Source: Fimbriiglobus ruber (GTDB lineage Bacteria; Planctomycetota; Planctomycetia; Gemmatales; Gemmataceae). Taken from it: a stretch of 64,000 bases of DNA. A model generated the notes under the pieces. That model made no database searches. It was not told where the DNA came from and saw only the letters and a list, made by a program, of their open reading frames with translations. Numbering within the stretch: position 1 is the first letter of the stretch; each line of letters starts with the position of its first letter. Made by a program: the position numbers and the translations under genes. The stretch is from assembly GCF_002197845.1 (NCBI RefSeq), contig NZ_NIDE01000008.1:496001-560000 (forward strand), given 5' to 3'. Positions 1 through 64,000 of this stretch are shown here, one piece after another.

Positions 1-400
1 CGACCTGCGCCTTTCGGATTTGCAAATCCTGGGCGAGGCGGGACAGGTCGTTCGGCTGCGGGGCCTGCGGCACTTGCGGCACCGGCTGGGGCGGCAGAGC
101 CGGCGGCGCGGGCGGTGGGGGCGGCGGCAGGACGGACTCGATCGTCGGCGCCGCCGGTGCGGTGTGAGTGTCTGCCGCCGGCGTACTCGCGTGTTCCGTG
201 GCCGGGGCTTCAGCCGTCACGGCGGGCGTGTCCGACGTTGTCACCTGCTCCGCCGGTGCGGTCTCAACCGGGGTGGGCGATTCCGGTGGCGGCGCGACCG
301 CCTCGGAAACCGGCGCGGCCGGCGGCTCGCCTGCGGGGGCGTGGGCCGCGGGTTCGAGGTCCGGGTTGGTCGGCGTGGGCGTCGGGTCGGCGGAGTTCAT
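1..400 (-). CDS. Probable Tex-like RNA-binding transcription accessory protein, N-terminal part only
   Basis: An open frame on the reverse strand starts with ATG at 398-400 and is still open at the left edge, so only about 133 N-terminal residues are present. The first ~110 residues are rich in Pro, Ala, Glu and Thr, with a run of Pro around residues 93-100, and look disordered. The visible end reads NDLSRLAQDLQIRKAQV, which resembles the start of Tex/YqgF-type proteins, where a short helix of this kind precedes the conserved LLDEG segment. The nucleic-acid-binding S1 domain would lie outside the window, so the family call rests on about 17 residues. If it is Tex, the Pro-rich extension is unusual, since bacterial Tex normally starts almost directly with this helix. 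Alternatively it is another cytoplasmic protein with a disordered leader. Confidence 0.5.
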   Translation of the reverse strand, partial: MNSADPTPTPTNPDLEPAAHAPAGEPPAAPVSEAVAPPPESPTPVETAPAEQVTTSDTPAVTAEAPATEHASTPAADTHTAPAAPTIESVLPPPPPPAPPALPPQPVPQVPQAPQPNDLSRLAQDLQIRKAQV

Positions 401-967
401 ACGGCTGACGTCCGTGAGGGACAACGTGGGTCCGGCTCTGGTCGAGAGCCGCGACGACCGGTCCGCGGGGCTGGTAAGCGGCCGGTGGGGACGAAACTTA
501 CGGCAAATCCGAGAATAGACGTATTACGTGGGCCATCCGAACGTGTCAAGGATTCGCCGGCTATCTCGCGTCCGGCTTCACCCGGACTTCACGCAACGGA
601 CGGGCCGCGGGCGACGCGGGTTCGGGGGCAGTTACCCGCACGAGAATCTTTTGGTGAAGTGTCGCGGGACAATCGGGCGAAGACGTCTGAGTTCGTCCTG
701 GGTCGTTTTTTCGTTTGTATTATGGGGAAAACGCCGCAAGAAGTGATGACTTGGCGGCCCAATCGCGTTTCTTGAGGCGGGCCGTTTTGACATGTTTCGG
801 GCGCGTGAGACGAGGCGGTCGTGGATGTTGTGGGCTCGTTGCGTGGCGACCCCGGCTGTCGTTTTCGCGCCACCGAATTCTCCGCGGCACGACTCGAACT
901 ATTACTCCCGAACCGAGTGCGGGTGTGAGCCATCGCATTTCAAAGCGATCGGCCGAAGCCTCATTCT
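401..967. other. Intergenic region, nothing recognised
   Basis: This 567-bp stretch separates the stop of the HD-GYP gene from the start of the Tex-like gene; both are on the reverse strand. I see no convincing reading frame, tRNA fold or strong hairpin. It presumably holds the promoter of the Tex-like gene. Confidence 0.5.
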
Positions 968-2182
968 TTACTCCGCGTCCTTCATCGCCGGCAATTTCAT
1001 CATCGACCCGTCCGTCAGGTTGTTGACGATGTGGTCGATCGCGTGATAGGCAGATTCGCCGATGCCTTGCTGGTAAATCGGGGGGTAGATTTGGGCGCGA
1101 ACGGCCATAAACGCGGCAACGATGTCGGGGTCGAACTGGCGGCCGACCTCGCGGGTGAACACCAGATCGATCTGGATGGGGGAGAGCCCCGGGCGGTATC
1201 GCCGCGGGGACATCATGGCGTCGCAGGAGTCGGCGACCGCCAGCACGCGGGCGAGGAGCGGGATCGCCTCGCCCGCCAGCCGGTCGGGGTAACCGGTCCC
1301 GTCGTACCGCTCGTGGTGCCCGCGGACCGCCGGCCGCAACCGGTCGAACGGCTTGATGCTGGCCACGATCCGGTCACTCAGGACCGGGTGCTGTTTAATC
1401 TCCTCGTACTCCTCGGCGGTCAGCTTGCCCGGTTTGTGCAGGACTTCGTCGCGGACGCCAATCTTCCCCAGATCGTGAATCAGGCCGGCGAGGAACACGT
1501 CGCCCTGAAGGGCGGGGGAGAGCCCGAGTTTTTTGGCTAAAAGAGCGGCGATCCGGGCGACCCGCTCGCTGTGCCCGGCCGTGTACGGGTCTTTGGCGTC
1601 GATCACCGCGGTCAGACTGTGGACGAGCCCGAGTAGAAGTTGCTTGACCCCGTTTTGGATTTGCGACCGCTGGGTCAAAAGCATCTTGTAGGCGACCCGC
1701 GCGATTTTCGCGTCGGCCTCGTCGAACTTTTTGTCGGTCCGGAACGTGACCGCGACGATATACCCCGACGTTTGGTCATTCCGGCACAGCAGGGCGGCAT
1801 GCGGTTGCGGTTCCGCGGCAGTTCCATTGGCCGGCTCCTGCGCCGAATTCGCGGCCGGAGTGGTCAGCAGAACCACTTCCCGGTCAGTCGGCGAGTGCGC
1901 CAGGGCGGCTCGGGCGAACCGGCCGCACCACGCCGGGGTCAGCGTCCGCGAGCCGGTCATGGCCGACACTTTTTCGGTCGACCGGGAAAACCAGAACGCG
2001 GCGTCCGCCCCGACCCCTTCGCAAACGGCTTGTACCGTCGCCTGAATGGACTGCTGATTACCCGAGGCGCTGGCCAGGGACTGGATGAGTCCTTCGACCG
2101 TGGCCAACGGGTCGCGCGGCAGACCGAGTAAGAGAAGATCTAAACCGTCCTTGGACGGAACTGATGAGCCGAAAATAGCCAT
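968..2182 (-). CDS. HD-GYP domain protein with N-terminal GAF-like region
   Basis: This is a putative cyclic-di-GMP phosphodiesterase or HD-type signalling hydrolase of 404 residues. From the chosen ATG at 2182, residues about 30-165 resemble a GAF-type sensor fold. A helical linker follows, then an HD-GYP domain. The metal-binding HD lies in LIHDLGKIG (H236, D237), and the signature HHERYDGTGYP falls at 289-299, followed by the conserved VADSCDAM. HD-GYP enzymes hydrolyse c-di-GMP to pGpG or GMP. All hallmark residues are present, so it is probably active. No membrane segment is seen, so it should be cytoplasmic. A GTG 51 bases upstream is in frame, but the ATG at 2182 has a GAGGA-type ribosome site about 6 bases ahead. 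The C-terminal ~50 residues are not part of the usual domain. Confidence 0.88.
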   Translation of the reverse strand: MAIFGSSVPSKDGLDLLLLGLPRDPLATVEGLIQSLASASGNQQSIQATVQAVCEGVGADAAFWFSRSTEKVSAMTGSRTLTPAWCGRFARAALAHSPTDREVVLLTTPAANSAQEPANGTAAEPQPHAALLCRNDQTSGYIVAVTFRTDKKFDEADAKIARVAYKMLLTQRSQIQNGVKQLLLGLVHSLTAVIDAKDPYTAGHSERVARIAALLAKKLGLSPALQGDVFLAGLIHDLGKIGVRDEVLHKPGKLTAEEYEEIKQHPVLSDRIVASIKPFDRLRPAVRGHHERYDGTGYPDRLAGEAIPLLARVLAVADSCDAMMSPRRYRPGLSPIQIDLVFTREVGRQFDPDIVAAFMAVRAQIYPPIYQQGIGESAYHAIDHIVNNLTDGSMMKLPAMKDAE

Positions 2183-2746
2183 GTGGTCCTCGTCGATCGC
2201 CGGGCCCAACGTATTCTTCGACGGTTTGCACACACTATAGCATCGCGAAAGCCGGTACGGCAGCGAGAATCGTTCCGGCCCGCATATTCGTTCCGCTTAG
2301 CCGATCGGAACTTGCGCACGAATACTGAGATATTTACAAAAATTGAGCCGTCGAGATTGGCAACGGCTTTGCATGTTCATGCTGAGACGACCCCACGCGA
2401 AAATCAGTTCACGAAAAACGCCCTTTTCTGTGGCACCAAAAATCGCGAGGTTTTATCGCCCCGGCAAAACCACATCGACCCGTTCTGTGAAAGCAGTCGG
2501 CCGAAGCAGTCTTTATTACAGCGCCGGCGAACTCACTTTCATCCGCGACCTGTTTTTTCGTCTGTGCGTCCGGGCTCGGGTAGCCTAAATGCCGATGACG
2601 AAACGCGAAAAATTGGGGCCTGCACTGATCAGCGAAATTGATACGCAGTCATTGCGGAAATCGGGTAAATTGCCTTGGTTATTCGTTCCTGGTGATAGCG
2701 CAGTTGTGATCGGATGATCTTCCGCAAGGCATCGTCGAGTTCCCCC
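2183..2746. other. Divergent intergenic region
   Basis: About 560 bp lie between two divergently transcribed genes. The DNA is less GC-rich than its surroundings. I see no believable gene or strong hairpin; it should contain both promoters. Confidence 0.45.
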
Positions 2747-3367
2747 ATGCAACGATTCACTTTCATACTTCTCGGGTCGCTTCTGTTCAGCCCGCCTACG
2801 ACGGTCGCGCTTTCGCAAGACGCGGGCAAGCCGATCGACACCCGACTACCGGTACCGACCGACACGGACGCGGCCGAAAAAGTCGTCCGCGACTTGTTCA
2901 AGGCCGAGTACGCGAAGAAGAAGCCAGCCGACCATATCGAACTCGCCAAGAAACTGCTCAAGATCGGCGACGAAACCACCAACGATCCGGCGACCAAATT
3001 CGTCGTTTATCGAGACGCTCGCAATTGGGCCGCCCGCGGCGGGGACGTGCCGCTGGCCCTGGCTGTGGCCAGGTCGCTCTCCCAGGCATTCGCGGTTAGC
3101 CCGATCGAAGCCAGATTGGTAGCCATAGAGACGACCGAAAAATGGCGATCGAGTCCGGGGCGGGTCGTGATCGAGATCGCTCTCGAAGGGACTGACGAAA
3201 GCGTGCGGGCGGACGAATACCCGTCCGCCGAGCGGTTTCTGAAGGTCGCGGCGCTGGCCGCGGGGCGGGGGGCGGAGCTGTTCTGGGAGGCCGTTGTGAC
3301 CGCCCGGACGAAGGAGGTGGAGCGCATCGAAAAGGAGTTTGAATCGATCGCGTCGGACCGGTTGTAA
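2747..3367 (+). CDS. Exported protein of unknown function, 5' part of a frameshifted gene
   Basis: The 206-residue frame starts with a signal peptide (MQRFTFILLGSLLFSP, cleavage likely near TVALSQD). A helical domain follows, rich in short repeats of the kind AKKLLKIGDETTNDPATKFVVYRDARNWAARGGD. The frame stops at 3365-3367, but the next frame immediately continues with a segment (VGRFLCLWKGNWEAGLPLLAQG) that in related planctomycete proteins belongs to the same polypeptide. I therefore read 2747-4229 as one gene of about 490 codons broken by a one-base shift near 3360-3367. An upstream ATG at 2714 is possible but would bury the signal peptide. The function is unknown; a role in the periplasm or at the cell surface is inferred from the signal peptide. 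Confidence 0.7.
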   Translation: MQRFTFILLGSLLFSPPTTVALSQDAGKPIDTRLPVPTDTDAAEKVVRDLFKAEYAKKKPADHIELAKKLLKIGDETTNDPATKFVVYRDARNWAARGGDVPLALAVARSLSQAFAVSPIEARLVAIETTEKWRSSPGRVVIEIALEGTDESVRADEYPSAERFLKVAALAAGRGAELFWEAVVTARTKEVERIEKEFESIASDRL

Positions 3368-4229
3368 GGTGCGCAGGAAAGAAATTCCCGCGTCGTCGGC
3401 CACGCGGGTCGGGCGCTTCTTGTGCCTCTGGAAAGGAAATTGGGAGGCCGGTTTGCCGCTGTTAGCCCAGGGCGAGGATGGAAAACTCAGGGCGGCGGCC
3501 ACGCAGGACTTGTCCAATCCGGGTACGGCGGCGGCCAGGATCGAACTCGGCGAGCGGTGGTGGGACTTGGCCGCGGAGTTGGACGCCGGGGAAAAAGTCG
3601 AAGCCCAGTTGCGGGCGTATCACTGGTACCAACAAGGCGTCGTCGAACTCAACGGGTTAGAGCTGGTACGCGTTGAGAAGCGGTTGGCGGAATTGGCCAA
3701 AATCTCGGAGCAGAAACTCGTCCGCGCGGGAATGGGGTGGGCAGTGATAGTGATCTTTCGGTCGGCCGAGCCGACGATCTGGAATACGACGACCAACCGC
3801 GGCGCGAACATGTTCGCGATCCCTCTCCTCCGAGTGCCCAACAGCATACGCTATCTCAGGCTGACCGAAGTGGCGAAGCGGCGTTCCGTGATCATCGAGA
3901 TGACGAAGGATCGGCTGCATAAGTTGACGGCACAAGACGGCTTTGGATGGAACGGAACAAACGAAAACGTTTACCGCGCTCACCATTTGGGTGTCTTCGA
4001 CCTGGCAACGGCTCACAGCCCCAAAGGATCGATCGCGATCCGCACGATTCACCCCACGGGAAACGACTTTCGGGGCTGGGGATTCGGGCATAAAACGCAC
4101 ACGAACGACGGGCAATCCTATTCGTGGATGGATCAAATTCCCGACAAAGCCGTGTTCGAGGTCGCGGTCAAAGCCGCCCCGTTGGCTCCCGCCGAATTGT
4201 CGCTTCTTTTGAAGCGCAAAAAAGATTGA
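3339..4229 (+). CDS. 3' part of the same frameshifted exported protein
   Basis: This frame carries the C-terminal two thirds of the protein whose 5' part ends at 3367. Its first ~8 residues are probably out of frame and the genuine sequence begins near 3361. The segment RVGRFLCLWKGNWEAGLPLLAQGED, followed by ELGERWWDLA, is a recurring block in large planctomycete secreted proteins, where it follows a helical region such as the one encoded upstream. The remaining ~200 residues (to LLLKRKKD) look like a beta-rich domain that I do not recognise. On its own this piece has no signal peptide and no plausible ribosome site, which supports the single-gene reading. The stop TGA at 4227-4229 sits inside the 8-bp target duplication of the adjacent MITE-like element, so the insertion landed exactly at the gene end. 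Confidence 0.65.
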   Translation: MNRSRRTGCKVRRKEIPASSATRVGRFLCLWKGNWEAGLPLLAQGEDGKLRAAATQDLSNPGTAAARIELGERWWDLAAELDAGEKVEAQLRAYHWYQQGVVELNGLELVRVEKRLAELAKISEQKLVRAGMGWAVIVIFRSAEPTIWNTTTNRGANMFAIPLLRVPNSIRYLRLTEVAKRRSVIIEMTKDRLHKLTAQDGFGWNGTNENVYRAHHLGVFDLATAHSPKGSIAIRTIHPTGNDFRGWGFGHKTHTNDGQSYSWMDQIPDKAVFEVAVKAAPLAPAELSLLLKRKKD

Positions 4230-4502
4230 GGCTCATGAGGCGGCAGAGGTGGAAAGGCATAACCATCCGGTCGCAATCGCCCCCCCACCGGCGCTCGGCG
4301 CGGGTCTCCGACCCCGCCGCTCTTCGGACCGCAGGTCTCCCGACGCTCGCCCCCCTCGGACACCGCCGCCTGCGCCAGGCTGGCGTGGGAGACCTGCGGT
4401 GCGAAGAGCGGCGGGGTCGGAGACCCGCGCCGAGCGCCGGTGGGGGGCGTCGGGACGGAAGACCTGCGGTCGGGCCGAAGCACCTCTGCCGCCTCATGAG
4501 CC
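4230..4502. mobile_element. MITE-like non-autonomous element with 22-bp inverted repeats and 8-bp target duplication
   Basis: The element starts GGCTCATGAGGCGGCAG (arm 4230-4251) and ends with the exact reverse complement (4481-4502), giving a perfect 22-bp terminal repeat. It is flanked by the direct repeat AAGATTGA at 4222-4229 and 4503-4510. The interior is itself a near-perfect hairpin: 4281-4340 pairs with 4388-4447 with one mismatch. There is no open frame of transposase type, so it would have to move with an enzyme supplied in trans. The 8-bp duplication fits several DDE families (ISL3, IS1182-like and others), and I cannot assign one. The strong hairpin may also act as a transcription terminator for the upstream gene. 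Confidence 0.8.
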
Positions 4503-4648
4503 AAGATTGATCCTTCGAACAGTGCGGCGACCAGAGTTTTTGAAAGGGATTCGCTCGATTTACCTTCCGTTTTGGGCGTGACGCGGCCTTTAAGTTACTT
4601 TACACTCACTCATCCGCCTGAACACACTCCGGCACCGGAGCCCGTCCC

Positions 4649-6031
4649 ATGTTGACTCTTCACACCGGCCCCGCGTCGTCTAACTGCGCCGGCGCGACCC
4701 GCCGCGCGGCCCTGAAAGCGGGCTTTCTCGGACTGACCGGCCTCGGCTTACCCGACCTCTTGCGCGCGAAGGCCACCGCCAGCGTGGGAACGACGGCAGG
4801 AAAAAAGTCGGTGATCCTGCTCTGGCTGGACGGCGGGCCGAGCCAGTTGGAGACATACGACCCGAAGCCGGACGCGCCGGCCGAGTACCGCGGACCGTTC
4901 GGCGTCGCGCAGTCGTCGGTTCCCGGGATGTACGTGTCCGCGCTCATGCCGGAGACAGCCAAGCGTGCCCGGCAGGTCGCCCTGATCCGGTCGGTCGCCC
5001 ACGGGACCGGGGACCACTTTGCTGGTGCGCACTGGATGGCCACCGGACGGTTCGGGTCGACCGCCGGGAGTCAGGCCCAGAAATTCCCGTCGCTCGGGTC
5101 ATACGTCGCCAAGGTGAACGGGGCGAACGCCCCCGGCGTGCCCGCTTACGTCGGACTGCCTTCGGCCGAGACGGTTTACCTCTACCCGGGATACATGGGC
5201 GCTGCTTACCTCGGCGGGGCGTACAACCCGTTCGACGTGGACCGCGAGATTCGGTACCTCGGCGCGAACGACACCCGGCGTATCCGGTCGCCGAAATGGC
5301 TAACTAACCTCGGCGGGGCGGCCGCCGACGCCTACGTGGCGCGTGGCCCGCTGCTCAAGCAGTTCGACGCCATGCGGAGGGATGTGGATGCGAGCGGCGC
5401 GCTGGAAACGATGGACCAGTTCCAGCACCAGGCTCTCGATCTGGTGACGGGTAGCAAGGCCCGCGCGGCGTTCGACCTCGACCGCGAAGACCCCCGGTCG
5501 GCCGACCGCTACGGGACCGGGCCGTGGGGCCGGTACACGCTCATGGCCCGGCGGTTGGTCGAAGCCGGCGTGACGTTCGTGACCGTGGACATGCCGCACT
5601 GGGACGACCACTCCGGCATCGAAAAGGGCCACGGCCTCAAGGTCCCGGTGGTCGACCGGGCCGTCGGCGCGCTGCTCGACGACTTGACCGAGCGGGGCAT
5701 GCTGGACGACGTACTCGTCGTGGTCATGGGCGAGTTCGGCCGCACCCCGCGGATCAACACGGGTCAACCCGGCATCCCGATCCCCGGCCGCGACCACTGG
5801 GGCAATGCGATCTCGGTGATGATGGCCGGGGGCGGAATCAAAGGCGGGGCGGTCGTCGGAAGGACGAACGCCCGAGCCGAACACCCGGTCGAGCGGGCGC
5901 TGTCGCCGGCCGATGTCCTCGCCACGGTTTACCACGTTCTCGGCATCGACCCGAAGATGTCGTTCAAGGACCACACCGGCCGGCCGATCCCGATCCTCGA
6001 CGACGGCGCGCCGATCGGCGAACTGGTATAG
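4649..6031 (+). CDS. DUF1501 family protein (sulfatase-like fold)
   Basis: This 460-residue protein has a twin-arginine-like leader (ATRRAALKAGFLGLTGLGL). Typical DUF1501 blocks follow: VILLWLDGGPSQLETYDPKP near residue 55, VRSVAHGTGDHFAGAHWMATG, VTFVTVDMPHWDDH, VVVMGEFGRTPRIN and GRDHWGNAISVMMAGGGIKGG. DUF1501 belongs to the alkaline phosphatase/sulfatase superfamily; its substrate is unknown. In planctomycetes it is normally encoded just after a DUF1549/DUF1553 cytochrome-type partner. Here no such partner precedes it, and the upstream neighbour is the MITE and the frameshifted gene. An AT-rich gap separates it from the serine hydrolase downstream, which may be co-transcribed (81-bp spacing). 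Confidence 0.9.
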   Translation: MLTLHTGPASSNCAGATRRAALKAGFLGLTGLGLPDLLRAKATASVGTTAGKKSVILLWLDGGPSQLETYDPKPDAPAEYRGPFGVAQSSVPGMYVSALMPETAKRARQVALIRSVAHGTGDHFAGAHWMATGRFGSTAGSQAQKFPSLGSYVAKVNGANAPGVPAYVGLPSAETVYLYPGYMGAAYLGGAYNPFDVDREIRYLGANDTRRIRSPKWLTNLGGAAADAYVARGPLLKQFDAMRRDVDASGALETMDQFQHQALDLVTGSKARAAFDLDREDPRSADRYGTGPWGRYTLMARRLVEAGVTFVTVDMPHWDDHSGIEKGHGLKVPVVDRAVGALLDDLTERGMLDDVLVVVMGEFGRTPRINTGQPGIPIPGRDHWGNAISVMMAGGGIKGGAVVGRTNARAEHPVERALSPADVLATVYHVLGIDPKMSFKDHTGRPIPILDDGAPIGELV

Positions 6032-6112
6032 TGGCGGCCGGGCCAATACGTTTGACAGAAAATGGCCCGCGTTATTCGGCGATCTCCCGCGCCTCCGGAG
6101 TCATGATCAGAT

Positions 6113-7429
6113 ATGAGCCAAGACGTTGAACCGAACCTCTCCCGACGTCATTTCCTCCGAGCCGCGGCAATGATTGCGGCCGGTGTTACCCTCCCTGACT
6201 TCGGCCACGCGGCCGACGTTCCAGTCACCGGTGGAGCCGACCCCCGCCTCGCACCGTTCGACACGCTAATGACCCGGTTCGTGGTCGACAACCAGGTGCC
6301 CGGCGCGGCCCTCGCTGTCAGCTATCACGGCCGGCTCGTTTACGCGCGCGGGTTTGGTTTCGCGAACGTCGAGAAAAAAGAGCCGGTCAAGCCGAACGCG
6401 ACGTTCCGAATCGCGAGCGTATCGAAGTCGCTCACGGCGGTCGCCGTCCTCCGACTCATCGAGCGGGGTAAGCTCAAACTGTCCGACCGCGTTTGGGACC
6501 ACCTCAAACTCACCCCACACCTGGACGAGAAAGCGGAAGTCGATCACCGCTGGAAGACCATTACCGTCCACCAGTGCCTCCACCACACGGGGGGCTGGGA
6601 CCGGGACAGGTCGTACGACCCGATCGGCATCCCGTGGAAAATCGCCAAGTCGCTCGGCACCGCACCCCCGCCGGGGCCCGCGCAGATCGTGCGTTACATG
6701 ATGGGCCAACCACTCGACTTCGATCCGGGAACGCGGTTCGCTTACTCGAACCTCGGGTATCTGGTCCTCGGGCGGCTCATCGAAGCGGCGAGCGGGCAGA
6801 AGTACGGCGAGTTCGTGCATAAGGAAGTGTTGTCTCCGTTCCAAATCACCCGGCCGCACCTCGCCCGGGCGTTACCCGAACACCGCCCGATCGGCGAAGT
6901 GGCGTATTACGACTCCAAGAAGCGGACCGGCCGGTGCCTGTACGAACCGCGGCGGAACGCGATCGTGCCGCTGGCCGACGGCGGCGAAAACGTCGAGGGG
7001 TTCGAGGCCCACGGCGGCTGGGTCGCGTCGGCCGTCGATCTGGTCCGTTTCGCGTCGGCGTTCGATCACCCCGAGAAGAGCCCGCTCTTGGGTGCGGCTG
7101 AAGTCCGGACGATGTGGGCTCGTCCGCCCGGGACCGCGGGGGCGACGAAAGCGGGAAAGCCGAGAGCCGCTTACTACGGCTGCGGGTGGAGTGTCCGGCC
7201 GGAGGGGGCGGCCGGGAAATTGAACGCCTGGCACAACGGGCTGATCTCCGGCACCTCGTCGCTCATGATCCGCCGGTCGGACGGGATCGACCTCGCCGTG
7301 CTGTTCAACACGGACGCGAACGGCGCCGGAAAGGAATTAAGCGGGCTGATCGACGGCGACCCCATTCACGGGGCGGCCGACGCAGTGCGCGATTGGCCGA
7401 CGATTGATTTGTTCGACAAGTTGCTTTAG
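6113..7429 (+). CDS. Serine hydrolase of the beta-lactamase / penicillin-binding class C family
   Basis: This 438-residue protein has a leader with two Arg followed by a hydrophobic stretch (SRRHFLRAAAMIAAGVTLPDFGHAA), suggesting Tat export. The beta-lactamase fold motifs are complete: SVSK at 102-105 (nucleophile S102, base K105), YSN at 211-213, and a C-terminal HNG in WHNGLISGTSSLM. Such enzymes act as carboxylesterases, D-aminopeptidases or DD-peptidases, and the substrate cannot be told from the sequence. It follows the DUF1501 gene in the same direction. Its first ATG has no strong ribosome site. Confidence 0.9.
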   Translation: MSQDVEPNLSRRHFLRAAAMIAAGVTLPDFGHAADVPVTGGADPRLAPFDTLMTRFVVDNQVPGAALAVSYHGRLVYARGFGFANVEKKEPVKPNATFRIASVSKSLTAVAVLRLIERGKLKLSDRVWDHLKLTPHLDEKAEVDHRWKTITVHQCLHHTGGWDRDRSYDPIGIPWKIAKSLGTAPPPGPAQIVRYMMGQPLDFDPGTRFAYSNLGYLVLGRLIEAASGQKYGEFVHKEVLSPFQITRPHLARALPEHRPIGEVAYYDSKKRTGRCLYEPRRNAIVPLADGGENVEGFEAHGGWVASAVDLVRFASAFDHPEKSPLLGAAEVRTMWARPPGTAGATKAGKPRAAYYGCGWSVRPEGAAGKLNAWHNGLISGTSSLMIRRSDGIDLAVLFNTDANGAGKELSGLIDGDPIHGAADAVRDWPTIDLFDKLL

Positions 7430-7530
7430 AGCGTGTGTTCTCGGCGCGAGTCATGCGGCCGATCCGCATGATTGTTCAAGCTGTCCGATCGGCACAAAAT
7501 GCTCAGCTTACCACGCCTGCCTATCCCGAC

Positions 7531-7761
7531 TTACCGACCGGACGGCGACGGCCGGTCGTCGAACGTCTTCGGGCCGACGCGGTAGTCGTCGTCCGGGAGG
7601 CCGTACCGCGCGCGGCCGTTCCGCTGTTGCTCTTCGATCGACAGACCTGGCCGGTCGGGCTTGGGTGTCCCGCGTAGCGACCAGGGGGTGTCGAACGTCC
7701 CGCACCCGGCCCCAAGAAGGGTCGCCAGGAACAGGGTTGAGAGGAGTGCCTTCCGTGTCAT
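7531..7761 (-). CDS. Small putative lipoprotein
   Basis: The 76-residue protein starts MTRKALLSTLFLATLLGAGCG, a lipoprotein-type leader with Cys at position 20 or 21; the -3 residue is Gly, so the lipobox is imperfect. The mature part is short, hydrophilic and Pro/Arg-rich, with no known domain. Transcription runs towards the serine hydrolase (convergent). It was chosen over overlapping frames because of the clear leader peptide. Short lipoproteins of this kind are common and unassigned in planctomycetes. Confidence 0.72.
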   Translation of the reverse strand: MTRKALLSTLFLATLLGAGCGTFDTPWSLRGTPKPDRPGLSIEEQQRNGRARYGLPDDDYRVGPKTFDDRPSPSGR

Positions 7762-8046
7762 ATTTTCTCTCCGCGCGGTGGCGGGTTGGGATCATCACCC
7801 ACTCTCATTATCGCCTGTCGGCTGGTGCGGCGCGCATAAGAATCTTCGGCGGACGGCTCGGACCGACCGGCCGGCCCGCCCGCCCGCTATAAACGCCACG
7901 ACCGGCCGTGAGATCGGGGCACACAACTTGAGCGGTTCGCCCCGGGTCGCTAGGATACTTGGACCGATAGACCGACTCTTTTCCGCCAACCTGCCAGGCA
8001 CCCTCGCCGCGTGGTTGGGACTTCCACCACCGCTACGGGGTCCGCC

Positions 8047-9216
8047 ATGTTGTTTAAAAAGCGCCAGACGCCGCAGAACCCGGACGACATCTTCGCCGAA
8101 ACGCGGATGTCCTTCGGCGACCACATCGAAGAGCTGCGCACGCACCTCATTCGAGCCATCCAGGGACTACTCATCGTGCTCGTCGGCGGCATGATCCTGG
8201 ACGCGGTCGGCAAAGAAATGAAGTGGGAATACGTCGGCCTCGGGCGGCCGATGATGAAAGTTCTGACGGACCCGGTCGAGTCCCAGGTGCGAGACTTCTA
8301 CGCGACCCGGTACGCGAACGCGAAGGACAGACTCAACATCGAACGGACGCCCGAGGACGAGGCGAAGAGAATCCTCGACAAGCTCAACGACAACGAAGGG
8401 AAGCCCGGGAGTCTGACGAGCGCGGAACGGCAGAAATTGCGCGGCATTCCCAGGGAAATGCCGGTCATCATCCCGGTCGAGCCGCTCGTTCCCGTGTTTG
8501 GTCCGCCGAAAGACCCGTCGGTGACGGAAATCGAACTGAAGATGAAGGTCTACCCGGCCTACATCAACTACGCGAGTATGGAGGGTGAGGGGCAGCTGGG
8601 GATCAAGCAGCACGTCTCGTCACTGAGCGTTCAGGAGCCGATGGTCACGTACTTCAAGGTTCTCATTCTTTGCTCCGTGGTGATCTCAAGTCCGTGGATC
8701 TTCTTCCAAATCTGGTCGTTCGTCGCGGCCGGACTTTACCCGCACGAGCGCGACTACGTTTACAAGTTCCTGGGGCCGAGCCTCGGGCTGTTTCTGACCG
8801 GCGTGTTCGTCTGCCAGTTCATCGTGCTACCCGGCGCGGTCAAGGCGCTGGTCGCGTTCAACGACTGGATCGACCTCGACCCGGACATCCGGCTGAACGA
8901 GTGGCTGAAGTTCGCGCTCTTCCTGCCGCTCGTCTTCGGGATCTCGTTCCAGACCCCCCTGGTGATGTTCTTCCTGAACCGGATCGGGATGTTCAGCTGG
9001 GAAGACTACTGGGCCAAGTGGCGGTACGCGGTGATCATCCTGGCGGTCTTCGCGGCCATCATCACGCCGACCCCGGACGCGGTCACGATGCTTTACCTAT
9101 TCATTCCGATGTTCGGGCTTTACATCATCGGCGTGCTGGTCTGCAAATACTTCCCGCCCGCCCACGAACTCGAAGACGCGGCCGAAGCGGCGGCGGCCGA
9201 TCAGGTCGCGGTCTGA
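8047..9216 (+). CDS. tatC: Twin-arginine translocase subunit TatC with enlarged first periplasmic loop
   Basis: TatC is the multispanning receptor that binds twin-arginine signal peptides and forms the translocase with TatA/B. The N-terminal MSFGDHIEELRTHLIRA is the cytoplasmic motif of the family, followed by TM1 (LLIVLVGGMIL). Later segments (SSPWIFFQIWSFVAAGLYPHER, FLPLVFGISFQTPLVMFFL, VIILAVFAAIITPTPDAVTM) are typical of TatC helices. At 389 residues it is about 140 longer than ordinary TatC (~250). The excess lies between TM1 and TM2 (residues ~45-190) and is hydrophilic. The start at 8047 places the family motif near the N-terminus. Several proteins in the window carry Tat-type leaders, including both DUF1501 proteins and the serine hydrolase. 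Confidence 0.94.
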   Translation: MLFKKRQTPQNPDDIFAETRMSFGDHIEELRTHLIRAIQGLLIVLVGGMILDAVGKEMKWEYVGLGRPMMKVLTDPVESQVRDFYATRYANAKDRLNIERTPEDEAKRILDKLNDNEGKPGSLTSAERQKLRGIPREMPVIIPVEPLVPVFGPPKDPSVTEIELKMKVYPAYINYASMEGEGQLGIKQHVSSLSVQEPMVTYFKVLILCSVVISSPWIFFQIWSFVAAGLYPHERDYVYKFLGPSLGLFLTGVFVCQFIVLPGAVKALVAFNDWIDLDPDIRLNEWLKFALFLPLVFGISFQTPLVMFFLNRIGMFSWEDYWAKWRYAVIILAVFAAIITPTPDAVTMLYLFIPMFGLYIIGVLVCKYFPPAHELEDAAEAAAADQVAV

Positions 9217-9346
9217 GCGCGAAACCGTCCTTTGGCTCTCCGCGCCAATAATGTAATACCAGCGATCCTCATCGCCCGGGCTTCTCTCCTTTTTGGAGAG
9301 GAGCCCCGAGTTCTTTCTTTCGCTCGCCGAGGTGGTTGGCCCTTTG

Positions 9347-10909
9347 ATGTCAGATCCTTCCGAACCGCGCGTGTTCCTGGTCGGCGCCGGCCCAGGCGAT
9401 CCGGGTCTTCTCACGGTCCGCGGGGCGGAAGTTCTCGCCCGTGCGGACCTCGTCCTGTACGACCAGCTCGTGCCCCGGCGGCTCCTGGATTACGCTAACC
9501 CGGCAGCCGAATTGATTTGCGTCCGCGACCTGCCGGGGCACCACCCGGACAAGTACCCGCACATCCACACCAAGCTGATCGAGACGGCACGGGCCGGGAA
9601 AACGGTCGTCCGGCTCAAGGGCGGCGACCCCCTCGTCTTCGGCCGCGGGGGCGAGGAGGCCGAGACGCTGCGCGATGCCGGGGTGCCCTACGAGATCGTG
9701 CCGGGCGTGACCGCGGCGTTCGCGGCCGCCTCGTATCTGGACATCCCACTCACCCACCGTTTGCACGCGAGCGCCGTCGCCCTTGTGACTGGGCACGAGC
9801 TGCCGAACAAGCCGGGGAACAAACTCGACTGGGAAGCCCTCGCGAAGTTCCCGGGGACGCTCGCGGTCTACATGGGCATCGCCCGTTTGCCGCTGATCAT
9901 CGCGGAGTTGCTCAAGTTCGGGAAATCGCCGGACACGCCGAGTGCGATCATCGAGCGGGCGTCGACCGGCGACATGCGGACGGTGTTCGCCCGCCTTGGC
10001 GACCTGGAACAGGCCCGCCGGAGTGCCGGCCTGGAAGCCCCGGGGCTCATCCTGATCGGAGCGGTCGTGGATTTGCGGGCCGACCGCTCGTGGTTCGAGC
10101 GGAAGCCGCTGTTCGGGCACCGGGTGCTGGTAACGCGCCCGCGACACCAGGCCGGCCCGATGATCCGCAAGCTGGAACTGCTGGGGGCGGTCCCGCACGC
10201 GTTCCCGACGGTCGAAGTCCGCGACCCGACCGACTGGGGGCCGGTGGACGCCGCCCTGGGGGAAGTCGCGCACGGTGACTGGGACTGGCTCGTTTTTACC
10301 AGCGCGAACGGCGTCCACAAGTTGGTCCGGCGGTTGGGCGCGATCGGCATGGACCTCCGCGCGCTCGGGCCGGTCAAGATCGCCGCCATCGGTCCGAAAA
10401 CGGCCGACGCGCTCCGCGAGTACCACCTGAACGCGGACGTGGTGCCGAAGACCTACATCGCCGAGGAGTTGGCCGCCGCCCTGACGAGCGAGGTGGCCGG
10501 GAAACGTGTCCTGCTCGCCCGCGCGAACCGTGGCCGCGATGTCCTCCGCGTCGAACTCGCCAAAGTCGCTGCCACAGTTGCCCAAATCACGGTCTACGAG
10601 CAGTCCGATGTGGTGACACTGGACGCCGAGGTTTTGGACTCTCTTCGCCGCGGCGAGATCCGGTACGTGACGTTGAGCAGCTCCAACATCGCCCGTGCGT
10701 TGCTGGGGGCGTTCGACGAAACCATTCAGGGGCGGGTTCACCGGGGCGAAATTCGGCTGGTGGCGATCAGCCCGGAGACGGGTAACGCAGTTCGCGATCT
10801 GGGTTTCCCGGTTGCAGCCGAAGCAGACCTCTACACGACCGACGGCCTCATCGACGCCGTCGTCAAGTTAGCGAATACCGAGCGTCCGGTGTCCAGCCAC
10901 ATGGAATAG
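9347..10909 (+). CDS. cobA-hemD: Fused uroporphyrinogen-III C-methyltransferase / uroporphyrinogen-III synthase
   Basis: The N-terminal ~245 residues are a SUMT (CobA) domain with GAGPGDPG at 13-20, RLKGGDPLVFGRGGEE at 89-104 and PGVTAAFAAASYLDIPLTHR at 119-138. It would methylate uroporphyrinogen III to precorrin-2, the branch point to sirohaem and cobalamin. From about residue 257 a HemD domain follows (GHRVLVTRPRHQAG), which cyclises hydroxymethylbilane to uroporphyrinogen III. The fusion joins two successive steps of tetrapyrrole synthesis and is known in several phyla. The ATG at 9347 starts exactly at the domain. Sirohaem is the cofactor of sulfite reductase, so this gene could support the sulfate importer 27 kb away, though nothing links them directly. 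Confidence 0.93.
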   Translation: MSDPSEPRVFLVGAGPGDPGLLTVRGAEVLARADLVLYDQLVPRRLLDYANPAAELICVRDLPGHHPDKYPHIHTKLIETARAGKTVVRLKGGDPLVFGRGGEEAETLRDAGVPYEIVPGVTAAFAAASYLDIPLTHRLHASAVALVTGHELPNKPGNKLDWEALAKFPGTLAVYMGIARLPLIIAELLKFGKSPDTPSAIIERASTGDMRTVFARLGDLEQARRSAGLEAPGLILIGAVVDLRADRSWFERKPLFGHRVLVTRPRHQAGPMIRKLELLGAVPHAFPTVEVRDPTDWGPVDAALGEVAHGDWDWLVFTSANGVHKLVRRLGAIGMDLRALGPVKIAAIGPKTADALREYHLNADVVPKTYIAEELAAALTSEVAGKRVLLARANRGRDVLRVELAKVAATVAQITVYEQSDVVTLDAEVLDSLRRGEIRYVTLSSSNIARALLGAFDETIQGRVHRGEIRLVAISPETGNAVRDLGFPVAAEADLYTTDGLIDAVVKLANTERPVSSHME

Positions 10910-10958
10910 CCCGGCAAACTACGACGCAAATCGAGATGACGAGCGGCGGTAGCGGGCT

Positions 10959-11141
10959 TTACTTCAAATCGCGGCTGGCGTTAAACCCGAGGTACGCGAC
11001 GACGGCGCTGGCGATCATCCCGAAGATATCGGGAATCATGAACGACCCCCCGCCAAACAACCCGATGGCCAGGTCGAGCAGGAAAACCAGAAACATGACC
11101 GCGGCGACGCCGAGCGCACCGTAGCACATGTACTTTTCCAT
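10959..11141 (-). CDS. Small membrane protein
   Basis: A 60-residue protein starts MEKYMCYGALGVAAVMF and is mostly hydrophobic, with two likely transmembrane helices (residues ~5-25 and ~32-52) around a Gly-rich turn (IGLFGGGSFMIPD). An AAGG ribosome site lies about 10 bases before the chosen ATG. It faces cobA-hemD convergently. No family is recognised. Confidence 0.72.
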   Translation of the reverse strand: MEKYMCYGALGVAAVMFLVFLLDLAIGLFGGGSFMIPDIFGMIASAVVAYLGFNASRDLK

Positions 11142-11567
11142 CGCCCAACCTTTCGGGGCCAGATGTGAAGAAAAAACCACCACGCCGGATCACGCCTCAT
11201 CCGGCGATCGGCCGACGTCGTTAAACTAGGGTATCTGTCACGCAGTATCCTAGCGACTGAGCGGGGTGTCGCAACGGTATGTTCGGCATCTTTTTGTCGG
11301 CGACTGGAAGCCGGGCCGTAAGAACGGCAGAACAGGTGCGGCCCGCGCGACCGGTTGTTACTTTCGCGGGCTGGGAGCCGTTTTTTTTGTAAGCCTCTCC
11401 TGTTGGCTGTGGAAGGCGAAGAACGCCACAAATTTTCAACGAAGCGACCCAGTAAAAATGACGGAATCAATGTGATTTCAAGAATTTGAGGAAACTTTGA
11501 TCGGAATCCCGTCGCTTCACGAGAAGGCTACATCGAACCAGATTCGGGTCACTTGACGTTCCTGATC
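11142..11567. other. Intergenic region, no gene seen
   Basis: About 425 bp lie upstream of the small membrane protein. They include a G/C-rich part with a T8 run near 11382 and a more AT-rich end. No frame with family similarity or tRNA was seen. Confidence 0.45.
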
Positions 11568-11801
11568 CTAACCCACTTCAGCACGCAACTCGTCGCGTAC
11601 CCGCATCAGCAGCTGGCCAAGCCGGTTCTTGCCCGATCCGTCGCCACCGTCGCCCCAGTAATCGTCGTTGGCCGTGTGTTCGACCAGTTTTGCGTCGCCA
11701 GTCCCGAGCAGGGCGGCTTTCATCTCCTCATGCTGGGAGAACTTTGCCCGCAGGGCGTCGAGCATGACCTGCTCTTTGACATGCTTCCAATCCCGCCGGA
11801 G
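11568..11801 (-). pseudogene. Truncated 3' copy of the NADAR gene
   Basis: The reverse strand encodes about 65 residues (MLDALRAKFSQHEEMKAALL... to a stop), almost identical to the C-terminus of the intact NADAR protein at 13760-14221. The 5' half, with the substrate-binding motifs, is missing, so the fragment should not be functional. The similarity ends abruptly at about 11801. It forms the left copy of a direct repeat that brackets the genes at 11.98-13.56 kb. Confidence 0.82.
11584..11801. repeat. 218-bp direct repeat, left copy
   Basis: This copy aligns without gaps to 13773-13990 at high identity, with scattered third-position differences. Both copies are the 3' end of a NADAR gene in the same orientation. 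The differences show the duplication is not recent, or that the two ends came from related strains. Confidence 0.82.
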
Positions 11802-11980
11802 GGATTATTTGAAACGTAAAATCAATCGAATAAGACACTTGCGCCAATACACAGGCCCCACCTGCTAGTGCGCTTCCCACTTAATTCAGTGGAGATTCCA
11901 TGCAGGCAAAATTGTCCCCTCCCGTCAGCGAATAAGACTGAGGGGGTAAGGGCAGCCGGCTTCCCGGCAAAGGGGATGCG

Positions 11981-12802
11981 ATGCTTGAAAAGTATGCGGA
12001 TCAGATTCTTGGCGCGGTGCTGACCGGCAGCGGCGCGGTACTGACCGCTGTCTTGGCGTGGTCGTGGAAGCGAGCGAACGAGTGGTGGAAGCGGCCCCAC
12101 GTTACCATCAATGTGAGCAACGCCGAAGGGCACATCTACGAGAATGTGCTTATCAAGAGTTACTCCAACGGCAGTTCGGTTAGTCAGACCGGGCGGGACG
12201 CGATCTTCGTTCGCGCAAAGGTGACTAATAAGGAGGGGAAATACCGCACGCCGGAAAAGGCCCGTGGGTGCGTCGGCTACTTGGCCAAGTTAGAGAAGTG
12301 GGATGTCGCCAAGGGCGAGTTCGTGTCAACCAATTACCAAGACTTCCTACGGCTGGAATGGAGTTTCAACAAGGAAACGCTTGGCATGGACCTGTTGCCG
12401 GGCATCCCTGTGTGGCTGGACGTCGTGTACGTGCTACCGCCGAAGATCACGCTCGCACCACAGTTGACGTCAGAGGAACGGCAGAAGCGGACCATGTGGG
12501 ATGAACCGCCGAAGCCGGTGACCGAGCCGACAATGCTGAAGATTGCCAGTAACCCGCCCGTCCATCGCTACATGGGAGGGTTTGAAGTGCCGAGTGCGTA
12601 CAGGGTAAAGGTGCAAGTGTCCGGCGATAACATCGAGTCGCAGTCGCTCCAGTTCTACGTTCTTGTTCCACCCGGTTTGAACATGCCGGAAGTGCTGGAC
12701 GAGACTTCGTGGCAGGGGCGGCTTCATGCTTTAGAGCCGTTTGCCGACGAACAGGTACGAAAGGCGATCACGAAGTTGAATAACCTCGCGGAGGTCAAAT
12801 GA
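11981..12802 (+). CDS. Membrane-anchored protein of unknown function
   Basis: This 273-residue protein has one N-terminal transmembrane helix (ILGAVLTGSGAVLTAVLAWSW, residues ~6-26). A positively charged stop (KRANEWWKRPH) follows, then a soluble beta-rich domain of about 230 residues. The topology predicts the C-terminal domain on the cytoplasmic side. No catalytic motif is recognised. Its stop overlaps the start of the next gene by four bases (ATGA), so the two are translationally coupled. It lies inside the region bounded by the duplicated NADAR 3' ends, which suggests acquisition as a module. A defence or toxin-type role is possible but is guesswork. Confidence 0.78.
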   Translation: MLEKYADQILGAVLTGSGAVLTAVLAWSWKRANEWWKRPHVTINVSNAEGHIYENVLIKSYSNGSSVSQTGRDAIFVRAKVTNKEGKYRTPEKARGCVGYLAKLEKWDVAKGEFVSTNYQDFLRLEWSFNKETLGMDLLPGIPVWLDVVYVLPPKITLAPQLTSEERQKRTMWDEPPKPVTEPTMLKIASNPPVHRYMGGFEVPSAYRVKVQVSGDNIESQSLQFYVLVPPGLNMPEVLDETSWQGRLHALEPFADEQVRKAITKLNNLAEVK

Positions 12803-13245
12803 GCCACAATCTGAAGGAGAAGATCGATGTTTACAAGATCCGAGTAGAAGAACTTGACCGTAACTACTTCAGCCACCGCGAGCTTGAATGGCGGATCACG
12901 CTCCAGTTCCTATCGGGTTACGCCGCGATCGGTGCCGGGTATTACGCTCTCCGCAAAGATGGCCCAAATGAATTTCTGGGCTGGTGGTGCATCGCGATCA
13001 TAGGATTACTTTTCATTGCATACCTCTTCTTCGGTTCCCTTCATCGTCAGCGCCTCCGATGGACACGGGAACTAAAGAACGATTATCTCGCGAAACTACA
13101 CACCCTATCCGGTGTACCCCAAGAAGAGGCCGGAAAAACATACACCCCGCGGTTCCCCCATTTCTACGCCTTCGGAACCCAAATCTTCGTCCATATAATC
13201 GCGGTGATTTCTGCTGTAGCCTATATATATAAAACGATGAAATAA
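12799..13245 (+). CDS. Small protein with three transmembrane helices, partner of the preceding gene
   Basis: The 148-residue protein starts with a charged helix (residues 1-30). It then has hydrophobic segments at about 33-52 (LQFLSGYAAIGAGYYAL), 59-82 (FLGWWCIAIIGLLFIAYLFFG) and 128-146 (IFVHIIAVISAVAYIY), with a charged stretch between the second and third. It overlaps the upstream gene by four bases, so the two products probably act together in the membrane. No family is recognised. DNA after the gene is AT-rich compared with the flanks. Confidence 0.76.
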   Translation: MSHNLKEKIDVYKIRVEELDRNYFSHRELEWRITLQFLSGYAAIGAGYYALRKDGPNEFLGWWCIAIIGLLFIAYLFFGSLHRQRLRWTRELKNDYLAKLHTLSGVPQEEAGKTYTPRFPHFYAFGTQIFVHIIAVISAVAYIYKTMK

Positions 13246-13324
13246 CAATAGTATTTAAAATACTTGTTGCAGTTGGAAAATTGATTATCGATTTGCCAAC
13301 TCCTAACACCCAATCTCATCCAAA

Positions 13325-13558
13325 TTACTGCTTCTGCGGCTTGTCGATCACCTCGATCTGCACCGGCACGCCATCCACTTCCGTCGGCAGTTGCGTATCA
13401 GCGCCAGGGTGTTCACGCAGGTTTACTTTCAGCCCGAAGCCTCCACCGATCTGGGTGATTCCCACACCCACAACCGTAGCCAAGCCTTCAAACACCGCGA
13501 GCGCCCGCGGCTTCGCTGCGCGAACCTCATCCAGTGTGTGGGCATTGGAATGAGCCAT
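13325..13558 (-). CDS. Small conserved-type protein of unknown function
   Basis: About 77 residues from MAHSNAHTLDEVR; ATG at 13564 or GTG at 13576 are alternative starts. The core VVGVGITQIGGGFGLKVNL, ending TEVDGVPVQIEVIDKP, resembles a short beta-alpha-beta module. I know this module as a stand-alone small protein and as the N-terminal piece of some trypsin-like proteins in cyanobacteria and other bacteria. No catalytic residues are visible in it. It faces the two-gene membrane unit convergently and lies within the repeat-bounded segment. Confidence 0.6.
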   Translation of the reverse strand: MAHSNAHTLDEVRAAKPRALAVFEGLATVVGVGITQIGGGFGLKVNLREHPGADTQLPTEVDGVPVQIEVIDKPQKQ

Positions 13559-13759
13559 AGTCATTACTCTACCCACGATTTGCGTAGTTACAAAGTCTCT
13601 TTCACGGTGTTCAAGGGCATTCGCAAAACGTACTCCGGGTCAGTCTTAGCTATTAACTAACTGACAGACATTCAAGCCAACAGCACCGCCACGGTCTGCC
13701 GAGTGTTGGCTCTGATATCGACGAATCTCCGACTGACATCACTGACCGGTTGACATACT

Positions 13760-14221
13760 CTACTCTGCGGCCCGCAACTCTTCGCGAACTCGCATCAGCA
13801 GCTGGCCGAGGCGGTTCTTACCCGACCCGTCGCCGCCATCGCCCCAGTAGTCGTCGTTGGCCGTGTGTTCGACCAGTTTCGCGTCGCCAGTCCCGAGCAG
13901 GGCGGCTTTCATCTCCTCATGCTGGGAGAACTTTGCCCGCAGGGCGTCGAGCATGACCTGCTCTTTGACATGCTCCCAATCCCGCCGGAGTGGTCGTTTT
14001 CGGTCGCGTCCCATCTGGGCACAGATCATCGGCGTCTTGGCGAGGCGGACTTTCTCCTCGTGTTCCGTGCCCGCGAACTTCTGGGCCTGGAAATAATGTT
14101 CGGTCGTCGGCCACCGCTTCCCTTTGAGAAAGATCGGCTGCCGGTAGAAATTCGAGAAACAGCCGTAGTCGCCGGTGGTCGAGTAGAAGTTGATGACGGC
14201 TGGAGTTTCGGGTTCGGACAT
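13760..14221 (-). CDS. NADAR family protein (YbiA-like N-glycosidase)
   Basis: The 153-residue protein shows NADAR blocks: INFYSTTGDYGCFSNFYRQPIFLKG near the N-terminus, WPTTEHYFQAQKF, and a C-terminal part with AKLVEHTANDDYWGDGGDGSGKNRLGQLLM. Family members such as E. coli YbiA hydrolyse N-glycosidic bonds in riboflavin intermediates, and some NADAR proteins remove ADP-ribose from guanine in DNA. Which reaction applies here is open. The start at 14221 has GGAGG seven bases upstream; a longer frame would overlap argG. It lies just downstream of argG in the same direction, separated by a terminator-like hairpin. The last 218 bp are duplicated 2.2 kb away. Confidence 0.88.
   Translation of the reverse strand: MSEPETPAVINFYSTTGDYGCFSNFYRQPIFLKGKRWPTTEHYFQAQKFAGTEHEEKVRLAKTPMICAQMGRDRKRPLRRDWEHVKEQVMLDALRAKFSQHEEMKAALLGTGDAKLVEHTANDDYWGDGGDGSGKNRLGQLLMRVREELRAAE
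13773..13990. repeat. 218-bp direct repeat, right copy
   Basis: This is the 3' part of the intact NADAR gene, matching 11584-11801 without gaps. The two copies bracket 1.97 kb containing three small genes. Confidence 0.82.
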
Positions 14222-14306
14222 AACGGCCTCCGCGTTAGCTCGAAGAAAAATGCTAACGATAGGAGGGTCGAGATGCGATGTGGGTTCGCTCAGATTTCGG
14301 CATGAA

Positions 14307-14350
14307 CGACCGCGGGGCGGGAACACATGTATGCTCCTGCCCCGCGGTCG
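14307..14350 (-). terminator. Terminator-like hairpin after argG
   Basis: CGACCGCGGGGC at 14307-14318 pairs exactly with 14339-14350 across a 20-nt loop. It lies 15 bases past the argG stop and upstream of the NADAR start. No clear U-run follows on the reverse strand. Confidence 0.55.
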
Positions 14351-14364
14351 TTTCAAAACATCGG

Positions 14365-15621
14365 TTACTTCCCAGCCCACGCCGGCGCGGTCACTTGGCC
14401 GTTCGCCGCGAGCGCCCGGGCGGATACTTGCAGCACGCGCAGGAAGCCTTCGCTGTCCGCGTGGTTGAACTCGCCGATCGCCTCCATTGAGGCGTTGCTC
14501 TCGGAATAGAGCTGGTGCGGCACGTCCGTCGCCGCGTCGAAGTGGATGCTGCTCTTGTAGAGCTTGAGGCGGATCGTTCCGGTCGCGAGTGCGTTGACCG
14601 GGCCGAGGGCCGACCGGGCCATGTGCGTGGCCACGTCGAAGCCGTAGCCCTGGTAAATCTGCTTGGACACGAACAGCGAGAGCTGGTCGAATAACTCGCG
14701 GCCGCGGCGGTCGAGGATTAGTTGCAGCAGGTAGGCGTAGGCTGTGCCGAGGAGTTCCATCCCCGGTGCCTCGTAGACGCCGCGGGACTTGATCCCGACG
14801 AAGCGGTTTTCGACCAGGTGCGACACAATGCCGACCGCGTGCTTGCCGCCGATCGCGTTCGCCTGCGTGATCGCCTCGAACGGTGTGACCGGCTTGCCGT
14901 TCAGGGCGACCGGGCTGCCCTTTTCAAAGCGGACGGTGACGGTTTCCGGGGCGTCCGGCGCGGCCGTCGGGAGGACGCCCATCCCGGGCGTGACGAACCA
15001 CGGGCTGACGTCCAGGTGTTCGAGCTTGCCGGCTTCGTGGGTTAAGCCGAGCAGGTTGGCGTCGGTCGAGTACGGGGCGTTCAGCGTGGCCTTGACCGGC
15101 AGCTTGCGCTCCTGGCAATACTCGATCATTTCCTTTCGGCCGCCGAATCGTTTCAGGAACGTCTCATCCCGCCACGGGGCGTAGATCGAGATGTCCGGCG
15201 CGAGCATGTTCGTGCAGAGCTGGAACCGGACCTGATCGTTCCCGCGGCCGGTTGCGCCGTGGCCGAGGATCTTGATGCCGCGCTTTTTCAGCTCCGGGAT
15301 CATCCCGGCGACGATGACGTGTCGGCCGATGCCGGTCGTGTTCCAGTACGCCCCCTCGTACCGGGCCTGGAACTGGATCACCTCGACGCCGGCCGCGGCG
15401 ATCATTTCGTGCAACGGGATAGCCACGAAGTCGGCCGCCCCGGACGCCCGCATCCGGGCCTCGACCTCGGCGAAGTTCGCCTCGTCCGGCTGGGCCATGT
15501 CGGCGCAGAAACAGACGACCGTGACGCCGTGTTCGGTCAACCATTTCGTCACGGTACACGAGTCCAGCCCGCCGGACGCGGCGAACCCCACGGTCTTGCC
15601 CTTCAGGTCGTCGAGTTTCAT
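14365..15621 (-). CDS. argG: Argininosuccinate synthase
   Basis: This 418-residue enzyme joins citrulline and aspartate using ATP, the penultimate step of arginine synthesis. The P-loop-type motif AASGGLDSC is at residues 14-22. Other family blocks are visible: YEGAYWNTTGIGRH, LGHGATGRGNDQVRF, APWRDETFLKR and GIKSRGVYEAPG. It is the longer, type-I-like form. The start MKLDDLKGKTVGFAASGG is right at the nucleotide-binding strand. No other arginine genes are nearby, so it is probably transcribed alone. Confidence 0.95.
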   Translation of the reverse strand: MKLDDLKGKTVGFAASGGLDSCTVTKWLTEHGVTVVCFCADMAQPDEANFAEVEARMRASGAADFVAIPLHEMIAAAGVEVIQFQARYEGAYWNTTGIGRHVIVAGMIPELKKRGIKILGHGATGRGNDQVRFQLCTNMLAPDISIYAPWRDETFLKRFGGRKEMIEYCQERKLPVKATLNAPYSTDANLLGLTHEAGKLEHLDVSPWFVTPGMGVLPTAAPDAPETVTVRFEKGSPVALNGKPVTPFEAITQANAIGGKHAVGIVSHLVENRFVGIKSRGVYEAPGMELLGTAYAYLLQLILDRRGRELFDQLSLFVSKQIYQGYGFDVATHMARSALGPVNALATGTIRLKLYKSSIHFDAATDVPHQLYSESNASMEAIGEFNHADSEGFLRVLQVSARALAANGQVTAPAWAGK

Positions 15622-15879
15622 CGGTAGCCTCAGTTTGCGGAACGCTCTGTCGTTTTCGTAAGCATCGCCGGGGACAAGTCAACCCACGGACGGCGGGCCG
15701 CGCGGGGCGGGTTCGCGTAAAACACCCGGGATCGCGGCCGTTACAACCGCTCGCACGGAGCCGGCCGATTGCTCGACTCGCGCGGACGGCGCTTGCGTCC
15801 GGGCCGCAGAGTGTTAGCATCGCTTTCGCTAACCTTCCTCCCCCGCCGGGCTTCGGCCCTCTCTCCGACGTCTCATCCC

Positions 15880-17751
15880 ATGCCGTTTGCCGTTGCCTAC
15901 GTTCAAAACCTGGATCCGCTCGGGAACCGAATCGCGTCCACGGTCGTCGCCGCGCTGCCGGTCCTCGTCCTGTTCTACCTGCTCGTCGGTCGCCGTTGGC
16001 TGGCGAGTTGGGCCGGGGCGGTCGGGGCGGTCGTCGCGCTGGTGTTGGCCGCGACCGTGTACGGGATGCCGGCCGAGATGGCGGGCTGGTCGTTCGCCCA
16101 CGGCGCGCTGTACGGGTTGCTGCCGATCGGCTGGACCGTGTTCGGGGCGATGCTTCTTTACAACCTGACGGTCGAGACCGGCCAGTTCGCCATCATCCGC
16201 CGGTCGATCGGCGGGTTGAGCGGGGACTCGCGGGTACAGGCGATCCTGATCGGGTTCGCGTTCGGGGCGTTCATGGAGGGGGCGGCCGGGGCCGGGTCGC
16301 CGGTGGCGATCTGCGGCGCGATGCTGGTCGGGCTCGGCGTTCCCCCGTTCCGGGCGGCGGTCATTTGCCTGATCGCGAACACGTCGCCGGTCTGCTACGG
16401 CGGGCTGGGGTCGCCCATCCTGGCGCTGGAAGCATCGGCCGGGATCAGCGGGGATACCATCAGCGTCATGTGCGGGCACCAACTCCCGCTGCTCTCCTGT
16501 CTGGTGCCACTGTACATGGTCAAGTGTATGTGTACGTGGCGGCAGACGCTCGCGGTCTGGCCCGCGCTGGTGGTGGGCGGTGGGTCGTTCGCGCTCTTCC
16601 AGTTCGTCTTCGCCACGCTGCACACGTTCCCCGGCATGCCGCCCGTCTGGCAACTTACCGACATCGGCGGGGGAATCTTTTCACTCATCACGCTCGCGCT
16701 GTTCCTGAAACTCGTTTGGAAGCCCAAGGCGGAATGGAAGTTCGGAGACAAGGAAGCATGTGTCGGGTCGAAGGGCGAGTCTTCGGCGTCTTCTCACTCC
16801 GAGAAGGAAGGAGAGGGGAAGGCGGAAGACCCGCAGATGCACGAGGCACGCGAAGAAGTCGCGATGCTCCTGGGCGACAAGAAAGACGACGCCACGCCAC
16901 TCACGGCGTACCGCATTGCCAAGGCGTGGTCGCCGTTCGCGATCATGGCCCTCTGTCTGGCGGCGGCTGGGGTGGTTCGACAGATGGAAGCCGCCCATAA
17001 AGGGCCGCTCGACCTCGGGTTCGCCAAGTCGTATTACTCGCTCCCCGTGCCCACTCTGCACAAGGAAGTCCAGCGGGCCGAGCGTCTCGCCAAACCGGGC
17101 GCGACCGAAGAGGAAAAGAAAGAAGAGGCGGTGTTCAAGTTCCCGTGGCTGACCGCGCCGGGGACACCGGTGGTGCTGGCCGCGATCATCTCCGCGCTCC
17201 TTTTGCGCGTGTCACCAGTAACGGCATGGACCGTTCTACGACGGACGGTCGTTCAGATGAAAGTGCCGATTCCGACGATCGCCTGTATGCTCGGCCTGAG
17301 TTACGTGACCAAGTACGCCGGCATCGACGCGACGCTCGGCGTAGCGTTCGCCGAGACGGGTCAGCTTTACCCGTTTTTCGCCGCGATCCTCGGCTGGCTC
17401 GGTGTGTTCCTGACTGGGACCGACGCCGGCAGCAACGCTCTCTTCGGTAGCCTGCAAAAGATCACAGCCGGTCAAGTGTTCGAGTCCGGCGCGTTCGACG
17501 CGAGCGGGCTGACACGCGGCCAGGCTGAAGTGCTGATCTGCACCGCGAACAGCACGGGCGGGGTGATGGGGAAGATGATCGACGCCCAGAGCATTTGCGT
17601 GGCTACCGCCGGGACGAACCAGATCGGCAAGGAGGCGGACATCTTCAAGGCGGTGATCTGGCACAGCATCCTGCTGGCGACAATCGTCGGGCTGATAGTC
17701 GTCCTCCAGGCCTACGTCCCGCCGTTCACGCGGATGGTGCCGCATCCGTAA
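15880..17751 (+). CDS. lctP: L-lactate permease (LctP family)
   Basis: This 623-residue multispanning proton symporter should import lactate or glycolate. Family blocks include GAFMEGAAGAGSPVAICGAM, IANTSPVCYGGLGSP and the C-terminal LTGTDAGSNALFGSLQ with CTANSTGGVMGKMIDAQSICVA. A charged cytoplasmic insert lies near residues 290-340 (SKGESSASSHSEKEGEGKAED), and a second Lys/Glu-rich stretch near 405-420. It is longer than the usual ~550 residues because of these two inserts. The start at 15880 was preferred over an upstream ATG because it places the first helix close to the N-terminus. A strong hairpin lies after the stop. Confidence 0.93.
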   Translation: MPFAVAYVQNLDPLGNRIASTVVAALPVLVLFYLLVGRRWLASWAGAVGAVVALVLAATVYGMPAEMAGWSFAHGALYGLLPIGWTVFGAMLLYNLTVETGQFAIIRRSIGGLSGDSRVQAILIGFAFGAFMEGAAGAGSPVAICGAMLVGLGVPPFRAAVICLIANTSPVCYGGLGSPILALEASAGISGDTISVMCGHQLPLLSCLVPLYMVKCMCTWRQTLAVWPALVVGGGSFALFQFVFATLHTFPGMPPVWQLTDIGGGIFSLITLALFLKLVWKPKAEWKFGDKEACVGSKGESSASSHSEKEGEGKAEDPQMHEAREEVAMLLGDKKDDATPLTAYRIAKAWSPFAIMALCLAAAGVVRQMEAAHKGPLDLGFAKSYYSLPVPTLHKEVQRAERLAKPGATEEEKKEEAVFKFPWLTAPGTPVVLAAIISALLLRVSPVTAWTVLRRTVVQMKVPIPTIACMLGLSYVTKYAGIDATLGVAFAETGQLYPFFAAILGWLGVFLTGTDAGSNALFGSLQKITAGQVFESGAFDASGLTRGQAEVLICTANSTGGVMGKMIDAQSICVATAGTNQIGKEADIFKAVIWHSILLATIVGLIVVLQAYVPPFTRMVPHP

Positions 17752-17771
17752 GGGCGGCGAACGATTGTTTT

Positions 17772-17826
17772 GAAACGCCCCGGCCCGGCGCGGTCTCACG
17801 TGAGACGCGCCGGGCCGGGGCGTTTC
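17772..17826. terminator. Bidirectional terminator hairpin
   Basis: GAAACGCCCCGGCCCGGC and its complement form a ~27-bp stem with a single bulged base, centred on CACGTG. It sits between the convergent lactate permease and DUF1559-type genes, so it can end both transcripts. Confidence 0.75.
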
Positions 17827-17837
17827 TCGGCGTGGAG

Positions 17838-18387
17838 TTAAAAGTCTCTGTTGTCCACGACCTCACCACCGGCCCGGGTAATCAACTTTCGGAGCGTGTC
17901 GGCGGTAATGTTTTTGCTCGCAAAGCGGACGGACCCGTCTGCGAACAGAAGGATATAGCCGTCGTCGTAAAGAAGGAGCGACGTTTTCGGGTCCGCCTTC
18001 GGGTCGAACTCGATGTCAGCGGGCTTGGTCCACGGTACGGCTTTGGCGCCATTCACCGCCATGATCGTGTTCGAGGTGCCGTCGGTCACGTCCTTGATGG
18101 CCGTGGGCTTGTCCGCGTCAAAAAACGCGCCGTTGCCGACGAAGACTTGTAAATGCGTGGCCTTCTCTCCGGGCTTGGTCAAACCCGGTAACGCGTACAC
18201 CGGGGGCATGAGATTCTCTTCAAGCACCTTCTTGTTGTGTTCGCTGTCCCACGGCTCGTCCAATTTGAACTTCTTGTAAAGCCCATCCTGATCGATGTAC
18301 GGCAGGATTTGCACGCGCCAGCTGAGCAGCTTTTTGCCGTCTTTCTGCACATCCAAAGGGAATCCCTGGTAAGTGCTGTAATAGTTA
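17838..18387 (-). pseudogene. 3' part of an IS-interrupted DUF1559-type gene
   Basis: The reverse-strand frame reads NYYSTYQGFPLDVQKDGKKLLSWRVQILPYIDQDGLYKKF and runs through GTSNTIMAVNGAKAVPWTKP to LLFADGSVRFASKNI. This is the conserved C-terminal half of DUF1559 proteins. It has no start of its own. The 5' part lies beyond the IS630 element at 19561-20666. Deleting the IS and one TA joins both parts in frame as AMHNYYSTY, giving 552 codons including the stop. The interruption falls in the conserved NNFKQIGLAMHNYY motif, so no full-length product is possible. Confidence 0.9.
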
Positions 18388-18486
18388 TTCTCGGACTCGC
18401 CTGAAGTGACACAAGTCGGCCTTGAGCAACCAGGCCTGGATAGCGGAGGATAGATCCTTCACCGATCCGTCTGCGGGAGGGCAAGG

Positions 18487-19011
18487 ATGCGTCCCCAATA
18501 TTCGTTTCCCGAACCCGTGGTCCAAGCGATCGCGGACGCGCGCTATCGGCACCCGGACCCGCGTGTCCAAGAGCGGATGGAGATTCTCTGGCTCAAGACC
18601 CGGAACGTGACGCACAGTCGGATCGCGGAGTTGGCCAACGTGTCGCGCTCCACGGTGCAGCGGACCCTGCGGATCTATGCGGCGAAGGGTCTGGATGGGG
18701 TCCGATCGTTCGGCTGGAAGGGCCAACCCAGTGCGCTGACACCGCATCACGGGACGATCGAAGACGCGTTTCGCCGGCACCCGCCGCACACGGCCCACGA
18801 GGCGGCGCGGCGGATCGAGGACCTGACGGGCGTCCGACGCAAGGCGTCGCGGGTGCGCCAGTTCTTGAAAGAGGATCTGGGGATGAAATGCCTGAAGGTG
18901 GCACCCATCCCGGTGCCGCCCAAGAAAACGGTCGACGAACACGCCCGCACGCAGGCGGATTTTTTAAAAGACGGAACTGGAACCGAAGTTGGCGGAAGCC
19001 CGCGACGGTAA
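18487..19011 (+). CDS. IS630 transposase, N-terminal part (frame broken)
   Basis: The 174-residue frame carries the helix-turn-helix region of IS630 transposases (HSRIAELANVSRSTVQRTLRIYAAKGLDGV). A second winged-helix-like segment follows (TAHEAARRIEDLTGVRRKASRVRQFLKEDLG). After AdFLK the frame leaves the family sequence. The expected continuation TELEPKLAEARDGKRTVYFVDASHFVLASFLG is in the +1 frame from about 18968 to 19066, just after a T6A4 run. The first catalytic Asp (FVDASHF) lies in that out-of-frame piece, so this frame alone is inactive. Confidence 0.85.
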   Translation: MRPQYSFPEPVVQAIADARYRHPDPRVQERMEILWLKTRNVTHSRIAELANVSRSTVQRTLRIYAAKGLDGVRSFGWKGQPSALTPHHGTIEDAFRRHPPHTAHEAARRIEDLTGVRRKASRVRQFLKEDLGMKCLKVAPIPVPPKKTVDEHARTQADFLKDGTGTEVGGSPRR

Positions 19012-19068
19012 GCGGACGGTGTACTTCGTGGACGCGTCGCACTTCGTCTTGGCGTCGTTCCTGGGTGG

Positions 19069-19554
19069 GTGTGGTGCTTCGTCCGGTTACATGTCCGGGC
19101 CGCGTCGGGACGGCAGAGGTACAACGTGCTGGGTGCGCTGAACGCGGTCACGCACGAGCTGGTGACAGAAATCAACACGACGTACATCACGGCCACCTCG
19201 GTGTGTGCGTTGCTCCGCAAGATCGCGGCCCTCGGTGGGTCATTGCCGATCACGCTGGTACTCGACAACGCCCGCTACCAGCGGTGCGCGCTGGTGGAGC
19301 ACACGGCCAAGGCACTCGGGATCGAGTTGTTGTTCCTGCCGTCGTATTCGCCGAACCTGAACTTGATCGAGCGACTCTGGAAGTTCGTGAAGAAGGAGGC
19401 GTTGAACAGCCGCCACCATCAGGACTTCAAGAAGTTCCAGGAGGCCATCGACCATTGCTTGGCGGATCTGCCGACGAAACACCGAGAGAAACTGGCGACC
19501 CTGATGACCCACAAATTCCAGACGTGGGACAATGTGTCACTCCTGGACGCGTAA
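19069..19554 (+). CDS. IS630 transposase, C-terminal DDE part
   Basis: The 161-residue frame begins at a GTG. It holds the second catalytic Asp (LVLDNARYQ) and the Glu (SPNLNLIERLWKFVKKEAL) of the DDE domain. It is in the same frame as the N-terminal piece; the 100-bp middle segment is in another frame. Two compensating shifts therefore separate the parts, the second at GGGTGGGTGTGG near 19064-19072. Either the copy is decayed, or both shifts are reading errors. Confidence 0.85.
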   Translation: MWCFVRLHVRAASGRQRYNVLGALNAVTHELVTEINTTYITATSVCALLRKIAALGGSLPITLVLDNARYQRCALVEHTAKALGIELLFLPSYSPNLNLIERLWKFVKKEALNSRHHQDFKKFQEAIDHCLADLPTKHREKLATLMTHKFQTWDNVSLLDA

Positions 19555-19560
19555 AGTATA

Positions 19561-20666
19561 TGCATCGCCAGGCCGATCTGCTTGAAGTTGTTCGTGACCT
19601 GGGACCGCGCGGCCCCGGCGCGGAGATCAGCTACCATTTGAATCAGTGGCGTGATCAGATCGTCCGCCTTGACGGTTGTGGCGGCGATCGCGTCGTTGCC
19701 GTCCGTCGATACTTTCGCCGACTTTACAGCTTCGCCCACCATTTTCGCGAGCGGCAGGTAGCGCTTCAGTTTCTCTTCCTTGGTATTTTCCAGTTCCTGG
19801 GTGGACGCCGTGATCGCACCCTTGGCCAGTTCCAAACCCGCGTTGAAGGCTTTCTGAGCCCCCGTCGCCTTCGCCGGGGCCGAGTTCCGGGACCGGATTT
19901 CCACCTTCGCGTCCGCCCCGTCTCGGGTCACCGTGCCGATCAAGGCGTCGGAGAAGGCCAGCGGTTGGATCATGCGAACCACGGGCGGAACATTCTCGGT
20001 TCGCAACTCGTTGGGGAGGTTGGCGAGGGTCGCCCCGATGACGATCGGTTTCCCGGCAGCCGCGGCCCGCAGTGCCGGCGTGATCGGGCCGTCGCCCGCG
20101 GGCTGGTCCTTGCGGAATGCGTCGGCCGCCCCGGTGTAAATGCCGACGCGGGCCGGGTCGGCGAACGAGACGCGGATCTTGATTCGCCCGCCGAAGTTTG
20201 CGGGGGTTAGCACCACCGATCCGTCGTTTTGTTCGACCAATTCGCCGCCTGACTTTTTCAACGCCGCGACGATTTTCTCCCGCTCGTAGGGTTTGGAAAA
20301 GGAAACGAGCGCCACCCAGGTGTCGCCGTCAGCAGGCCGTTTGAGCTGGGGAATGAAAGCCGTGAGTGACTTGAACGAATCCGGATCCGACTTGGTCACC
20401 TGACGAATGACATCAACGCCCGGGTCTTCGCTCGGGGCCTTGTCGGCGGCCATGAGCGATTGCCAGACCTTCCCGGCGGAGAGAGCGGCGATATCGACGT
20501 GGACGAACAGGGCCGCGTCTGCCGGAACGGCTTTGAGTTCGGGAGGCAACGCGGGTTCCGGGTCCGCGGCGGCGAGGCGCGGCATCGTACCCAGTCCGCC
20601 CGCGAGGATGGCCGAGAATAGGAAGGCTGCAGCGAACGAACGCCGGACCGGGAAGGCTATCCGCAT
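19561..20666 (-). pseudogene. 5' part of the IS-interrupted DUF1559-type gene
   Basis: Starting at ATG 20666, a signal peptide (MRIAFPVRRSFAAAFLFSAILAGG...AAADPEPA) is followed by about 330 residues of an unusual domain. It contains VPADAALFVHVDIAALSAGKVW, repeated beta-type segments and a Lys-rich helix. It ends in RSQVTNNFKQIGLAMH, where the IS630 insertion cuts the gene. Most DUF1559 proteins start with a type IV prepilin leader; this one has an ordinary signal peptide and a long N-terminal domain instead. The gene is divergent from clpS. Confidence 0.88.
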
Positions 20667-20878
20667 GGGGTATCCTCGCACGAAGGAAGAGAGGCGAGTG
20701 GGGCGCACACGAGTCTTGGCAACACACAAGACGACGCCGGCGGGCAAATATTCCGTTACGCCGGCACTTTCGTCCGGTCGATTCACCGCCCGAAACGACT
20801 GCCACCATTTCGGGCGACGTTCGAATGAGGTAAAGTAAACCGCCGCCCGCATCTCCTTGGGCGTGGATTTGAGGACCG

Positions 20879-21205
20879 ATGCCGATGACGACAACGTACC
20901 CCGAGGAAGCGACCGATGTCCGCACGAAGCGGCAGCCTCCTTACGCGGTGATCTTGCACAACGACGACGTGAACACGATGCAGTTCGTCATCTTCGTGTT
21001 GCGGAAGGTGTTCGGCTACACGGTCGAGAAATGTTTGCAGCTCATGCTGGAAGCGCACGAAACCGGTCGCTCGGTCGTTTGGACCGGTGCCCTCGAAGTC
21101 GCGGAATTGAAGGCCGACCAGATTCATAGCTGCGGGCCAGATCCGGGCCGAAAAGATGCCGGCGCACAGCCACTCGGCGTGACGGTCGAGCCGGTCGCCG
21201 GGTAG
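20879..21205 (+). CDS. clpS: ATP-dependent Clp protease adaptor ClpS
   Basis: ClpS delivers N-degron substrates to ClpAP. The 108-residue protein has the core YAVILHNDDVNTMQFVIFVLRKVFGYTVEKCLQLMLEAHETGRSVVWTG, with the Asn-Asp-Asp loop that contacts the N-terminal amino group of substrates. The C-terminal ~25 residues (GPDPGRKDAGAQPLGVTVEPVAG) extend beyond the usual protein. Length and core match the family. No clpA is adjacent. Two alternative starts (MP, MT) are two codons apart. Confidence 0.94.
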   Translation: MPMTTTYPEEATDVRTKRQPPYAVILHNDDVNTMQFVIFVLRKVFGYTVEKCLQLMLEAHETGRSVVWTGALEVAELKADQIHSCGPDPGRKDAGAQPLGVTVEPVAG

Positions 21206-21423
21206 GATCAACAACCCACCGCGATCAGGAGGCCGCCTCCTAACTTCAGAATTCTCGGCGTGAAAGATTGGGACACCTGCCCGGTATTCATGTTAACATT
21301 CAATGATTGCTCGCCCCGTTGTTGTCCCCCGACAAATTGATGGGTGATTGTTCCTTCGTTCGCCTAAAAACTGACGTGCCGAGTGCGGCGCTGATCCCAC
21401 ACGACCCGCCCCGGGAACTTCCG

Positions 21424-22659
21424 ATGAATCGGCTCTCAGCACGATTGGCTCTGATGCTGCTCGTTCCCGCGACAATGGGGGCCGATTGGCCCCAGTGGCT
21501 CGGGCCGAAGCGGGACGGCGGGACGACCGAAACGGTCGAGCCGTGGAAGGACGCGCCGAAGACACTCTGGAAGGCCAAAGTCGGGGTCGGGTTCAGCACA
21601 CCGGCGGTCGCCAACGGCCGGGTGTTCGTTCACGCCCGGGTGAACGGCAAAGAGCGCGAGGAGATGATCGCGTTCGACGCCGAAACGGGCAAGGAACTCT
21701 GGCGGACGGCCTACGACCGCGCGCCGTATTCCAGCGTTCTCAACACAGGTCCCCAGGCGACGCCGACCGTCGTCGGCGACCGCGTTTACGGATTCGGCAT
21801 CACCGGCGTCCTCACCTGCTTCGAGGCCGAGTCCGGAAAGCAAGTCTGGCAGGTCGATACTTTCAAAAAACTCGAAGCGTCACTGCCACGATTCGGGGTC
21901 TGTTGCTCCCCGCTCGTGATCGGGAACCGGGTACTGGTCGCCGTCGGTGGGAAGGGGAGTTCGGTCGTCGCGTTCGACACGGAATCCGGGGAACTGGAAT
22001 GGCAAGGGTTGGACGAACCGGCGAGTACGTCATCCCCAGTGTTGTTCGCTTCCGGGGGTAAAAGCCGGGCGGTGCCGGACGTGGTGTTCATGACCACGCT
22101 GCGGGTCATCGGACTCAACCCGCTCGACGGGTCGGTGAATTGGGAATTTCCGCTGCCCTATCAGCCGTCGGGCACCGCCCCCACACCGATCGTCGCCGGT
22201 GACCAGATCATCACCAGCACGATGACCAACGGTTCCACCGCGATTCGTGTGACGGCCGGAGAGAAGCCGACGGCCGAAAAGGCGTGGCAGGCAAAGGGGT
22301 TGAGCGGCTATTTTTCATCCGGGGCTGCGACGAAGGACCGCTTGTTCCTGGTGACGAACGTCCTCAAGCCAGTCCCGCGAGCCGATCTCGTGTGTGTGGA
22401 CCTTACCACTGGTAAAGAGGCCTGGAAGAAGGAGGCCGTCGGGTATTTCCACTTCGGCGCGGTCCGCACCGGGAACGGTAAATTGCTGCTACTTGACGAC
22501 ATGGGCAATCTCAAGTTGATCGACGCGACGGCGAGCGAGTACCGCGAACTCTGCTCTGCGAAGGTGTGCGACGGGACGCTCGTCACGCCCGCGGTCGCCG
22601 GCGGCCGGCTTTACGCCCGCGACGCCGAACGCATCGTGTGCGTGCAACTGGCGCAATAG
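21424..22659 (+). CDS. Exported PQQ-like beta-propeller protein
   Basis: This 411-residue protein has a short leader (MNRLSARLALMLLVPATMGA), then WPQWLGPKRDGGTTE and repeated propeller blades: FDAETGKELWRTAY, FEAESGKQVWQVDTF, FDTESGELEWQGL, LNPLDGSVNWEFPL, VDLTTGKEAWKKEAV. This is the PQQ/BamB-like repeat common in planctomycete secreted proteins; there is no evidence that it binds PQQ. It is the first gene of a four-gene operon with DUF1549/1553, DUF1501 and EF-hand proteins, separated from the next gene by 41 bp. Confidence 0.9.
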   Translation: MNRLSARLALMLLVPATMGADWPQWLGPKRDGGTTETVEPWKDAPKTLWKAKVGVGFSTPAVANGRVFVHARVNGKEREEMIAFDAETGKELWRTAYDRAPYSSVLNTGPQATPTVVGDRVYGFGITGVLTCFEAESGKQVWQVDTFKKLEASLPRFGVCCSPLVIGNRVLVAVGGKGSSVVAFDTESGELEWQGLDEPASTSSPVLFASGGKSRAVPDVVFMTTLRVIGLNPLDGSVNWEFPLPYQPSGTAPTPIVAGDQIITSTMTNGSTAIRVTAGEKPTAEKAWQAKGLSGYFSSGAATKDRLFLVTNVLKPVPRADLVCVDLTTGKEAWKKEAVGYFHFGAVRTGNGKLLLLDDMGNLKLIDATASEYRELCSAKVCDGTLVTPAVAGGRLYARDAERIVCVQLAQ

Positions 22660-22700
22660 TCTCTCCGCTCGTTCTTTTCTGTCACCCGGAGAGTCTTCTC

Positions 22701-24290
22701 ATGCTTCGCCGGTGTGGAGGCGAATCGGTCTTGTCCAAGCTCCTCACAACGGCCGCGCTCACCGCGGTCTGCTTCGGGTTATGCGTTCCCGCGGCGGCCG
22801 CGCCGCCCGATCCGCAAGCACTCGCGGACCGTATCGACGCACACCTCGACGCCCGGCTGACGGCCGCGAAGGTGACGCCCGCACCGCCAGCCAGCGACAC
22901 CGAATTTCTCCGCCGGGCCTGTCTCGACATCACAGGGCGAGTTCCGAAGCCGCGTGACGTGTACGACTTCCTCGGTGACTCCGACCCCGCCAAGCGAGCG
23001 AAGCTGATTGATGAACTGCTGGAAATGCCACGGTACGCCTCGCACTCCGCGGCTGTGTGGCGGGCCGCGCTCGCTCCGGAGACGACCGCTGTCCCTGAAG
23101 CGCGGGTGTTCCAGACCGGGTTCGAGGCGTGGTTGCGGATCAAGTTCCGCGCGAACACGCGTTACAACGCACTCGTCCGCGAACTCCTGACCGTCCCGCT
23201 CAGTGCCGACGCCGGCTCGCCGACGCCTGCCCTCCGGCGGCCGGAAGACCCGAACCCGCTCGCCTTCTACGCCGTGAAAGAGGCGAAGCCCGAGAACCTT
23301 GCGGCCGCCACAGCCCGCGTCTTCCTCGGCGTCCAGATCGAGTGTGCCCAGTGCCACGACCACCCGTTCGCCCGCTGGACCCGCGACCAGTTCTGGAACC
23401 AGGCCGCGTTCTTCGCGGGCGTCGAACGCCACGGCGACGGCCTGTTCGCCCCGATGTCCGAAACGATCTCGGTCCGCGTCATCACTCCGATGGGCGGCAA
23501 GAAGCCGGTACCAGCGTGGCTTCTCGATGACCGGGAGCCGAGTCGATCGCCCGATGTCAGCCTGCGGGCGGCACTCGCCGGATGGGTGACGGCGAAGGAC
23601 AATCCGTTTTTCGCCCGCGCCGCCGTGAACCGCGTCTGGGGCCAGTTCTTCGGCCGCGGGATCGTTGATCCGGTGGACGATTTCCACGACGACAACAAGC
23701 CGAGCCACCCGGAACTGCTCGACGAACTGGCCAAAGCGTTCGCCGACAGCGGGTTCGATTTCAAGTATCTGATTCGTGCCATCGGCCGGACAAAAGCTTA
23801 TCAGCGGACGAGTGCCCGAACCGAGTCGGCGCAGGACGATCCGCGGCTTTTCGCGCGGATGTCCCTGAAAGGGCTGACCGGCGAGCAGTTGTTCGATAGC
23901 CTCGTGCTGGCGACGGGCTTCCGGGAGGGCGGCGGCCGGGGTGCCCCGCGCGAGCAGTTCCTGACCCGGTTCGCACTGTCGGGCAAGCCGGCCGAGCCCG
24001 AGACTTCGATCCCGCAAGCCCTGGCCCTCATGAACGGGAAGTTCGTAAACGACGCGACGACCGTGGGGGCGAGCCCGACTCTCACCGCGGTGTGCGAACT
24101 GCCCGGGCTGACGACCGGTGGGCGGATCACGGCGTTGTACGTCGCCGTGCTCAGTCGCGAACCGATGCCGAAGGAGCTGAATCGGCTTGTGAGATATGTA
24201 GACGGTGCGGGTAAAGATCATTTGGCGGAGCGGCTCGGCGACGTGTTCTGGGTGTTGCTCAACAGCGCCGAATTCCGGCTCAACCACTGA
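22701..24290 (+). CDS. DUF1549 and DUF1553 domain protein
   Basis: This 529-residue protein has a signal peptide (LLTTAALTAVCFGLCVPAAAA). DUF1549 occupies residues ~35-240 (LRRACLDITGRVPKPRDVYDFLGD) and contains CAQCHDHPF, a CxxCH motif able to bind haem c. DUF1553 follows (NPFFARAAVNRVWGQFFGRGIVDPVDDF... and TGEQLFDSLVLATGF). Unlike the protein at the right edge of the window, it lacks an N-terminal PSCyt1 domain. Function is unknown; these proteins are taken to be cell-envelope redox or polysaccharide-related factors that pair with DUF1501. The DUF1501 gene starts 15 bp downstream, so the two are coupled. Confidence 0.92.
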   Translation: MLRRCGGESVLSKLLTTAALTAVCFGLCVPAAAAPPDPQALADRIDAHLDARLTAAKVTPAPPASDTEFLRRACLDITGRVPKPRDVYDFLGDSDPAKRAKLIDELLEMPRYASHSAAVWRAALAPETTAVPEARVFQTGFEAWLRIKFRANTRYNALVRELLTVPLSADAGSPTPALRRPEDPNPLAFYAVKEAKPENLAAATARVFLGVQIECAQCHDHPFARWTRDQFWNQAAFFAGVERHGDGLFAPMSETISVRVITPMGGKKPVPAWLLDDREPSRSPDVSLRAALAGWVTAKDNPFFARAAVNRVWGQFFGRGIVDPVDDFHDDNKPSHPELLDELAKAFADSGFDFKYLIRAIGRTKAYQRTSARTESAQDDPRLFARMSLKGLTGEQLFDSLVLATGFREGGGRGAPREQFLTRFALSGKPAEPETSIPQALALMNGKFVNDATTVGASPTLTAVCELPGLTTGGRITALYVAVLSREPMPKELNRLVRYVDGAGKDHLAERLGDVFWVLLNSAEFRLNH

Positions 24291-24305
24291 CCTCGGAGGC
24301 GACTC

Positions 24306-25592
24306 ATGCGGACGCCACTTTCGCGGCGCGACGCGCTGAAACTCGGGGCCGCCGGTCTGTCCTCCGGCTGGCTCTCCGCCCTCGCCGCGTCGGCGGCCGA
24401 CCACCCGGACCGCACGCGGTCGTGCATCGTCCTCTGGATGGCCGGCGGGCCGACCCAGACCGACACGTTCGACCCGAAACCGGGCCACGCCAACGGCGGA
24501 CCCTTCAAGGCGATCGACACGGCCGCGGCCGGGGTGAAGATCGGCGAACACCTGCCGCTCGTCGCTGGGCAGATGAAGCACCTCGCGGTCGTCCGGTCGA
24601 TGGCGACCAAGGAAGGCGACCACGGCCGCGCCTCGCTTCATCTGCGGACCGGCAACTTGCCGCAGGGCGCCATTGACTTCCCGGTGTTCGGATCACTGAT
24701 AGCCAAGGAGCGGGAGCAACCCGGGAACGACCTGCCGGGATACGTCAGCATCACTCCGCGCGGGCTGGGCACGGCAGCCCTGTCGGCTGGGTTCCTTGGT
24801 TCGCAGTACGCCCCGATGGTCGTCGGCGGGGACTCGGCCGGGGGCGACGGCCCCGGCGGTCTTCGGGTCGAAAACCTCGGGCTCCCCACAAACGTCTCGC
24901 AACGCCGCGCGGACGAGCGGCGGGAGTTACTGGACGAACTGGAAGCCGACTTTCTGGCGGCTCGCCCCGGTGCCGCGACGAATAGCCACACCTCGGCTTA
25001 CCAGCGTGCTGCCCGACTCATGCGCGAGTCGGCCGCGAAAGCGTTCGACCTGTCCGACGAAAATGACAAGCTGCGCGACCGCTACGGCCGCAACCGTTTC
25101 GGCCAAGGGTGCCTTCTCGCCCGCCGGCTCGTGGAGCGTGGTGTGCCGTTCGTCGAAGTCACGCTCGGCGGGTGGGACACGCACGACAACAATTTCGGGC
25201 AAGTGAAATCGCTTTGCCAAACCCTCGATCCCGCCTGGGCCACGCTGATGGCCGATCTCAAGGACCGGGGATTGTTAGACACCACCACGGTCGTCTGGAT
25301 GGGGGAGTTCGGCCGCACGCCCGGCATCAACCCGCGTCAGGGCCGCGACCACTACCCGAACGCCTGGAGCGTGGTCCTCGGCGGCGGCGGCATCGTCGGC
25401 GGGCAGTCGGTCGGGAAAACGGGCAAGGACGGGATGGCGGTCGAAGACCGGCCCGTCGCGGTGCCCGACCTGCTCGCGACCGTCTGTCTCGCCCTCGGCA
25501 TCGACCCGCGAAAGCAAAACCTGTCGAACGTTAACCGCCCGATCCGCATCGCCGACCAGTCGGCCAAGCCGATCAAAGAGGTGCTGGCGTGA
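24306..25592 (+). CDS. DUF1501 family protein
   Basis: This 428-residue protein has a Tat-type leader (LSRRDALKLGAAGLSSGWLSALAASAA). The family blocks are CIVLWMAGGPTQTDTFDPKPGH, VVRSMATKEGDHGRASLHLRTG, VTLGGWDTHDNNF, VVWMGEFGRTPGIN and GRDHYPNAWSVVLGGGGIVGG. It is the standard operon partner of the DUF1549/1553 protein just upstream. Its stop overlaps the GTG start of the EF-hand gene. Confidence 0.93.
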   Translation: MRTPLSRRDALKLGAAGLSSGWLSALAASAADHPDRTRSCIVLWMAGGPTQTDTFDPKPGHANGGPFKAIDTAAAGVKIGEHLPLVAGQMKHLAVVRSMATKEGDHGRASLHLRTGNLPQGAIDFPVFGSLIAKEREQPGNDLPGYVSITPRGLGTAALSAGFLGSQYAPMVVGGDSAGGDGPGGLRVENLGLPTNVSQRRADERRELLDELEADFLAARPGAATNSHTSAYQRAARLMRESAAKAFDLSDENDKLRDRYGRNRFGQGCLLARRLVERGVPFVEVTLGGWDTHDNNFGQVKSLCQTLDPAWATLMADLKDRGLLDTTTVVWMGEFGRTPGINPRQGRDHYPNAWSVVLGGGGIVGGQSVGKTGKDGMAVEDRPVAVPDLLATVCLALGIDPRKQNLSNVNRPIRIADQSAKPIKEVLA

Positions 25593-26959
25593 GGTCAGGG
25601 CTGGTCTGCACACTCATCCTGTTCGGCTGCGTCCGGGCGGCCGCAAGCGCCCCCGTCCTGCTCTTTCCCAAGGACACCGGCGGCACGGCCCACCTCCGCT
25701 TAGAGGTGGCGGCCGACGGGAAGCCCGCGGACGTGGTGTGGGCGGCATTTCTGGACAAGCTATTCGATCACTTCGACCGGGACGCCGATGGCCTCCTCTC
25801 TCCGGCAGAAGCCGCACGGGTGTTCCCGCTCCCGCTTCCCGGCGGTCGCGACGTGAAGATGGAGTTCGCGAAGTTGGATGCGGACCGAGACGGCCGGGGC
25901 AGCCGGGCGGAGTTTCGCGCGTTCTATTTGGCGGCCGGGTTCAGCCCGGTTGTGGCTGTCGTGAAGCCCGCGTCGATTGAATCGTTGGCACTCGCGGATG
26001 CACTGTTCCGCTACCTCGATCGGGACGGGAACGGCCAGCTTTCGGCAGCCGAACTCTGTCAGGCTCCGACTCTCTTGCGACGGGTCGATGAAGACGAGAA
26101 CGAAGTCCTGACGGCGGCCGAACTGCTCGGTTCCGCGCCGCCCGGTGCGATCCCAACTCGCGGTCTGAAATTCGCCCCGGCTGACGAGAGGTTGACTCCT
26201 GACGGCGTACTCGGATTGCTGATCGGCGGAAAAATTGGACTCACGGCCGGAAGCCCGATGTTCCACCTAACACCAGACGGCTCTCACCTGACGGTCCCAG
26301 GCGGAACCTGCACCGTGACGGTTACGCCCGACGATCCGACGGTCGGCTTCCGGGCCGCGAAGAGGTTCTATCTGGCTCAGTTCAAAGCCGCGGCCAACGG
26401 GAAGCCGGTCAAGAAAATGGCGTTCGACGACGACCCCTCCACGCAAGCCCTCGCCGGCCTATTCGACGCCGCTGACCGGGACGGTGACGGGATGCTGACC
26501 TTGGCCGAATTGGAGGCATTCTTCGCGCTGGTCGAAAGCGGTGTCGGGTGCCGGGTCGTCGTTACGGTGGTCGATCGCGGGCGAAACTTATTCGACCTCT
26601 TCGACGCCAACAACGACGGCCGACTCGACCTTGCCGAATTGATCCGGGCCGCTCGTGAGTTACCCGACAAACTGGCGAAGGAAAAATCGGTCACGCGAGA
26701 TCAAATACCGACGTCGTACCGAATCTCGGTCGGCCGCGGTTCCGTCGGCGACTCGTTCGGACCGGTCCCGTTCGGGACGCCCGCGAAGCCGAAACCGGTG
26801 GCGCGGGCGCCCGTGGGCGGCCCACGCTGGTTTCGGTCGATGGACCGGAACGGCGACGGCTTTGTCTCCGCCGCCGAGTTCGTCGGCCCGCCGGACTTGT
26901 TTTTAAAACTGGATACCGATGGCGACGGGCAAATCAGTGTGCGGGAAGCACTTAAATAA
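25589..26959 (+). CDS. Exported EF-hand calcium-binding protein
   Basis: The 456-residue protein starts at GTG 25589, overlapping the previous stop by four bases, and has a leader ending near AAASAP. It holds about eight EF-hand-type loops, among them DRDADGLLSPAEA, DRDGNGQLSAAEL, DRDGDGMLTLAEL, DANNDGRLDLAEL, DRNGDGFVSAAEF and DTDGDGQISVREA. Two others (DADRDGRGSRAEF, DEDENEVLTAAEL) are less canonical. It probably binds Ca2+ in the periplasm or at the surface and may stabilise the DUF1549/DUF1501 pair. It is the last gene of the operon and faces the TIR gene convergently. Confidence 0.9.
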   Translation: MRSGLVCTLILFGCVRAAASAPVLLFPKDTGGTAHLRLEVAADGKPADVVWAAFLDKLFDHFDRDADGLLSPAEAARVFPLPLPGGRDVKMEFAKLDADRDGRGSRAEFRAFYLAAGFSPVVAVVKPASIESLALADALFRYLDRDGNGQLSAAELCQAPTLLRRVDEDENEVLTAAELLGSAPPGAIPTRGLKFAPADERLTPDGVLGLLIGGKIGLTAGSPMFHLTPDGSHLTVPGGTCTVTVTPDDPTVGFRAAKRFYLAQFKAAANGKPVKKMAFDDDPSTQALAGLFDAADRDGDGMLTLAELEAFFALVESGVGCRVVVTVVDRGRNLFDLFDANNDGRLDLAELIRAARELPDKLAKEKSVTRDQIPTSYRISVGRGSVGDSFGPVPFGTPAKPKPVARAPVGGPRWFRSMDRNGDGFVSAAEFVGPPDLFLKLDTDGDGQISVREALK

Positions 26960-27011
26960 AGTGAAAGAATAGAACACAAAACACAATACATGTATTTCAA
27001 GTAGAATAGCC

Positions 27012-29849
27012 TTACTCGGTTTCAGTGGCTTTAGGTAGTTTTGGCCCTGGCGGTCGCTTCGCACGCATAACAGAGGCGGCAATCCTGTGTGCCAAAGATC
27101 GGTCAATCTCTAGTTTTGAAATTGCTAATTGGGCCGACGCTTCTTGCTCGACAAAGGAGTAAAACCAAGAGCGATAGCGCAAAGAATAAATTGCCGACGG
27201 CGGAGTTAAAGGTTCTGTCAAAGCATTGTCAAGCTGATTGTGCCAGTATTGTTTCTGATCACGTAAATGATCAATATTCAAGATGGTGTTTTTTGCACTG
27301 TCGATAATCTTTTGGTCATCATGATTGCCACCGACGGACGGGCCCGGCGGCTCTTTATGCGATTTCAAATCGTCTCCGAATACTACTCTGCCCCGACTGG
27401 ACAAGCCGTCAAAAAGTGACGGGTACAATTGCAGTCGGTTAACGTCGAAACCTGAACGAGTGTCACAACAGATTAGCAATGTTCTGGCATTAGACATTGG
27501 CCAACACAAAGCGGCAATGGTTGCTTCATATTGAATAGATTCAAATAGTAGATTGCCGTCGGGAATGCTCCATATTCGGATTTTCATGTCAGAGTGTGCC
27601 GTCGCCAAGGCAGCGCCATCGGGAGACCATGCGATTTGTGTTACACTCGTCTGTTGATGATTAAAGACAGGTAGCCGGGTATCTATGTTCCATATTTTTA
27701 TTGTGTTGCCAGATAAAACGGCTAAATGACTTCCGTCCGGGCTCCAGTCCAACATGGTAGCATCGGAAGAGTTCTTGGCCAAAATAAAAGACGCGAACGC
27801 GGGCGATGCTATATCAATAATACTCACGACGTGTTGATAATCTATTGCCATTTTCGATCCGTCGGGGCTCCACTTCACGGTTGTGTACTTTCTGCGTATG
27901 TCGCATAAACCGTCTCTTTCGCTCGCACTAACGTCGTACGTGTAAAACCTTCCATCAGAGTCCTCAAGTATCACATGTTCACCGTCGGGATGGATTTCTA
28001 TTGGCCGCGCTTGCCTATTAATAGATTTCTCAAATGGCGCAACACTGCCGTTCGTATCATATATATAATCTAAGCCCGATCCATCTCGTCGACGCAAGAT
28101 AAATCGTCTATCGTCTGCCAACCAATTGACGACGTAATTACCGCCGAAGAAATGATTGCCGGGGCCGTTATTGATATAAAATAATCTTATTACGCTATTC
28201 ATATTTATGTCGCAGATTTTTATTTGGTCATTGTTTTGTACTGCGAGCCGTGTTCCGCCGGCGCAAAAGAACGCGCCTCTGTAATCGGCGGGCAACGTTT
28301 CTCGGCCCCTTGTATTTATACTATTGTCATATGCCGACAGGTAGGTCGAAGTTTTTTCCCACGTAAACAATGTTAATGGTGATTGAAATTTAGTCGCAAT
28401 TGCAGTCGCCGCAACTATCGCAGTAAAAAATATATAGCCATTAATATTTTGGCGCTGCTTTAGTATTCCGCGGGCGGCGTTTCGGCGAACAAATCGAGCG
28501 ACGTAGATGGGCAAAGGAAACAGAAGAACATCGGCATACAGCCAAACCATTTGGTCGTATAAAAAATTATAATGCGTGGTCGTATTGATAAATTGGAATT
28601 GATTGCTATTTGCCGTCTTTGTCAATATCTCGCGACAGTCCTTCAGATAGCGATCTATGGATTCCCCGCGCATGTCGTCCGTCCTGTCGTTGTGGTGGTC
28701 TATCGCTTCATTCGCGGTAAAACAAACGGAAATGGCTCGCTCGCCGTTGCTTATAGTAAGGTGGCGCTTCCCATTCCACCAATGATTGTCATCAAGGCGG
28801 ACGGTGCTGTCATCGAGTGATATTTCTTCGTTGCCACCTTTTCCATCTGACAATTTTGTAATCGTTTTTCCGGTTTTACCATCCTTTTCAAGGACAAAAT
28901 AGCGACGATTTACAGCTACATAATATGGGCTCTGATAGCCAATAAAAAAGCCATCGTCGATTTGACGGCCGCTATCTGCCAACTGGGGGCCATGTGAATT
29001 GGCGTATCTGCCGAGAGGGTCCCACGTCCTCATATATACCATAATATTTTTATCGATAATCGCTGAGTTTCTGTCGATCCGGTCGCGATTGCCTAGAATT
29101 GCGATTAATACAATTGCCACCACAATATAGCGATGGATGTGTCTCGTGACGAGTTGTGGAAATCCGACGCATACGAATACGTCAATAACCTTTAGCGAGA
29201 CACAAGCTAGCGTGATTAAACCCAGAATTATCGCCAAATACATGATGTGCTTTTCGCGGGCGCCAATAGATAACCATGCGGTTCCGTAGGTCCACAAGGC
29301 GAGGAAGGCCACGATCGCGAAGTGGAGCGAGTGTAATTTAAACTGTCGCGATCTTAGCCCCCGGGCCTTGTCCTCTGTAGAAGGTGATTTCAAGCCCGGG
29401 CATTTCCCTTTTAGTACATTGGCAAGTGCAGCAAAGTCGCCAGGGAAAGACGGGTCAGATTTGATAGTAAATGCGTGTAAAAGACAAATTTTTTGGATGG
29501 ATACTGGCAGAATGTGGCTGGCGGGCATTTTTTGTTCGTCAATCAGAATAGGTATCACTGTTTTTGATGAAAACTTTAGTGCTGTTTCGATTTCGAACTT
29601 TGCGTAATCTTTTTCACTGGAAGATTCTTTTCGCTGTAGCTCTTCTAACCATTTGCTGCCAATTAACACTAAAATAACCTTGGAATCGGATATCGCTATT
29701 TCGAGTTGCTTTTCAAAATCCTCGCCCTCTTTCAACGAACCAGTATCTCGAAAAATCTCATTTTTCCCGAAGCTACTAACTAGAAAATCGTTGAGCCTGT
29801 CGCAGAAGTGCCTGTCCTCGCGTCTGTAATTAACGAATATCGAGGCCAT
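27012..29849 (-). CDS. TIR domain - transmembrane - WD40 repeat protein
   Basis: This is a 945-residue protein. Residues 1-125 are a TIR domain (SIFVNYRREDRHFCDRLNDFL, VILVLIGSKWLEE, DYAKFEIETAL), with the likely catalytic Glu at E86. Bacterial TIR domains of this type usually cleave NAD+ in immune systems. Residues ~160-255 contain three hydrophobic helices, 255-435 a soluble region, and ~435-490 two more helices. The C-terminal ~450 residues form a WD40-like propeller with WSPDG repeats at about 660, 702 and 741. A five-helix count would put the propeller outside the cell, and six or four inside; the count is uncertain. Base composition is far more AT-rich than in its neighbours, so horizontal gain is likely. 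It stands alone. Confidence 0.9.
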   Translation of the reverse strand: MASIFVNYRREDRHFCDRLNDFLVSSFGKNEIFRDTGSLKEGEDFEKQLEIAISDSKVILVLIGSKWLEELQRKESSSEKDYAKFEIETALKFSSKTVIPILIDEQKMPASHILPVSIQKICLLHAFTIKSDPSFPGDFAALANVLKGKCPGLKSPSTEDKARGLRSRQFKLHSLHFAIVAFLALWTYGTAWLSIGAREKHIMYLAIILGLITLACVSLKVIDVFVCVGFPQLVTRHIHRYIVVAIVLIAILGNRDRIDRNSAIIDKNIMVYMRTWDPLGRYANSHGPQLADSGRQIDDGFFIGYQSPYYVAVNRRYFVLEKDGKTGKTITKLSDGKGGNEEISLDDSTVRLDDNHWWNGKRHLTISNGERAISVCFTANEAIDHHNDRTDDMRGESIDRYLKDCREILTKTANSNQFQFINTTTHYNFLYDQMVWLYADVLLFPLPIYVARFVRRNAARGILKQRQNINGYIFFTAIVAATAIATKFQSPLTLFTWEKTSTYLSAYDNSINTRGRETLPADYRGAFFCAGGTRLAVQNNDQIKICDINMNSVIRLFYINNGPGNHFFGGNYVVNWLADDRRFILRRRDGSGLDYIYDTNGSVAPFEKSINRQARPIEIHPDGEHVILEDSDGRFYTYDVSASERDGLCDIRRKYTTVKWSPDGSKMAIDYQHVVSIIDIASPAFASFILAKNSSDATMLDWSPDGSHLAVLSGNTIKIWNIDTRLPVFNHQQTSVTQIAWSPDGAALATAHSDMKIRIWSIPDGNLLFESIQYEATIAALCWPMSNARTLLICCDTRSGFDVNRLQLYPSLFDGLSSRGRVVFGDDLKSHKEPPGPSVGGNHDDQKIIDSAKNTILNIDHLRDQKQYWHNQLDNALTEPLTPPSAIYSLRYRSWFYSFVEQEASAQLAISKLEIDRSLAHRIAASVMRAKRPPGPKLPKATETE

Positions 29850-30127
29850 GTTTGATTCTCACGAATAATATTTAAATTATTAATGATAAAATTTTTTTGA
29901 ATATATTTCCTAAGTCTATCGTCTGGGCCGAATATTTTAAAGTGCTCGTTTTTTAAGCTGTTTCATCTCTCTTGCTCAAGCAATTATCTTGTGTGTGGAT
30001 TGGTAATTTGTTAGCTTCAGCATAATCGCCAAGCCTGCCGTGGTCAAGCAATTAGAGTTATCGCGGGACGAACTTTGCGATTAAGTTTAACTGCATGCGG
30101 TATCAACCGTTCCGAGGATTTCGACGG
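29850..30127. other. AT-rich upstream region of the TIR gene
   Basis: These 278 bp include a stretch of almost pure A/T just before the TIR gene start. They probably hold its promoter and mark the edge of an acquired segment. No insertion sequence end or tRNA was found. Confidence 0.5.
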
Positions 30128-30919
30128 ATGTCTATCGCCTCCGCTAGGGCCTCCCGGGCACTCACCGGCGATCGGTGCGACGCCTACCACGCCGACGGAT
30201 ACCTGATCGTCCGCGGCCTGTTCCACCCGACCGAGATGGCGCTCGTCTCGATGGAAGCCGACCGCCTCTTGTCGCACACGGACCTGATGAACACGGACAA
30301 CATCCGCTGCCGCTGGCAACCGCACTGCGAGAGCGGCGACTGTCTGTTCGAGACGTTCGACCCCGTCATCGATCTCTCGCCCTTGCTGGCCATCCTCGCC
30401 CGCGACCCGCGACTACTCGCCGTGATCGCCGACCTCTACGGCGAACCGGCCCACCTGTTCAAGGACAAGCTCATCTTCAAGCCGGCCGGCGCGAAAGGGC
30501 ACGACCTGCACCAGGATTACATCTCCTGGCCGACCTTCCCGACCTCGTTCGTGACCGCGGCCGTCGCCATCGACCCGTGCGCCCCGGACAACGGCTGCAC
30601 CGAGGTGTATCCCGGCGTCCACCGCCGCGGTTACCTCTCCCCGGCCGATGGCGACTACCACCCACTTCCCGAACGGGAAGTCGAGGGAGTCGACCCCGTC
30701 CCGCTCGTTCTGGCCCCGGGAGACGTCGCCATTTTCGGCGGCTACACCCCGCACAGGTCCGCCCCGAATCGCTCGACCACCTCGCGCCGGTTACTTTACT
30801 TGAGCTACAACGCCGACTCCGATGGGGGCGAACAGCGCGACGCCCATTACCGGGAATTTCACGTTTGGATTCGCGGAAAATACGCCGAATACGGTAAGCA
30901 CCAGACATACTTCCGGTAA
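30128..30919 (+). CDS. Phytanoyl-CoA dioxygenase (PhyH) family protein
   Basis: This 263-residue non-haem iron(II)/2-oxoglutarate oxygenase has the facial triad HxD at H128-Q-D130 (HDLHQDYISW) and a distal His at H209 (YTPHRSAPN). The Arg for 2-oxoglutarate lies about 11 residues later. The family hydroxylates varied small molecules, often at an unactivated carbon. It is followed in the same direction by an MFS transporter and two VOC fusion proteins, so its substrate may be one handled by that unit. An upstream ATG at 30095 is possible, but the ATG at 30128 suits the fold better. Confidence 0.88.
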   Translation: MSIASARASRALTGDRCDAYHADGYLIVRGLFHPTEMALVSMEADRLLSHTDLMNTDNIRCRWQPHCESGDCLFETFDPVIDLSPLLAILARDPRLLAVIADLYGEPAHLFKDKLIFKPAGAKGHDLHQDYISWPTFPTSFVTAAVAIDPCAPDNGCTEVYPGVHRRGYLSPADGDYHPLPEREVEGVDPVPLVLAPGDVAIFGGYTPHRSAPNRSTTSRRLLYLSYNADSDGGEQRDAHYREFHVWIRGKYAEYGKHQTYFR

Positions 30920-31069
30920 AGGAAGTGGCGGCTCACTCGCGCCGCTGCGTTCTGAAGTACGGGGTAGGTGGCGGAAGGCCGCATCTGTACTTGCTCGCTC
31001 GCTTTCCTGACCCATTCCCCCCGACTTCCCGGGCTTTTCGCCTCGGGCTCGCACGACGTGGCAACCGCA

Positions 31070-32353
31070 ATGGGAAACGAGCCCTTGAACGCTGCCGGCA
31101 TTGCGGCTCCAGTTATGGACGGGAGGCCGTCTCACCCACGGTTCTACTACGGGTGGGTGAACGTGATCGTTGCGGCGGTGGCGATGTCGGCCACGCTCCC
31201 GGGACGAACTTACGGGTTGGGCTTAATCAAGGAACCGCTCCGGGCCGATCTCGGCATCAGTGACTTGCGGTTCAACGTTTTGAACTTTTGGGCGATCGTC
31301 CTCGGCGCAATCGTTGTCATACCAGTCGGTTGGCTGATCGACCGCTTGGGTACGCGGGCAGTTCTGGCCGGCGTCACCGCGTTGCTCGCGACGTCCGTCT
31401 TCCTGATGAGTCGCGTGACGAGCGAGTGGGGGTTATTCGCCACCCTGACGCTCGTTCGCGGGTTGGGTCAGGGTGCCCTGTCGGTGGTCGCCATCGCGCT
31501 CGTCGGCAAGTGGTTTCGGCGCCGGGCCGGGATGGCGATGGGGGTCTTCACCGTTCTGCTCGCGCCGGGGTTTGTAGCCCCGATTTTCGTCGTCGGTGAG
31601 ATCGTCAAGCAGTCGGGCTGGCGGGTTGCCTGGATCGATATCGGGCTGGCGCTGTTGTGTGGCCTGCTGCCGCTCGGGTGGGTGCTTGCCCGGAGTTCGC
31701 CGGAAGCCGTCGGGGTGCCCGCGGATGACCCGGTCGCCGACGACGGGCCATCCCGGCCGATGACCCTGTGGGCCGCCCTGCGGACGCCCGCCTTCTGGGT
31801 GTACACGGCCGCGGCCACGGTGTTTAACCTGACGTTCTCGGCCCTGACGCTCGACAACCAGTCGCTCCTTACGGAACACGGCCTGGACGGAAAAGAAGCC
31901 AACGACCTGGTCCTCGGCGTCCTCATGTTGAGCGGGCTTCCCGTCAACGTACTGACGGGCTGGTTGGCCCGACGTCTCTCGCTCGGAAAGTTGCTCGCCA
32001 TCGGCGTGGCCATCCTGACCGCATCCCTGGCTTTCTTCCCGTCGATCGCGAGCCTGGGCGGAGCAGCTGTGTACGCGGTGTTGCTCGGCGCGGCCGGTGG
32101 TGTTATTACGGTGATTTTCTTCGCCGTTTACGGGCACACTTACGGGCGGACGCACCTCGGGTCGATCCAGGCAGCGGTACAAGTGCTTTCGGTCCTCGCG
32201 TCGGCGACCGGGCCGGTGATCCTGGCCGTTTGCCGCGAGCAGTTCGGGAAGAGCGACACATTTTTTTACGGATTCGCCGTCGTGACGGCCGTGCTGATGC
32301 TGGCCGCGTGGTGGGTTCGCCCGCCGGTCGTGCCGCGTGGAGAGGGAATTTAA
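31070..32353 (+). CDS. MFS transporter, oxalate/formate-antiporter-like
   Basis: This 427-residue protein has twelve likely helices. It starts FYYGWVNVIVAAVAMSATLPGRTYG and has the signature loop WLIDRLGTRAVLAGV after helix 2. The MFS loop GKWFRRRAGMAMG is after helix 4. The layout and FYYGW start are those of the OFA/monocarboxylate-like MFS group. The substrate is unknown; its neighbours suggest an organic acid or organometalloid. Only two bases separate its stop from the next gene's ATG, indicating one operon. Confidence 0.88.
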   Translation: MGNEPLNAAGIAAPVMDGRPSHPRFYYGWVNVIVAAVAMSATLPGRTYGLGLIKEPLRADLGISDLRFNVLNFWAIVLGAIVVIPVGWLIDRLGTRAVLAGVTALLATSVFLMSRVTSEWGLFATLTLVRGLGQGALSVVAIALVGKWFRRRAGMAMGVFTVLLAPGFVAPIFVVGEIVKQSGWRVAWIDIGLALLCGLLPLGWVLARSSPEAVGVPADDPVADDGPSRPMTLWAALRTPAFWVYTAAATVFNLTFSALTLDNQSLLTEHGLDGKEANDLVLGVLMLSGLPVNVLTGWLARRLSLGKLLAIGVAILTASLAFFPSIASLGGAAVYAVLLGAAGGVITVIFFAVYGHTYGRTHLGSIQAAVQVLSVLASATGPVILAVCREQFGKSDTFFYGFAVVTAVLMLAAWWVRPPVVPRGEGI

Positions 32354-32355
32354 GT

Positions 32356-33453
32356 ATGGCGTCCCTGCCGGTCATCGAGTCGCCGAGCGACACGACGGTC
32401 AAGTTCCACATGTCGCTCAACGTCTCCGACCTGACGCGGGCGGTGGAATTCTACCGCGTGCTGTTCGGTCTCGCCCCCGCGAAGAGGCACGACGATTACG
32501 CCAAATTCGAGTTGAACGACCCGCCCGTCATCTTCTCCCTGGTCCCCCGCGCCCCCGGCCCCGGCGCATCGCTCAGCCACATTGGACTGCGGGTGGCGAC
32601 CGACGAGGTCATCGGCGAGTATCGCGCCCGGTTGGAAGCTGCCGGCATCTGCAGTGAAGCCCAAGACGACACGGTCTGCGGTTATGCGCGTCAAAATAAA
32701 CTGTGGGTGAAAGACCCCGACGGCAATTTCTGGGAGGTCTACCGGGTCGAAGAAGACGTGTCGCCGGTGACGATTCGGAAGAGCGTCGAGGGGCCGGCGG
32801 CCCGGGTCGATGCGTGCGGACCCGCGGCCGATGCCGGCGTGCCCGTCGTCTGGGAGCATTTCGTCACCGCACCGCTGCCGGACCGTATCCCTCACGACGA
32901 CGGCACCGTCGACGAGGTGCGACTTGTCGGCACGTTCAACGCGGATCTGACCGAGGCCCAGCGCGACTTTCTCGTGGCCGAGGCGGCGCGGGTGCTGAAG
33001 CCCGGCGGGAAGGTGTTGACCCACGGATTGATGGGCGACCGGGCTTTTCCGGGCGCGCAGCCGAAGTTGCCGGGGTTGGCCGCGATGGTGGCTCGCGTCC
33101 CGGTGCATACGGAGCCGATCGGGGCATTGAGTCGGGCCGGGTTCGTCGGCGTTCAGGTGGTCAAGTTCACAGAACAGCCCTGGTTCGTCCAGGATGGCGT
33201 CGAGATGCGCGAGGTCAAACTGGTCGCCTGGAAGCCCGATTCCGCGGCCGCGGAGGGAGCCCGGCTGTTACTCTACAAGGGACCATTCGCCCGCGCGACC
33301 GCGGACGGCGGGCATACGTTCGAGCGGGGACGGCGGGTAACGGTTCCGGTCGCCGTCTGGCGGCAACTCCGACACGGCCCGACGGCCGACCAATTCCTGT
33401 TTTTCGAGCCGGGGACTGGGCTACCTTGTTCGACGACTGAGGGGACACGATGA
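32356..33453 (+). CDS. ArsI/CadI-type VOC domain fused to ArsM-like C-terminal region, paralogue 1
   Basis: This is a 365-residue protein. Residues 14-133 form a VOC domain like ArsI, the Fe-dependent lyase that breaks C-As bonds of methylarsenite and aromatic arsenicals. The metal ligands are in place: H18 (KFHMSLNV), H75 (SLSHIGLRV) and E127 (FWEVYR). The ArsI arsenic-binding cysteine pair reads C108-G109 here, so one Cys is lost. Residues ~155-340 resemble the second half of a class I methyltransferase (RVLKPGGKVLTHGLMGD) and the tail of ArsM (LLYKGPFARATADGGHTFERG). The SAM-binding GxGxG motif is missing. It sits after the MFS gene and overlaps the next gene by four bases. Confidence 0.85.
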   Translation: MASLPVIESPSDTTVKFHMSLNVSDLTRAVEFYRVLFGLAPAKRHDDYAKFELNDPPVIFSLVPRAPGPGASLSHIGLRVATDEVIGEYRARLEAAGICSEAQDDTVCGYARQNKLWVKDPDGNFWEVYRVEEDVSPVTIRKSVEGPAARVDACGPAADAGVPVVWEHFVTAPLPDRIPHDDGTVDEVRLVGTFNADLTEAQRDFLVAEAARVLKPGGKVLTHGLMGDRAFPGAQPKLPGLAAMVARVPVHTEPIGALSRAGFVGVQVVKFTEQPWFVQDGVEMREVKLVAWKPDSAAAEGARLLLYKGPFARATADGGHTFERGRRVTVPVAVWRQLRHGPTADQFLFFEPGTGLPCSTTEGTR

Positions 33454-34460
33454 CGACCGCGACGATCGAATCGCCCGCCACGACCGGGACGCGGTTCCAC
33501 GTCGGTTTACACGTGGCCGATCTGGGTAGGGCCGTCCAGTTCTACCGCGTCCTCCTCGGCGTTCCCCCGGCCAAACACTTCGACGACTACGCGAAGTTCG
33601 AGTTGGCCGTGCCGCCGCTCGTGATCGCGCTGTACCCCAGCCCGCAGCAAGCGGGTGGGGCGCTCAACCACGTCGGCCTACGCTACCCGGACTCGGGAGC
33701 ACTGGTCGAAGTCCAGCGCCGTCTGGAAGAGGCCGGCATCGCGACCCAGCGGCAGGAGGGCGTCGAGTGCTGCTACGCCCGCCAGACGAAGTTTTGGGTG
33801 ACCGACCCGGACCGGACGCTGTGGGAAATCTACACCCTCCACGAAGACACCGAGCACTCGGGCTTCGACGACCCGCCGGCCATGCAAACGGCCCCCACGG
33901 CCGTCTGGCAGCACCGCATCACCGACCCGTTACCCGAACGCATCCCACATTCCGACGGTAGCCTCGACGAAGTGATTCTCGAAGGAACCTTCAACGCTCT
34001 GATTCCGTGCTGGCGACTCTCCCAACTGCTCGCGGACGTCCACCGATCACTGAAGCCGGGAGGCAAGCTGTCGGTCCACGGGTTGGTCGGCGACAAGCCG
34101 TTCCCGGGCGAGCCCAAACTTCCCGGCATTGCGTCGTTGGTTCGCCGCGTGCCGGTCGAAACCGAACCGCTTGGGCAACTCCTCCGCGCCGGCTTCGGCG
34201 GGCTCTTCTACGAAAAGCTCGGCGACATCCACTGCTTCTCGGTGAACGGGGTCGAACTCCGCGAACTTCGATTGCACGGGTGGAAGCCGGGAGCCGCGGC
34301 GGGCAGCTGTCCGGTGATGTACAAGGGGCCGTTCGAGCAGGTGACCGACGAGTGCGGCACCGTTTACCGCCGGGGCGCACGGGTGATGGTGTCCGCCCTG
34401 GTCGCCGGCTGGCTGCGAACCGGCCCGGCCGCCGACCAGTTCACGTTTCTGCCGACTTAG
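33450..34460 (+). CDS. ArsI/CadI-type VOC domain fused to ArsM-like C-terminal region, paralogue 2
   Basis: This 336-residue protein is a tandem paralogue of the upstream gene with the same two-part design. The VOC part keeps the metal ligands H17 (RFHVGLHV), H74 (LNHVGLRY) and E126 (LWEIYT), and the full vicinal pair C107-C108 in ECCYARQTKFWVTDPD. That is the arsenic-binding signature of ArsI. The C-terminal part has SLKPGGKLSVHGLVGD and VMYKGPFEQVTDECGTVYRRG, again without a SAM-binding motif I. With one copy keeping both Cys and the other one, the two products may form an asymmetric pair or differ in substrate. Its stop codon lies inside the 21-bp arm of an inverted repeat. Confidence 0.86.
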   Translation: MTTATIESPATTGTRFHVGLHVADLGRAVQFYRVLLGVPPAKHFDDYAKFELAVPPLVIALYPSPQQAGGALNHVGLRYPDSGALVEVQRRLEEAGIATQRQEGVECCYARQTKFWVTDPDRTLWEIYTLHEDTEHSGFDDPPAMQTAPTAVWQHRITDPLPERIPHSDGSLDEVILEGTFNALIPCWRLSQLLADVHRSLKPGGKLSVHGLVGDKPFPGEPKLPGIASLVRRVPVETEPLGQLLRAGFGGLFYEKLGDIHCFSVNGVELRELRLHGWKPGAAAGSCPVMYKGPFEQVTDECGTVYRRGARVMVSALVAGWLRTGPAADQFTFLPT

Positions 34461-34539
34461 AGCCTATCCCAGAACCCATAAATCATCCCGGATTCGACCG
34501 GAATAGTGATGTTTTTCCGGGTTCTGGGATAGGCTCTAA
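34457..34539. repeat. 83-bp palindromic element with 21-bp perfect arms
   Basis: TTAGAGCCTATCCCAGAACC at 34457-34476 (plus one more C) recurs inverted at 34519-34539. The ends resemble terminal repeats of IS5-like elements, so this is either a tiny MITE or a leftover pair of IS ends with the middle lost. It includes the stop codon of the upstream gene and can also fold as a terminator. Confidence 0.65.
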
Positions 34540-35224
34540 GGACGACTCGACGGATCACATCCCGATTCCGGGAGTGGAAGACCTGTCGGGAACGTTCTTC
34601 GGCCTCGCTTCTGGGGAACGTCTCGTTCGGTCGATCCGAGCGCACGACCGCGCAGAAACCCGCCCGGCCGGCGCGTGCAAGTCGATGCCCGTCGACGAAA
34701 CGCGGTCCACGGCGCCGACATTTTTCGCCGCAGTGATATCGTCGTCCGTCCACTGTCAGAAAACGCGCTGCAAGGCGCAAAAAGCGCAAAAACCCCCTCG
34801 GGCCCAGCTTTCGAGGCCCCGCCGGTCCCGTCCCACCGGTGTCCGGGGTTAATCTGAGGTGGGAGGGGCGGTTCGATCCGCTTGGGAACCCGCGGGTCCG
34901 GACCGTGTCGGCCGGTCACGGCCCTTGGTCCGGACGGGAGAGAACGATCCCGAATGTTCTCCGAACGCGATTGCTGGGAACTTATCTTTCGGCCAATCCT
35001 CAATGCGTTCGCGCCACACCTGTGATGACTGATGAGGGGCGCGTTTTGGTGGTTGGACTCGCGAACACCGGCATAGTCGCAGGTGCCTCCGCGGATCTCA
35101 ATCACTCATATTAATATCATTGGTGCGAATGTCTAGCAGGACGACCCGGTGCGATTGTTCGCTCGAATACAGATCAGATTTACGAACGAGAACCCGAGAG
35201 GTGGTTAGCCGCGAGGTGTGAAAA
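34540..35224. other. Long intergenic region, nothing recognised
   Basis: About 685 bp lie between convergent genes. Open frames here have erratic composition and no family similarity. No tRNA fold was seen. It may be the remains of lost genes. Confidence 0.5.
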
Positions 35225-35254
35225 AATCCGCCCCGGGGTATCCCGGGGCGGATT
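35225..35254 (-). terminator. Rho-independent terminator
   Basis: AATCCGCCCCGGG pairs with its complement around a short loop, and on the reverse strand it is followed by a T6 run. It lies 36 bases past the stop of the DUF1559 gene. Confidence 0.85.
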
Positions 35255-35290
35255 CAGATGGGCGAACAGCGGACCGCAAGAAGCTGTGGT

Positions 35291-36220
35291 TTACCAGTCG
35301 GAACCGAGGACGTTCCCGTCGGCGGGTGTCAGGGCGTTTTGCCACGTCGCTTGGCTAATGCTCGAACTCACCCCGCGGACGCTTCCGTCCATCAAGCCGA
35401 CGAGAACCTGCCCGGTGTGTCCTGAATTGGCCCACATCTTGTTGGCAGTCGCGGACGTCACCCCGGTCTGCGGTACACCGAAGGCACCAGCCGCGTTCGC
35501 GCTGAAATTGCGCGTATTTGCGATCGCGGGAGTCCAAGTGGGCGACCAGTCAATCCCCGGATACGCCCACAGGTTTCCGTTACCGCCGCCGGCTGCAGTA
35601 ACGGACAGCTGTTCGGCGAACCCCACGGTGTTCGACGTCCCGTCTGGAATGTTGCCGATGTTATATTGCGGGGCGTCACAATCCCCACCGGCCCGTACCG
35701 TGCCGAACATCTGCTGGTTGGCACTGTAACAGGACGCAGCCCACGCGCCCACTTGGTTTCCAGCAAAGCCGCCGCTGACGGTAAAGTCAGACGGACACAG
35801 GTAGGTTTTGATCACCGTCGTCCGAGTGACCGTGGTCCCATTCCCGTCCCAGGTATCGGCAGGTGTCGAGATCGCAATGGCATAAAGAGAGTTCTGCTCG
35901 ACGAACGGCAACAAGGTGATCAAGATGATCCCTTGGTAGTTCCCGTACTTCGGCGCACCGGTGCTACTGGTCAGCGCCGGGAGCTGGCTGTAAGTCCCGG
36001 CATAGTTCTGGACCGCCAGACCGAGTTGCTTGATATTGTTCGAGCAAGTCGACCGCGCGGCGGCCTCGCGGACCTTCTGGACCGCGGGCAGAAGCAACCC
36101 GATCAAGATGGCAATGATGGCGATGACGACCAGCAATTCGATCAGCGTAAACCCGGACCAGCGACGCGACCGGAGGCTTTTGAGCGACGCACCGCGCGCC
36201 CTCGACAAATTGAGCGACAT
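35291..36220 (-). CDS. DUF1559 prepilin-like protein
   Basis: This 309-residue protein has a type IV prepilin-like N-terminus: a basic leader, then GFTLIELLVVIAIIAILIGLLLPAVQ (cleavage expected before F). The DUF1559 core follows: CSNNIKQLGLAVQNYAGTYSQLP, then IPDGTSNTVGFAEQLS and the C-terminal VGLMDGSVRGVSSSIS. Planctomycetes carry many copies, thought to be secreted pseudopilins or surface proteins. It stands alone with a clear terminator downstream. Compare the interrupted relative at 17838-20666, which lacks the prepilin leader. Confidence 0.93.
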   Translation of the reverse strand: MSLNLSRARGASLKSLRSRRWSGFTLIELLVVIAIIAILIGLLLPAVQKVREAAARSTCSNNIKQLGLAVQNYAGTYSQLPALTSSTGAPKYGNYQGIILITLLPFVEQNSLYAIAISTPADTWDGNGTTVTRTTVIKTYLCPSDFTVSGGFAGNQVGAWAASCYSANQQMFGTVRAGGDCDAPQYNIGNIPDGTSNTVGFAEQLSVTAAGGGNGNLWAYPGIDWSPTWTPAIANTRNFSANAAGAFGVPQTGVTSATANKMWANSGHTGQVLVGLMDGSVRGVSSSISQATWQNALTPADGNVLGSDW

Positions 36221-36409
36221 GCGACACCTTCTGGATTAGAGGACGAATACCCGGTTAAAAAGGACAATGACTTTCTGATACTTCAACAGACTTGAAACTC
36301 GGTGACACCCGTTTCGTTACCGGCTCGAAAAAAGTGTCATACACCATGCTTGTATCGTAGAAAATCTGTCAAGTCAACAAATAAGTCGGCGTTCATGGGA
36401 AGAAAAATG

Positions 36410-36828
36410 GGTTCTCCGCCAAGTTCGCTGATCGGGCCTTGCGCGGGGAGCCGAAGCGGTCGAGGGCGCGCAGGCGGAAGAAGTGGCGGAAATTGACCAT
36501 CCCGAACGCCCGCCACGGGATGGCACGCAACCCATGGTTGAACCACTCCGGCCGACCGTTACTCGACCGCCACACGAAGTAATTGGCGATCGTGCCCATC
36601 CAATTGCCCAGCGTCTTGGTCTTGCGGAATGCCGCCAACCCTCCGTTCCGTCGCGAGGACCCGCTTCATCCTCTTCCGGACCCAGCCCGCGCTCCCAGCC
36701 CGCGCTGGATCTCCCGGCGAGCCGCGGTCAGCTGCTGGAAGTTCTTCATGATGGACGTGGAAGCGATCGATCGTCACCCGCACGCCTTTTCTCCGTCGCG
36801 CTCAGCTCAGCGAACTTGGCGGAGAACC
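36410..36828 (-). mobile_element. Internally deleted ISL3-like element with decayed transposase end
   Basis: GGTTCTCCGCCAAGTTCGCT begins a 22-bp arm at 36410-36431 that is repeated inverted at 36807-36828. Between them, on the reverse strand, are pieces of an ISL3-type transposase C-terminus in several frames: VTIDRFHV, KRMKRVLAT, and AFRKTKTLGNWMGTIANYFVWRSSNGRPEWFNHGLRAIPWRAFGMVNFRHF. The N-terminal two thirds, with the zinc finger and first catalytic residues, are absent. No matching 8-bp duplication flanks the element, so it is old or rearranged. Confidence 0.72.
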
Positions 36829-36944
36829 AAATTTCCAAAAGAGCCCTCGCCGCTCGGGCAAATTGCCGATAATAAAGATAAACATGGTGACCTTTGACTC
36901 GGTTGCTCTTTACTGAAGGACTTTGAACACCGAAAAGGATGGTT

Positions 36945-37424
36945 ATGCACCGGTTACCCTCTCCCCTGGTGACCGCCTCGTTAGCTGTGATCGCTCTGTT
37001 CAGTTTGGCGGCCATCGACCCGTTGCGCTGGCGCGACGCCGTCGATAGTGCCGCATCGAGCGAGGCTGACGCGGCCCGAACCAAGATGACACTCGAACGC
37101 CAGAGCCAGACCATCGACATGCGACTGGCCCATAAAAACGCCCTGATCGACGATTTGCTTGCGGGCCACCGGACTCTGGCCGACGTGGCGACGGAATTCG
37201 TCCGGCTCGAACGGCTCCCGCCGTCGTACTTCGGCGTGCTGAAGACCAAATACCCGGCCGCCTCGGACGAAGAGTCCGCGGCCAACAGTGTGTTCGAGTT
37301 CGTCAACCTGCACCGGCTAACGCCCCAGGAGGAAGCCCGGGCGTTGGTGCGCCTGCGACTCGAATTCCAGAAAACTTACGGGCACCCTCCGCGCCCGACC
37401 TGGAAAGACCACGACGTGCACTGA
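36945..37424 (+). CDS. Small membrane-anchored or exported protein upstream of the sulfate importer
   Basis: A 159-residue protein starts MHRLPSPLVTASLAVIALFSLAAI, a signal peptide or anchor. A charged helical domain follows with LAHKNALIDDLLAGHRTLADVATEFVRLERLPPSYFG and RLTPQEEARALVRLRLEFQKTYG. No family is recognised. It ends 26 bp before the sulfate-binding protein gene, in the same direction, so it is probably the first gene of that operon. A role in the importer is possible but not shown. Confidence 0.72.
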   Translation: MHRLPSPLVTASLAVIALFSLAAIDPLRWRDAVDSAASSEADAARTKMTLERQSQTIDMRLAHKNALIDDLLAGHRTLADVATEFVRLERLPPSYFGVLKTKYPAASDEESAANSVFEFVNLHRLTPQEEARALVRLRLEFQKTYGHPPRPTWKDHDVH

Positions 37425-37450
37425 CCACCGTCACGGGAGCGAAGCGGGCC

Positions 37451-38473
37451 ATGTGGAAAAAAGTGCTGCTCTGTGCCGTGGCCGTTTACGTGCTCGCGGC
37501 GGCTGGCTGGGTCGTTTCGGCCGGCGTGGTTCGGTCCCGGGCCGAGGTCGAACTCCTCAACGCCGCATGCGACCCTACTCGTGAGTTGTGGCGCGACCTG
37601 AACGCCCGATTCATCACCCGTTACGAGCAGGAGCGCGGCGCGAAGGTCGTAATCCGCCAGTCGCACGGCGGGTCGGGCAGCCAGGCGCGGGCGGTCATCG
37701 ACGGGCTCGGGGCCGACGTGGCCACGCTCGCCCTCTTTTCGGATACGGACGCGATCCGGAAGGCCGGGTTGATCGACGAGGGGTGGGAAAGTCGGCTGCC
37801 GAACCGCTCGCTCCCGTTCGTCTCGACGATCGTGTTTGTGGTCCGCAAGGGGAACCCGAAGAACGTCCACGACTGGCCCGATCTGGTCCGGCCGGGCGTC
37901 GAGGTGATTACCCCGAATCCGAAAACTTCCGGTAACGGGAAGTGGAGCTTTCTCGCCGCGTGGGGGGCGATCCGGCACAAGGGCGGGTCGGAAGACGAAG
38001 CCCGCGACTACGTGACCCAACTCTACCGCCAGGTGCCGATCCTCGACGCTGCCGCCCGCGGGGCCACGATGACGTTCGCCACCAAGCGCCAGGGCGACGT
38101 TCACCTGACCTGGGAGAACGAGGCGTTCCTGGAAGTTCAGGAAGCGGCCGGCGAACTGGAGATCGTCTACCCGCCGGCGAGCGTACTCGCCGAGCCCCAT
38201 GTGGCGGTGGTGAGCGCGAACGTCCGCCGGAAGGGGACCAAGGTCGTCGCCGAGGCGTACATGAACTTCCTCTACACGGAGGAAGCCCAGGAGATCATGG
38301 CCCACCACTACTACCGGCCGACCGATCCGGCCGTGTGGAAGAAGGTGGAAAGCCAGTTCCCGAAGATCGACCTGTTCCCGTTCGCGACGGTCGGGCCGAC
38401 GTGGGACGTGATCCAGAAGCGATTCTTCGCGGAAGGCGGAGTCTTCGACCAGATTTACGCGCGGAAGCCGTAG
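37451..38473 (+). CDS. Sulfate/thiosulfate ABC transporter substrate-binding protein
   Basis: This 340-residue periplasmic protein has an N-terminal helix (LLCAVAVYVLAAAGWVVSAGV). The Sbp/CysP blocks are ELLNAACDPTRELWRDLN, IRQSHGGSGSQARAVIDGLGADVATLA, NPKTSGNGKWSFLAAWG and TWENEAFLE, followed by a C-terminal YRPTDPAVWKK. The SHGGSGSQ loop forms part of the oxyanion site in known sulfate-binding proteins. It should capture sulfate or thiosulfate and hand it to CysTW. A 233-bp gap with a long inverted repeat separates it from cysT. Confidence 0.92.
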   Translation: MWKKVLLCAVAVYVLAAAGWVVSAGVVRSRAEVELLNAACDPTRELWRDLNARFITRYEQERGAKVVIRQSHGGSGSQARAVIDGLGADVATLALFSDTDAIRKAGLIDEGWESRLPNRSLPFVSTIVFVVRKGNPKNVHDWPDLVRPGVEVITPNPKTSGNGKWSFLAAWGAIRHKGGSEDEARDYVTQLYRQVPILDAAARGATMTFATKRQGDVHLTWENEAFLEVQEAAGELEIVYPPASVLAEPHVAVVSANVRRKGTKVVAEAYMNFLYTEEAQEIMAHHYYRPTDPAVWKKVESQFPKIDLFPFATVGPTWDVIQKRFFAEGGVFDQIYARKP

Positions 38474-38490
38474 GTATGGGCTGGAGGTAG

Positions 38491-38652
38491 CCCCCGGTGT
38501 CCCCGGGCTCCCGCCCGGGTCTACGTTAGGCCGCCCCGGAGGGGCGGAAGGCGCCAACGGACAGGACGAGATCGTTGCCAGAAAAACCTGATTTCCCGCC
38601 CCTCCGGGGCGGCCTAACGTAGACCCGGGCGGGAGCCCGGGGACACCGGGGG
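38491..38652. repeat. Perfect 57-bp inverted repeat inside the sulfate operon
   Basis: The arm 38491-38547 (starting CCCCCGGTGTCCCCGGG) is exactly complementary to 38596-38652, with a 48-nt loop. Each arm also holds a smaller palindrome around CCCGGGC. The RNA would fold into an extremely stable hairpin between the binding-protein and permease genes. It could lower expression of the downstream genes, protect the upstream mRNA 3' end, or simply be a MITE-type insertion; no flanking duplication is clear. Confidence 0.8.
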
Positions 38653-38705
38653 CCGACTGCAACCCGGGCCGGCCTAACGGACATTGATGGCACCAGGAGT
38701 GCGGA

Positions 38706-39530
38706 ATGAGTACGGTCGGGCGGAACGTGCTGCCGGGGTTCTCGCTGGGGCTGGGGTACACGGTGATGTACCTCACGATCCTGGTGCTGATCCCGCTCGC
38801 GGCCTGCTTCCTGAAGGCGTCCGAACTGAGCCCGGAAGAGTTCCTGGCAGCAGTTTGGACGCCGCGGGCGCGGGCGGCTTACGGGCTTACGTTTACTGCC
38901 TCCCTCGCCGCGGCCGTCATCAACGTCGTGATCGGGCTTATCGTGGCGTGGACACTGGTTCGCTACGATTTCCCGTTCAAGCGATTCATCGACGCGCTCG
39001 TGGACGTGCCGTTCGCCTTGCCCACGTCGGTCGCCGGATTGGTGTACGCGGGACTCTACGTTAAGGACGGCTGGCTCGGCCAGTTCCTCGTACCGCTCGG
39101 GATCGAAGGCGCGTACTCGCGGTTGGGGATCATCCTCGTACTCGTCTTCACCGGCTTCCCGTTCGTGGTGCGGACGGTGCAACCCGTCCTCGAAGACTTG
39201 GACGCCGAGACGGAAGAGGCGGCCGCGGTCCTCGGGGCGAACCGGTGGCAGACGTTCCGCCGGGTAATCGTCCCGACGCTGCTGCCGCCGGCCTTGACCG
39301 GATTCACGCTGGCGTTCGCCCGCGCGATCGGCGAGTACGGGTCGGTCATCTTTATTTCCAGCAACATGCCGTACCAGACGGAAATCGCCCCGGTATTGAT
39401 CGTGGCCCGCCTCGAAGAGTTTTCGTACCGTGAGGCGGCGGCCATCGCGGTCGTCCTCCTGTCGTTCTCGTTCGTCCTGCTGGCGATCATCAACCTTCTG
39501 GAACGGTGGAGCAAACGCCATGACGGCTGA
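38706..39530 (+). CDS. cysT: Sulfate ABC transporter permease CysT
   Basis: This 274-residue permease has about six helices (LGYTVMYLTILVLIPLAACFL at the start, IINLL at the end). The ABC inner-membrane motif EEAAAVLGANRWQTFRRVIVPTLLPPAL is the coupling helix that contacts CysA. It forms the channel with CysW. The start ATG follows GGAGTGCGG. Its stop overlaps the start of cysW. Confidence 0.93.
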   Translation: MSTVGRNVLPGFSLGLGYTVMYLTILVLIPLAACFLKASELSPEEFLAAVWTPRARAAYGLTFTASLAAAVINVVIGLIVAWTLVRYDFPFKRFIDALVDVPFALPTSVAGLVYAGLYVKDGWLGQFLVPLGIEGAYSRLGIILVLVFTGFPFVVRTVQPVLEDLDAETEEAAAVLGANRWQTFRRVIVPTLLPPALTGFTLAFARAIGEYGSVIFISSNMPYQTEIAPVLIVARLEEFSYREAAAIAVVLLSFSFVLLAIINLLERWSKRHDG

Positions 39531-40470
39531 CGCCCACGGCCACTCCACCGGGGCCGTCCTCGACGCCCCGGCTCCCGACGCCCCGCCATCGTCCGCGGGC
39601 GCTCCCCGGACGCACCGGGCGACCTCCGACCCGTGGTACGTTCGTTGGAGCCTGACGGGCCTGACGCTCGGCATCGTCGGGTTGCTCATCGTCGTGCCGC
39701 TCGCCAACGTCTTTTACCAGGCGCTGGCGAAAGGGGTGGCGGTCTACTGGGACAACCTGGTCAACAACGCGGACACCCGGCACGCGATCTTCCTGACGCT
39801 GATGGTCGCGCCGGTCGCGGTGGCCATGAACGTGGTCTTCGGCATCGCCTCGGCGTGGGTCATCGCCCGGTTCCGGTTCCCCGGGCGGGCGATCCTGACG
39901 ACGCTGATCGATCTGCCGTTCTCGGTCTCGCCGGTCGTCGCCGGCCTGGTCTTCGTGTTATTGTTCGGCCTCCAGGCCCCGGGCGGCGTCTGGCTGCGGG
40001 ACCACGGGTACCAGATCATTTTCAGCCCTCCGGGTTTGGTCCTCGCGACGGCGTTCGTGACGTTCCCGTTCGTCGCCCGCGAGTTGATTCCAGTTCTGGA
40101 GGCGGTCGGCCCGGACGAGGAAATGGCGGCCCGGAGCCTGGGCGCGTCCGGTTGGCAGATGTTCTGGCGGATCACGCTGCCGAACATCAAGTGGGGGCTG
40201 TTGTACGGCGTCATCCTGTGCAACGCCCGGGCGATGGGCGAGTTCGGGGCCGTGTACGTGGTGTCCGGGCGGATCGGCGGGCAGACGGACACGATGCCGC
40301 TGCGGGTGGAGAAGTTGTTTCAGGAGTACAACACGCCGGCCGCGTACGCGCTCGCGTCGGTCCTGACGATGTTGTCCCTGGTGACGTTGGTTCTCAAGGT
40401 CGGCATCGAGCGGAAACTCCGGCAGGAACAGGCGCGGCCGACTACCGTGGCCGAGGAGACCATCGCGTGA
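39520..40470 (+). CDS. cysW: Sulfate ABC transporter permease CysW
   Basis: This 316-residue permease starts at ATG 39520, overlapping the end of cysT by 11 bases. A ~45-residue Pro/Ala-rich cytoplasmic leader precedes the first helix ([22 protein letters not shown]). The coupling motif is [29 protein letters not shown], and the family block [36 protein letters not shown] is present. The extended N-terminus is longer than in enterobacterial CysW. The stop overlaps the GTG of cysA. Confidence 0.93.
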
Positions 40471-41525
40471 GTATTACCGCCCGCAGCGTGAACAAGAAGT
40501 TTGGAAACTACACGGCCCTCGACAACGTGACGCTGGACGTGCCCGAAGGCGAACTGCTCGCCCTGCTCGGGCCGTCCGGCTCCGGGAAGACGACCCTCCT
40601 GCGCGTCATCGCCGGGCTTGAAACGCCGGACAGCGGGAGCGTTCACCACCTCGAAGACGACGTGACCCGGCACTCGGCCAAGGACCGCAACTTCGGCTTC
40701 GTCTTCCAGCACTACGCGCTCTTCCGGCACATGAGCGTGGCCGAGAATGTCGCGTTCGGGCTCCGCGTCCGCGGGTGGGCGTCCGCGGACGTGAACAAGC
40801 GGGTGAGCGAGTTGCTCGCCCTCGTCCGCCTGGAAAACCTCGGCTCCCGCTACCCCGCCCAGTTGTCCGGCGGCCAGCGACAGCGGGTGGCCTTGGCCCG
40901 GGCACTGGCGGCCCGGCCGCGGGTATTACTGCTCGACGAACCATTCGGTGCCCTCGACGCCCGCGTGCGGGCCGAACTCCGCCAGTGGCTCCGGAACCTG
41001 CACAACGAGGTGCCGGTGACGACGATCTTCGTGACGCACGACCAGGAAGAGGCGTTCGAAGTCGCCGACCGCGTGGTGGTCATGCACCGCGGCAAGGTCG
41101 AGCAGGCGGGGACGCCGGAGGAAGTGTTTGAACACCCGGCCAACGCTTTCGTGATGGACTTCCTCGGGCAAGTGAACGTGTTCCACGGCCGGATTCACGA
41201 CGGCAAAGCGATCGTCGGCCGGTGGGAACTGGACGTCCCCGAGTACCGGAGCTACGCGAACGGCCCGGCCCGGGTCTACGTCCGCCCACACGAACTCGAC
41301 CTGACGACCCACGCGAACGGCGACCCGGCCCTGGCGGCCCTGGTGTCGCACGTCAACCCGGCCGGCGCGATCACGCGGGTGCGGGTCTCGGTTAAGGAGT
41401 TCGGGATCGATCTGAACGTCGACCTGACGGCCGCCCGGTACGCGGAACTGCGGATCAAGAAGGGGGACAACGTGTACGTCTCACCGCGCCGCGTCAGGGT
41501 GTTCGAATCGGACTACGCGATCTAA
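40467..41525 (+). CDS. cysA: Sulfate ABC transporter ATP-binding protein CysA
   Basis: This 352-residue ATPase starts at GTG 40467 ([13 protein letters not shown]). Walker A is GPSGSGKTT at 35-43, the ABC signature LSGGQ at 133-137, and Walker B VLLLDEP at 153-159. The switch His is in [11 protein letters not shown]-terminal regulatory region of ~110 residues follows ([13 protein letters not shown]). The protein powers sulfate/thiosulfate uptake with CysTW. The gap to the encapsulin gene is 283 bp in the same direction, so a separate promoter for the encapsulin unit is likely. Confidence 0.95.
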
Positions 41526-41808
41526 CGGCGACCGGGGTATGTGCGGGAGATCACAGCCTGCCCCGAAATGAGCAGTACAAGATTCCAGGTATCTATGTAA
41601 ACTACGGCTCGGACGTCTTTGGTTTTTGGTTACAAGTCCTCTCCAGCGTCGGTCCAGAGCAAGCGTAGTGTCCTGGGATTCGTTCCCGGGCAGTCTGTCT
41701 GAGTGTGTTTTGATGCCCTTACTGTAAGGGGCGGTACGTTTACGTAGACAGTGGTCGCGGAATATCTCGATAACAGGGTCTTACTCACTACGAACGCAGG
41801 GACGAACC

Positions 41809-43266
41809 ATGTCTGACAACTTGTTGCAGCGGAGCGTGACGACATCGGTCGCGCGGAACCTGGCGAGTACGACGAAGACGTCGCCGAAGATGATGTCGAT
41901 CACCCCGCGGTGGCTGCTCAGCCTGCTGCCGTGGGTCCAGGTCAACGGCGGGACGTATCGCGTAAACCGGACGAAGGTCGAACTTTCCAAGGCCCGGCGG
42001 ATCGGAATCGACGGCTCCGGCGGAACAGCTTCATTTCCGCCCGAGGCGCTGCGAAGTGTGCCGCTGTTCTCCGGTTTGTCGGAAGACATTATCACCCGGA
42101 TGGCAGGTCGGTTTAAAACCGAGGACGTTTCGCTCGGCAACAAGTTGATGGTCGAGGGAGAAGACCGCAGCAAGTTCTTCATCATCGCCCAGGGGCAGGT
42201 CGAGGTGCTGAGCAAGGGTGTTCACGGCAGCGACCTCCGTCTGGCTTTACTGACCGAGGGCGAGTTCTTCGGCGAGACCGAACTGGTGTCGGACAAGCCG
42301 TCGGACGTGACGGTCCGCACCATCACCCCCTGCGTACTCCTGACTTTGTCCCGGCGGGATCTGGACGCGATCCTGGCCGAGCAGCCGAACTTGGGCGAAG
42401 AGTTTCAGAAAGTCGTCCGGGATCATCTGGAGTTGAAGTCGACTGTCAACCGGTATGGCGAGCGGAACATCGATCTGGTGTCTGGCTTCGCGGAAAACGT
42501 CGAGATTCCGGAAACCTTCGTCGACTACTCGGCCACCCCGCGGGAATATTCACTGTCGGCGGTCCAGACGGTGGTCCGCGTTCACACGCGGGTGTCCGAC
42601 CTCTACAACGACCCGCACGACCAACTCGAAGAACAGATGCGGCTGACGGTCGAGGGGATCAAGGAGCGTCAGGAATGGGATCTCATCAACAGTAAAAAAT
42701 TCGGCCTCCTCCACTCGGTCGACCCCGCCATGCGGATCAGCACGCGGTACGGGGCCCCGACGCCGGACGACCTGGATGAATTGTTGGCTCTCGTCTGGAA
42801 AAAACCGGCGTTCTTCCTGGCTCACCCGAAGGCGATCGCGGCTTTTGAAAGGGAGTGCACGTGGCGGGGCGTGCCGCCGGTGACGATGTCCCTGTTCGGG
42901 ACGCCGGTCATCCTCTGGCGGGGCGTGCCGATCGTGCCCTGCGACAAGCTGGAGGTGAAGAGCCGGTATCAGTCCAACCAGTGGCTGGGCACGACCAGCA
43001 TCCTACTCCTGCGAATCGGCGAGGCGGAGCAGGGCGTTGTGGGCCTTCACCATGCGGGCATCCCGGGCGAGATCATGCCGAGCCTGTCGGCCCGCCTGAT
43101 GGGGCTAGACAGCCTGGGCGTAGCCTCGTACCTGCTGACGCTCTACTTCTCGTGCGCGGTGCTGACGGACGACGCCCTCGGGGTGTTGGAGAACGTCGAA
43201 GTCGGGTATTACCACGACTACGAACACAAGAACAAAAATAAGTTTGAACACGGGCTCGGGATCTGA
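41809..43266 (+). CDS. Family 2B encapsulin shell protein with cyclic-nucleotide-type domain
   Basis: This 485-residue protein is a shell subunit that should assemble into an HK97-fold protein compartment. Residues ~1-70 form the N-arm region ([25 protein letters not shown]). Residues ~77-205 are a cNMP-binding fold ([42 protein letters not shown]). From about 225 onward come the encapsulin blocks, including [49 protein letters not shown] and [32 protein letters not shown]. The inserted cNMP domain defines Family 2B. The phosphate-binding Arg of typical cNMP domains is Ser in KPSDVTVRT. The next gene encodes its likely cargo 32 bp downstream. Confidence 0.92.
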
Positions 43267-43298
43267 CCGGACACCACGCGAGACAGCAGGGACGACCC

Positions 43299-45122
43299 AT
43301 GAACGACCTGACGCCCGACCTGATCGCGGCCATCGCGTCGCGGTTGTACAACGAGATCCCCGGCGCGAGCGCGGTTCCGAAATCGGAATCGGACGTGAGC
43401 CGGGTCGCGGCTGACTCCGTCGGGGGGGCGGCCGCCGTGCCCCCCGGCGTGGGCCATCCCGTTCCTCACGCCCCACCTCACGCCGGGATTCCCCACGGCC
43501 ACGGGGCTCATGCGATTCCGTTCGCAGCCCCCACGCCTCCCAACACTTCTCACATTGGGTCGGCCCCCAGTTCGGTGGGGACGCATGCCATTCCGCCCAC
43601 GTATTACACGCCGGGAGCACTGGCCCCGCCCGCGGGTCCGCCAGACTTGAGCGGGCTGTTCGCGGGCCTACCCGCGCCGACGCCGCATATGACCACACTT
43701 CCGTCTCATTCGATCGGAGGTACGGAAGTGACCTACCCGGGGCCGTTGCAAAACACGCCGGCCGGCCTTCGGGAGTTCGTCAAGCGGATTCAGGCGACCG
43801 GGCTGAGGTCGGAGAACGAGCGGTGTAACGACCCGGGTCAAGAAGCGATTAGCCGACTGTTCGCCACGAAGGCCAATGGGAAGGCCACTCCGTCGCCCTA
43901 CGTGTCACGCCCGTTCGACGTGGCCGCGGTCCGGCGCGACTTCCCGATTCTGAACCAGCGCATTCACGGCAAGCCGCTCGCCTGGCTGGACAACGCGGCC
44001 ACGACGCAGAAACCGCAGAGCGTGATCGACGCGATCTCGCGCTTCTACGCCCACGACAACTCGAACATCCACCGCGCCGCGCACACGTTGGCGGCCCGCG
44101 CCACCGACGCATACGAGCAGGCCCGGCAGAAGGTCCAGGGGTTCCTGGGCGCGTCGTCGGCGAAGGAGATCATCTTCGTCCGCGGCACGACCGAGGGGAT
44201 CAACCTCATCGCGCACACTTACGGTCGGAAGTTCCTCCAGCCGGGCGACGAGATCGTCATGTCGATCCTGGAGCACCACGCGAACATCGTCCCGTGGCAG
44301 ATGATCGCCAAGGAGAGGGGGGCGGTCATCCGCGTCATCCCCGTGACGGATCAGGGCGAAGTGAAGTTGGAAGAGTACCAGGCGCTACTCGGCCCCCGGA
44401 CCAAACTGGTCGCGCTGACGCACGCCTCGAACAGCCTGGGGACGATCCTGCCGGTCGCCGAAATGACCCAGATGGCGAAGCGGTACAACGTTCGCGTGCT
44501 GATCGACGGCGCCCAGTCGGTCGCCCACGTCCCGGTCAACGTGCAGCAACTCGGCTGCGATTTTTACGTCTTCTCCGGCCACAAGATCTTCGGCCCGACC
44601 GGCATCGGGGCTGTTTTCGCTAAGCAGGAAGTGCAAGAATTCATGCCCCCGTGGCAGGGCGGCGGGAACATGATCCGGAACGTGACCTTCGAGGAAACGA
44701 CCTACGCCGAGCCGCCGGCGAGATTCGAGGCCGGCACACCGAACATCGCCGACGCCGTCGGCCTGGGCGCTGCGCTCGACTACGTTAACCGGCTCGGGCT
44801 GCCGAACATCGCGAAATACGAACACGAACTTCTGGAATACGCGACCGAACGGCTTTCCCGGATCGACGGCCTGCGCCTGATCGGGACCGCGCGAGAGAAG
44901 GTAGGCGTGCTGTCGTTTGTGCTCAGGGGCAGGAAGACCGAAGAAGTCGGGCGGCTGCTGGACCTGGAAGGGATCGCGGTGCGTGCCGGCCACCACTGTT
45001 CCCAGCCCTCACTCCGCCGGTTCGGGGTCGAGTCGACCGTCCGGCCGTCGCTCTCGATTTACAACACGACGGAAGAAGTCGACCGCCTGACGGATGCGGT
45101 CAAACGCATTCAACGCGGGTAG
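43299..45122 (+). CDS. Encapsulin-associated cysteine desulfurase
   Basis: This 607-residue enzyme should take sulfur from cysteine as a persulfide, leaving alanine. Residues ~205-605 are a SufS/CsdA-type group II desulfurase: PLP lysine K429 in FSGHKIFGPTG, Asp403 in LIDGAQSVAH, and catalytic C567 in RAGHHCSQPS. Residues 1-200 are an added segment rich in Pro, Gly, Ala and His (HAIPF, HAIPP, LSGLFAGLPAP). It is preceded by a short amphipathic helix (LTPDLIAAIASRLYNEIPG). In known Family 2 encapsulins such a disordered N-terminal domain directs the enzyme into the shell. It lies directly after the shell gene and before a rhodanese gene. Confidence 0.94.
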   Translation: MNDLTPDLIAAIASRLYNEIPGASAVPKSESDVSRVAADSVGGAAAVPPGVGHPVPHAPPHAGIPHGHGAHAIPFAAPTPPNTSHIGSAPSSVGTHAIPPTYYTPGALAPPAGPPDLSGLFAGLPAPTPHMTTLPSHSIGGTEVTYPGPLQNTPAGLREFVKRIQATGLRSENERCNDPGQEAISRLFATKANGKATPSPYVSRPFDVAAVRRDFPILNQRIHGKPLAWLDNAATTQKPQSVIDAISRFYAHDNSNIHRAAHTLAARATDAYEQARQKVQGFLGASSAKEIIFVRGTTEGINLIAHTYGRKFLQPGDEIVMSILEHHANIVPWQMIAKERGAVIRVIPVTDQGEVKLEEYQALLGPRTKLVALTHASNSLGTILPVAEMTQMAKRYNVRVLIDGAQSVAHVPVNVQQLGCDFYVFSGHKIFGPTGIGAVFAKQEVQEFMPPWQGGGNMIRNVTFEETTYAEPPARFEAGTPNIADAVGLGAALDYVNRLGLPNIAKYEHELLEYATERLSRIDGLRLIGTAREKVGVLSFVLRGRKTEEVGRLLDLEGIAVRAGHHCSQPSLRRFGVESTVRPSLSIYNTTEEVDRLTDAVKRIQRG

Positions 45123-45214
45123 CCTGCCGCGTCGAAAAGATCGTGTAGGGTCCGTCGTGCGGACCGGCTATTCTTGAATGAATGTGGTCTGACGGATTGA
45201 CACAGGAGAAAGCG

Positions 45215-45766
45215 ATGCCCTTCTCGACCATTACGCCGGCCCAACTCGCGGAAAAGAATGCGAGCCGCCCCGTCACGCTGATCGACGTCCGCACGCCAGC
45301 GGAGTTCGATGAGATTCACGCCGTCGGAGCCAAGTCCGTCCCGCTCCACACACTCGACCCGAAAGCCTTCGCGGCCGAGTACCCGGAGGGCGACATTTAC
45401 ACGATCTGCCGGTCGGGCAGTCGCGGCGCCCAGGCGTGTGAGAAGTTCGTCGCCGCCGGCATCGATCGGGTCGTGAACGTCGAGGGTGGTACGTTGGCCT
45501 GGGAACAAGCGGAACTGCCCGTCGCGCGCGGTCGGAAAACGATGTCTCTGGAGCGCCAGGTACGCATCGCTGCCGGCTCACTGGTCTTGATTGGGACGCT
45601 GCTGGGTGCCTTCGTCGATCCAATCATGCTGGGCCTGTCCGGCTTCGTGGGTGCGGGCCTAGTGTTCGCGGGTCTCACCGATACCTGCGGAATGGGGCTA
45701 CTGCTCGCCCGGATGCCGTGGAATCAGCGCTCCAGCAAAGCGGCTTGCGAAGTTCAGCCGTCGTAG
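45215..45766 (+). CDS. Membrane-anchored rhodanese
   Basis: The 183-residue protein has a rhodanese domain at residues ~5-100 with active-site Cys65 in the loop CRSGSR, able to carry a persulfide sulfur. It is followed by two hydrophobic helices at ~120-160 (RIAAGSLVLIGTLLGAFVD, GLSGFVGAGLVFAGLTDTCGMGLLLARM) of the DUF2892 type. An AGGAGA ribosome site precedes ATG 45215. It lies 92 bp after the desulfurase, in the same direction. Rhodaneses recur in Family 2 encapsulin operons; this one could receive or donate sulfur at the membrane. The extra Cys in TDTCGMG may be functional. Confidence 0.92.
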   Translation: MPFSTITPAQLAEKNASRPVTLIDVRTPAEFDEIHAVGAKSVPLHTLDPKAFAAEYPEGDIYTICRSGSRGAQACEKFVAAGIDRVVNVEGGTLAWEQAELPVARGRKTMSLERQVRIAAGSLVLIGTLLGAFVDPIMLGLSGFVGAGLVFAGLTDTCGMGLLLARMPWNQRSSKAACEVQPS

Positions 45767-45878
45767 CACCGCCTGATCGAAACCCAAAAGCTCCTTCTTG
45801 GCTGGGCCGGCCTCCGCACCTCCACATACCCCCGCAGTGAAACGATCTTCTGCACTTCACCGTGGGGGGAAGGGGCGG

Positions 45879-46835
45879 CTAGCCGGGTGAGGTGAAGACG
45901 TTTTCGCCAGCCAGACGTTGGGCCTCTTCACGGGCCAACAGCAAGCAGTCCCGGCAGATCGTTTCGGAATAGAAGTTCCTCGTGCGGTACGCCATTTCCA
46001 ACCGGGGAAGTAGGACGCACAGTTCGACCCGGCGGCATGTGGCACAGCGGAGGAACGTCAGGTCGGCGTCTTCTGCCGGGAAGACGGCCGTCCGGAGGAA
46101 GGCCGCGCGGTGCCGCGCCCGCGCCACCTGCGGCGGCGTTGGCCCCACGGCAACCGTCGGTGGCCGGTGAGGGCGGTAGGGCGCGTCTGGCCGCGGCCCC
46201 ATCTCGAACTGCACTCCAGGGAACTCCGCCGTCAGGCCGGCCATTGGGTCGAGACTTTGAGCCCGGTCCAGAGCCGTGTGTATCCGTTCGCCGCCGGTAA
46301 AGACCGTCCGTTCGCCGGCTACGTTGATCTCGACCGTGCTGCCCAGGTGGAGGAGCAGGTATAGGTCTTCCCAGGCGAACCGTACCCGCTCCAGCCCCGG
46401 GTTGTCTGTCAGGAACGCGCCGAACTGGGGAAGCAGACGGGAGACGGAAACGCCCGTCAGCCTGCGGACGAAGCCGCGGTCGAAATACGCCGTTGGCCCG
46501 TCCCCCGCGGACATGAACTCCGTCCACGAGAGCGTCGCGGACACGGGTTCTCCGTCGATCGCGCCGCCCAACTCGGTCCGGCAGCCTGCCAGCAGCGCGC
46601 CCGCCTCGGCCGCGAACGGGTGAGTCTCGCCGGCCCCCACGCCCCGCCACGAAGGGTGGGTCCGGTCAGTGTGGCCGAGTAGGTGGGCATATTCGATCTG
46701 GAGCCGGATGAACCGAGCCCGCGCCGCCCGCCCCTGCTCCTCCAGCCAGTCCGCGTACACCAACCGGGGCAGGTCGTCGGCCCTGTTGGCCGCGATCGCG
46801 GCGAGGAACGCTCGTTCGGCCGGGGCGACGGTCAT
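45879..46835 (-). CDS. TIGR02996 domain protein with zinc-binding-type cysteines
   Basis: This 318-residue protein starts MTVAPAERAFLAAIAANRADDLPRLVYADWLEEQG, the TIGR02996 N-terminal module largely restricted to Gemmata-type planctomycetes and present in many paralogues per genome. The middle is unassigned. The C-terminus has CATCRRVELC and ICRDCLLL, two Cys pairs that could hold a zinc. The start at 46835 coincides with the module; longer frames upstream lack similarity. It is divergent from the BNR-repeat gene. Function is unknown. Confidence 0.87.
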   Translation of the reverse strand: MTVAPAERAFLAAIAANRADDLPRLVYADWLEEQGRAARARFIRLQIEYAHLLGHTDRTHPSWRGVGAGETHPFAAEAGALLAGCRTELGGAIDGEPVSATLSWTEFMSAGDGPTAYFDRGFVRRLTGVSVSRLLPQFGAFLTDNPGLERVRFAWEDLYLLLHLGSTVEINVAGERTVFTGGERIHTALDRAQSLDPMAGLTAEFPGVQFEMGPRPDAPYRPHRPPTVAVGPTPPQVARARHRAAFLRTAVFPAEDADLTFLRCATCRRVELCVLLPRLEMAYRTRNFYSETICRDCLLLAREEAQRLAGENVFTSPG

Positions 46836-47142
46836 TAGGACGCGACCTCGGCGCGATTCGGGAAACAGGCCGCGGGGCAGGCGTACGGGCACACTCGCGG
46901 GCACCCGACATTCTACGACTATCGTTAGTGGGCGTGGGCATCGCGCCTGGCTCGTTTCTCCGAGGCGAAAGGGCCGTTGTTCGCCCCTGATAGTACCCAC
47001 ACCTCCATCGATCGCATTTTCGATCAATTCGTCCGTGCCTGTGGGAACGAGAGTGCGCATAATGGGGCCGACGGCCGGAGCGATCAGCGCCCCGCGCCGC
47101 CATGCAAGCCCTCCCCATTACCTCTCTTCGCAGGCAAGACAC
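46836..47142. other. Divergent intergenic region
   Basis: About 307 bp lie between the divergent TIGR02996 and BNR-repeat genes. They should hold both promoters. No site could be defined with confidence. Confidence 0.45.
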
Positions 47143-48138
47143 ATGCGATCGCTCTTGTTGACGGCCTTTTTCGTGGTTTCGATCCCGGCTGCCGGTGCGG
47201 CCGAGTGGGAGGCGATCACCACCGAGCTGCTCAAGACCGAGAAGCCCGGCTACGGTGGACTCTCGGGTGTCACAGTCGACCACGCCACCGGGCATGTCTT
47301 CGTGGACGTCAGCGATCGCGGCGTCTTCCGCTCGACGGATCAGGGGAAGACGTGGGCACGGGTCGGCGAATCTCCCATCAAAGGGCGGACCGAGACGCCC
47401 GGCTGCCTGCAACTCGATCCCACCGGCAAATCCAAGCGACTGATGATGGCCACCGTCTACGGTGTGCCGCTCGCCCTCGGCACAACCGACGGCGCATGGC
47501 GGTTTCTGGACAAGGCGTCCGTCCACATCGACTGGGCGGCGGTCGACTGGTCGGACCCCGAGACGAAGTTCATCCTGGGGCTCAAGCACGAATCGGGCGG
47601 CGTCCTCATCCGGTCGCGGGACGGTGGCAAGACGTTCGCCGAGGTCGGCCCGGGCTACGGCCCGGCCTGGGTGTTCGACGCGGACACGGCCGTGGCGACG
47701 CGGGCCAAATCGAAGACCCAGCCCGCGGGTGGGCTCGTCCGCACGACCGACGGCGGCAAGACGTTCACCAGCGTCGCAAACTACACGCCGGTCTCCTTGC
47801 CGCGGTGGCACGACGATTCCCTCTACTGGCTTGCGGACGGGGCGCTGATTAAATCCACCGACCGCGGCGCGACCTGGGCCAAGGTCTGCGACTTGAAGGA
47901 CGGCCGCTGCGGGCCGGTGTTCGGGAAAGACGCGAAGCATCTGATCGTCCTGACGGGGGCCGGCATTGTCGAAAGCACCGACGGCGGCACGACGTGGACG
48001 AAACCGCTACCGATCCCGCCGGCCTTGAAAGGCGTCTCGCCGCTGACGTGGGTGGAGTACGACCCGATCGGCGACAGCCTTTACGTGATGAAGATGACGT
48101 CCGAGTTGTACAAACTGACGCGGGGCGGGGGGAAGTAA
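47143..48138 (+). CDS. Exported BNR/sialidase-like propeller protein
   Basis: The 331-residue protein has a signal peptide (LLLTAFFVVSIPAAGAAEW) and four to five BNR/Asp-box motifs: RSTDQGKTWARV, RSRDGGKTFAEV, RTTDGGKTFTSV, KSTDRGATWAKV, ESTDGGTTWTKP. It should fold into a beta-propeller of the sialidase/VPS10 type. Asp boxes are structural, and no catalytic triad of a sialidase could be confirmed. Such proteins are frequent secreted proteins of planctomycetes. It appears to be transcribed alone. Confidence 0.88.
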   Translation: MRSLLLTAFFVVSIPAAGAAEWEAITTELLKTEKPGYGGLSGVTVDHATGHVFVDVSDRGVFRSTDQGKTWARVGESPIKGRTETPGCLQLDPTGKSKRLMMATVYGVPLALGTTDGAWRFLDKASVHIDWAAVDWSDPETKFILGLKHESGGVLIRSRDGGKTFAEVGPGYGPAWVFDADTAVATRAKSKTQPAGGLVRTTDGGKTFTSVANYTPVSLPRWHDDSLYWLADGALIKSTDRGATWAKVCDLKDGRCGPVFGKDAKHLIVLTGAGIVESTDGGTTWTKPLPIPPALKGVSPLTWVEYDPIGDSLYVMKMTSELYKLTRGGGK

Positions 48139-48292
48139 CAAAGACGGTGTCCCGTTGATCGTCAGCGGTCGCGGCATCAACGATTTCATCCGGCTCAGCC
48201 GGGATCGCTCCGTGCAGGCGGATAATACGCTAGACTTTTTATTAATATGATTTTTGGAGTGCAACGCAATGTCAAGCCCGTTAATGATAAAA

Positions 48293-48309
48293 GCGGCCCT
48301 CGGGGCCGC
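48293..48309. terminator. Possible short terminator hairpin
   Basis: GCGGCCC-TCG-GGGCCGC forms a 7-bp GC stem preceded by A-rich and followed by T-rich sequence. It lies 155 bp after the BNR gene and just before the IS701-type element. Confidence 0.4.
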
Positions 48310-48330
48310 CGATTTATTTCTTGGAGCGAT

Positions 48331-49874
48331 TAGACCTACAGCGCGGAATAGGCCTTACTTTTTCGCGAATCGTTTGCGAAACTCCCTGATCCATTAAGGG
48401 TTTCCGAGCATCAGGCATGGATGCCAAATCGTTCCGTTCGTTTCTTCCCGAATTCGACCGGTACGTCGGACGCTTCGGCGATTGTTTCCACGACTGCCGC
48501 GGACGCGCCCATCTGTCCGTCTCTCTTCGTGGTCAGTTGTCCGACCTGGAGCGTAAGTCGGTTGAGCCGATCGCGTTGAGGTTCGGTGTCGCCCCACGGA
48601 CCCTCCAGGAGTTCCTCAAAACCCTCGATTGGGACGAGGAGCGGATGCGCGATCGGGTGCAACAGATCGTTGTCGCCGAACACTTCCTTCACCCGACCAT
48701 CGGGCTCATTGATGAGACGAGCTTCGCCAAGAAGGGTGACCAATCGCCTGGGGTCCAGCGGCAATGGTGCGGTCATCTGGGGAAAGTCGAGAACGGTGTC
48801 GTCACCGTCCACTTGGGGATCGCCTCCGGGGATTTTCCGTGCTTGCTCGATGCCGACCTGTTCCGTCCTCAGTCGTGGGACGACGACCGCAAACGCTGTC
48901 AGGCCGCCGTCATCCCCGACGACATCGTCTACCGACCGAAATGGCGGATCGCCGTCGAGCACTACGACCGGGCGGTGGCCCACGGGTTACGGTTCGACTG
49001 GCTGACGTTCGACGAGGGCTACGGCCGCAAGCCGGAGTTCCTCCGGGAGCGGACCGCGCGGGGCCAGCAGTGGGTGGTGGAGGTTCCGAAGAATGAGTAC
49101 GGTTGGCGGACCAAACCGCGGGTCACGAATCGGGAAGATCGGTCCGGCGGCCGGGGGCGACCCCGCAAGGCGCCCCGGTTGGTGTCGGGTCAGCGTCCCG
49201 CTCGTCGCCTGGATGAGATGCTGACACGGGATGCCAAACTCCGGGACCAAGATTGGGTGTCGTTCCGGTTGGACGATCGCGACCACGGGCCGAGCGTCTG
49301 GGAGGTCAAGCGCGTCACGTTCTACCCGACGCAGACCGAGGGGCTCCCCGCGGAACCGCTGCAATTGGTGGTCGCCCGGCACACGTTGGATCCCGGAGGC
49401 CGGAAGTTCTTCCTGTCGAACGCCCCGGCGGGGACGAGTACCGCCACGTTGCTCCGGGTTGCCCTGACGCGTCATCGGGTGGAGCAATGCTTCCGTGTTC
49501 AGAAGTCCGAACTCGGCATGGATCACTTCGAGATGCGGAACGACGTCGGGCGGATGCGACACCTGCACCTGACCGCCGTCCGTCCTCTCTTCCTGATGCG
49601 AGCCGTCGAACGGCGTCGGGGGGAAAAATCCGGACTGGACGGTGGAGCAGGTCCACACGGTGATCATGGCTCAACTCACGGCCCGGCGGCTAACGGGTCG
49701 GGTGTCGAAAAAAAATACTGGAGGCGTTGGTCGAGGAAATCAAATACCACCAGAAAAGGAACGCGCAATCGAGGCGATCCCATGCCAAACAAACAAGGAA
49801 GCGTCTCCGAAGGAAGGGCATCAAGCTGAAAGATACGACCCTCTGCCCACTGCTAATCTAGCGCTGTCGGTCTA
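48331..49874 (+). mobile_element. IS701-type insertion sequence
   Basis: TAGACCTACAGCGC at 48331-48344 is matched by an inverted copy at 49861-49874 with one mismatch. I take these as the ends of a 1544-bp element carrying one transposase gene. No identical 4-bp flanks were found, so the outermost bases are uncertain. The right end abuts a truncated IS3 element, implying insertion into, or recombination with, that element. Confidence 0.7.
48417..49829 (+). CDS. IS701 family transposase, frame disrupted near the C-terminus
   Basis: The frame carries the DDE domain of IS701-type transposases: LIDETSFAKKGDQSPGVQRQWCG (first Asp), DWLTFDEGYGRKPEFL (second) and RHRVEQCFRVQKSELGMDHFE (Glu). After about residue 400 it departs from the family. 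The expected tail runs in the +1 frame from a G6 run at ~49618 (KNPDWTVEQVHTVIMAQLT). After an A8 run at ~49708 it moves to a third frame (ILEALVEEIKYHQKRNAQSRRS) that stops at 49860. The real or ancestral gene is therefore 48417-49860. Both shifts lie at homopolymers, so they could be reading errors. Confidence 0.85.
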   Translation: MDAKSFRSFLPEFDRYVGRFGDCFHDCRGRAHLSVSLRGQLSDLERKSVEPIALRFGVAPRTLQEFLKTLDWDEERMRDRVQQIVVAEHFLHPTIGLIDETSFAKKGDQSPGVQRQWCGHLGKVENGVVTVHLGIASGDFPCLLDADLFRPQSWDDDRKRCQAAVIPDDIVYRPKWRIAVEHYDRAVAHGLRFDWLTFDEGYGRKPEFLRERTARGQQWVVEVPKNEYGWRTKPRVTNREDRSGGRGRPRKAPRLVSGQRPARRLDEMLTRDAKLRDQDWVSFRLDDRDHGPSVWEVKRVTFYPTQTEGLPAEPLQLVVARHTLDPGGRKFFLSNAPAGTSTATLLRVALTRHRVEQCFRVQKSELGMDHFEMRNDVGRMRHLHLTAVRPLFLMRAVERRRGEKSGLDGGAGPHGDHGSTHGPAANGSGVEKKYWRRWSRKSNTTRKGTRNRGDPMPNKQGSVSEGRASS

Positions 49875-50177
49875 CTTAAGTCACTCGATCTGCGCGTATA
49901 ACTCGACCGTCTTGTCCTCCGGTGGTCCGGTCGGCTTGACCCCGGACGCGAACACGCCCTCGGCCCCGGCCAGTAACTGCTTCTTCCAGGCGTGGATCAG
50001 GGTCGGGTGGACGTCGTACTGGGAGGCCACCTGGTTGATGGTCCGATCCCCCTTGACCGCCGCCATCGCGACCTGGGCCTTGAACGCCGCCGTGTGCATT
50101 TTTCGCTTCGTCGTTATTTAGATATACTTGAAATTCCATCAGTACATTTTAACTGGTGGTCCAGTTTTCGGGGTCCA
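49875..50177 (-). mobile_element. Truncated IS3 family element
   Basis: The reverse strand from 50177 starts TGGACCCCGAAAACTGGACC, a typical IS3 end, and continues into orfA. The element is cut off at 49874 where the IS701-type end begins. The orfB transposase and other end are not in the neighbourhood. Confidence 0.75.
49881..50099 (-). pseudogene. IS3 OrfA fragment
   Basis: The 72 residues MHTAAFKAQVAMAAVKGDRTINQVASQYDVHPTLIHAWKKQLL... contain the helix-turn-helix of IS3 OrfA proteins. They stop at ELYAQIE where the intact family continues with a leucine zipper (about 15-25 more residues). The truncation coincides with the right end of the IS701-type element. Without OrfB it cannot support transposition. 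Confidence 0.82.
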
Positions 50178-50206
50178 CTATATCCATCAGGCTTGTTTGG
50201 CGCACC

Positions 50207-50265
50207 AGAGGACACGGAGAGAGGAAAAGAGAACACTTCTCGTTTTTCCTCTCTCCGTGTCCTCT
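50207..50265. terminator. Hairpin between IS3 remnant and PhyH gene
   Basis: AGAGGACACGGAGAGAGGAA and two further bases (50207-50228) pair perfectly with 50244-50265 around a 15-nt loop. It lies 14 bases past the stop of the reverse-strand PhyH gene and is a plausible terminator for it. Confidence 0.65.
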
Positions 50266-50278
50266 GTGACCTCTGTGG

Positions 50279-51121
50279 CTAAATTTCTGAGGTCAATGCT
50301 CGCGCGCTGGCGTCCCGCTTGTCGTCGAGCCACGCGACTTCGCCCGATTCGGCAAATCGCTTAACGCCCACTTCTTTAATCGCGGCGTCCGGCACGACCT
50401 TGAGCGGCGTGTATCGCGGGTGGTGGGAGTCCTTGTACGGGTCGTTTTTGGCGGCGTTGTAGCAGCAGATCATCGACCAGCGCGGGTGGTCGGACTTGTT
50501 CTGGTCCGAGCGGTGTAGCAGGTTGCTGTGGAAAAAGAGGGCGTCGCCCGGGTCCATTTCGACGTACACGAGTTCGAGTCGCTTCACCAGTTCGTCCACC
50601 CGCTCGCGGTCGGCACCGGCCTGGTCGCCGGTGAGGACGTGGTTGATCCGGCCGGCGTGGTGCGAGCCCTTCAAGACTTGAAGACAGCCGTTTTCTTTCC
50701 GGCAGGGGTCGACCGCGATGAAGACGCTCGTCAGGTGCGGGAACAGCACGCCGTTCTGGTACCAGTAGCCGTAATCCTGGTGCCACGCCCATGCCCCGCC
50801 GACCTTCGGGTCCTTCATAATCATTTTCGAGTGATAGTGGTACACCTCGCCGCCAAGCAATTTCTCGCTCGACCGGACAATCCGCTCGCACCGGGCGAAC
50901 ATGCCATAGATGCCGTCGCCCGGGTGGTTCCAGAGCGACAGCCGGACCGTTCTCCCTTCGCCGTCGGCACGGCCGAACGAGCGCCGATCGAGTTCGTGGT
51001 CCTCCTTCGCGGACCGCCGGAGGAGGTCGATTTCTTCCCGGTCGAAGAATCCCCGAGCGAGGACGGAGCCATCCTCGTGATACTGGCCGACCTGCGCGGG
51101 GGTGAGGAGGGGGTGCGGCAT
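50279..51121 (-). CDS. Phytanoyl-CoA dioxygenase (PhyH) family protein
   Basis: This 280-residue Fe(II)/2-oxoglutarate oxygenase has the metal triad H114-Q-D116 (AWAWHQDYGYWYQNG) and H203 (NLLHRSDQNKS). A preceding block VYHYHSKMIMKDPKVGGAW and the later GCLQVLKGSHHAGRINH are typical of bacterial PhyH proteins close to ectoine-hydroxylase-like enzymes. The substrate is unknown. It is only distantly like the PhyH protein at 30128-30919. It is divergent from the large CxxCH protein gene (110 bp between starts). The start at 51121 was chosen because upstream residues have no family similarity. Confidence 0.9.
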   Translation of the reverse strand: MPHPLLTPAQVGQYHEDGSVLARGFFDREEIDLLRRSAKEDHELDRRSFGRADGEGRTVRLSLWNHPGDGIYGMFARCERIVRSSEKLLGGEVYHYHSKMIMKDPKVGGAWAWHQDYGYWYQNGVLFPHLTSVFIAVDPCRKENGCLQVLKGSHHAGRINHVLTGDQAGADRERVDELVKRLELVYVEMDPGDALFFHSNLLHRSDQNKSDHPRWSMICCYNAAKNDPYKDSHHPRYTPLKVVPDAAIKEVGVKRFAESGEVAWLDDKRDASARALTSEI

Positions 51122-51231
51122 CGTCGGGTCCGAAAGCGGGGGGAGAGAAATCGGAGTTCGATTCGTCGGCGATTCATGGATAGGATACCGGAATTCGATT
51201 CCCACCCCAAACCCGAACCGGGTCTCCCACC

Positions 51232-54225
51232 ATGCTTCGTGTTGGTCCCGTCATCATTCTCGCGATGATCGGCTCGGCCGCTCTCGCCGCGACCGCCCGC
51301 GCCGCCGAACCCAAGCCGACCGACCGGCCGGTTCCTGCCAAGGAAGCACCTGGGCGGATGACGCTGCCGGAGGGCTTCCGCGTGACGCTGTTCGCGGGCG
51401 AACCGGACGTGGTTCAGCCGATCGCCATGACGTTCGACGCCCGCGGCCGCCTCTGGGTCGTCGAGTGCCTGAGTTACCCGAAGTGGACCCGCGACGGCAA
51501 GGGCACCGACCGCGTCGTGATCCTCGAAGACACCAACCACGACGGCGTGTTCGACAAGCGGACGGTCTTTCTGGACAACGGCGCGAACCTGTCCGGCATC
51601 GAACTCGGCTTCGGCGGCGTCTGGCTCTGCTCGTCGCCGAACCTCGTATTCGTCCCCGACCGCGACGGGGACGACAAGCCGGACGGCCCGGCGGAAGTCG
51701 TCCTCGACGGCTGGAACATGACGGACACCAAGCACAACGTCTTCAACAGTCTCGCCTGGGGGCCGGACGGCTGGCTCTACGGACTAAACGGCATTCAAGC
51801 CAAGGCGAAGGTGGGTAAACCCGGCACGCCCGAGAAGGACCGCACGGCCTTCGATTGCGGCGTCTGGCGGTACCACCCCACCAAGAAGACGTTCGAGGTG
51901 TACGCCTGGGGGACGACGAACCCGTGGGGGATGGACTGGGACGATTACGGGCAGATGTTCATGACCAACTGCGTGATCGAACACCTCTGGCACGTCGTCC
52001 CGGGTGCGCACTTCAAGCGGATGTACGGCCAGGACCCGAACCCGAACACGTTCGGCCTGATGGGGCCGTGCTGCGACCACATCCACTGGGCCGGCGGCCC
52101 CTGGACCGAGTCGCGGGGCAACAAGCCCGAACACAGCGATGCCGGCGGCGGCCACGCCCACGTCGGCTGCTCCGTCTACCTCGGCGATAACTTCCCGCCC
52201 GAATACCGCAACAGCGCCTTCATGTGCAACCTGCACGGCAGCCGCCTCAACCGCGACACCCTGCACCGCACGGAAGTCGGCTACGTCGGCAAGCACGCGA
52301 AAGACTTCCTCTTCGCCAACGACCCCTGGTTCCGCGGTCTTTCGGTCAAATACGGCCCCGACGGAGGCCTCTACGTCTCGGACTGGACCGACACGGGCGA
52401 GTGCCACAACTACGACAAGGTCGACCTGACGAACGGCCGCATTTACAAGGTCGTTTACGGTACGCCGAAGCCGTGGGCGGGCGACCTGAGCAAGCTCACG
52501 GACGCCGAACTCGTGCAACTGCAATTGCACAAAAACGACTGGTTCGTCCGCACAGCCCGGCGCATCCTCCAGGAACGAGCCGCGGTGAAGAAACTCGACG
52601 CGAAGACCGGACCCGCACTTCGCGCGATCTTGACTGACAGCCCGGACGTGACTCGACGGCTCCGTGCGGTGTGGGCGCTGGAAGCCACGGGACTCTTGGA
52701 AGGCAAACAAGTTTACGAGATGCTGAAGGACCGTGACGACAACCTTCGTGCTTGGGCACTGACGTTAATCAACACAAACCCCGACATTCTCATGTGGACC
52801 AAGCCGATCGAGGTGGCGCAACTAGAAAAGTCGCCCTTCGTCATCCAACATCTCGCTGCTGCTATGCAACGTATGGATGATACGATCTCGGAGAGAGTGG
52901 CATACTTTTTACTCCAGAAGTCCAACATCCCGTCCGATCCGAACTTAAATCTCATGATTTGGTATGGCGTAGAAAAACTATTTACGGCGCATCAAAGTCT
53001 GGCAGTCGATCTACTGGAGACTGGCCGAATCCCTCTCGTCCGCCAGAACACCATACGACTTCTGCTCGCCCAATCTGGCGAGGACGGCCGCAACAATCTC
53101 GGGACGCTCATACGGAAGGCGTCCCAGACTGATGCCGCCGACCTCCAACTCGACATCTTGCACGGCGTCCGCGAATCGTTGACGGGCCGCAAGGACGTCA
53201 AGATCCCCGATACCTGGTTGGTAGCGTTGAAGAAGTTCCGCAAAAGCGATACGGCGACTGTTCGCTTGCAAGCAGAAGCCGTCGCCGTTTTGTTCCGCGA
53301 CGAGTCGGTCATCCGGGAGTTAACGCAACGCATCGCGGACACAGCCATTACCCCAGTCCTTCGGCAGCAGACCCTCGACATCCTACTCGCGAACAAAGTC
53401 CCCGGCCTCGCTCCGACCCTCCGTGGACTCCTCGCCGACCCGTCCGTCCGCGCCGCCGTGGTACGCGGTCTCGCGGCGTACCCGGACGACGATACGCCGG
53501 CCGCGTTGCTCAAGGCGTACCCGACGCTCACCGCCGCCGAGAAGGCGGACGCCGTGCAAACGCTCGCAGCCCGGCCGAAATTCGCACTGGCTCTGCTCGA
53601 CGCTATCGAGAAAGGGATTGTTCCCAAGGCCGACTTGACCGTCTTCACCGCCCGGCAAATTCAAGCGTTGAACGACAAGACCGTCAGCACGCGCCTGGCG
53701 TCCGCCTGGGGCACGATCCGCCCCGCCTCCGAAACGCGCAAGGCTCAGGGTGCAAAGTTCAAGAACCTATTGACGGCCGACTACCTCAAATCGGCCGATG
53801 TCGCCCACGGCCGGGCGGTCTTCACCAAGAACTGTGCGACCTGCCACAAGATGTTCGGCGAGGGCGGCGACGTCGGCCCCGAACTGACGGGCTCGCAGCG
53901 CGCGAACCTCGACTACGTGCTGGAAAACGTACTCGACCCGAGCGCGGTGGTCGCCAACGAGTACAAGATGACGACGTTCAGCCTGATCGACGGCCGCGTG
54001 CTGACCGGGCTCGTGAAGAAGGAGACGCCGCAAGTGGTCACGGTCCGCACGCTCAACGACGAGGTGGCCGTCCCCACCGGCGACATCGAAAAGCGGAAGC
54101 AGACGCCCCTCTCGATCATGCCCGACGGCCTGTTCGACGCGCTCAAGGAAGACGAAATCCGCGACCTCGTCGCGTACCTCGCGTCGCCCCGTCAGGTGCC
54201 GTTGGCAGCGGGGGGAAGTAAGTAA
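51232..54225 (+). CDS. PVC-type haem-binding CxxCH protein with dehydrogenase-like and HEAT regions
   Basis: This 997-residue exported protein has a signal peptide (IILAMIGSAALAATARA). Residues ~35-430 form a membrane-bound dehydrogenase-type propeller (LPEGFRVTLFAGEPDVVQPIAMTFDARGRLWVVECLSYP). Residues ~430-830 are helical HEAT-type repeats, followed by a C-terminal cytochrome c domain with C868-A-T-C871-H872. The TIGR02604/TIGR02603 combination is nearly confined to Planctomycetes and relatives. It probably carries electrons in the periplasm, with an unknown sugar or alcohol substrate. The middle (52.85-53.4 kb) is less GC-rich than the ends. Confidence 0.92.
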   Translation: MLRVGPVIILAMIGSAALAATARAAEPKPTDRPVPAKEAPGRMTLPEGFRVTLFAGEPDVVQPIAMTFDARGRLWVVECLSYPKWTRDGKGTDRVVILEDTNHDGVFDKRTVFLDNGANLSGIELGFGGVWLCSSPNLVFVPDRDGDDKPDGPAEVVLDGWNMTDTKHNVFNSLAWGPDGWLYGLNGIQAKAKVGKPGTPEKDRTAFDCGVWRYHPTKKTFEVYAWGTTNPWGMDWDDYGQMFMTNCVIEHLWHVVPGAHFKRMYGQDPNPNTFGLMGPCCDHIHWAGGPWTESRGNKPEHSDAGGGHAHVGCSVYLGDNFPPEYRNSAFMCNLHGSRLNRDTLHRTEVGYVGKHAKDFLFANDPWFRGLSVKYGPDGGLYVSDWTDTGECHNYDKVDLTNGRIYKVVYGTPKPWAGDLSKLTDAELVQLQLHKNDWFVRTARRILQERAAVKKLDAKTGPALRAILTDSPDVTRRLRAVWALEATGLLEGKQVYEMLKDRDDNLRAWALTLINTNPDILMWTKPIEVAQLEKSPFVIQHLAAAMQRMDDTISERVAYFLLQKSNIPSDPNLNLMIWYGVEKLFTAHQSLAVDLLETGRIPLVRQNTIRLLLAQSGEDGRNNLGTLIRKASQTDAADLQLDILHGVRESLTGRKDVKIPDTWLVALKKFRKSDTATVRLQAEAVAVLFRDESVIRELTQRIADTAITPVLRQQTLDILLANKVPGLAPTLRGLLADPSVRAAVVRGLAAYPDDDTPAALLKAYPTLTAAEKADAVQTLAARPKFALALLDAIEKGIVPKADLTVFTARQIQALNDKTVSTRLASAWGTIRPASETRKAQGAKFKNLLTADYLKSADVAHGRAVFTKNCATCHKMFGEGGDVGPELTGSQRANLDYVLENVLDPSAVVANEYKMTTFSLIDGRVLTGLVKKETPQVVTVRTLNDEVAVPTGDIEKRKQTPLSIMPDGLFDALKEDEIRDLVAYLASPRQVPLAAGGSK

Positions 54226-54232
54226 AATCCAC

Positions 54233-54316
54233 TTCACCGCAGAGGGCGCGGAGACCGCAGAGGAAGGCAAAAACCTTTTTGTTTTTCTCTGCGGTCTCCG
54301 CGCCCTCTGCGGTGAA
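54233..54316. terminator. Perfect 30-bp inverted repeat
   Basis: TTCACCGCAGAGGGCGCGGA and ten further bases (54233-54262) are complementary to 54287-54316 with a T-rich loop. It starts 7 bases after the stop of the CxxCH gene and resembles, in design but not sequence, the hairpin at 50207-50265. It is likely a terminator or a spread intergenic repeat. Confidence 0.7.
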
Positions 54317-54415
54317 ATCGCCTTTCCTCTTGTTGAGACAGGAGTGGCCGAACTTCCGCCATTGCCGTCGTGTCCCATTCGCAGCCCGGAGTCGTTCTTC
54401 ACGCGATGCGAAGTT

Positions 54416-55249
54416 ATGAAACCAGCAGTTGAGAGCCGCAATCAGTTGTGGGTGTCGAAGCGGAACGATCTGGAGGCCTGGTCGTCCGCGTGGGCGGCGG
54501 AGCCGAACCAGCGCCACTCGCACGATTTCTTCCAACTCACACGCACCCGTTCAGGCGTTGGCCGCATCGAGGTGGCGGGGCATCGCTATGACAGCCCGCC
54601 GGGGGCATGCGTACTCATTCCCCCGGGCGAAATTCACGAGTTGCATCCCGCGGATAGGAGTGTCTGGGTCTTTGACACGCTCTTTTTCTCCGTGGCAGAT
54701 CTAACCACGTTCACATCGGGAGACCGCGCGCAGCCGGTCGTCGATTGCCCGACCATCAGTTTCGCGAACGCCAGTGTTTTGACGGATTTCGACGCACTTC
54801 ACCGCAGCGTAACGCGCGGCGACGAAGGTTTGGTACAAGCGGATCGCCTTCAAACACTGCTGACACGAATCGGGAAAATGGCCGGCGTGCCGATGGCTGA
54901 AAGCGAGACGATCGTGCTGCGCGGGCACCTCGACCGCGTCCGCCAGTTCATGGAATCGCACCTCACCCGCGACGTGTCCCTGGCGGAACTGGCGGCCGTC
55001 GCCGGTGTGGGCGAGTGTCACCTGACGCGGGCGTTCCGCCGCGCGTTCGGTCAACCGCCGCACGCGTTTCACCGCCAACTGAGGGTGAGCCGGGCGCGGC
55101 GACTGCTGAAAGACGAGCGGCCGATTGTGGACGTGGCCGCCGAGACCGGCTTCGCGGACCAGGCCCATTTCACCCGCCACTTCAAGCGCCTCGTCGGCGT
55201 CACGCCCGGGGCGTACCTGCGCGGGGTCAAGAACGTTCAAGACGCCTGA
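54416..55249 (+). CDS. AraC family transcriptional regulator
   Basis: This 277-residue regulator has an N-terminal cupin-type sensing region (HSHDFFQLTRTRSGVGRIEVAGHRYDSPPGACVLIPPGEIHEL). A C-terminal pair of helix-turn-helix motifs follows (DVSLAELAAVAGVGECHLTRAFRRAFGQPPHAFHRQLRVSRARRLL and IVDVAAETGFADQAHFTRHFKRLVGVTPGAYL). A GTG at 54344 would add 24 residues. It is followed at 53 bp by a methyltransferase gene in the same direction, which may be its target. The effector is unknown. Confidence 0.9.
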   Translation: MKPAVESRNQLWVSKRNDLEAWSSAWAAEPNQRHSHDFFQLTRTRSGVGRIEVAGHRYDSPPGACVLIPPGEIHELHPADRSVWVFDTLFFSVADLTTFTSGDRAQPVVDCPTISFANASVLTDFDALHRSVTRGDEGLVQADRLQTLLTRIGKMAGVPMAESETIVLRGHLDRVRQFMESHLTRDVSLAELAAVAGVGECHLTRAFRRAFGQPPHAFHRQLRVSRARRLLKDERPIVDVAAETGFADQAHFTRHFKRLVGVTPGAYLRGVKNVQDA

Positions 55250-55302
55250 CGGCCGCCGCTTTACTTTGGCCCGTGTTCTCTCCCCATACACGGAGCCAGC
55301 CG

Positions 55303-56076
55303 ATGACCGCCGCCGACCAGCGCCGCCTGATCGTGGACCAGTTCACCCGTCAGGCCGTGCCGTTCTCCGAAATGCCCAACCACAACAACGAGGACACGAA
55401 CCGCCTCGTAATCGAGACCGCGGGTATCGACGCCGACGACACCGTTCTCGACGTGGCCTGCGGCCCGGGGCTCATCACGTCGGCGATAGCGGGCGTGGCC
55501 CTACACGTGACGGGCATCGACATCACCCCGGCCATGATCGAACAGGCCGAACACCGGCAGGCGTCGCTCGGCTTAAAGAATATGACGTGGCGCGTGGGCG
55601 ACATCGACCCGTTGCCGTTCGACGACGACACGTTCTCGGCCGTCGTGACGCGGTATTCCTTTCACCACTTCCTGACGCCGAAAAAGGTACTCGGCGAGAT
55701 GGTCCGGGCCTGCCGACCGGGGGGGAAAGTTGCGGTCATCGACGTGTTCATGAACACGCCCGAACAAGCAGACCTTTACAACCGCATGGAAAAACTCCGC
55801 GACCCGTCCCACACGCGGGCGCTGTTGCTGGAGGAACTCACCGGCTACTTCATCGACGCCGGCCTCACCGATCTCAAAACAGCCTTTTACAAGGTCGACG
55901 TTGATCTCGAAGCGTTACTGGCGGCCACTCGGACCGAACCGGCCGGGGCCGACGCCGTGCGACAAATTTTCTGCGACGACCTGGATAAGAACCTCATGGG
56001 CGTCGGGGCCGTGGAGAAGAACGGGGCGATTCACTTCGGCTTTCCGATCGTCGTCCTGGTCGGGCGGAAGACGTGA
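55303..56076 (+). CDS. Class I SAM-dependent methyltransferase
   Basis: This 257-residue enzyme has motif I VLDVACGPG at 48-56, then VTGIDITPAMIEQAE (motif II), DIDPLPFDDDTFSAVVTRYSFHHF, and VRACRPGGKVAVIDVF (post-I and III). It is of the UbiE/Methyltransf_11 type and acts on an unknown small molecule. It lies between the AraC regulator and the CrtI-like gene. The chosen ATG 55303 is followed directly by the first helix of the domain. Confidence 0.92.
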   Translation: MTAADQRRLIVDQFTRQAVPFSEMPNHNNEDTNRLVIETAGIDADDTVLDVACGPGLITSAIAGVALHVTGIDITPAMIEQAEHRQASLGLKNMTWRVGDIDPLPFDDDTFSAVVTRYSFHHFLTPKKVLGEMVRACRPGGKVAVIDVFMNTPEQADLYNRMEKLRDPSHTRALLLEELTGYFIDAGLTDLKTAFYKVDVDLEALLAATRTEPAGADAVRQIFCDDLDKNLMGVGAVEKNGAIHFGFPIVVLVGRKT

Positions 56077-56226
56077 TAGTCTTCACTGCTAACAAGTTCG
56101 CCTTACCCGGGGGCTGCGGTCGGTGTACGATCGCGGCCGGTTTCGCCGAAATTGGATGCCGGTCGTACGCGCCGACTACGATAGTCGTATTCGAAATGAA
56201 GCAAAGAAGCGCGGCCCGGCTGAAGC

Positions 56227-57858
56227 ATGGCCGGCCCCGGAACACCTATGACCATCCCCGTCGCCCCGCCCCCGTCTACTCCCGGTAACAGCCGGGGCTC
56301 GGTTCTCATCATCGGGGCAGGCCCGGGCGGTCTGGCGGCCGCCCTCATGCTCGCTCGCGCGGGCGTGAGCGTGCGGGTGATCGAGCGGCTGCCGCGCGTC
56401 GGCGGGCGCTGTTCGGCGATCGAGGCGGACGGCTTCCGGTTCGACCTGGGCCCGACGTTCTTTCTCTACCCGCGCGTTCTGGAACGCATCTTCAAGCTCA
56501 TCGGCCGCGACCTCCACACCGAAATCCCGATGGCGCGGCTCGACCCGCAGTACCGTATCGTGTTCGGGGACGCGGGCGGGGACCTGCTCTGCACGCCGGA
56601 CATGGCCCGGATGGAAGCGGCCGTCGCGAAGCTGTCGCCGGCCGACGCCGGGAACGTCCGCCGGTTCGTGGACGAGAACCGGGTCAAACTCGAACAGTTT
56701 CGGCCGACACTCGAAAGCCCGTTCCTCGGCTGGCGCGACCTGCTCAGTTGGGATCTGGTGAAATTGCTGCCGGTCCTCAAGCCGTGGAAGAGCGTCGAGT
56801 CCGAACTGCGGCGATACTTTTCGGACCCACGGGTGCGGCTCGCGTTTTCGTTTCAGTCGAAATACCTCGGCATGTCCCCGTTCAACTGCCCGAGTCTGTT
56901 CACGATCTTGTCGTACCTGGAATACGACTTCGGTGTGTGGCACCCCTACGGCGGCTGCAGCGCAGTCTCCGAGGGCATGGCCCGCGTGGCGCGCGAGCTC
57001 GGTGCGGAAATCACGGTCGGTGAAGAGGTGAAAGAGGTACTGTTCGAGGGCCGCCGGGCGGTCGGCGTTAAGACCGACCGTGGCGAGTACCGGGCGGACG
57101 CCGTCGTCATCAACGCCGACTTCGCGACCGCCATGCGCAAGCTCATCCCCGACCGCCTCCGCAAGCGCTGGACTGACGCCAAGGTCGAGCGGAAGCGGTT
57201 CTCCTGTTCGACGTTCATGATGTACTTGGGCATCGAGGGGCGGTACGACGACCTCGCCCACCACACGATCTACACAGCGAACGATTACGTGGGGAACCTG
57301 GACGACATCGAGCGCGGGCACCGGCTGACAGCCGACACGTCGTTTTACGTGCAGAACGCCTGCGTCACCGACCCGAGCCTCGCCCCGCCGGGCCACAGCA
57401 CGCTTTACGCCCTCGCGCCGGTCACCCACCGCCACCCGAACGTCGATTGGTCACGGGAAACGGCCGGGTTCCGGGCGAACGTCTTGAAGCAACTCGGGAA
57501 AATCGGCGTCACCGACATCGAGCGGCGAATCCGGTTCGAGAAGATTGTCACCCCAGCCGACTGGGAGAATAGCTACGAGGTGTATAAAGGGGCGACGTTC
57601 AATCTCGCCCACAACCTGGGGCAAATGCTCCACCTCCGGCCGCGAAACCGCTTCGAAGACGTGGACGGCGTCTATCTCGTCGGCGGCGGCACGCACCCGG
57701 GAAGCGGGCTGCCGGTGATCTACGAATCCGCCCGCATCACCACGCGGCTCCTGCTGAAAGACCTGGGTCGGGATGTGGCCTGGCTGGGTGTCCCCGGCGC
57801 GAAAGACGATTTTTCGCCGCAGATTTACGCAGACGAATGCGGATCAGAAAAGGAATGA
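56227..57858 (+). CDS. Phytoene desaturase-type FAD-dependent oxidoreductase
   Basis: This 543-residue CrtI/CrtN-like enzyme has the FAD-binding motif GAGPGG at 30-35 in SVLIIGAGPGGLAAALMLARAG, with E48 and GGRC closing the Rossmann motif. The C-terminal carotenoid-desaturase signature is VYLVGGGTHPGSGLPVIYESARITTRLLL. Such enzymes introduce double bonds into phytoene or C30 squalene-type chains, and planctomycetes make pink C30 carotenoids through squalene. No other carotenoid genes are nearby. A second ATG at 56248 is an alternative start. The protein should be membrane-associated. Confidence 0.9.
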   Translation: MAGPGTPMTIPVAPPPSTPGNSRGSVLIIGAGPGGLAAALMLARAGVSVRVIERLPRVGGRCSAIEADGFRFDLGPTFFLYPRVLERIFKLIGRDLHTEIPMARLDPQYRIVFGDAGGDLLCTPDMARMEAAVAKLSPADAGNVRRFVDENRVKLEQFRPTLESPFLGWRDLLSWDLVKLLPVLKPWKSVESELRRYFSDPRVRLAFSFQSKYLGMSPFNCPSLFTILSYLEYDFGVWHPYGGCSAVSEGMARVARELGAEITVGEEVKEVLFEGRRAVGVKTDRGEYRADAVVINADFATAMRKLIPDRLRKRWTDAKVERKRFSCSTFMMYLGIEGRYDDLAHHTIYTANDYVGNLDDIERGHRLTADTSFYVQNACVTDPSLAPPGHSTLYALAPVTHRHPNVDWSRETAGFRANVLKQLGKIGVTDIERRIRFEKIVTPADWENSYEVYKGATFNLAHNLGQMLHLRPRNRFEDVDGVYLVGGGTHPGSGLPVIYESARITTRLLLKDLGRDVAWLGVPGAKDDFSPQIYADECGSEKE

Positions 57859-57922
57859 TGGACGGTGGGAGGCCGCTGATTGGGCACAGCGGCCAATTCC
57901 ATTCCTGACAATTCAGGACAGT

Positions 57923-58147
57923 TCACACCCCGGCCGGCTGCGCTTTCTGTTGGGTCAACGGCACGGAGCCCTGCGGCGGCCACTTCACCTCCTCCGCATC
58001 GTTTTCGGCGGAGAATTCGGCCACCCGTCCAGTTTCCGGGCAAACGAACTCGTAAGGCGAGCCCTTGCGGATCCGGCTCTCGGCCGTGAAGAAATTGTGG
58101 CGGCGGCCGCAGGCGGGGCAATCGGTGTGGCGAAGCAGTGCCGGCAT
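57923..58147 (-). CDS. Small zinc-ribbon-like protein
   Basis: The 74-residue protein MPALLRHTDCPACGRRHNFF has one CxxC pair and a later single Cys (YEFVCPETGRVAEF). It could be an incomplete zinc ribbon or a structural CxxC protein. A Gln/Pro-rich tail follows. It lies convergent to the CrtI-like gene. No function is assignable. Confidence 0.7.
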   Translation of the reverse strand: MPALLRHTDCPACGRRHNFFTAESRIRKGSPYEFVCPETGRVAEFSAENDAEEVKWPPQGSVPLTQQKAQPAGV

Positions 58148-58391
58148 GGGGACTCCCTCCCGACTCGAATTGGGGGTTGCAACCGTGCGGCTGCGGGTCG
58201 AAGTGCTGCCGCGTCCGCACCATTCCATCTATCGCATGGGAAGGGGTCGAAAGCAACCACAACTCTCTTCCCAAGATTTTTGAGAACGCCGTTGCCTGTA
58301 ACGATTCAACCGGGTCGGTTGCTTGACACGGCCGGAGCCAGTCGGGATATTACACGTCATTCCCGCCTGGACCTTCACCGCGAGTTCTCGC

Positions 58392-59435
58392 ATGCTCCGA
58401 TCCTTGCTCTCCGCACTGGCGTTGATCCTTCTGCCGTATGCGGCCCGCGCCAACGACCCCGCGGTCCGCATCGTGAAAGGCGAAACCGAACTGGAACTCC
58501 ACGCCGGGACGGAAATGGTCGCGAAGTACCAGTACGCCGGCACCGTACGGGTCGAAAAAGGCGACGGGACCAAGCCGCTCGCCAAACCGTTCTTCTGGCC
58601 GCTGAACGCCCCGGGCGGGGTCCCCGTCACCCGCGCGTACCCGATGGTCCGCGGTACCACCGGCGAGACGACCGACCACTTCCACCAGAAATCCGGCTGG
58701 TTCTGCCACGGGGACGTCATTCCCGAAGGACTGACGCTCGCCGTCAAGTCGTCGGACAAGCACGTCCAGGGCGTCGATTTCTGGTCCGAGACGCCGGGGC
58801 ACGGGCGTATCGTCTGTACCGACGTCGGGGCACCGAAGACGACATCGGGCGTCCATGCATCGATCGCGACCACAAACGAGTGGCGGGCGCCGGACGGCCA
58901 AAAAGTTCTGGACGAGTCGCGGACCATCCACCTCGTCCAATTCCCCGCGGGTCGGTTAATAGTGTTGGACATCGAACTGACCGCGTCGGTTTGCCCGATC
59001 ACGTTTGGGGACACGAAAGAAGGGGCGATGGGCGTCCGGGTGAACGACGCCATCCGCGCCGAGCCGAAAGCCAAGACCGGGGGCGTGCTGGCCAACAGTG
59101 CCGGGAAGTCGGGCGAAAAGGACGTGTGGGGGTACGAGGCCGACTGGTGCGATTACTCGGGGACGATCGACGGCAAGGCGGCCGGCATCGCGGTCTTCGA
59201 CGCTCCTACCAATCCGGACCGCTCCGCCTGGCACGCCCGTGGGTACGGCCTGATGGCCGCCAACCCCTTCGGCCGCGACCACTCCGGCTTCCCATCGCGG
59301 AAGGGTAAGACCGATCTGGTAAAGATCGCCAAGGGTGACAAGCTGAAGTTGCGCTACGGGATCTACACCCACACCGGCGACGCCGCAGCTGGTGGCGTGG
59401 CGTCGGCGTACAAGACGTTTGCCGAGATGAAGTGA
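58392..59435 (+). CDS. DUF6807 (PmoA-like) family exported protein
   Basis: This 347-residue protein has a signal peptide (LLSALALILLPYAARA). A beta-sandwich-type domain follows with FFWPLNAPGGVPVTRAYPMVRGTTGETTDHFHQKSGWFCHGDV. Near the end are GYEADWCDYSGTIDGKAAGIAVFDAPTNP and HARGYGLMAANPFGRDHSG. These blocks mark the DUF6807 family, annotated in many planctomycetes as methane-oxygenase-PmoA-like. There is no real link to methane oxidation, and the family is probably carbohydrate-related. The start at 58392 fits the signal peptide. Confidence 0.9.
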   Translation: MLRSLLSALALILLPYAARANDPAVRIVKGETELELHAGTEMVAKYQYAGTVRVEKGDGTKPLAKPFFWPLNAPGGVPVTRAYPMVRGTTGETTDHFHQKSGWFCHGDVIPEGLTLAVKSSDKHVQGVDFWSETPGHGRIVCTDVGAPKTTSGVHASIATTNEWRAPDGQKVLDESRTIHLVQFPAGRLIVLDIELTASVCPITFGDTKEGAMGVRVNDAIRAEPKAKTGGVLANSAGKSGEKDVWGYEADWCDYSGTIDGKAAGIAVFDAPTNPDRSAWHARGYGLMAANPFGRDHSGFPSRKGKTDLVKIAKGDKLKLRYGIYTHTGDAAAGGVASAYKTFAEMK

Positions 59436-59491
59436 CGGAGCCGAGTTCTCATTCGGGTCGGTGACGACCCGCCGGTAATCTGTCTCGATTG

Positions 59492-59524
59492 GCCCAGTGA
59501 CCGCTGTTCCGGCGGTCACTGGGC
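59492..59524. terminator. Terminator-like hairpin
   Basis: GCCCAGTGACCGC pairs with its complement across a 7-nt loop, 57 bp after the DUF6807 stop. No strong T-run follows. Confidence 0.6.
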
Positions 59525-59831
59525 AGGCCAGGCACCCGCCCCACACGGCACCCTCGTTACTGTTTACGAGGCGGATCTCACAGCGACCCATCATTGGCCC
59601 CCATCCAACGGCCAACGAAATCTAACGCCCTTCCTCACAAATGGGGTTGTCAGCAAGGCCCGTTAGTCGCACAACAAGGTCAGACGGACATGCCTGATTC
59701 GGAGCCACCGGCTCGATATTCAGGCCCGGGGTTAGTTTCCCCGGTCGCCAAGGACGGCTCACCCTGACCCGCCCCACGGGGCTGGGGTGGGTAGACTGTC
59801 CGGCCCCCGAAATCCGCCCGGAGCATCCCCC

Positions 59832-60272
59832 ATGACGGCACCATCCATCTCGACCGTGGTCCGCGAACTTCTGACCGGCGATATCAATATGACCGCCGAC
59901 GACATCATCCAGAAGGCGCGGACCCGGGGCGTCACCGCCCCCCCCGTGTCCATTCGCGACGTGGTGTACAACATCCGCAGCGAACTGAAGAAGCGAATCG
60001 CGGTGACGGGCACCGTGCTCCCCAAGCAGAAGCAAGCGGTGGCCGCGGCGGCCGCCGCGGCACCGATCGCTCCGTCGGTCCACGCCAACGGCACCCCCGA
60101 CCTGGCGACCGTATTCGGGAACGTCACCCTCGTCAGCCAACTGGTCGAGAAGGGCGGGGTCACCTTGCTCCGCGAGGTCGCCGAGGCAGTTCAGGTGTGT
60201 GGCGGGACCGAGACCTTCCTCAAACACCTCGATCTGGTGGCCGGCATCCGGGCGAGCGAAAAGACCGCGTGA
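59832..60272 (+). CDS. Hypothetical helical protein
   Basis: The 146-residue protein MTAPSISTVVRELLTGDINMTADDIIQKARTRG has an N-terminal half resembling a small winged-helix or HTH-type fold (VSIRDVVYNIRSELKKR). An Ala/Pro linker (residues ~68-85) and a helical tail (LVEKGGVTLLREVAEAVQVCGG) follow. No family could be named. ATG 59832 follows a GGAGC-type site. It faces the next gene convergently. Confidence 0.75.
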   Translation: MTAPSISTVVRELLTGDINMTADDIIQKARTRGVTAPPVSIRDVVYNIRSELKKRIAVTGTVLPKQKQAVAAAAAAAPIAPSVHANGTPDLATVFGNVTLVSQLVEKGGVTLLREVAEAVQVCGGTETFLKHLDLVAGIRASEKTA

Positions 60273-60332
60273 CGTGGGGTTGGAAATGACGGGCTGGAGA
60301 TCGTCTTCGGGCGCGCCTCCAGCCCACACTAT

Positions 60333-60890
60333 TTACGCCGCGGGGAGCAACTGGTTCCCCGTCCCGTCGCTCGCCGTGGCTGCCTCGGGCCTCCAACCGG
60401 CCGCCTCGTCCGTGGCCGCCCGATCGCACCACTGAATCAGGTCTTCGAGAATCTCGATCGTGGCCCGAATCGTCGCCGGGGGTTCCGCCGGCCGGACGAA
60501 TTCCCGACCCATTCGAGTCCCGAGTCGGACGACCAGCCGCACCGCTTTTTCCACCATGTGGACCGGGCACGCCACCTGCGTATCGTGTTCCACCAGGGCG
60601 AACAGATCCCGCATCGTCCGGCACCACGGTAGCAACCGCCCGGGCGTACTCAGCAACGGTTCTGATACGTAAGCCGGCTTGTGCCGCTGGTTGTACGCCA
60701 GGAGTTTGGTCTGAAACACGTCGTAGGCTTTTTGCTTGCCGCGGAGGTCGGTTACCGCGGCCCGCAGATCATCCCACGACGGGCCCTTGCGCAAGCTTTC
60801 CCAGCGGGCTTCGAGCTCGACGAGTTGCGCGAGATCCCGCGCCTGGACGGGGTCGAGTTTCGCGACGAATCCTTCCGTTATCCGGTTCAT
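60333..60890 (-). CDS. Hypothetical helical protein
   Basis: This 185-residue protein starts MNRITEGFVAKLDPVQARDLAQLVELEARWESLRKG and is mostly helical and charged, without membrane segments or known motifs. A longer frame reaches 61010 but its extra N-terminus is low in coding character. Composition matches the genome, so it is likely a native lineage-specific gene. Confidence 0.72.
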   Translation of the reverse strand: MNRITEGFVAKLDPVQARDLAQLVELEARWESLRKGPSWDDLRAAVTDLRGKQKAYDVFQTKLLAYNQRHKPAYVSEPLLSTPGRLLPWCRTMRDLFALVEHDTQVACPVHMVEKAVRLVVRLGTRMGREFVRPAEPPATIRATIEILEDLIQWCDRAATDEAAGWRPEAATASDGTGNQLLPAA

Positions 60891-61055
60891 GGAAGTCCTA
60901 CTTCTTGAGTGCAGTCTCCGGGTCAACACGTGCGTAGAGAACTGATCGACGGGGTTGCTTACCCAGATTGACGGATATGGAGTGAAAATAGCGGGGTTGG
61001 GTCGAGTCACGGCGTCAAAACCCGTCGTTCCGGTCGCCCGCCGGTCAGATGTGCG

Positions 61056-61517
61056 TCACGCCGGCGGTGGAAACGCCCGCCGGACCGCGTTGATCAGTTC
61101 GTCCAGCTTCGACAAGAACCGCGACCGATCCTTGGGCGTCATCGGTGCCGGTCCGCCTGTGACGGTGCCGCCCTGCCGCAATTCCTCGAATAGATTCCGC
61201 GTGGCCAGCGCCTCGCCGACGTTCATGTCCGTGAGCGGGTATCCTTTCGTGTCGAGGACGACGGCCCCGGCCGCCACGCACCGGGCGGCGAGCGGGACGT
61301 CGGCCGTGACGACGATGTCGCCCGGGCCGACCTGCCCGGCGATCCAGTCGTCGACGACGCCGAACCCGGTGCGGACCACCATCGTGACGTTCGGGCTGGT
61401 GGGCACCCGCATTTCGGCGTTGGCCGTCACCACGACCGGGAAGTTGTACCGTTTCGCGACGCGGTATATTTCGTCCTTGACCGGGCAGGCGTCGGCGTCG
61501 ATGTAGAGGGTGAGCAT
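61056..61517 (-). CDS. YaiI/YqxD family protein (DUF188)
   Basis: The 153-residue protein begins MLTLYIDADACPVKDEIYRVAKRYN, has VVTADVPLAARCVAAGAVVLDTKG in the middle and ends with KDRSRFLSKLDELI. All are hallmarks of the DUF188 family. It has a PIN-like fold with conserved Asp residues (D7, D9, DxD-type positions and D73), suggesting a metal-dependent nuclease, but activity is not established. It is 30 bp downstream of the GntR regulator in the same direction and may be co-transcribed. Confidence 0.93.
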   Translation of the reverse strand: MLTLYIDADACPVKDEIYRVAKRYNFPVVVTANAEMRVPTSPNVTMVVRTGFGVVDDWIAGQVGPGDIVVTADVPLAARCVAAGAVVLDTKGYPLTDMNVGEALATRNLFEELRQGGTVTGGPAPMTPKDRSRFLSKLDELINAVRRAFPPPA

Positions 61518-61547
61518 GACGGTTACATTATCAGCGCCGGGACGCCG

Positions 61548-62198
61548 TTATTCGATTTTCGCGGACAAGAGAGCGATCGCAGCCGCCCGGTCTTTCGATC
61601 GGAACGTGTCGAGGAGTTGGCGGTGTTCGTCGTAAATGTTCAGCAGGCGGGTTTGTCGCCATTGAACCTGCATGAAGTGCGAGTGGATGCGGCCGACGAG
61701 CGTTTCCCAGATGACCATGAGGTCCGGCTGCTTCGAGCGTTCGAGGATTAGCCGGTGGAAGGCCACGTCTGCCTCGGCGATCGCATGAAAGTCCTGGGTC
61801 AAGCAGGCGTCGTGCATGGCCCGCAGGATTTCTTCCCAGCGGGAGAATGTGGCCTCGTCAAGTTCATCGAAGATCAGCCCGAGCGCGTACACCTCGACCG
61901 TCCGCCGGATCGGGATGATGAGGTCGCGGATCGCCTTCGGGGCGTCGGGGGCGACAGTTACCCCGCAATTGACCCGTGTGACGAGTAGGCCTTGTCGGAT
62001 GAGTTGGTGGATCGCCTCCCGCACTCGGCCCCGGCCCACCTCGAATCGCTGACTCAGGCTCAGTTCGGTCAGCCGGTGGCCGACCTGGAGGCGGCCGGAA
62101 AGGATGTCGTCTCGCAGTTGATCAGCCACGTCCGTGGTGGTGATCTCCGCGGAATTTCGTGGCTGATCCGCAGCCGGGCCGCGGCGTTTCGCAGGCAT
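61548..62198 (-). CDS. GntR family regulator, FadR/FCD type
   Basis: This 216-residue regulator has an N-terminal winged helix at ~20-85 (VADQLRDDILSGRLQVGHRLTELSLSQRFEVGRGRVREAIHQLIRQGL). A C-terminal all-helical FCD ligand domain follows (IRRTVEVYALGLIFDELD, EADVAFHRLILERSKQP, DEHRQLLDTFRSKD). The FCD metal-binding Asp/His residues are in place. Regulators of this type usually sense sugar acids or carboxylates. The divergently placed PSCyt1/DUF1549 gene could be a target. Confidence 0.92.
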   Translation of the reverse strand: MPAKRRGPAADQPRNSAEITTTDVADQLRDDILSGRLQVGHRLTELSLSQRFEVGRGRVREAIHQLIRQGLLVTRVNCGVTVAPDAPKAIRDLIIPIRRTVEVYALGLIFDELDEATFSRWEEILRAMHDACLTQDFHAIAEADVAFHRLILERSKQPDLMVIWETLVGRIHSHFMQVQWRQTRLLNIYDEHRQLLDTFRSKDRAAAIALLSAKIE

Positions 62199-62525
62199 GG
62201 CGGGACTCGAAGAGGTTGGAGGGCGAACACCAACACTGGTCTCGCGTTCCCGTCACAACGGGTCGAACCAGAAAACTCACGTCGCGGGGTTGACGGGCTC
62301 CCGCGGATTGTCGACATTATTGTAAACACACCGACCGGGACCGTCGAGGCTGAGTCCAAACGGACACCGCTCGCGGTTTGAACCTGGATCGATCCAGCCT
62401 CAGTGACTCTTTCTCCCGACGCCTTGTGTGAACCATCCGAGGCAGTGCGGTCCGCAGAACGGTTTTTCCGTTCCAGGCTCCTTCCTGACAACTTTCCGTG
62501 AGACGCGACCTCTGGAGACATCGTG
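62199..62525. other. Divergent intergenic region
   Basis: About 327 bp lie between the GntR regulator and the PSCyt1/DUF1549 gene. They should hold both promoters and possibly a GntR operator; no clear palindromic operator could be fixed by eye. Confidence 0.45.

Positions 62526-64000
<1,475 letters not shown>

Follow-up and report, generated by a model that had tools for sequence, protein, structure and literature searches.

Why would a planctomycete keep, side by side, two proteins in which a domain of the ArsI type is joined to a remnant of the arsenic methyltransferase ArsM, and what would the oxygenase and the transporter encoded with them contribute? This question is raised by positions 30128-34460 of the 64-kb stretch of Fimbriiglobus ruber DNA analysed here (the window), where the genes of a PhyH-type Fe/2-oxoglutarate oxygenase and an MFS transporter are followed by those of two fusion proteins, F1 and F2, each made of an ArsI-type VOC domain and a C-terminal ArsM remnant. 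Judging from homologies, conserved residues and gene linkage, we consider it moderately probable that planctomycetes use this operon to detoxify organoarsenicals.

Organization and distribution of the locus

The open reading frames and coordinates of the oxygenase, the transporter and the two VOC proteins, first proposed in a sequence-only reading, are borne out by the list of open reading frames and by Pfam (E-values of 1.4e-30 for PhyH, 4.6e-34 for MFS_1, and 4.5e-13 and 2.1e-11 for Glyoxalase in the two fusions; Table 1). That reading described the four genes as tightly spaced, which is true of the last three (2 bp between MFS and F1, a 4-bp ATGA overlap between F1 and F2) but not of PhyH and MFS, which are 150 bp apart. 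The MFS and F1 starts are our choice, in frames that open at 30968 and 32230, respectively. Another in-frame ATG lies upstream of PhyH, at 30095. The hairpin behind F2 (predicted fold of -54.1 kcal/mol, z -8.8) is probably an end-of-transcript structure; its 18-base arm has no second site in the genome when up to one mismatch is allowed.

Table 1. Features of the locus, in window coordinates
Feature	Position	Strand	Remarks
PhyH-type Fe(II)/2-oxoglutarate oxygenase	30128..30919	+	263 aa; ATG 30128, stop 30919; Pfam, NCBIfam
MFS transporter	31070..32353	+	427 aa; Pfam, NCBIfam, neighbourhood counts
F1: VOC (ArsI-like, Cys-Gly) + ArsM remnant	32356..33453	+	365 aa
F2: VOC (ArsI-like, Cys-Cys) + ArsM remnant	33450..34460	+	336 aa
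F2 VOC domain, aa 15-141	33492..33872	+	H17, Y47, H74, C107, C108, Q112, K114, E126
F2 ArsM-remnant half, aa 148-336	33891..34457	+	SAM-less; ArsM catalytic Cys replaced
F2 vicinal pair C107-C108, codons	33768..33773	+	putative substrate thiols by homology to ArsI (accessible part of PMC12607644)
F2 C262 codon, added Cys in ArsM remnant	34233..34235	+	Trp at this site in F1 and in the 12 compared ArsM
Perfect hairpin, about 21 bp, directly 3' of F2 stop	34457..34540	.	predicted fold

Within planctomycetes the fusion forms an old family and is not peculiar to the F. ruber genome. By our tally, which counts a partial G347 as well as G309, G345, G346 and G386 (one stop in the matched stretch), it occurs in 25 of the 95 genomes of the family. 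In view of this wide recurrence, a chance open reading frame and a local oddity were both rejected. No description of the VOC-ArsM-remnant fusion was recognised among the listed matches in the open-licence part of the literature. Carriage on plasmids was rejected as well: 106 plasmid records match F2, none of them over at least 80% of its length, and the 15 matches listed of these 106 cover at most 61%.

The ArsM-remnant half

Profile comparison by hhalign aligns the C-terminal half with the second half of ArsM (99.8%, E 2.3e-30). In Foldseek, the predicted C-half alone finds ArsM/AS3MT at ranks 1-13 (E 3.9e-10), the next family being the anamorsin domain, and the predicted F2 model finds C-As lyase and ArsM/AS3MT at ranks 1-28. 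In this model (pTM 0.56) the placement of the two domains relative to each other is not reliable, and structural alignment of the whole model weighed mostly the VOC part, with ArsI not among its 50 rows. The NCBIfam methyl_ArsM model gives the C-halves low scores (40.3 and 42.8 bits vs a cut-off of 500). The resemblance to the second half of ArsM, without a SAM-binding motif, that had been noticed from the sequence is therefore upheld, also by the structure prediction that had been suggested as a check, and the loss goes further than had been claimed. The region of SAM-binding motif I (DLGxGxG), present in the ArsM comparison set, is missing from the fusion; the SNC cysteine, found in 12/12 ArsM, is Gly at that site in 29/29 fusions; the SGC cysteine is found in 12/12 ArsM vs 0/29 fusions, and the VCxKT cysteines are lost too. 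With the SAM motif region and the catalytic cysteines missing, an active methyltransferase is rejected.

We propose that the ArsM half of F2 is a catalytically dead scaffold, in which C262, if it lies close to C107/C108, may act as a third thiol, probably holding the arsenite product until its export by the MFS transporter. ArsI itself is described as having no significant arsenite binding in the accessible part of PMC12607644. A quite conceivable alternative, which we place somewhat short of probable, is that this half is a protein-protein or folding module, a SAM-less methyltransferase fold like that of anamorsin, which binds no arsenic; the VOC domain could still cleave C-As bonds under this reading. 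The lost SNC, SGC and VCxKT cysteines and the rank of anamorsin directly after ArsM would fit such a module, as would the fact that the tail is missing in some fusions and the middle part in some short F1-type genes. What argues against it is the distribution of cysteines in an alignment of 37 proteins: C262 occurs in 29/29 fusions that combine a full triad with the Cys pair, against 0/8 F1-type proteins, although this pairing is a clade pattern and not a set of independent events, and 14 of the 15 full fusions of the single-copy type have a tail cysteine (0/6 F2-type). Loci L115 and L116, regarded as near-duplicates of L113 and L114, were left out of this alignment, and so were L123 and L127, which contig ends cut short, and a second, broken copy each from L102 and L111. 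A C-tail cysteine is also seen in other members of the fusion family, F2-type proteins being without it.

The VOC domains

Both VOC domains pass the NCBIfam model ArsI_CadI_VOC (NF041414; 132.5 bits for F1 and 126.5 bits for F2, cut-off 116), which covers ArsI and CadI together and does not separate one from the other. The nearest solved structure is TcArsI, a C-As lyase (E 1.5e-22). The sequence-only reading had announced a complete ArsI metal triad in both proteins, a Cys pair in the second paralogue and Cys-Gly in the first, and the alignment agrees on each count: the Q/H-H-E ligands of F2 are H17, H74 and E126, F1 has the corresponding residues, and the vicinal substrate cysteines are C107-C108 in F2 and Cys-Gly in F1. 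The catalytic Tyr38, Gln103 and Lys105 of ArsI correspond to Y47, Q112 and K114 in F2, again with equivalents in F1. Taken together, the ArsI catalytic residues set out in the accessible part of the review PMC12607644 are complete in F2 and in 23/23 aligned single-copy-type fusions, and F1 keeps every one of them but for the second substrate cysteine, which is Gly.

This exception is shared, since Cys-Gly is found in 7 of 8 aligned F1-type proteins, and the second metal His of F1-type copies is replaced by Lys in locus L111 and by Arg in locus L074. A plain second ArsI copy is rejected for F1, which, lacking the second substrate thiol, is not a canonical ArsI; the "twin ArsI" of the earlier reading holds for F2 but not for F1. 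Both proteins (336 aa for F2 and 365 aa for F1) exceed the single-domain ArsI of about 126-146 aa, which is a usual size and not a functional criterion.

One clade (97/94) of the VOC tree unites the VOC domains with the stand-alone ArsI/CadI-type gene of the genome itself and sits among TcArsI and planctomycete VOCs that have the Cys pair. A clustering with non-arsenic dioxygenases, named beforehand as the outcome that would speak against an arsenic role, did not occur, although the outgroup is not cleanly separated: it is split over a branch and the bootstrap is unsettled, so that no order among the F1, F2 and single-copy clades can be read from this tree, from which four rows were left out (two divergent L072 copies and two outgroup VOCs).

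The pooling of ArsI and CadI in NF041414, together with a Cys pair that could bind other metals, leads one to weigh a CadI-like or other soft-metal role (Cd or general thiophilic-metal binding), the locus being then a metal-stress unit without C-As cleavage. The regulators found beside related operons would allow it, as ArsR-family repressors also sense Cd/Pb/Zn (accessible part of PMC4287715), and 2/2 operon ArsR tested pass the general ArsR/SmtB metalloregulator cut-off and no arsenic-specific model. We nevertheless hold this role to be unlikely, given the fusion of the VOC to an arsenic-methyltransferase remnant, the ArsI residues it keeps (including the Y38/Q103/K105 equivalents), a C-As lyase as the closest solved structure, and the presence in the operon of an Fe/2OG oxygenase, for which simple metal binding would leave no evident task.

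Neighbouring genes

The linkage of the fusion was counted over 46 of 58 loci, 12 being dropped as repeats of a contig already included; fractions refer to the 34 loci with at least 4.5 kb upstream, that is, 22 single-copy loci (among them L078, despite a short F1-type gene ahead of its fusion) and 12 multi-copy loci, including the one in the window. Single-copy loci carry PhyH in 22/22, MFS in 21/22, DUF1559 in 20/22 and an ArsR-type gene in 15/22 cases vs 0/12 ArsM control loci. The MFS gene lies on the strand of the fusion within 5 kb in these 21/22 and in 11/12 multi-copy loci. PhyH is missing nearby in 8 of the 12 multi-copy loci, and L081, one of the other four, has a fragment only. An ArsR-type regulator, which had been suggested as something to look for in relatives, is thus present beside the operon, within 5 kb, in those 15 single-copy loci (one of them, L039, with an ArsR of another type) and in 2/12 multi-copy loci; there is none within 5 kb of the copy in the window. 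Among the ArsR neighbours, 19 of 22 rows have an N-terminal CA and a C-terminal GCC motif. In relatives, a repressor of the ArsR type, carrying a vicinal Cys pair, may control the set.

The PhyH proteins of operon relatives conserve HxD...H and Arg. The best NCBIfam family for the one in the window is PhnY (NF052437; 87.9 bits vs a cut-off of 500), which is also the top family for 4/4 operon PhyH tested (77-99 bits), vs 57.5, 40.1 and, for three, no score in the five other PhyH of the genome; in the PhyH tree, the operon protein separates from these five at SH-aLRT 94 only, with long branches. The MFS transporter is nearest the L-lactate and oxalate-formate types, below the cut-off of every NCBIfam family, and matches ArsK at E 1e-4 (21.3 bits, cut-off 400). 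These affinities, and DUF1559 being a solute-binding family according to the accessible part of PMC2754498, would suit a catabolic operon that imports an environmental organoarsenical (or phosphonate-like compound) for carbon, with PhyH as a PhnY-like hydroxylase acting on a pentavalent acid, but this is improbable, the PhnY scores being far below the cut-off and the ArsR-type neighbours fitting a toxicity response.

Origin of the substrate

When the genome is searched with a profile built from 12 planctomycete ArsM, no full-length ArsM appears: the only hits are the halves of the two fusions (86.4 and 61.3 bits) and two more, at about 30 bits, that match the SAM motif. An ArsM of the same genome is thus rejected as the maker of the substrate, though a divergent one could escape the profile. 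The NCBIfam cut-offs are no test of this absence, because three real planctomycete ArsM fall below them (348-364 vs 500 and 196-209 vs 263 bits; the best scores of the genome on these models are 43.7 and 68.7 bits). With no full-length ArsM, the organoarsenical substrate is probably made elsewhere, by other microbes. Acr3 was not found in the genome, and an ArsB-family match (52.5 bits) could export arsenite in place of the MFS transporter.

Proposed mechanism and relation to known systems

In the organoarsenical detoxification that we favour, F2 would be an Fe(II)-dependent C-As lyase: H17, H74 and E126 would hold Fe(II), C107 and C108 would bind a trivalent organoarsenical such as methylarsenite, and O2 would go into the C-As bond, with release of inorganic arsenite. 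F1, which keeps the Fe site and has a single substrate thiol, would handle a different arsenical or assist F2. PhyH may hydroxylate an organic group of the substrate before cleavage. A far more doubtful version is a stepwise demethylation in which the thiols of each lyase equal the free bonds of its arsenical, F1 turning dimethylarsenite into methylarsenite and F2 methylarsenite into arsenite, with PhyH hydroxylating the methyl first and C262 keeping arsenite for export.

The fusions resemble ArsI (TcArsI, Bacillus MD1 ArsI, NsArsI) in their VOC fold, metal triad and Y/Q/K residues, in the vicinal Cys pair of F2 and the single-copy type, and in the ArsR linkage of relatives. They differ in being joined to an ArsM remnant, in their duplication with a Cys-Gly paralogue, and in their linkage to PhyH, MFS and DUF1559, whereas arsB/arsC partners are described for Bacillus and Nostoc in the accessible parts of the sources. 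With ArsM/AS3MT they share the second half of the chain, the GPF...RG tail and, in most single-copy and F1 types, the C-tail Cys, but they have neither the SAM motif region nor the SNC, SGC and VCxKT cysteines, and they carry a new Cys at an ArsM Trp. An ArsI-like domain inside a larger protein is also known from the CsdB-ArsI-like protein of SAR11, proposed for methylarsenical demethylation in the accessible part of PMC6426599; its partner is a cysteine desulfurase instead of an ArsM remnant. The operon PhyH is, like the methylphosphonate hydroxylase PhnY, a PhyH-type Fe/2OG enzyme, and PhnY is its best-scoring curated family, at scores well under the cut-off.

The demethylation of methylated arsenic is little understood: for the methylarsenite step the known lyase is ArsI, and the mechanism of dimethylarsenic demethylation is called unclear in the accessible part of PMC10579292. 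If the stepwise version were true, these would be enzymes for the aerobic demethylation of dimethylarsenicals. The operon offers named candidate genes for this missing step: a putative bond cutter fused to the remnant of a bond maker, a hydroxylase, a transporter and, in some genomes, a one-thiol paralogue. Its ArsM half would also add to the examples of enzyme domains turned into scaffolds, here perhaps one that binds arsenic.

The ArsI-type half

The two fusion proteins F1 and F2 both score above the NCBIfam ArsI/CadI cut-off, and the best solved relative of their VOC half is TcArsI. The sequence-only reading had presented them as twin ArsI/ArsM-like fusions, both with the complete metal triad, F2 with the vicinal pair and F1 with Cys-Gly. 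For F2 the likeness to ArsI is borne out, as it carries every residue on the ArsI list of PMC12607644, that is, the metal ligands, the vicinal cysteines (C107-C108), and the Tyr, Gln and Lys, its first metal ligand being His as in Bacillus ArsI. That same listed set is found in 23/23 aligned fusions of the single-copy type, from loci with one fusion gene. F1 is a twin by the cut-off but not by its thiols: the F1-type proteins keep most ArsI residues, and the second Cys is Gly in 7 of 8. In two F1-type genes of relatives, L111:5563-6579 and L074:5339-6358, the second metal His is replaced (by Lys and Arg, respectively), which suggests that F1 is decaying in some lineages.

One stand-alone gene elsewhere in the 12.36 Mb genome also passes the ArsI/CadI cut-off and adjoins an ArsR/SmtB-type gene. 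It forms a single clade with the fusion VOC domains (support 97/94), in which the F1, F2 and single-copy subclades are starred; the deeper order of this tree is uncertain because the outgroup is not cleanly separated and the bootstrap has not settled. Among the matches listed in the open-licence literature, none was recognised as dealing with a fusion of ArsI to ArsM; an ArsI-like domain within a larger protein is described for SAR11 CsdB in PMC6426599.

The ArsM-like half

The proposed likeness of the C-terminal half to the second half of ArsM, without a SAM-binding motif, held on both counts. A profile comparison with 12 full ArsM of other planctomycetes gave a probability of 99.8 (E 2.3e-30, 172 columns), and the fusions lack the stretch that holds motif I. 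The structure prediction called for by the same reading was run on this half alone (pLDDT 92.8, pTM 0.85), and Foldseek ranks 1-13 of the model are all ArsM or human AS3MT. In VIA-align, CrArsM aligns over 184 residues (Z 12.0, rmsd 6.1), and several other methyltransferases tie over fewer residues. The model thus predicts a methyltransferase fold, with ArsM as the match covering the entire half.

The SNC and SGC cysteines, each present in 12/12 ArsM, are lost from the fusions (Gly in 29/29 and Cys in 0/29, respectively). At the position of an ArsM Trp, 21 of 29 full-length fusions have a new Cys (C262 in F2); the other 8, all F1-type, share the Trp of ArsM. Over all 37 fusions, 29 combine the Cys pair, the new Cys and the full triad, and 7 of the 8 F1-type proteins with Trp have Cys-Gly; this association is a clade pattern and does not reflect independent events. 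A C-tail Cys is found in 14/15 full single-copy-type, 7/8 F1-type and 0/6 F2-type proteins, and 8/37 fusions have no tail. Three short F1-type genes (L069:8584-9225, L078:8437-9075 and L072:8316-8885) retain only the VOC domain and the GPF-RG tail of ArsM, and lack the middle part and a normal Cys pair.

Apart from the C-terminal halves of F1 and F2, the profile of 12 planctomycete ArsM hit nothing in the genome but two SAM-motif matches, each at about 30 bits. The two NCBIfam ArsM models reach at most 43.7 and 68.7 bits in this genome, against 348-364 and 196-209 for three real planctomycete ArsM. Synthesis of methylarsenicals by the ArsM route in this cell is therefore unlikely, although a divergent ArsM may be present. 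No Acr3 match was found in the genome, and the ArsB family has one, at 52.5 bits.

The operon and its relatives

Features of the operon and its surroundings
Feature	Window position	Strand
PQQ-propeller, DUF1549/1553, DUF1501 and EF-hand block, with a separating TIR-WD40 gene (- strand)	21307-26959 and 27012-29849	
PhyH	30128-30919	+
MFS	31070-32353	+
F1	32356-33453	+
F2	33450-34460	+
Hairpin	34457-34540	
Genes that, from sequence, we take to resemble a sulfate-type ABC transporter	37451-41525	

The hairpin is long, perfect, devoid of a T run and directly 3' of the F2 stop; its 18-base arm has no second occurrence in the genome with up to one mismatch allowed. In several relatives (L064, L066, L068, L071 and L113), MFS, F1 and F2 are flanked on both sides by the same PQQ-propeller, DUF1549/1553, DUF1501 and EF-hand block.

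The fusion occurs in 25/95 genomes of the window's family by our own tally of search rows. In a sample of 294 genomes from across the phylum it occurs in 4, one of them that of the window. A contig scan with two short patterns, which reach close relatives only, found 34 loci within that reach: 32 planctomycete-named, one named only "Bacterium" and one, L099, titled Bacteroidales and probably a mislabelled MAG.

Linkage was examined over 46 distinct loci, including 22 single-copy ones with 4.5 kb upstream and 12 multi-copy ones, the window's among the latter. The single-copy loci carry PhyH (22/22), MFS (21/22), an upstream DUF1559 gene (20/22) and, within 5 kb, the ArsR-type regulator that had been suggested as something to look for in relatives (15/22). 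The corresponding counts for multi-copy loci are 4/12 (one a fragment), 11/12, 6/12 and 2/12, and none of the four genes was found in 12 ArsM loci (9-10.5 kb) searched identically. The DUF1559 gene is pseudopilin-like and lies upstream of PhyH and MFS, e.g., in L075, L077, L107 and L114. Of 22 ArsR rows, three of which repeat a contig, 19 share a CA motif in the N-terminal part and a GCC motif in the C-terminal part; two ArsR tested pass the ArsR/SmtB metalloregulator cut-off, and one that of Pfam HTH_5. AfArsR is known to have a Cys site at its C-terminus, and cutting this site down to two Cys gave selectivity for organoarsenicals (PMC4287715).

Over 40 operon PhyH rows, duplicates included, the His, Asp and His that bind Fe are at least 95% conserved, as is the Arg. 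The best curated family for the four operon PhyH tested is methylphosphonate hydroxylase (77-99 bits, cut-off 500), for which the five other PhyH of the genome score 57.5, 40.1 and, in three cases, nothing. Since all these scores are far below 500, an oxyanion-methyl substrate is a lead from sequence comparison, not membership of that family.

Proposed mechanism and significance

The identity of the genes, their conservation and their residues are observed; the substrate, the order of steps and the transport route are proposed. Most probably, an organoarsenical made by other microbes would enter the cell and may be hydroxylated by PhyH; F2 would then cleave its C-As bond using Fe(II) and O2. 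The arsenite product may be held by the third thiol, C262, before its putative export by the MFS protein. This thiol would have a purpose, because ArsI binds arsenite poorly according to PMC12607644. The unit is conserved, often adjoins an ArsR-type gene and has a one-thiol paralogue, and it bears on the question of dimethylarsenic demethylation.
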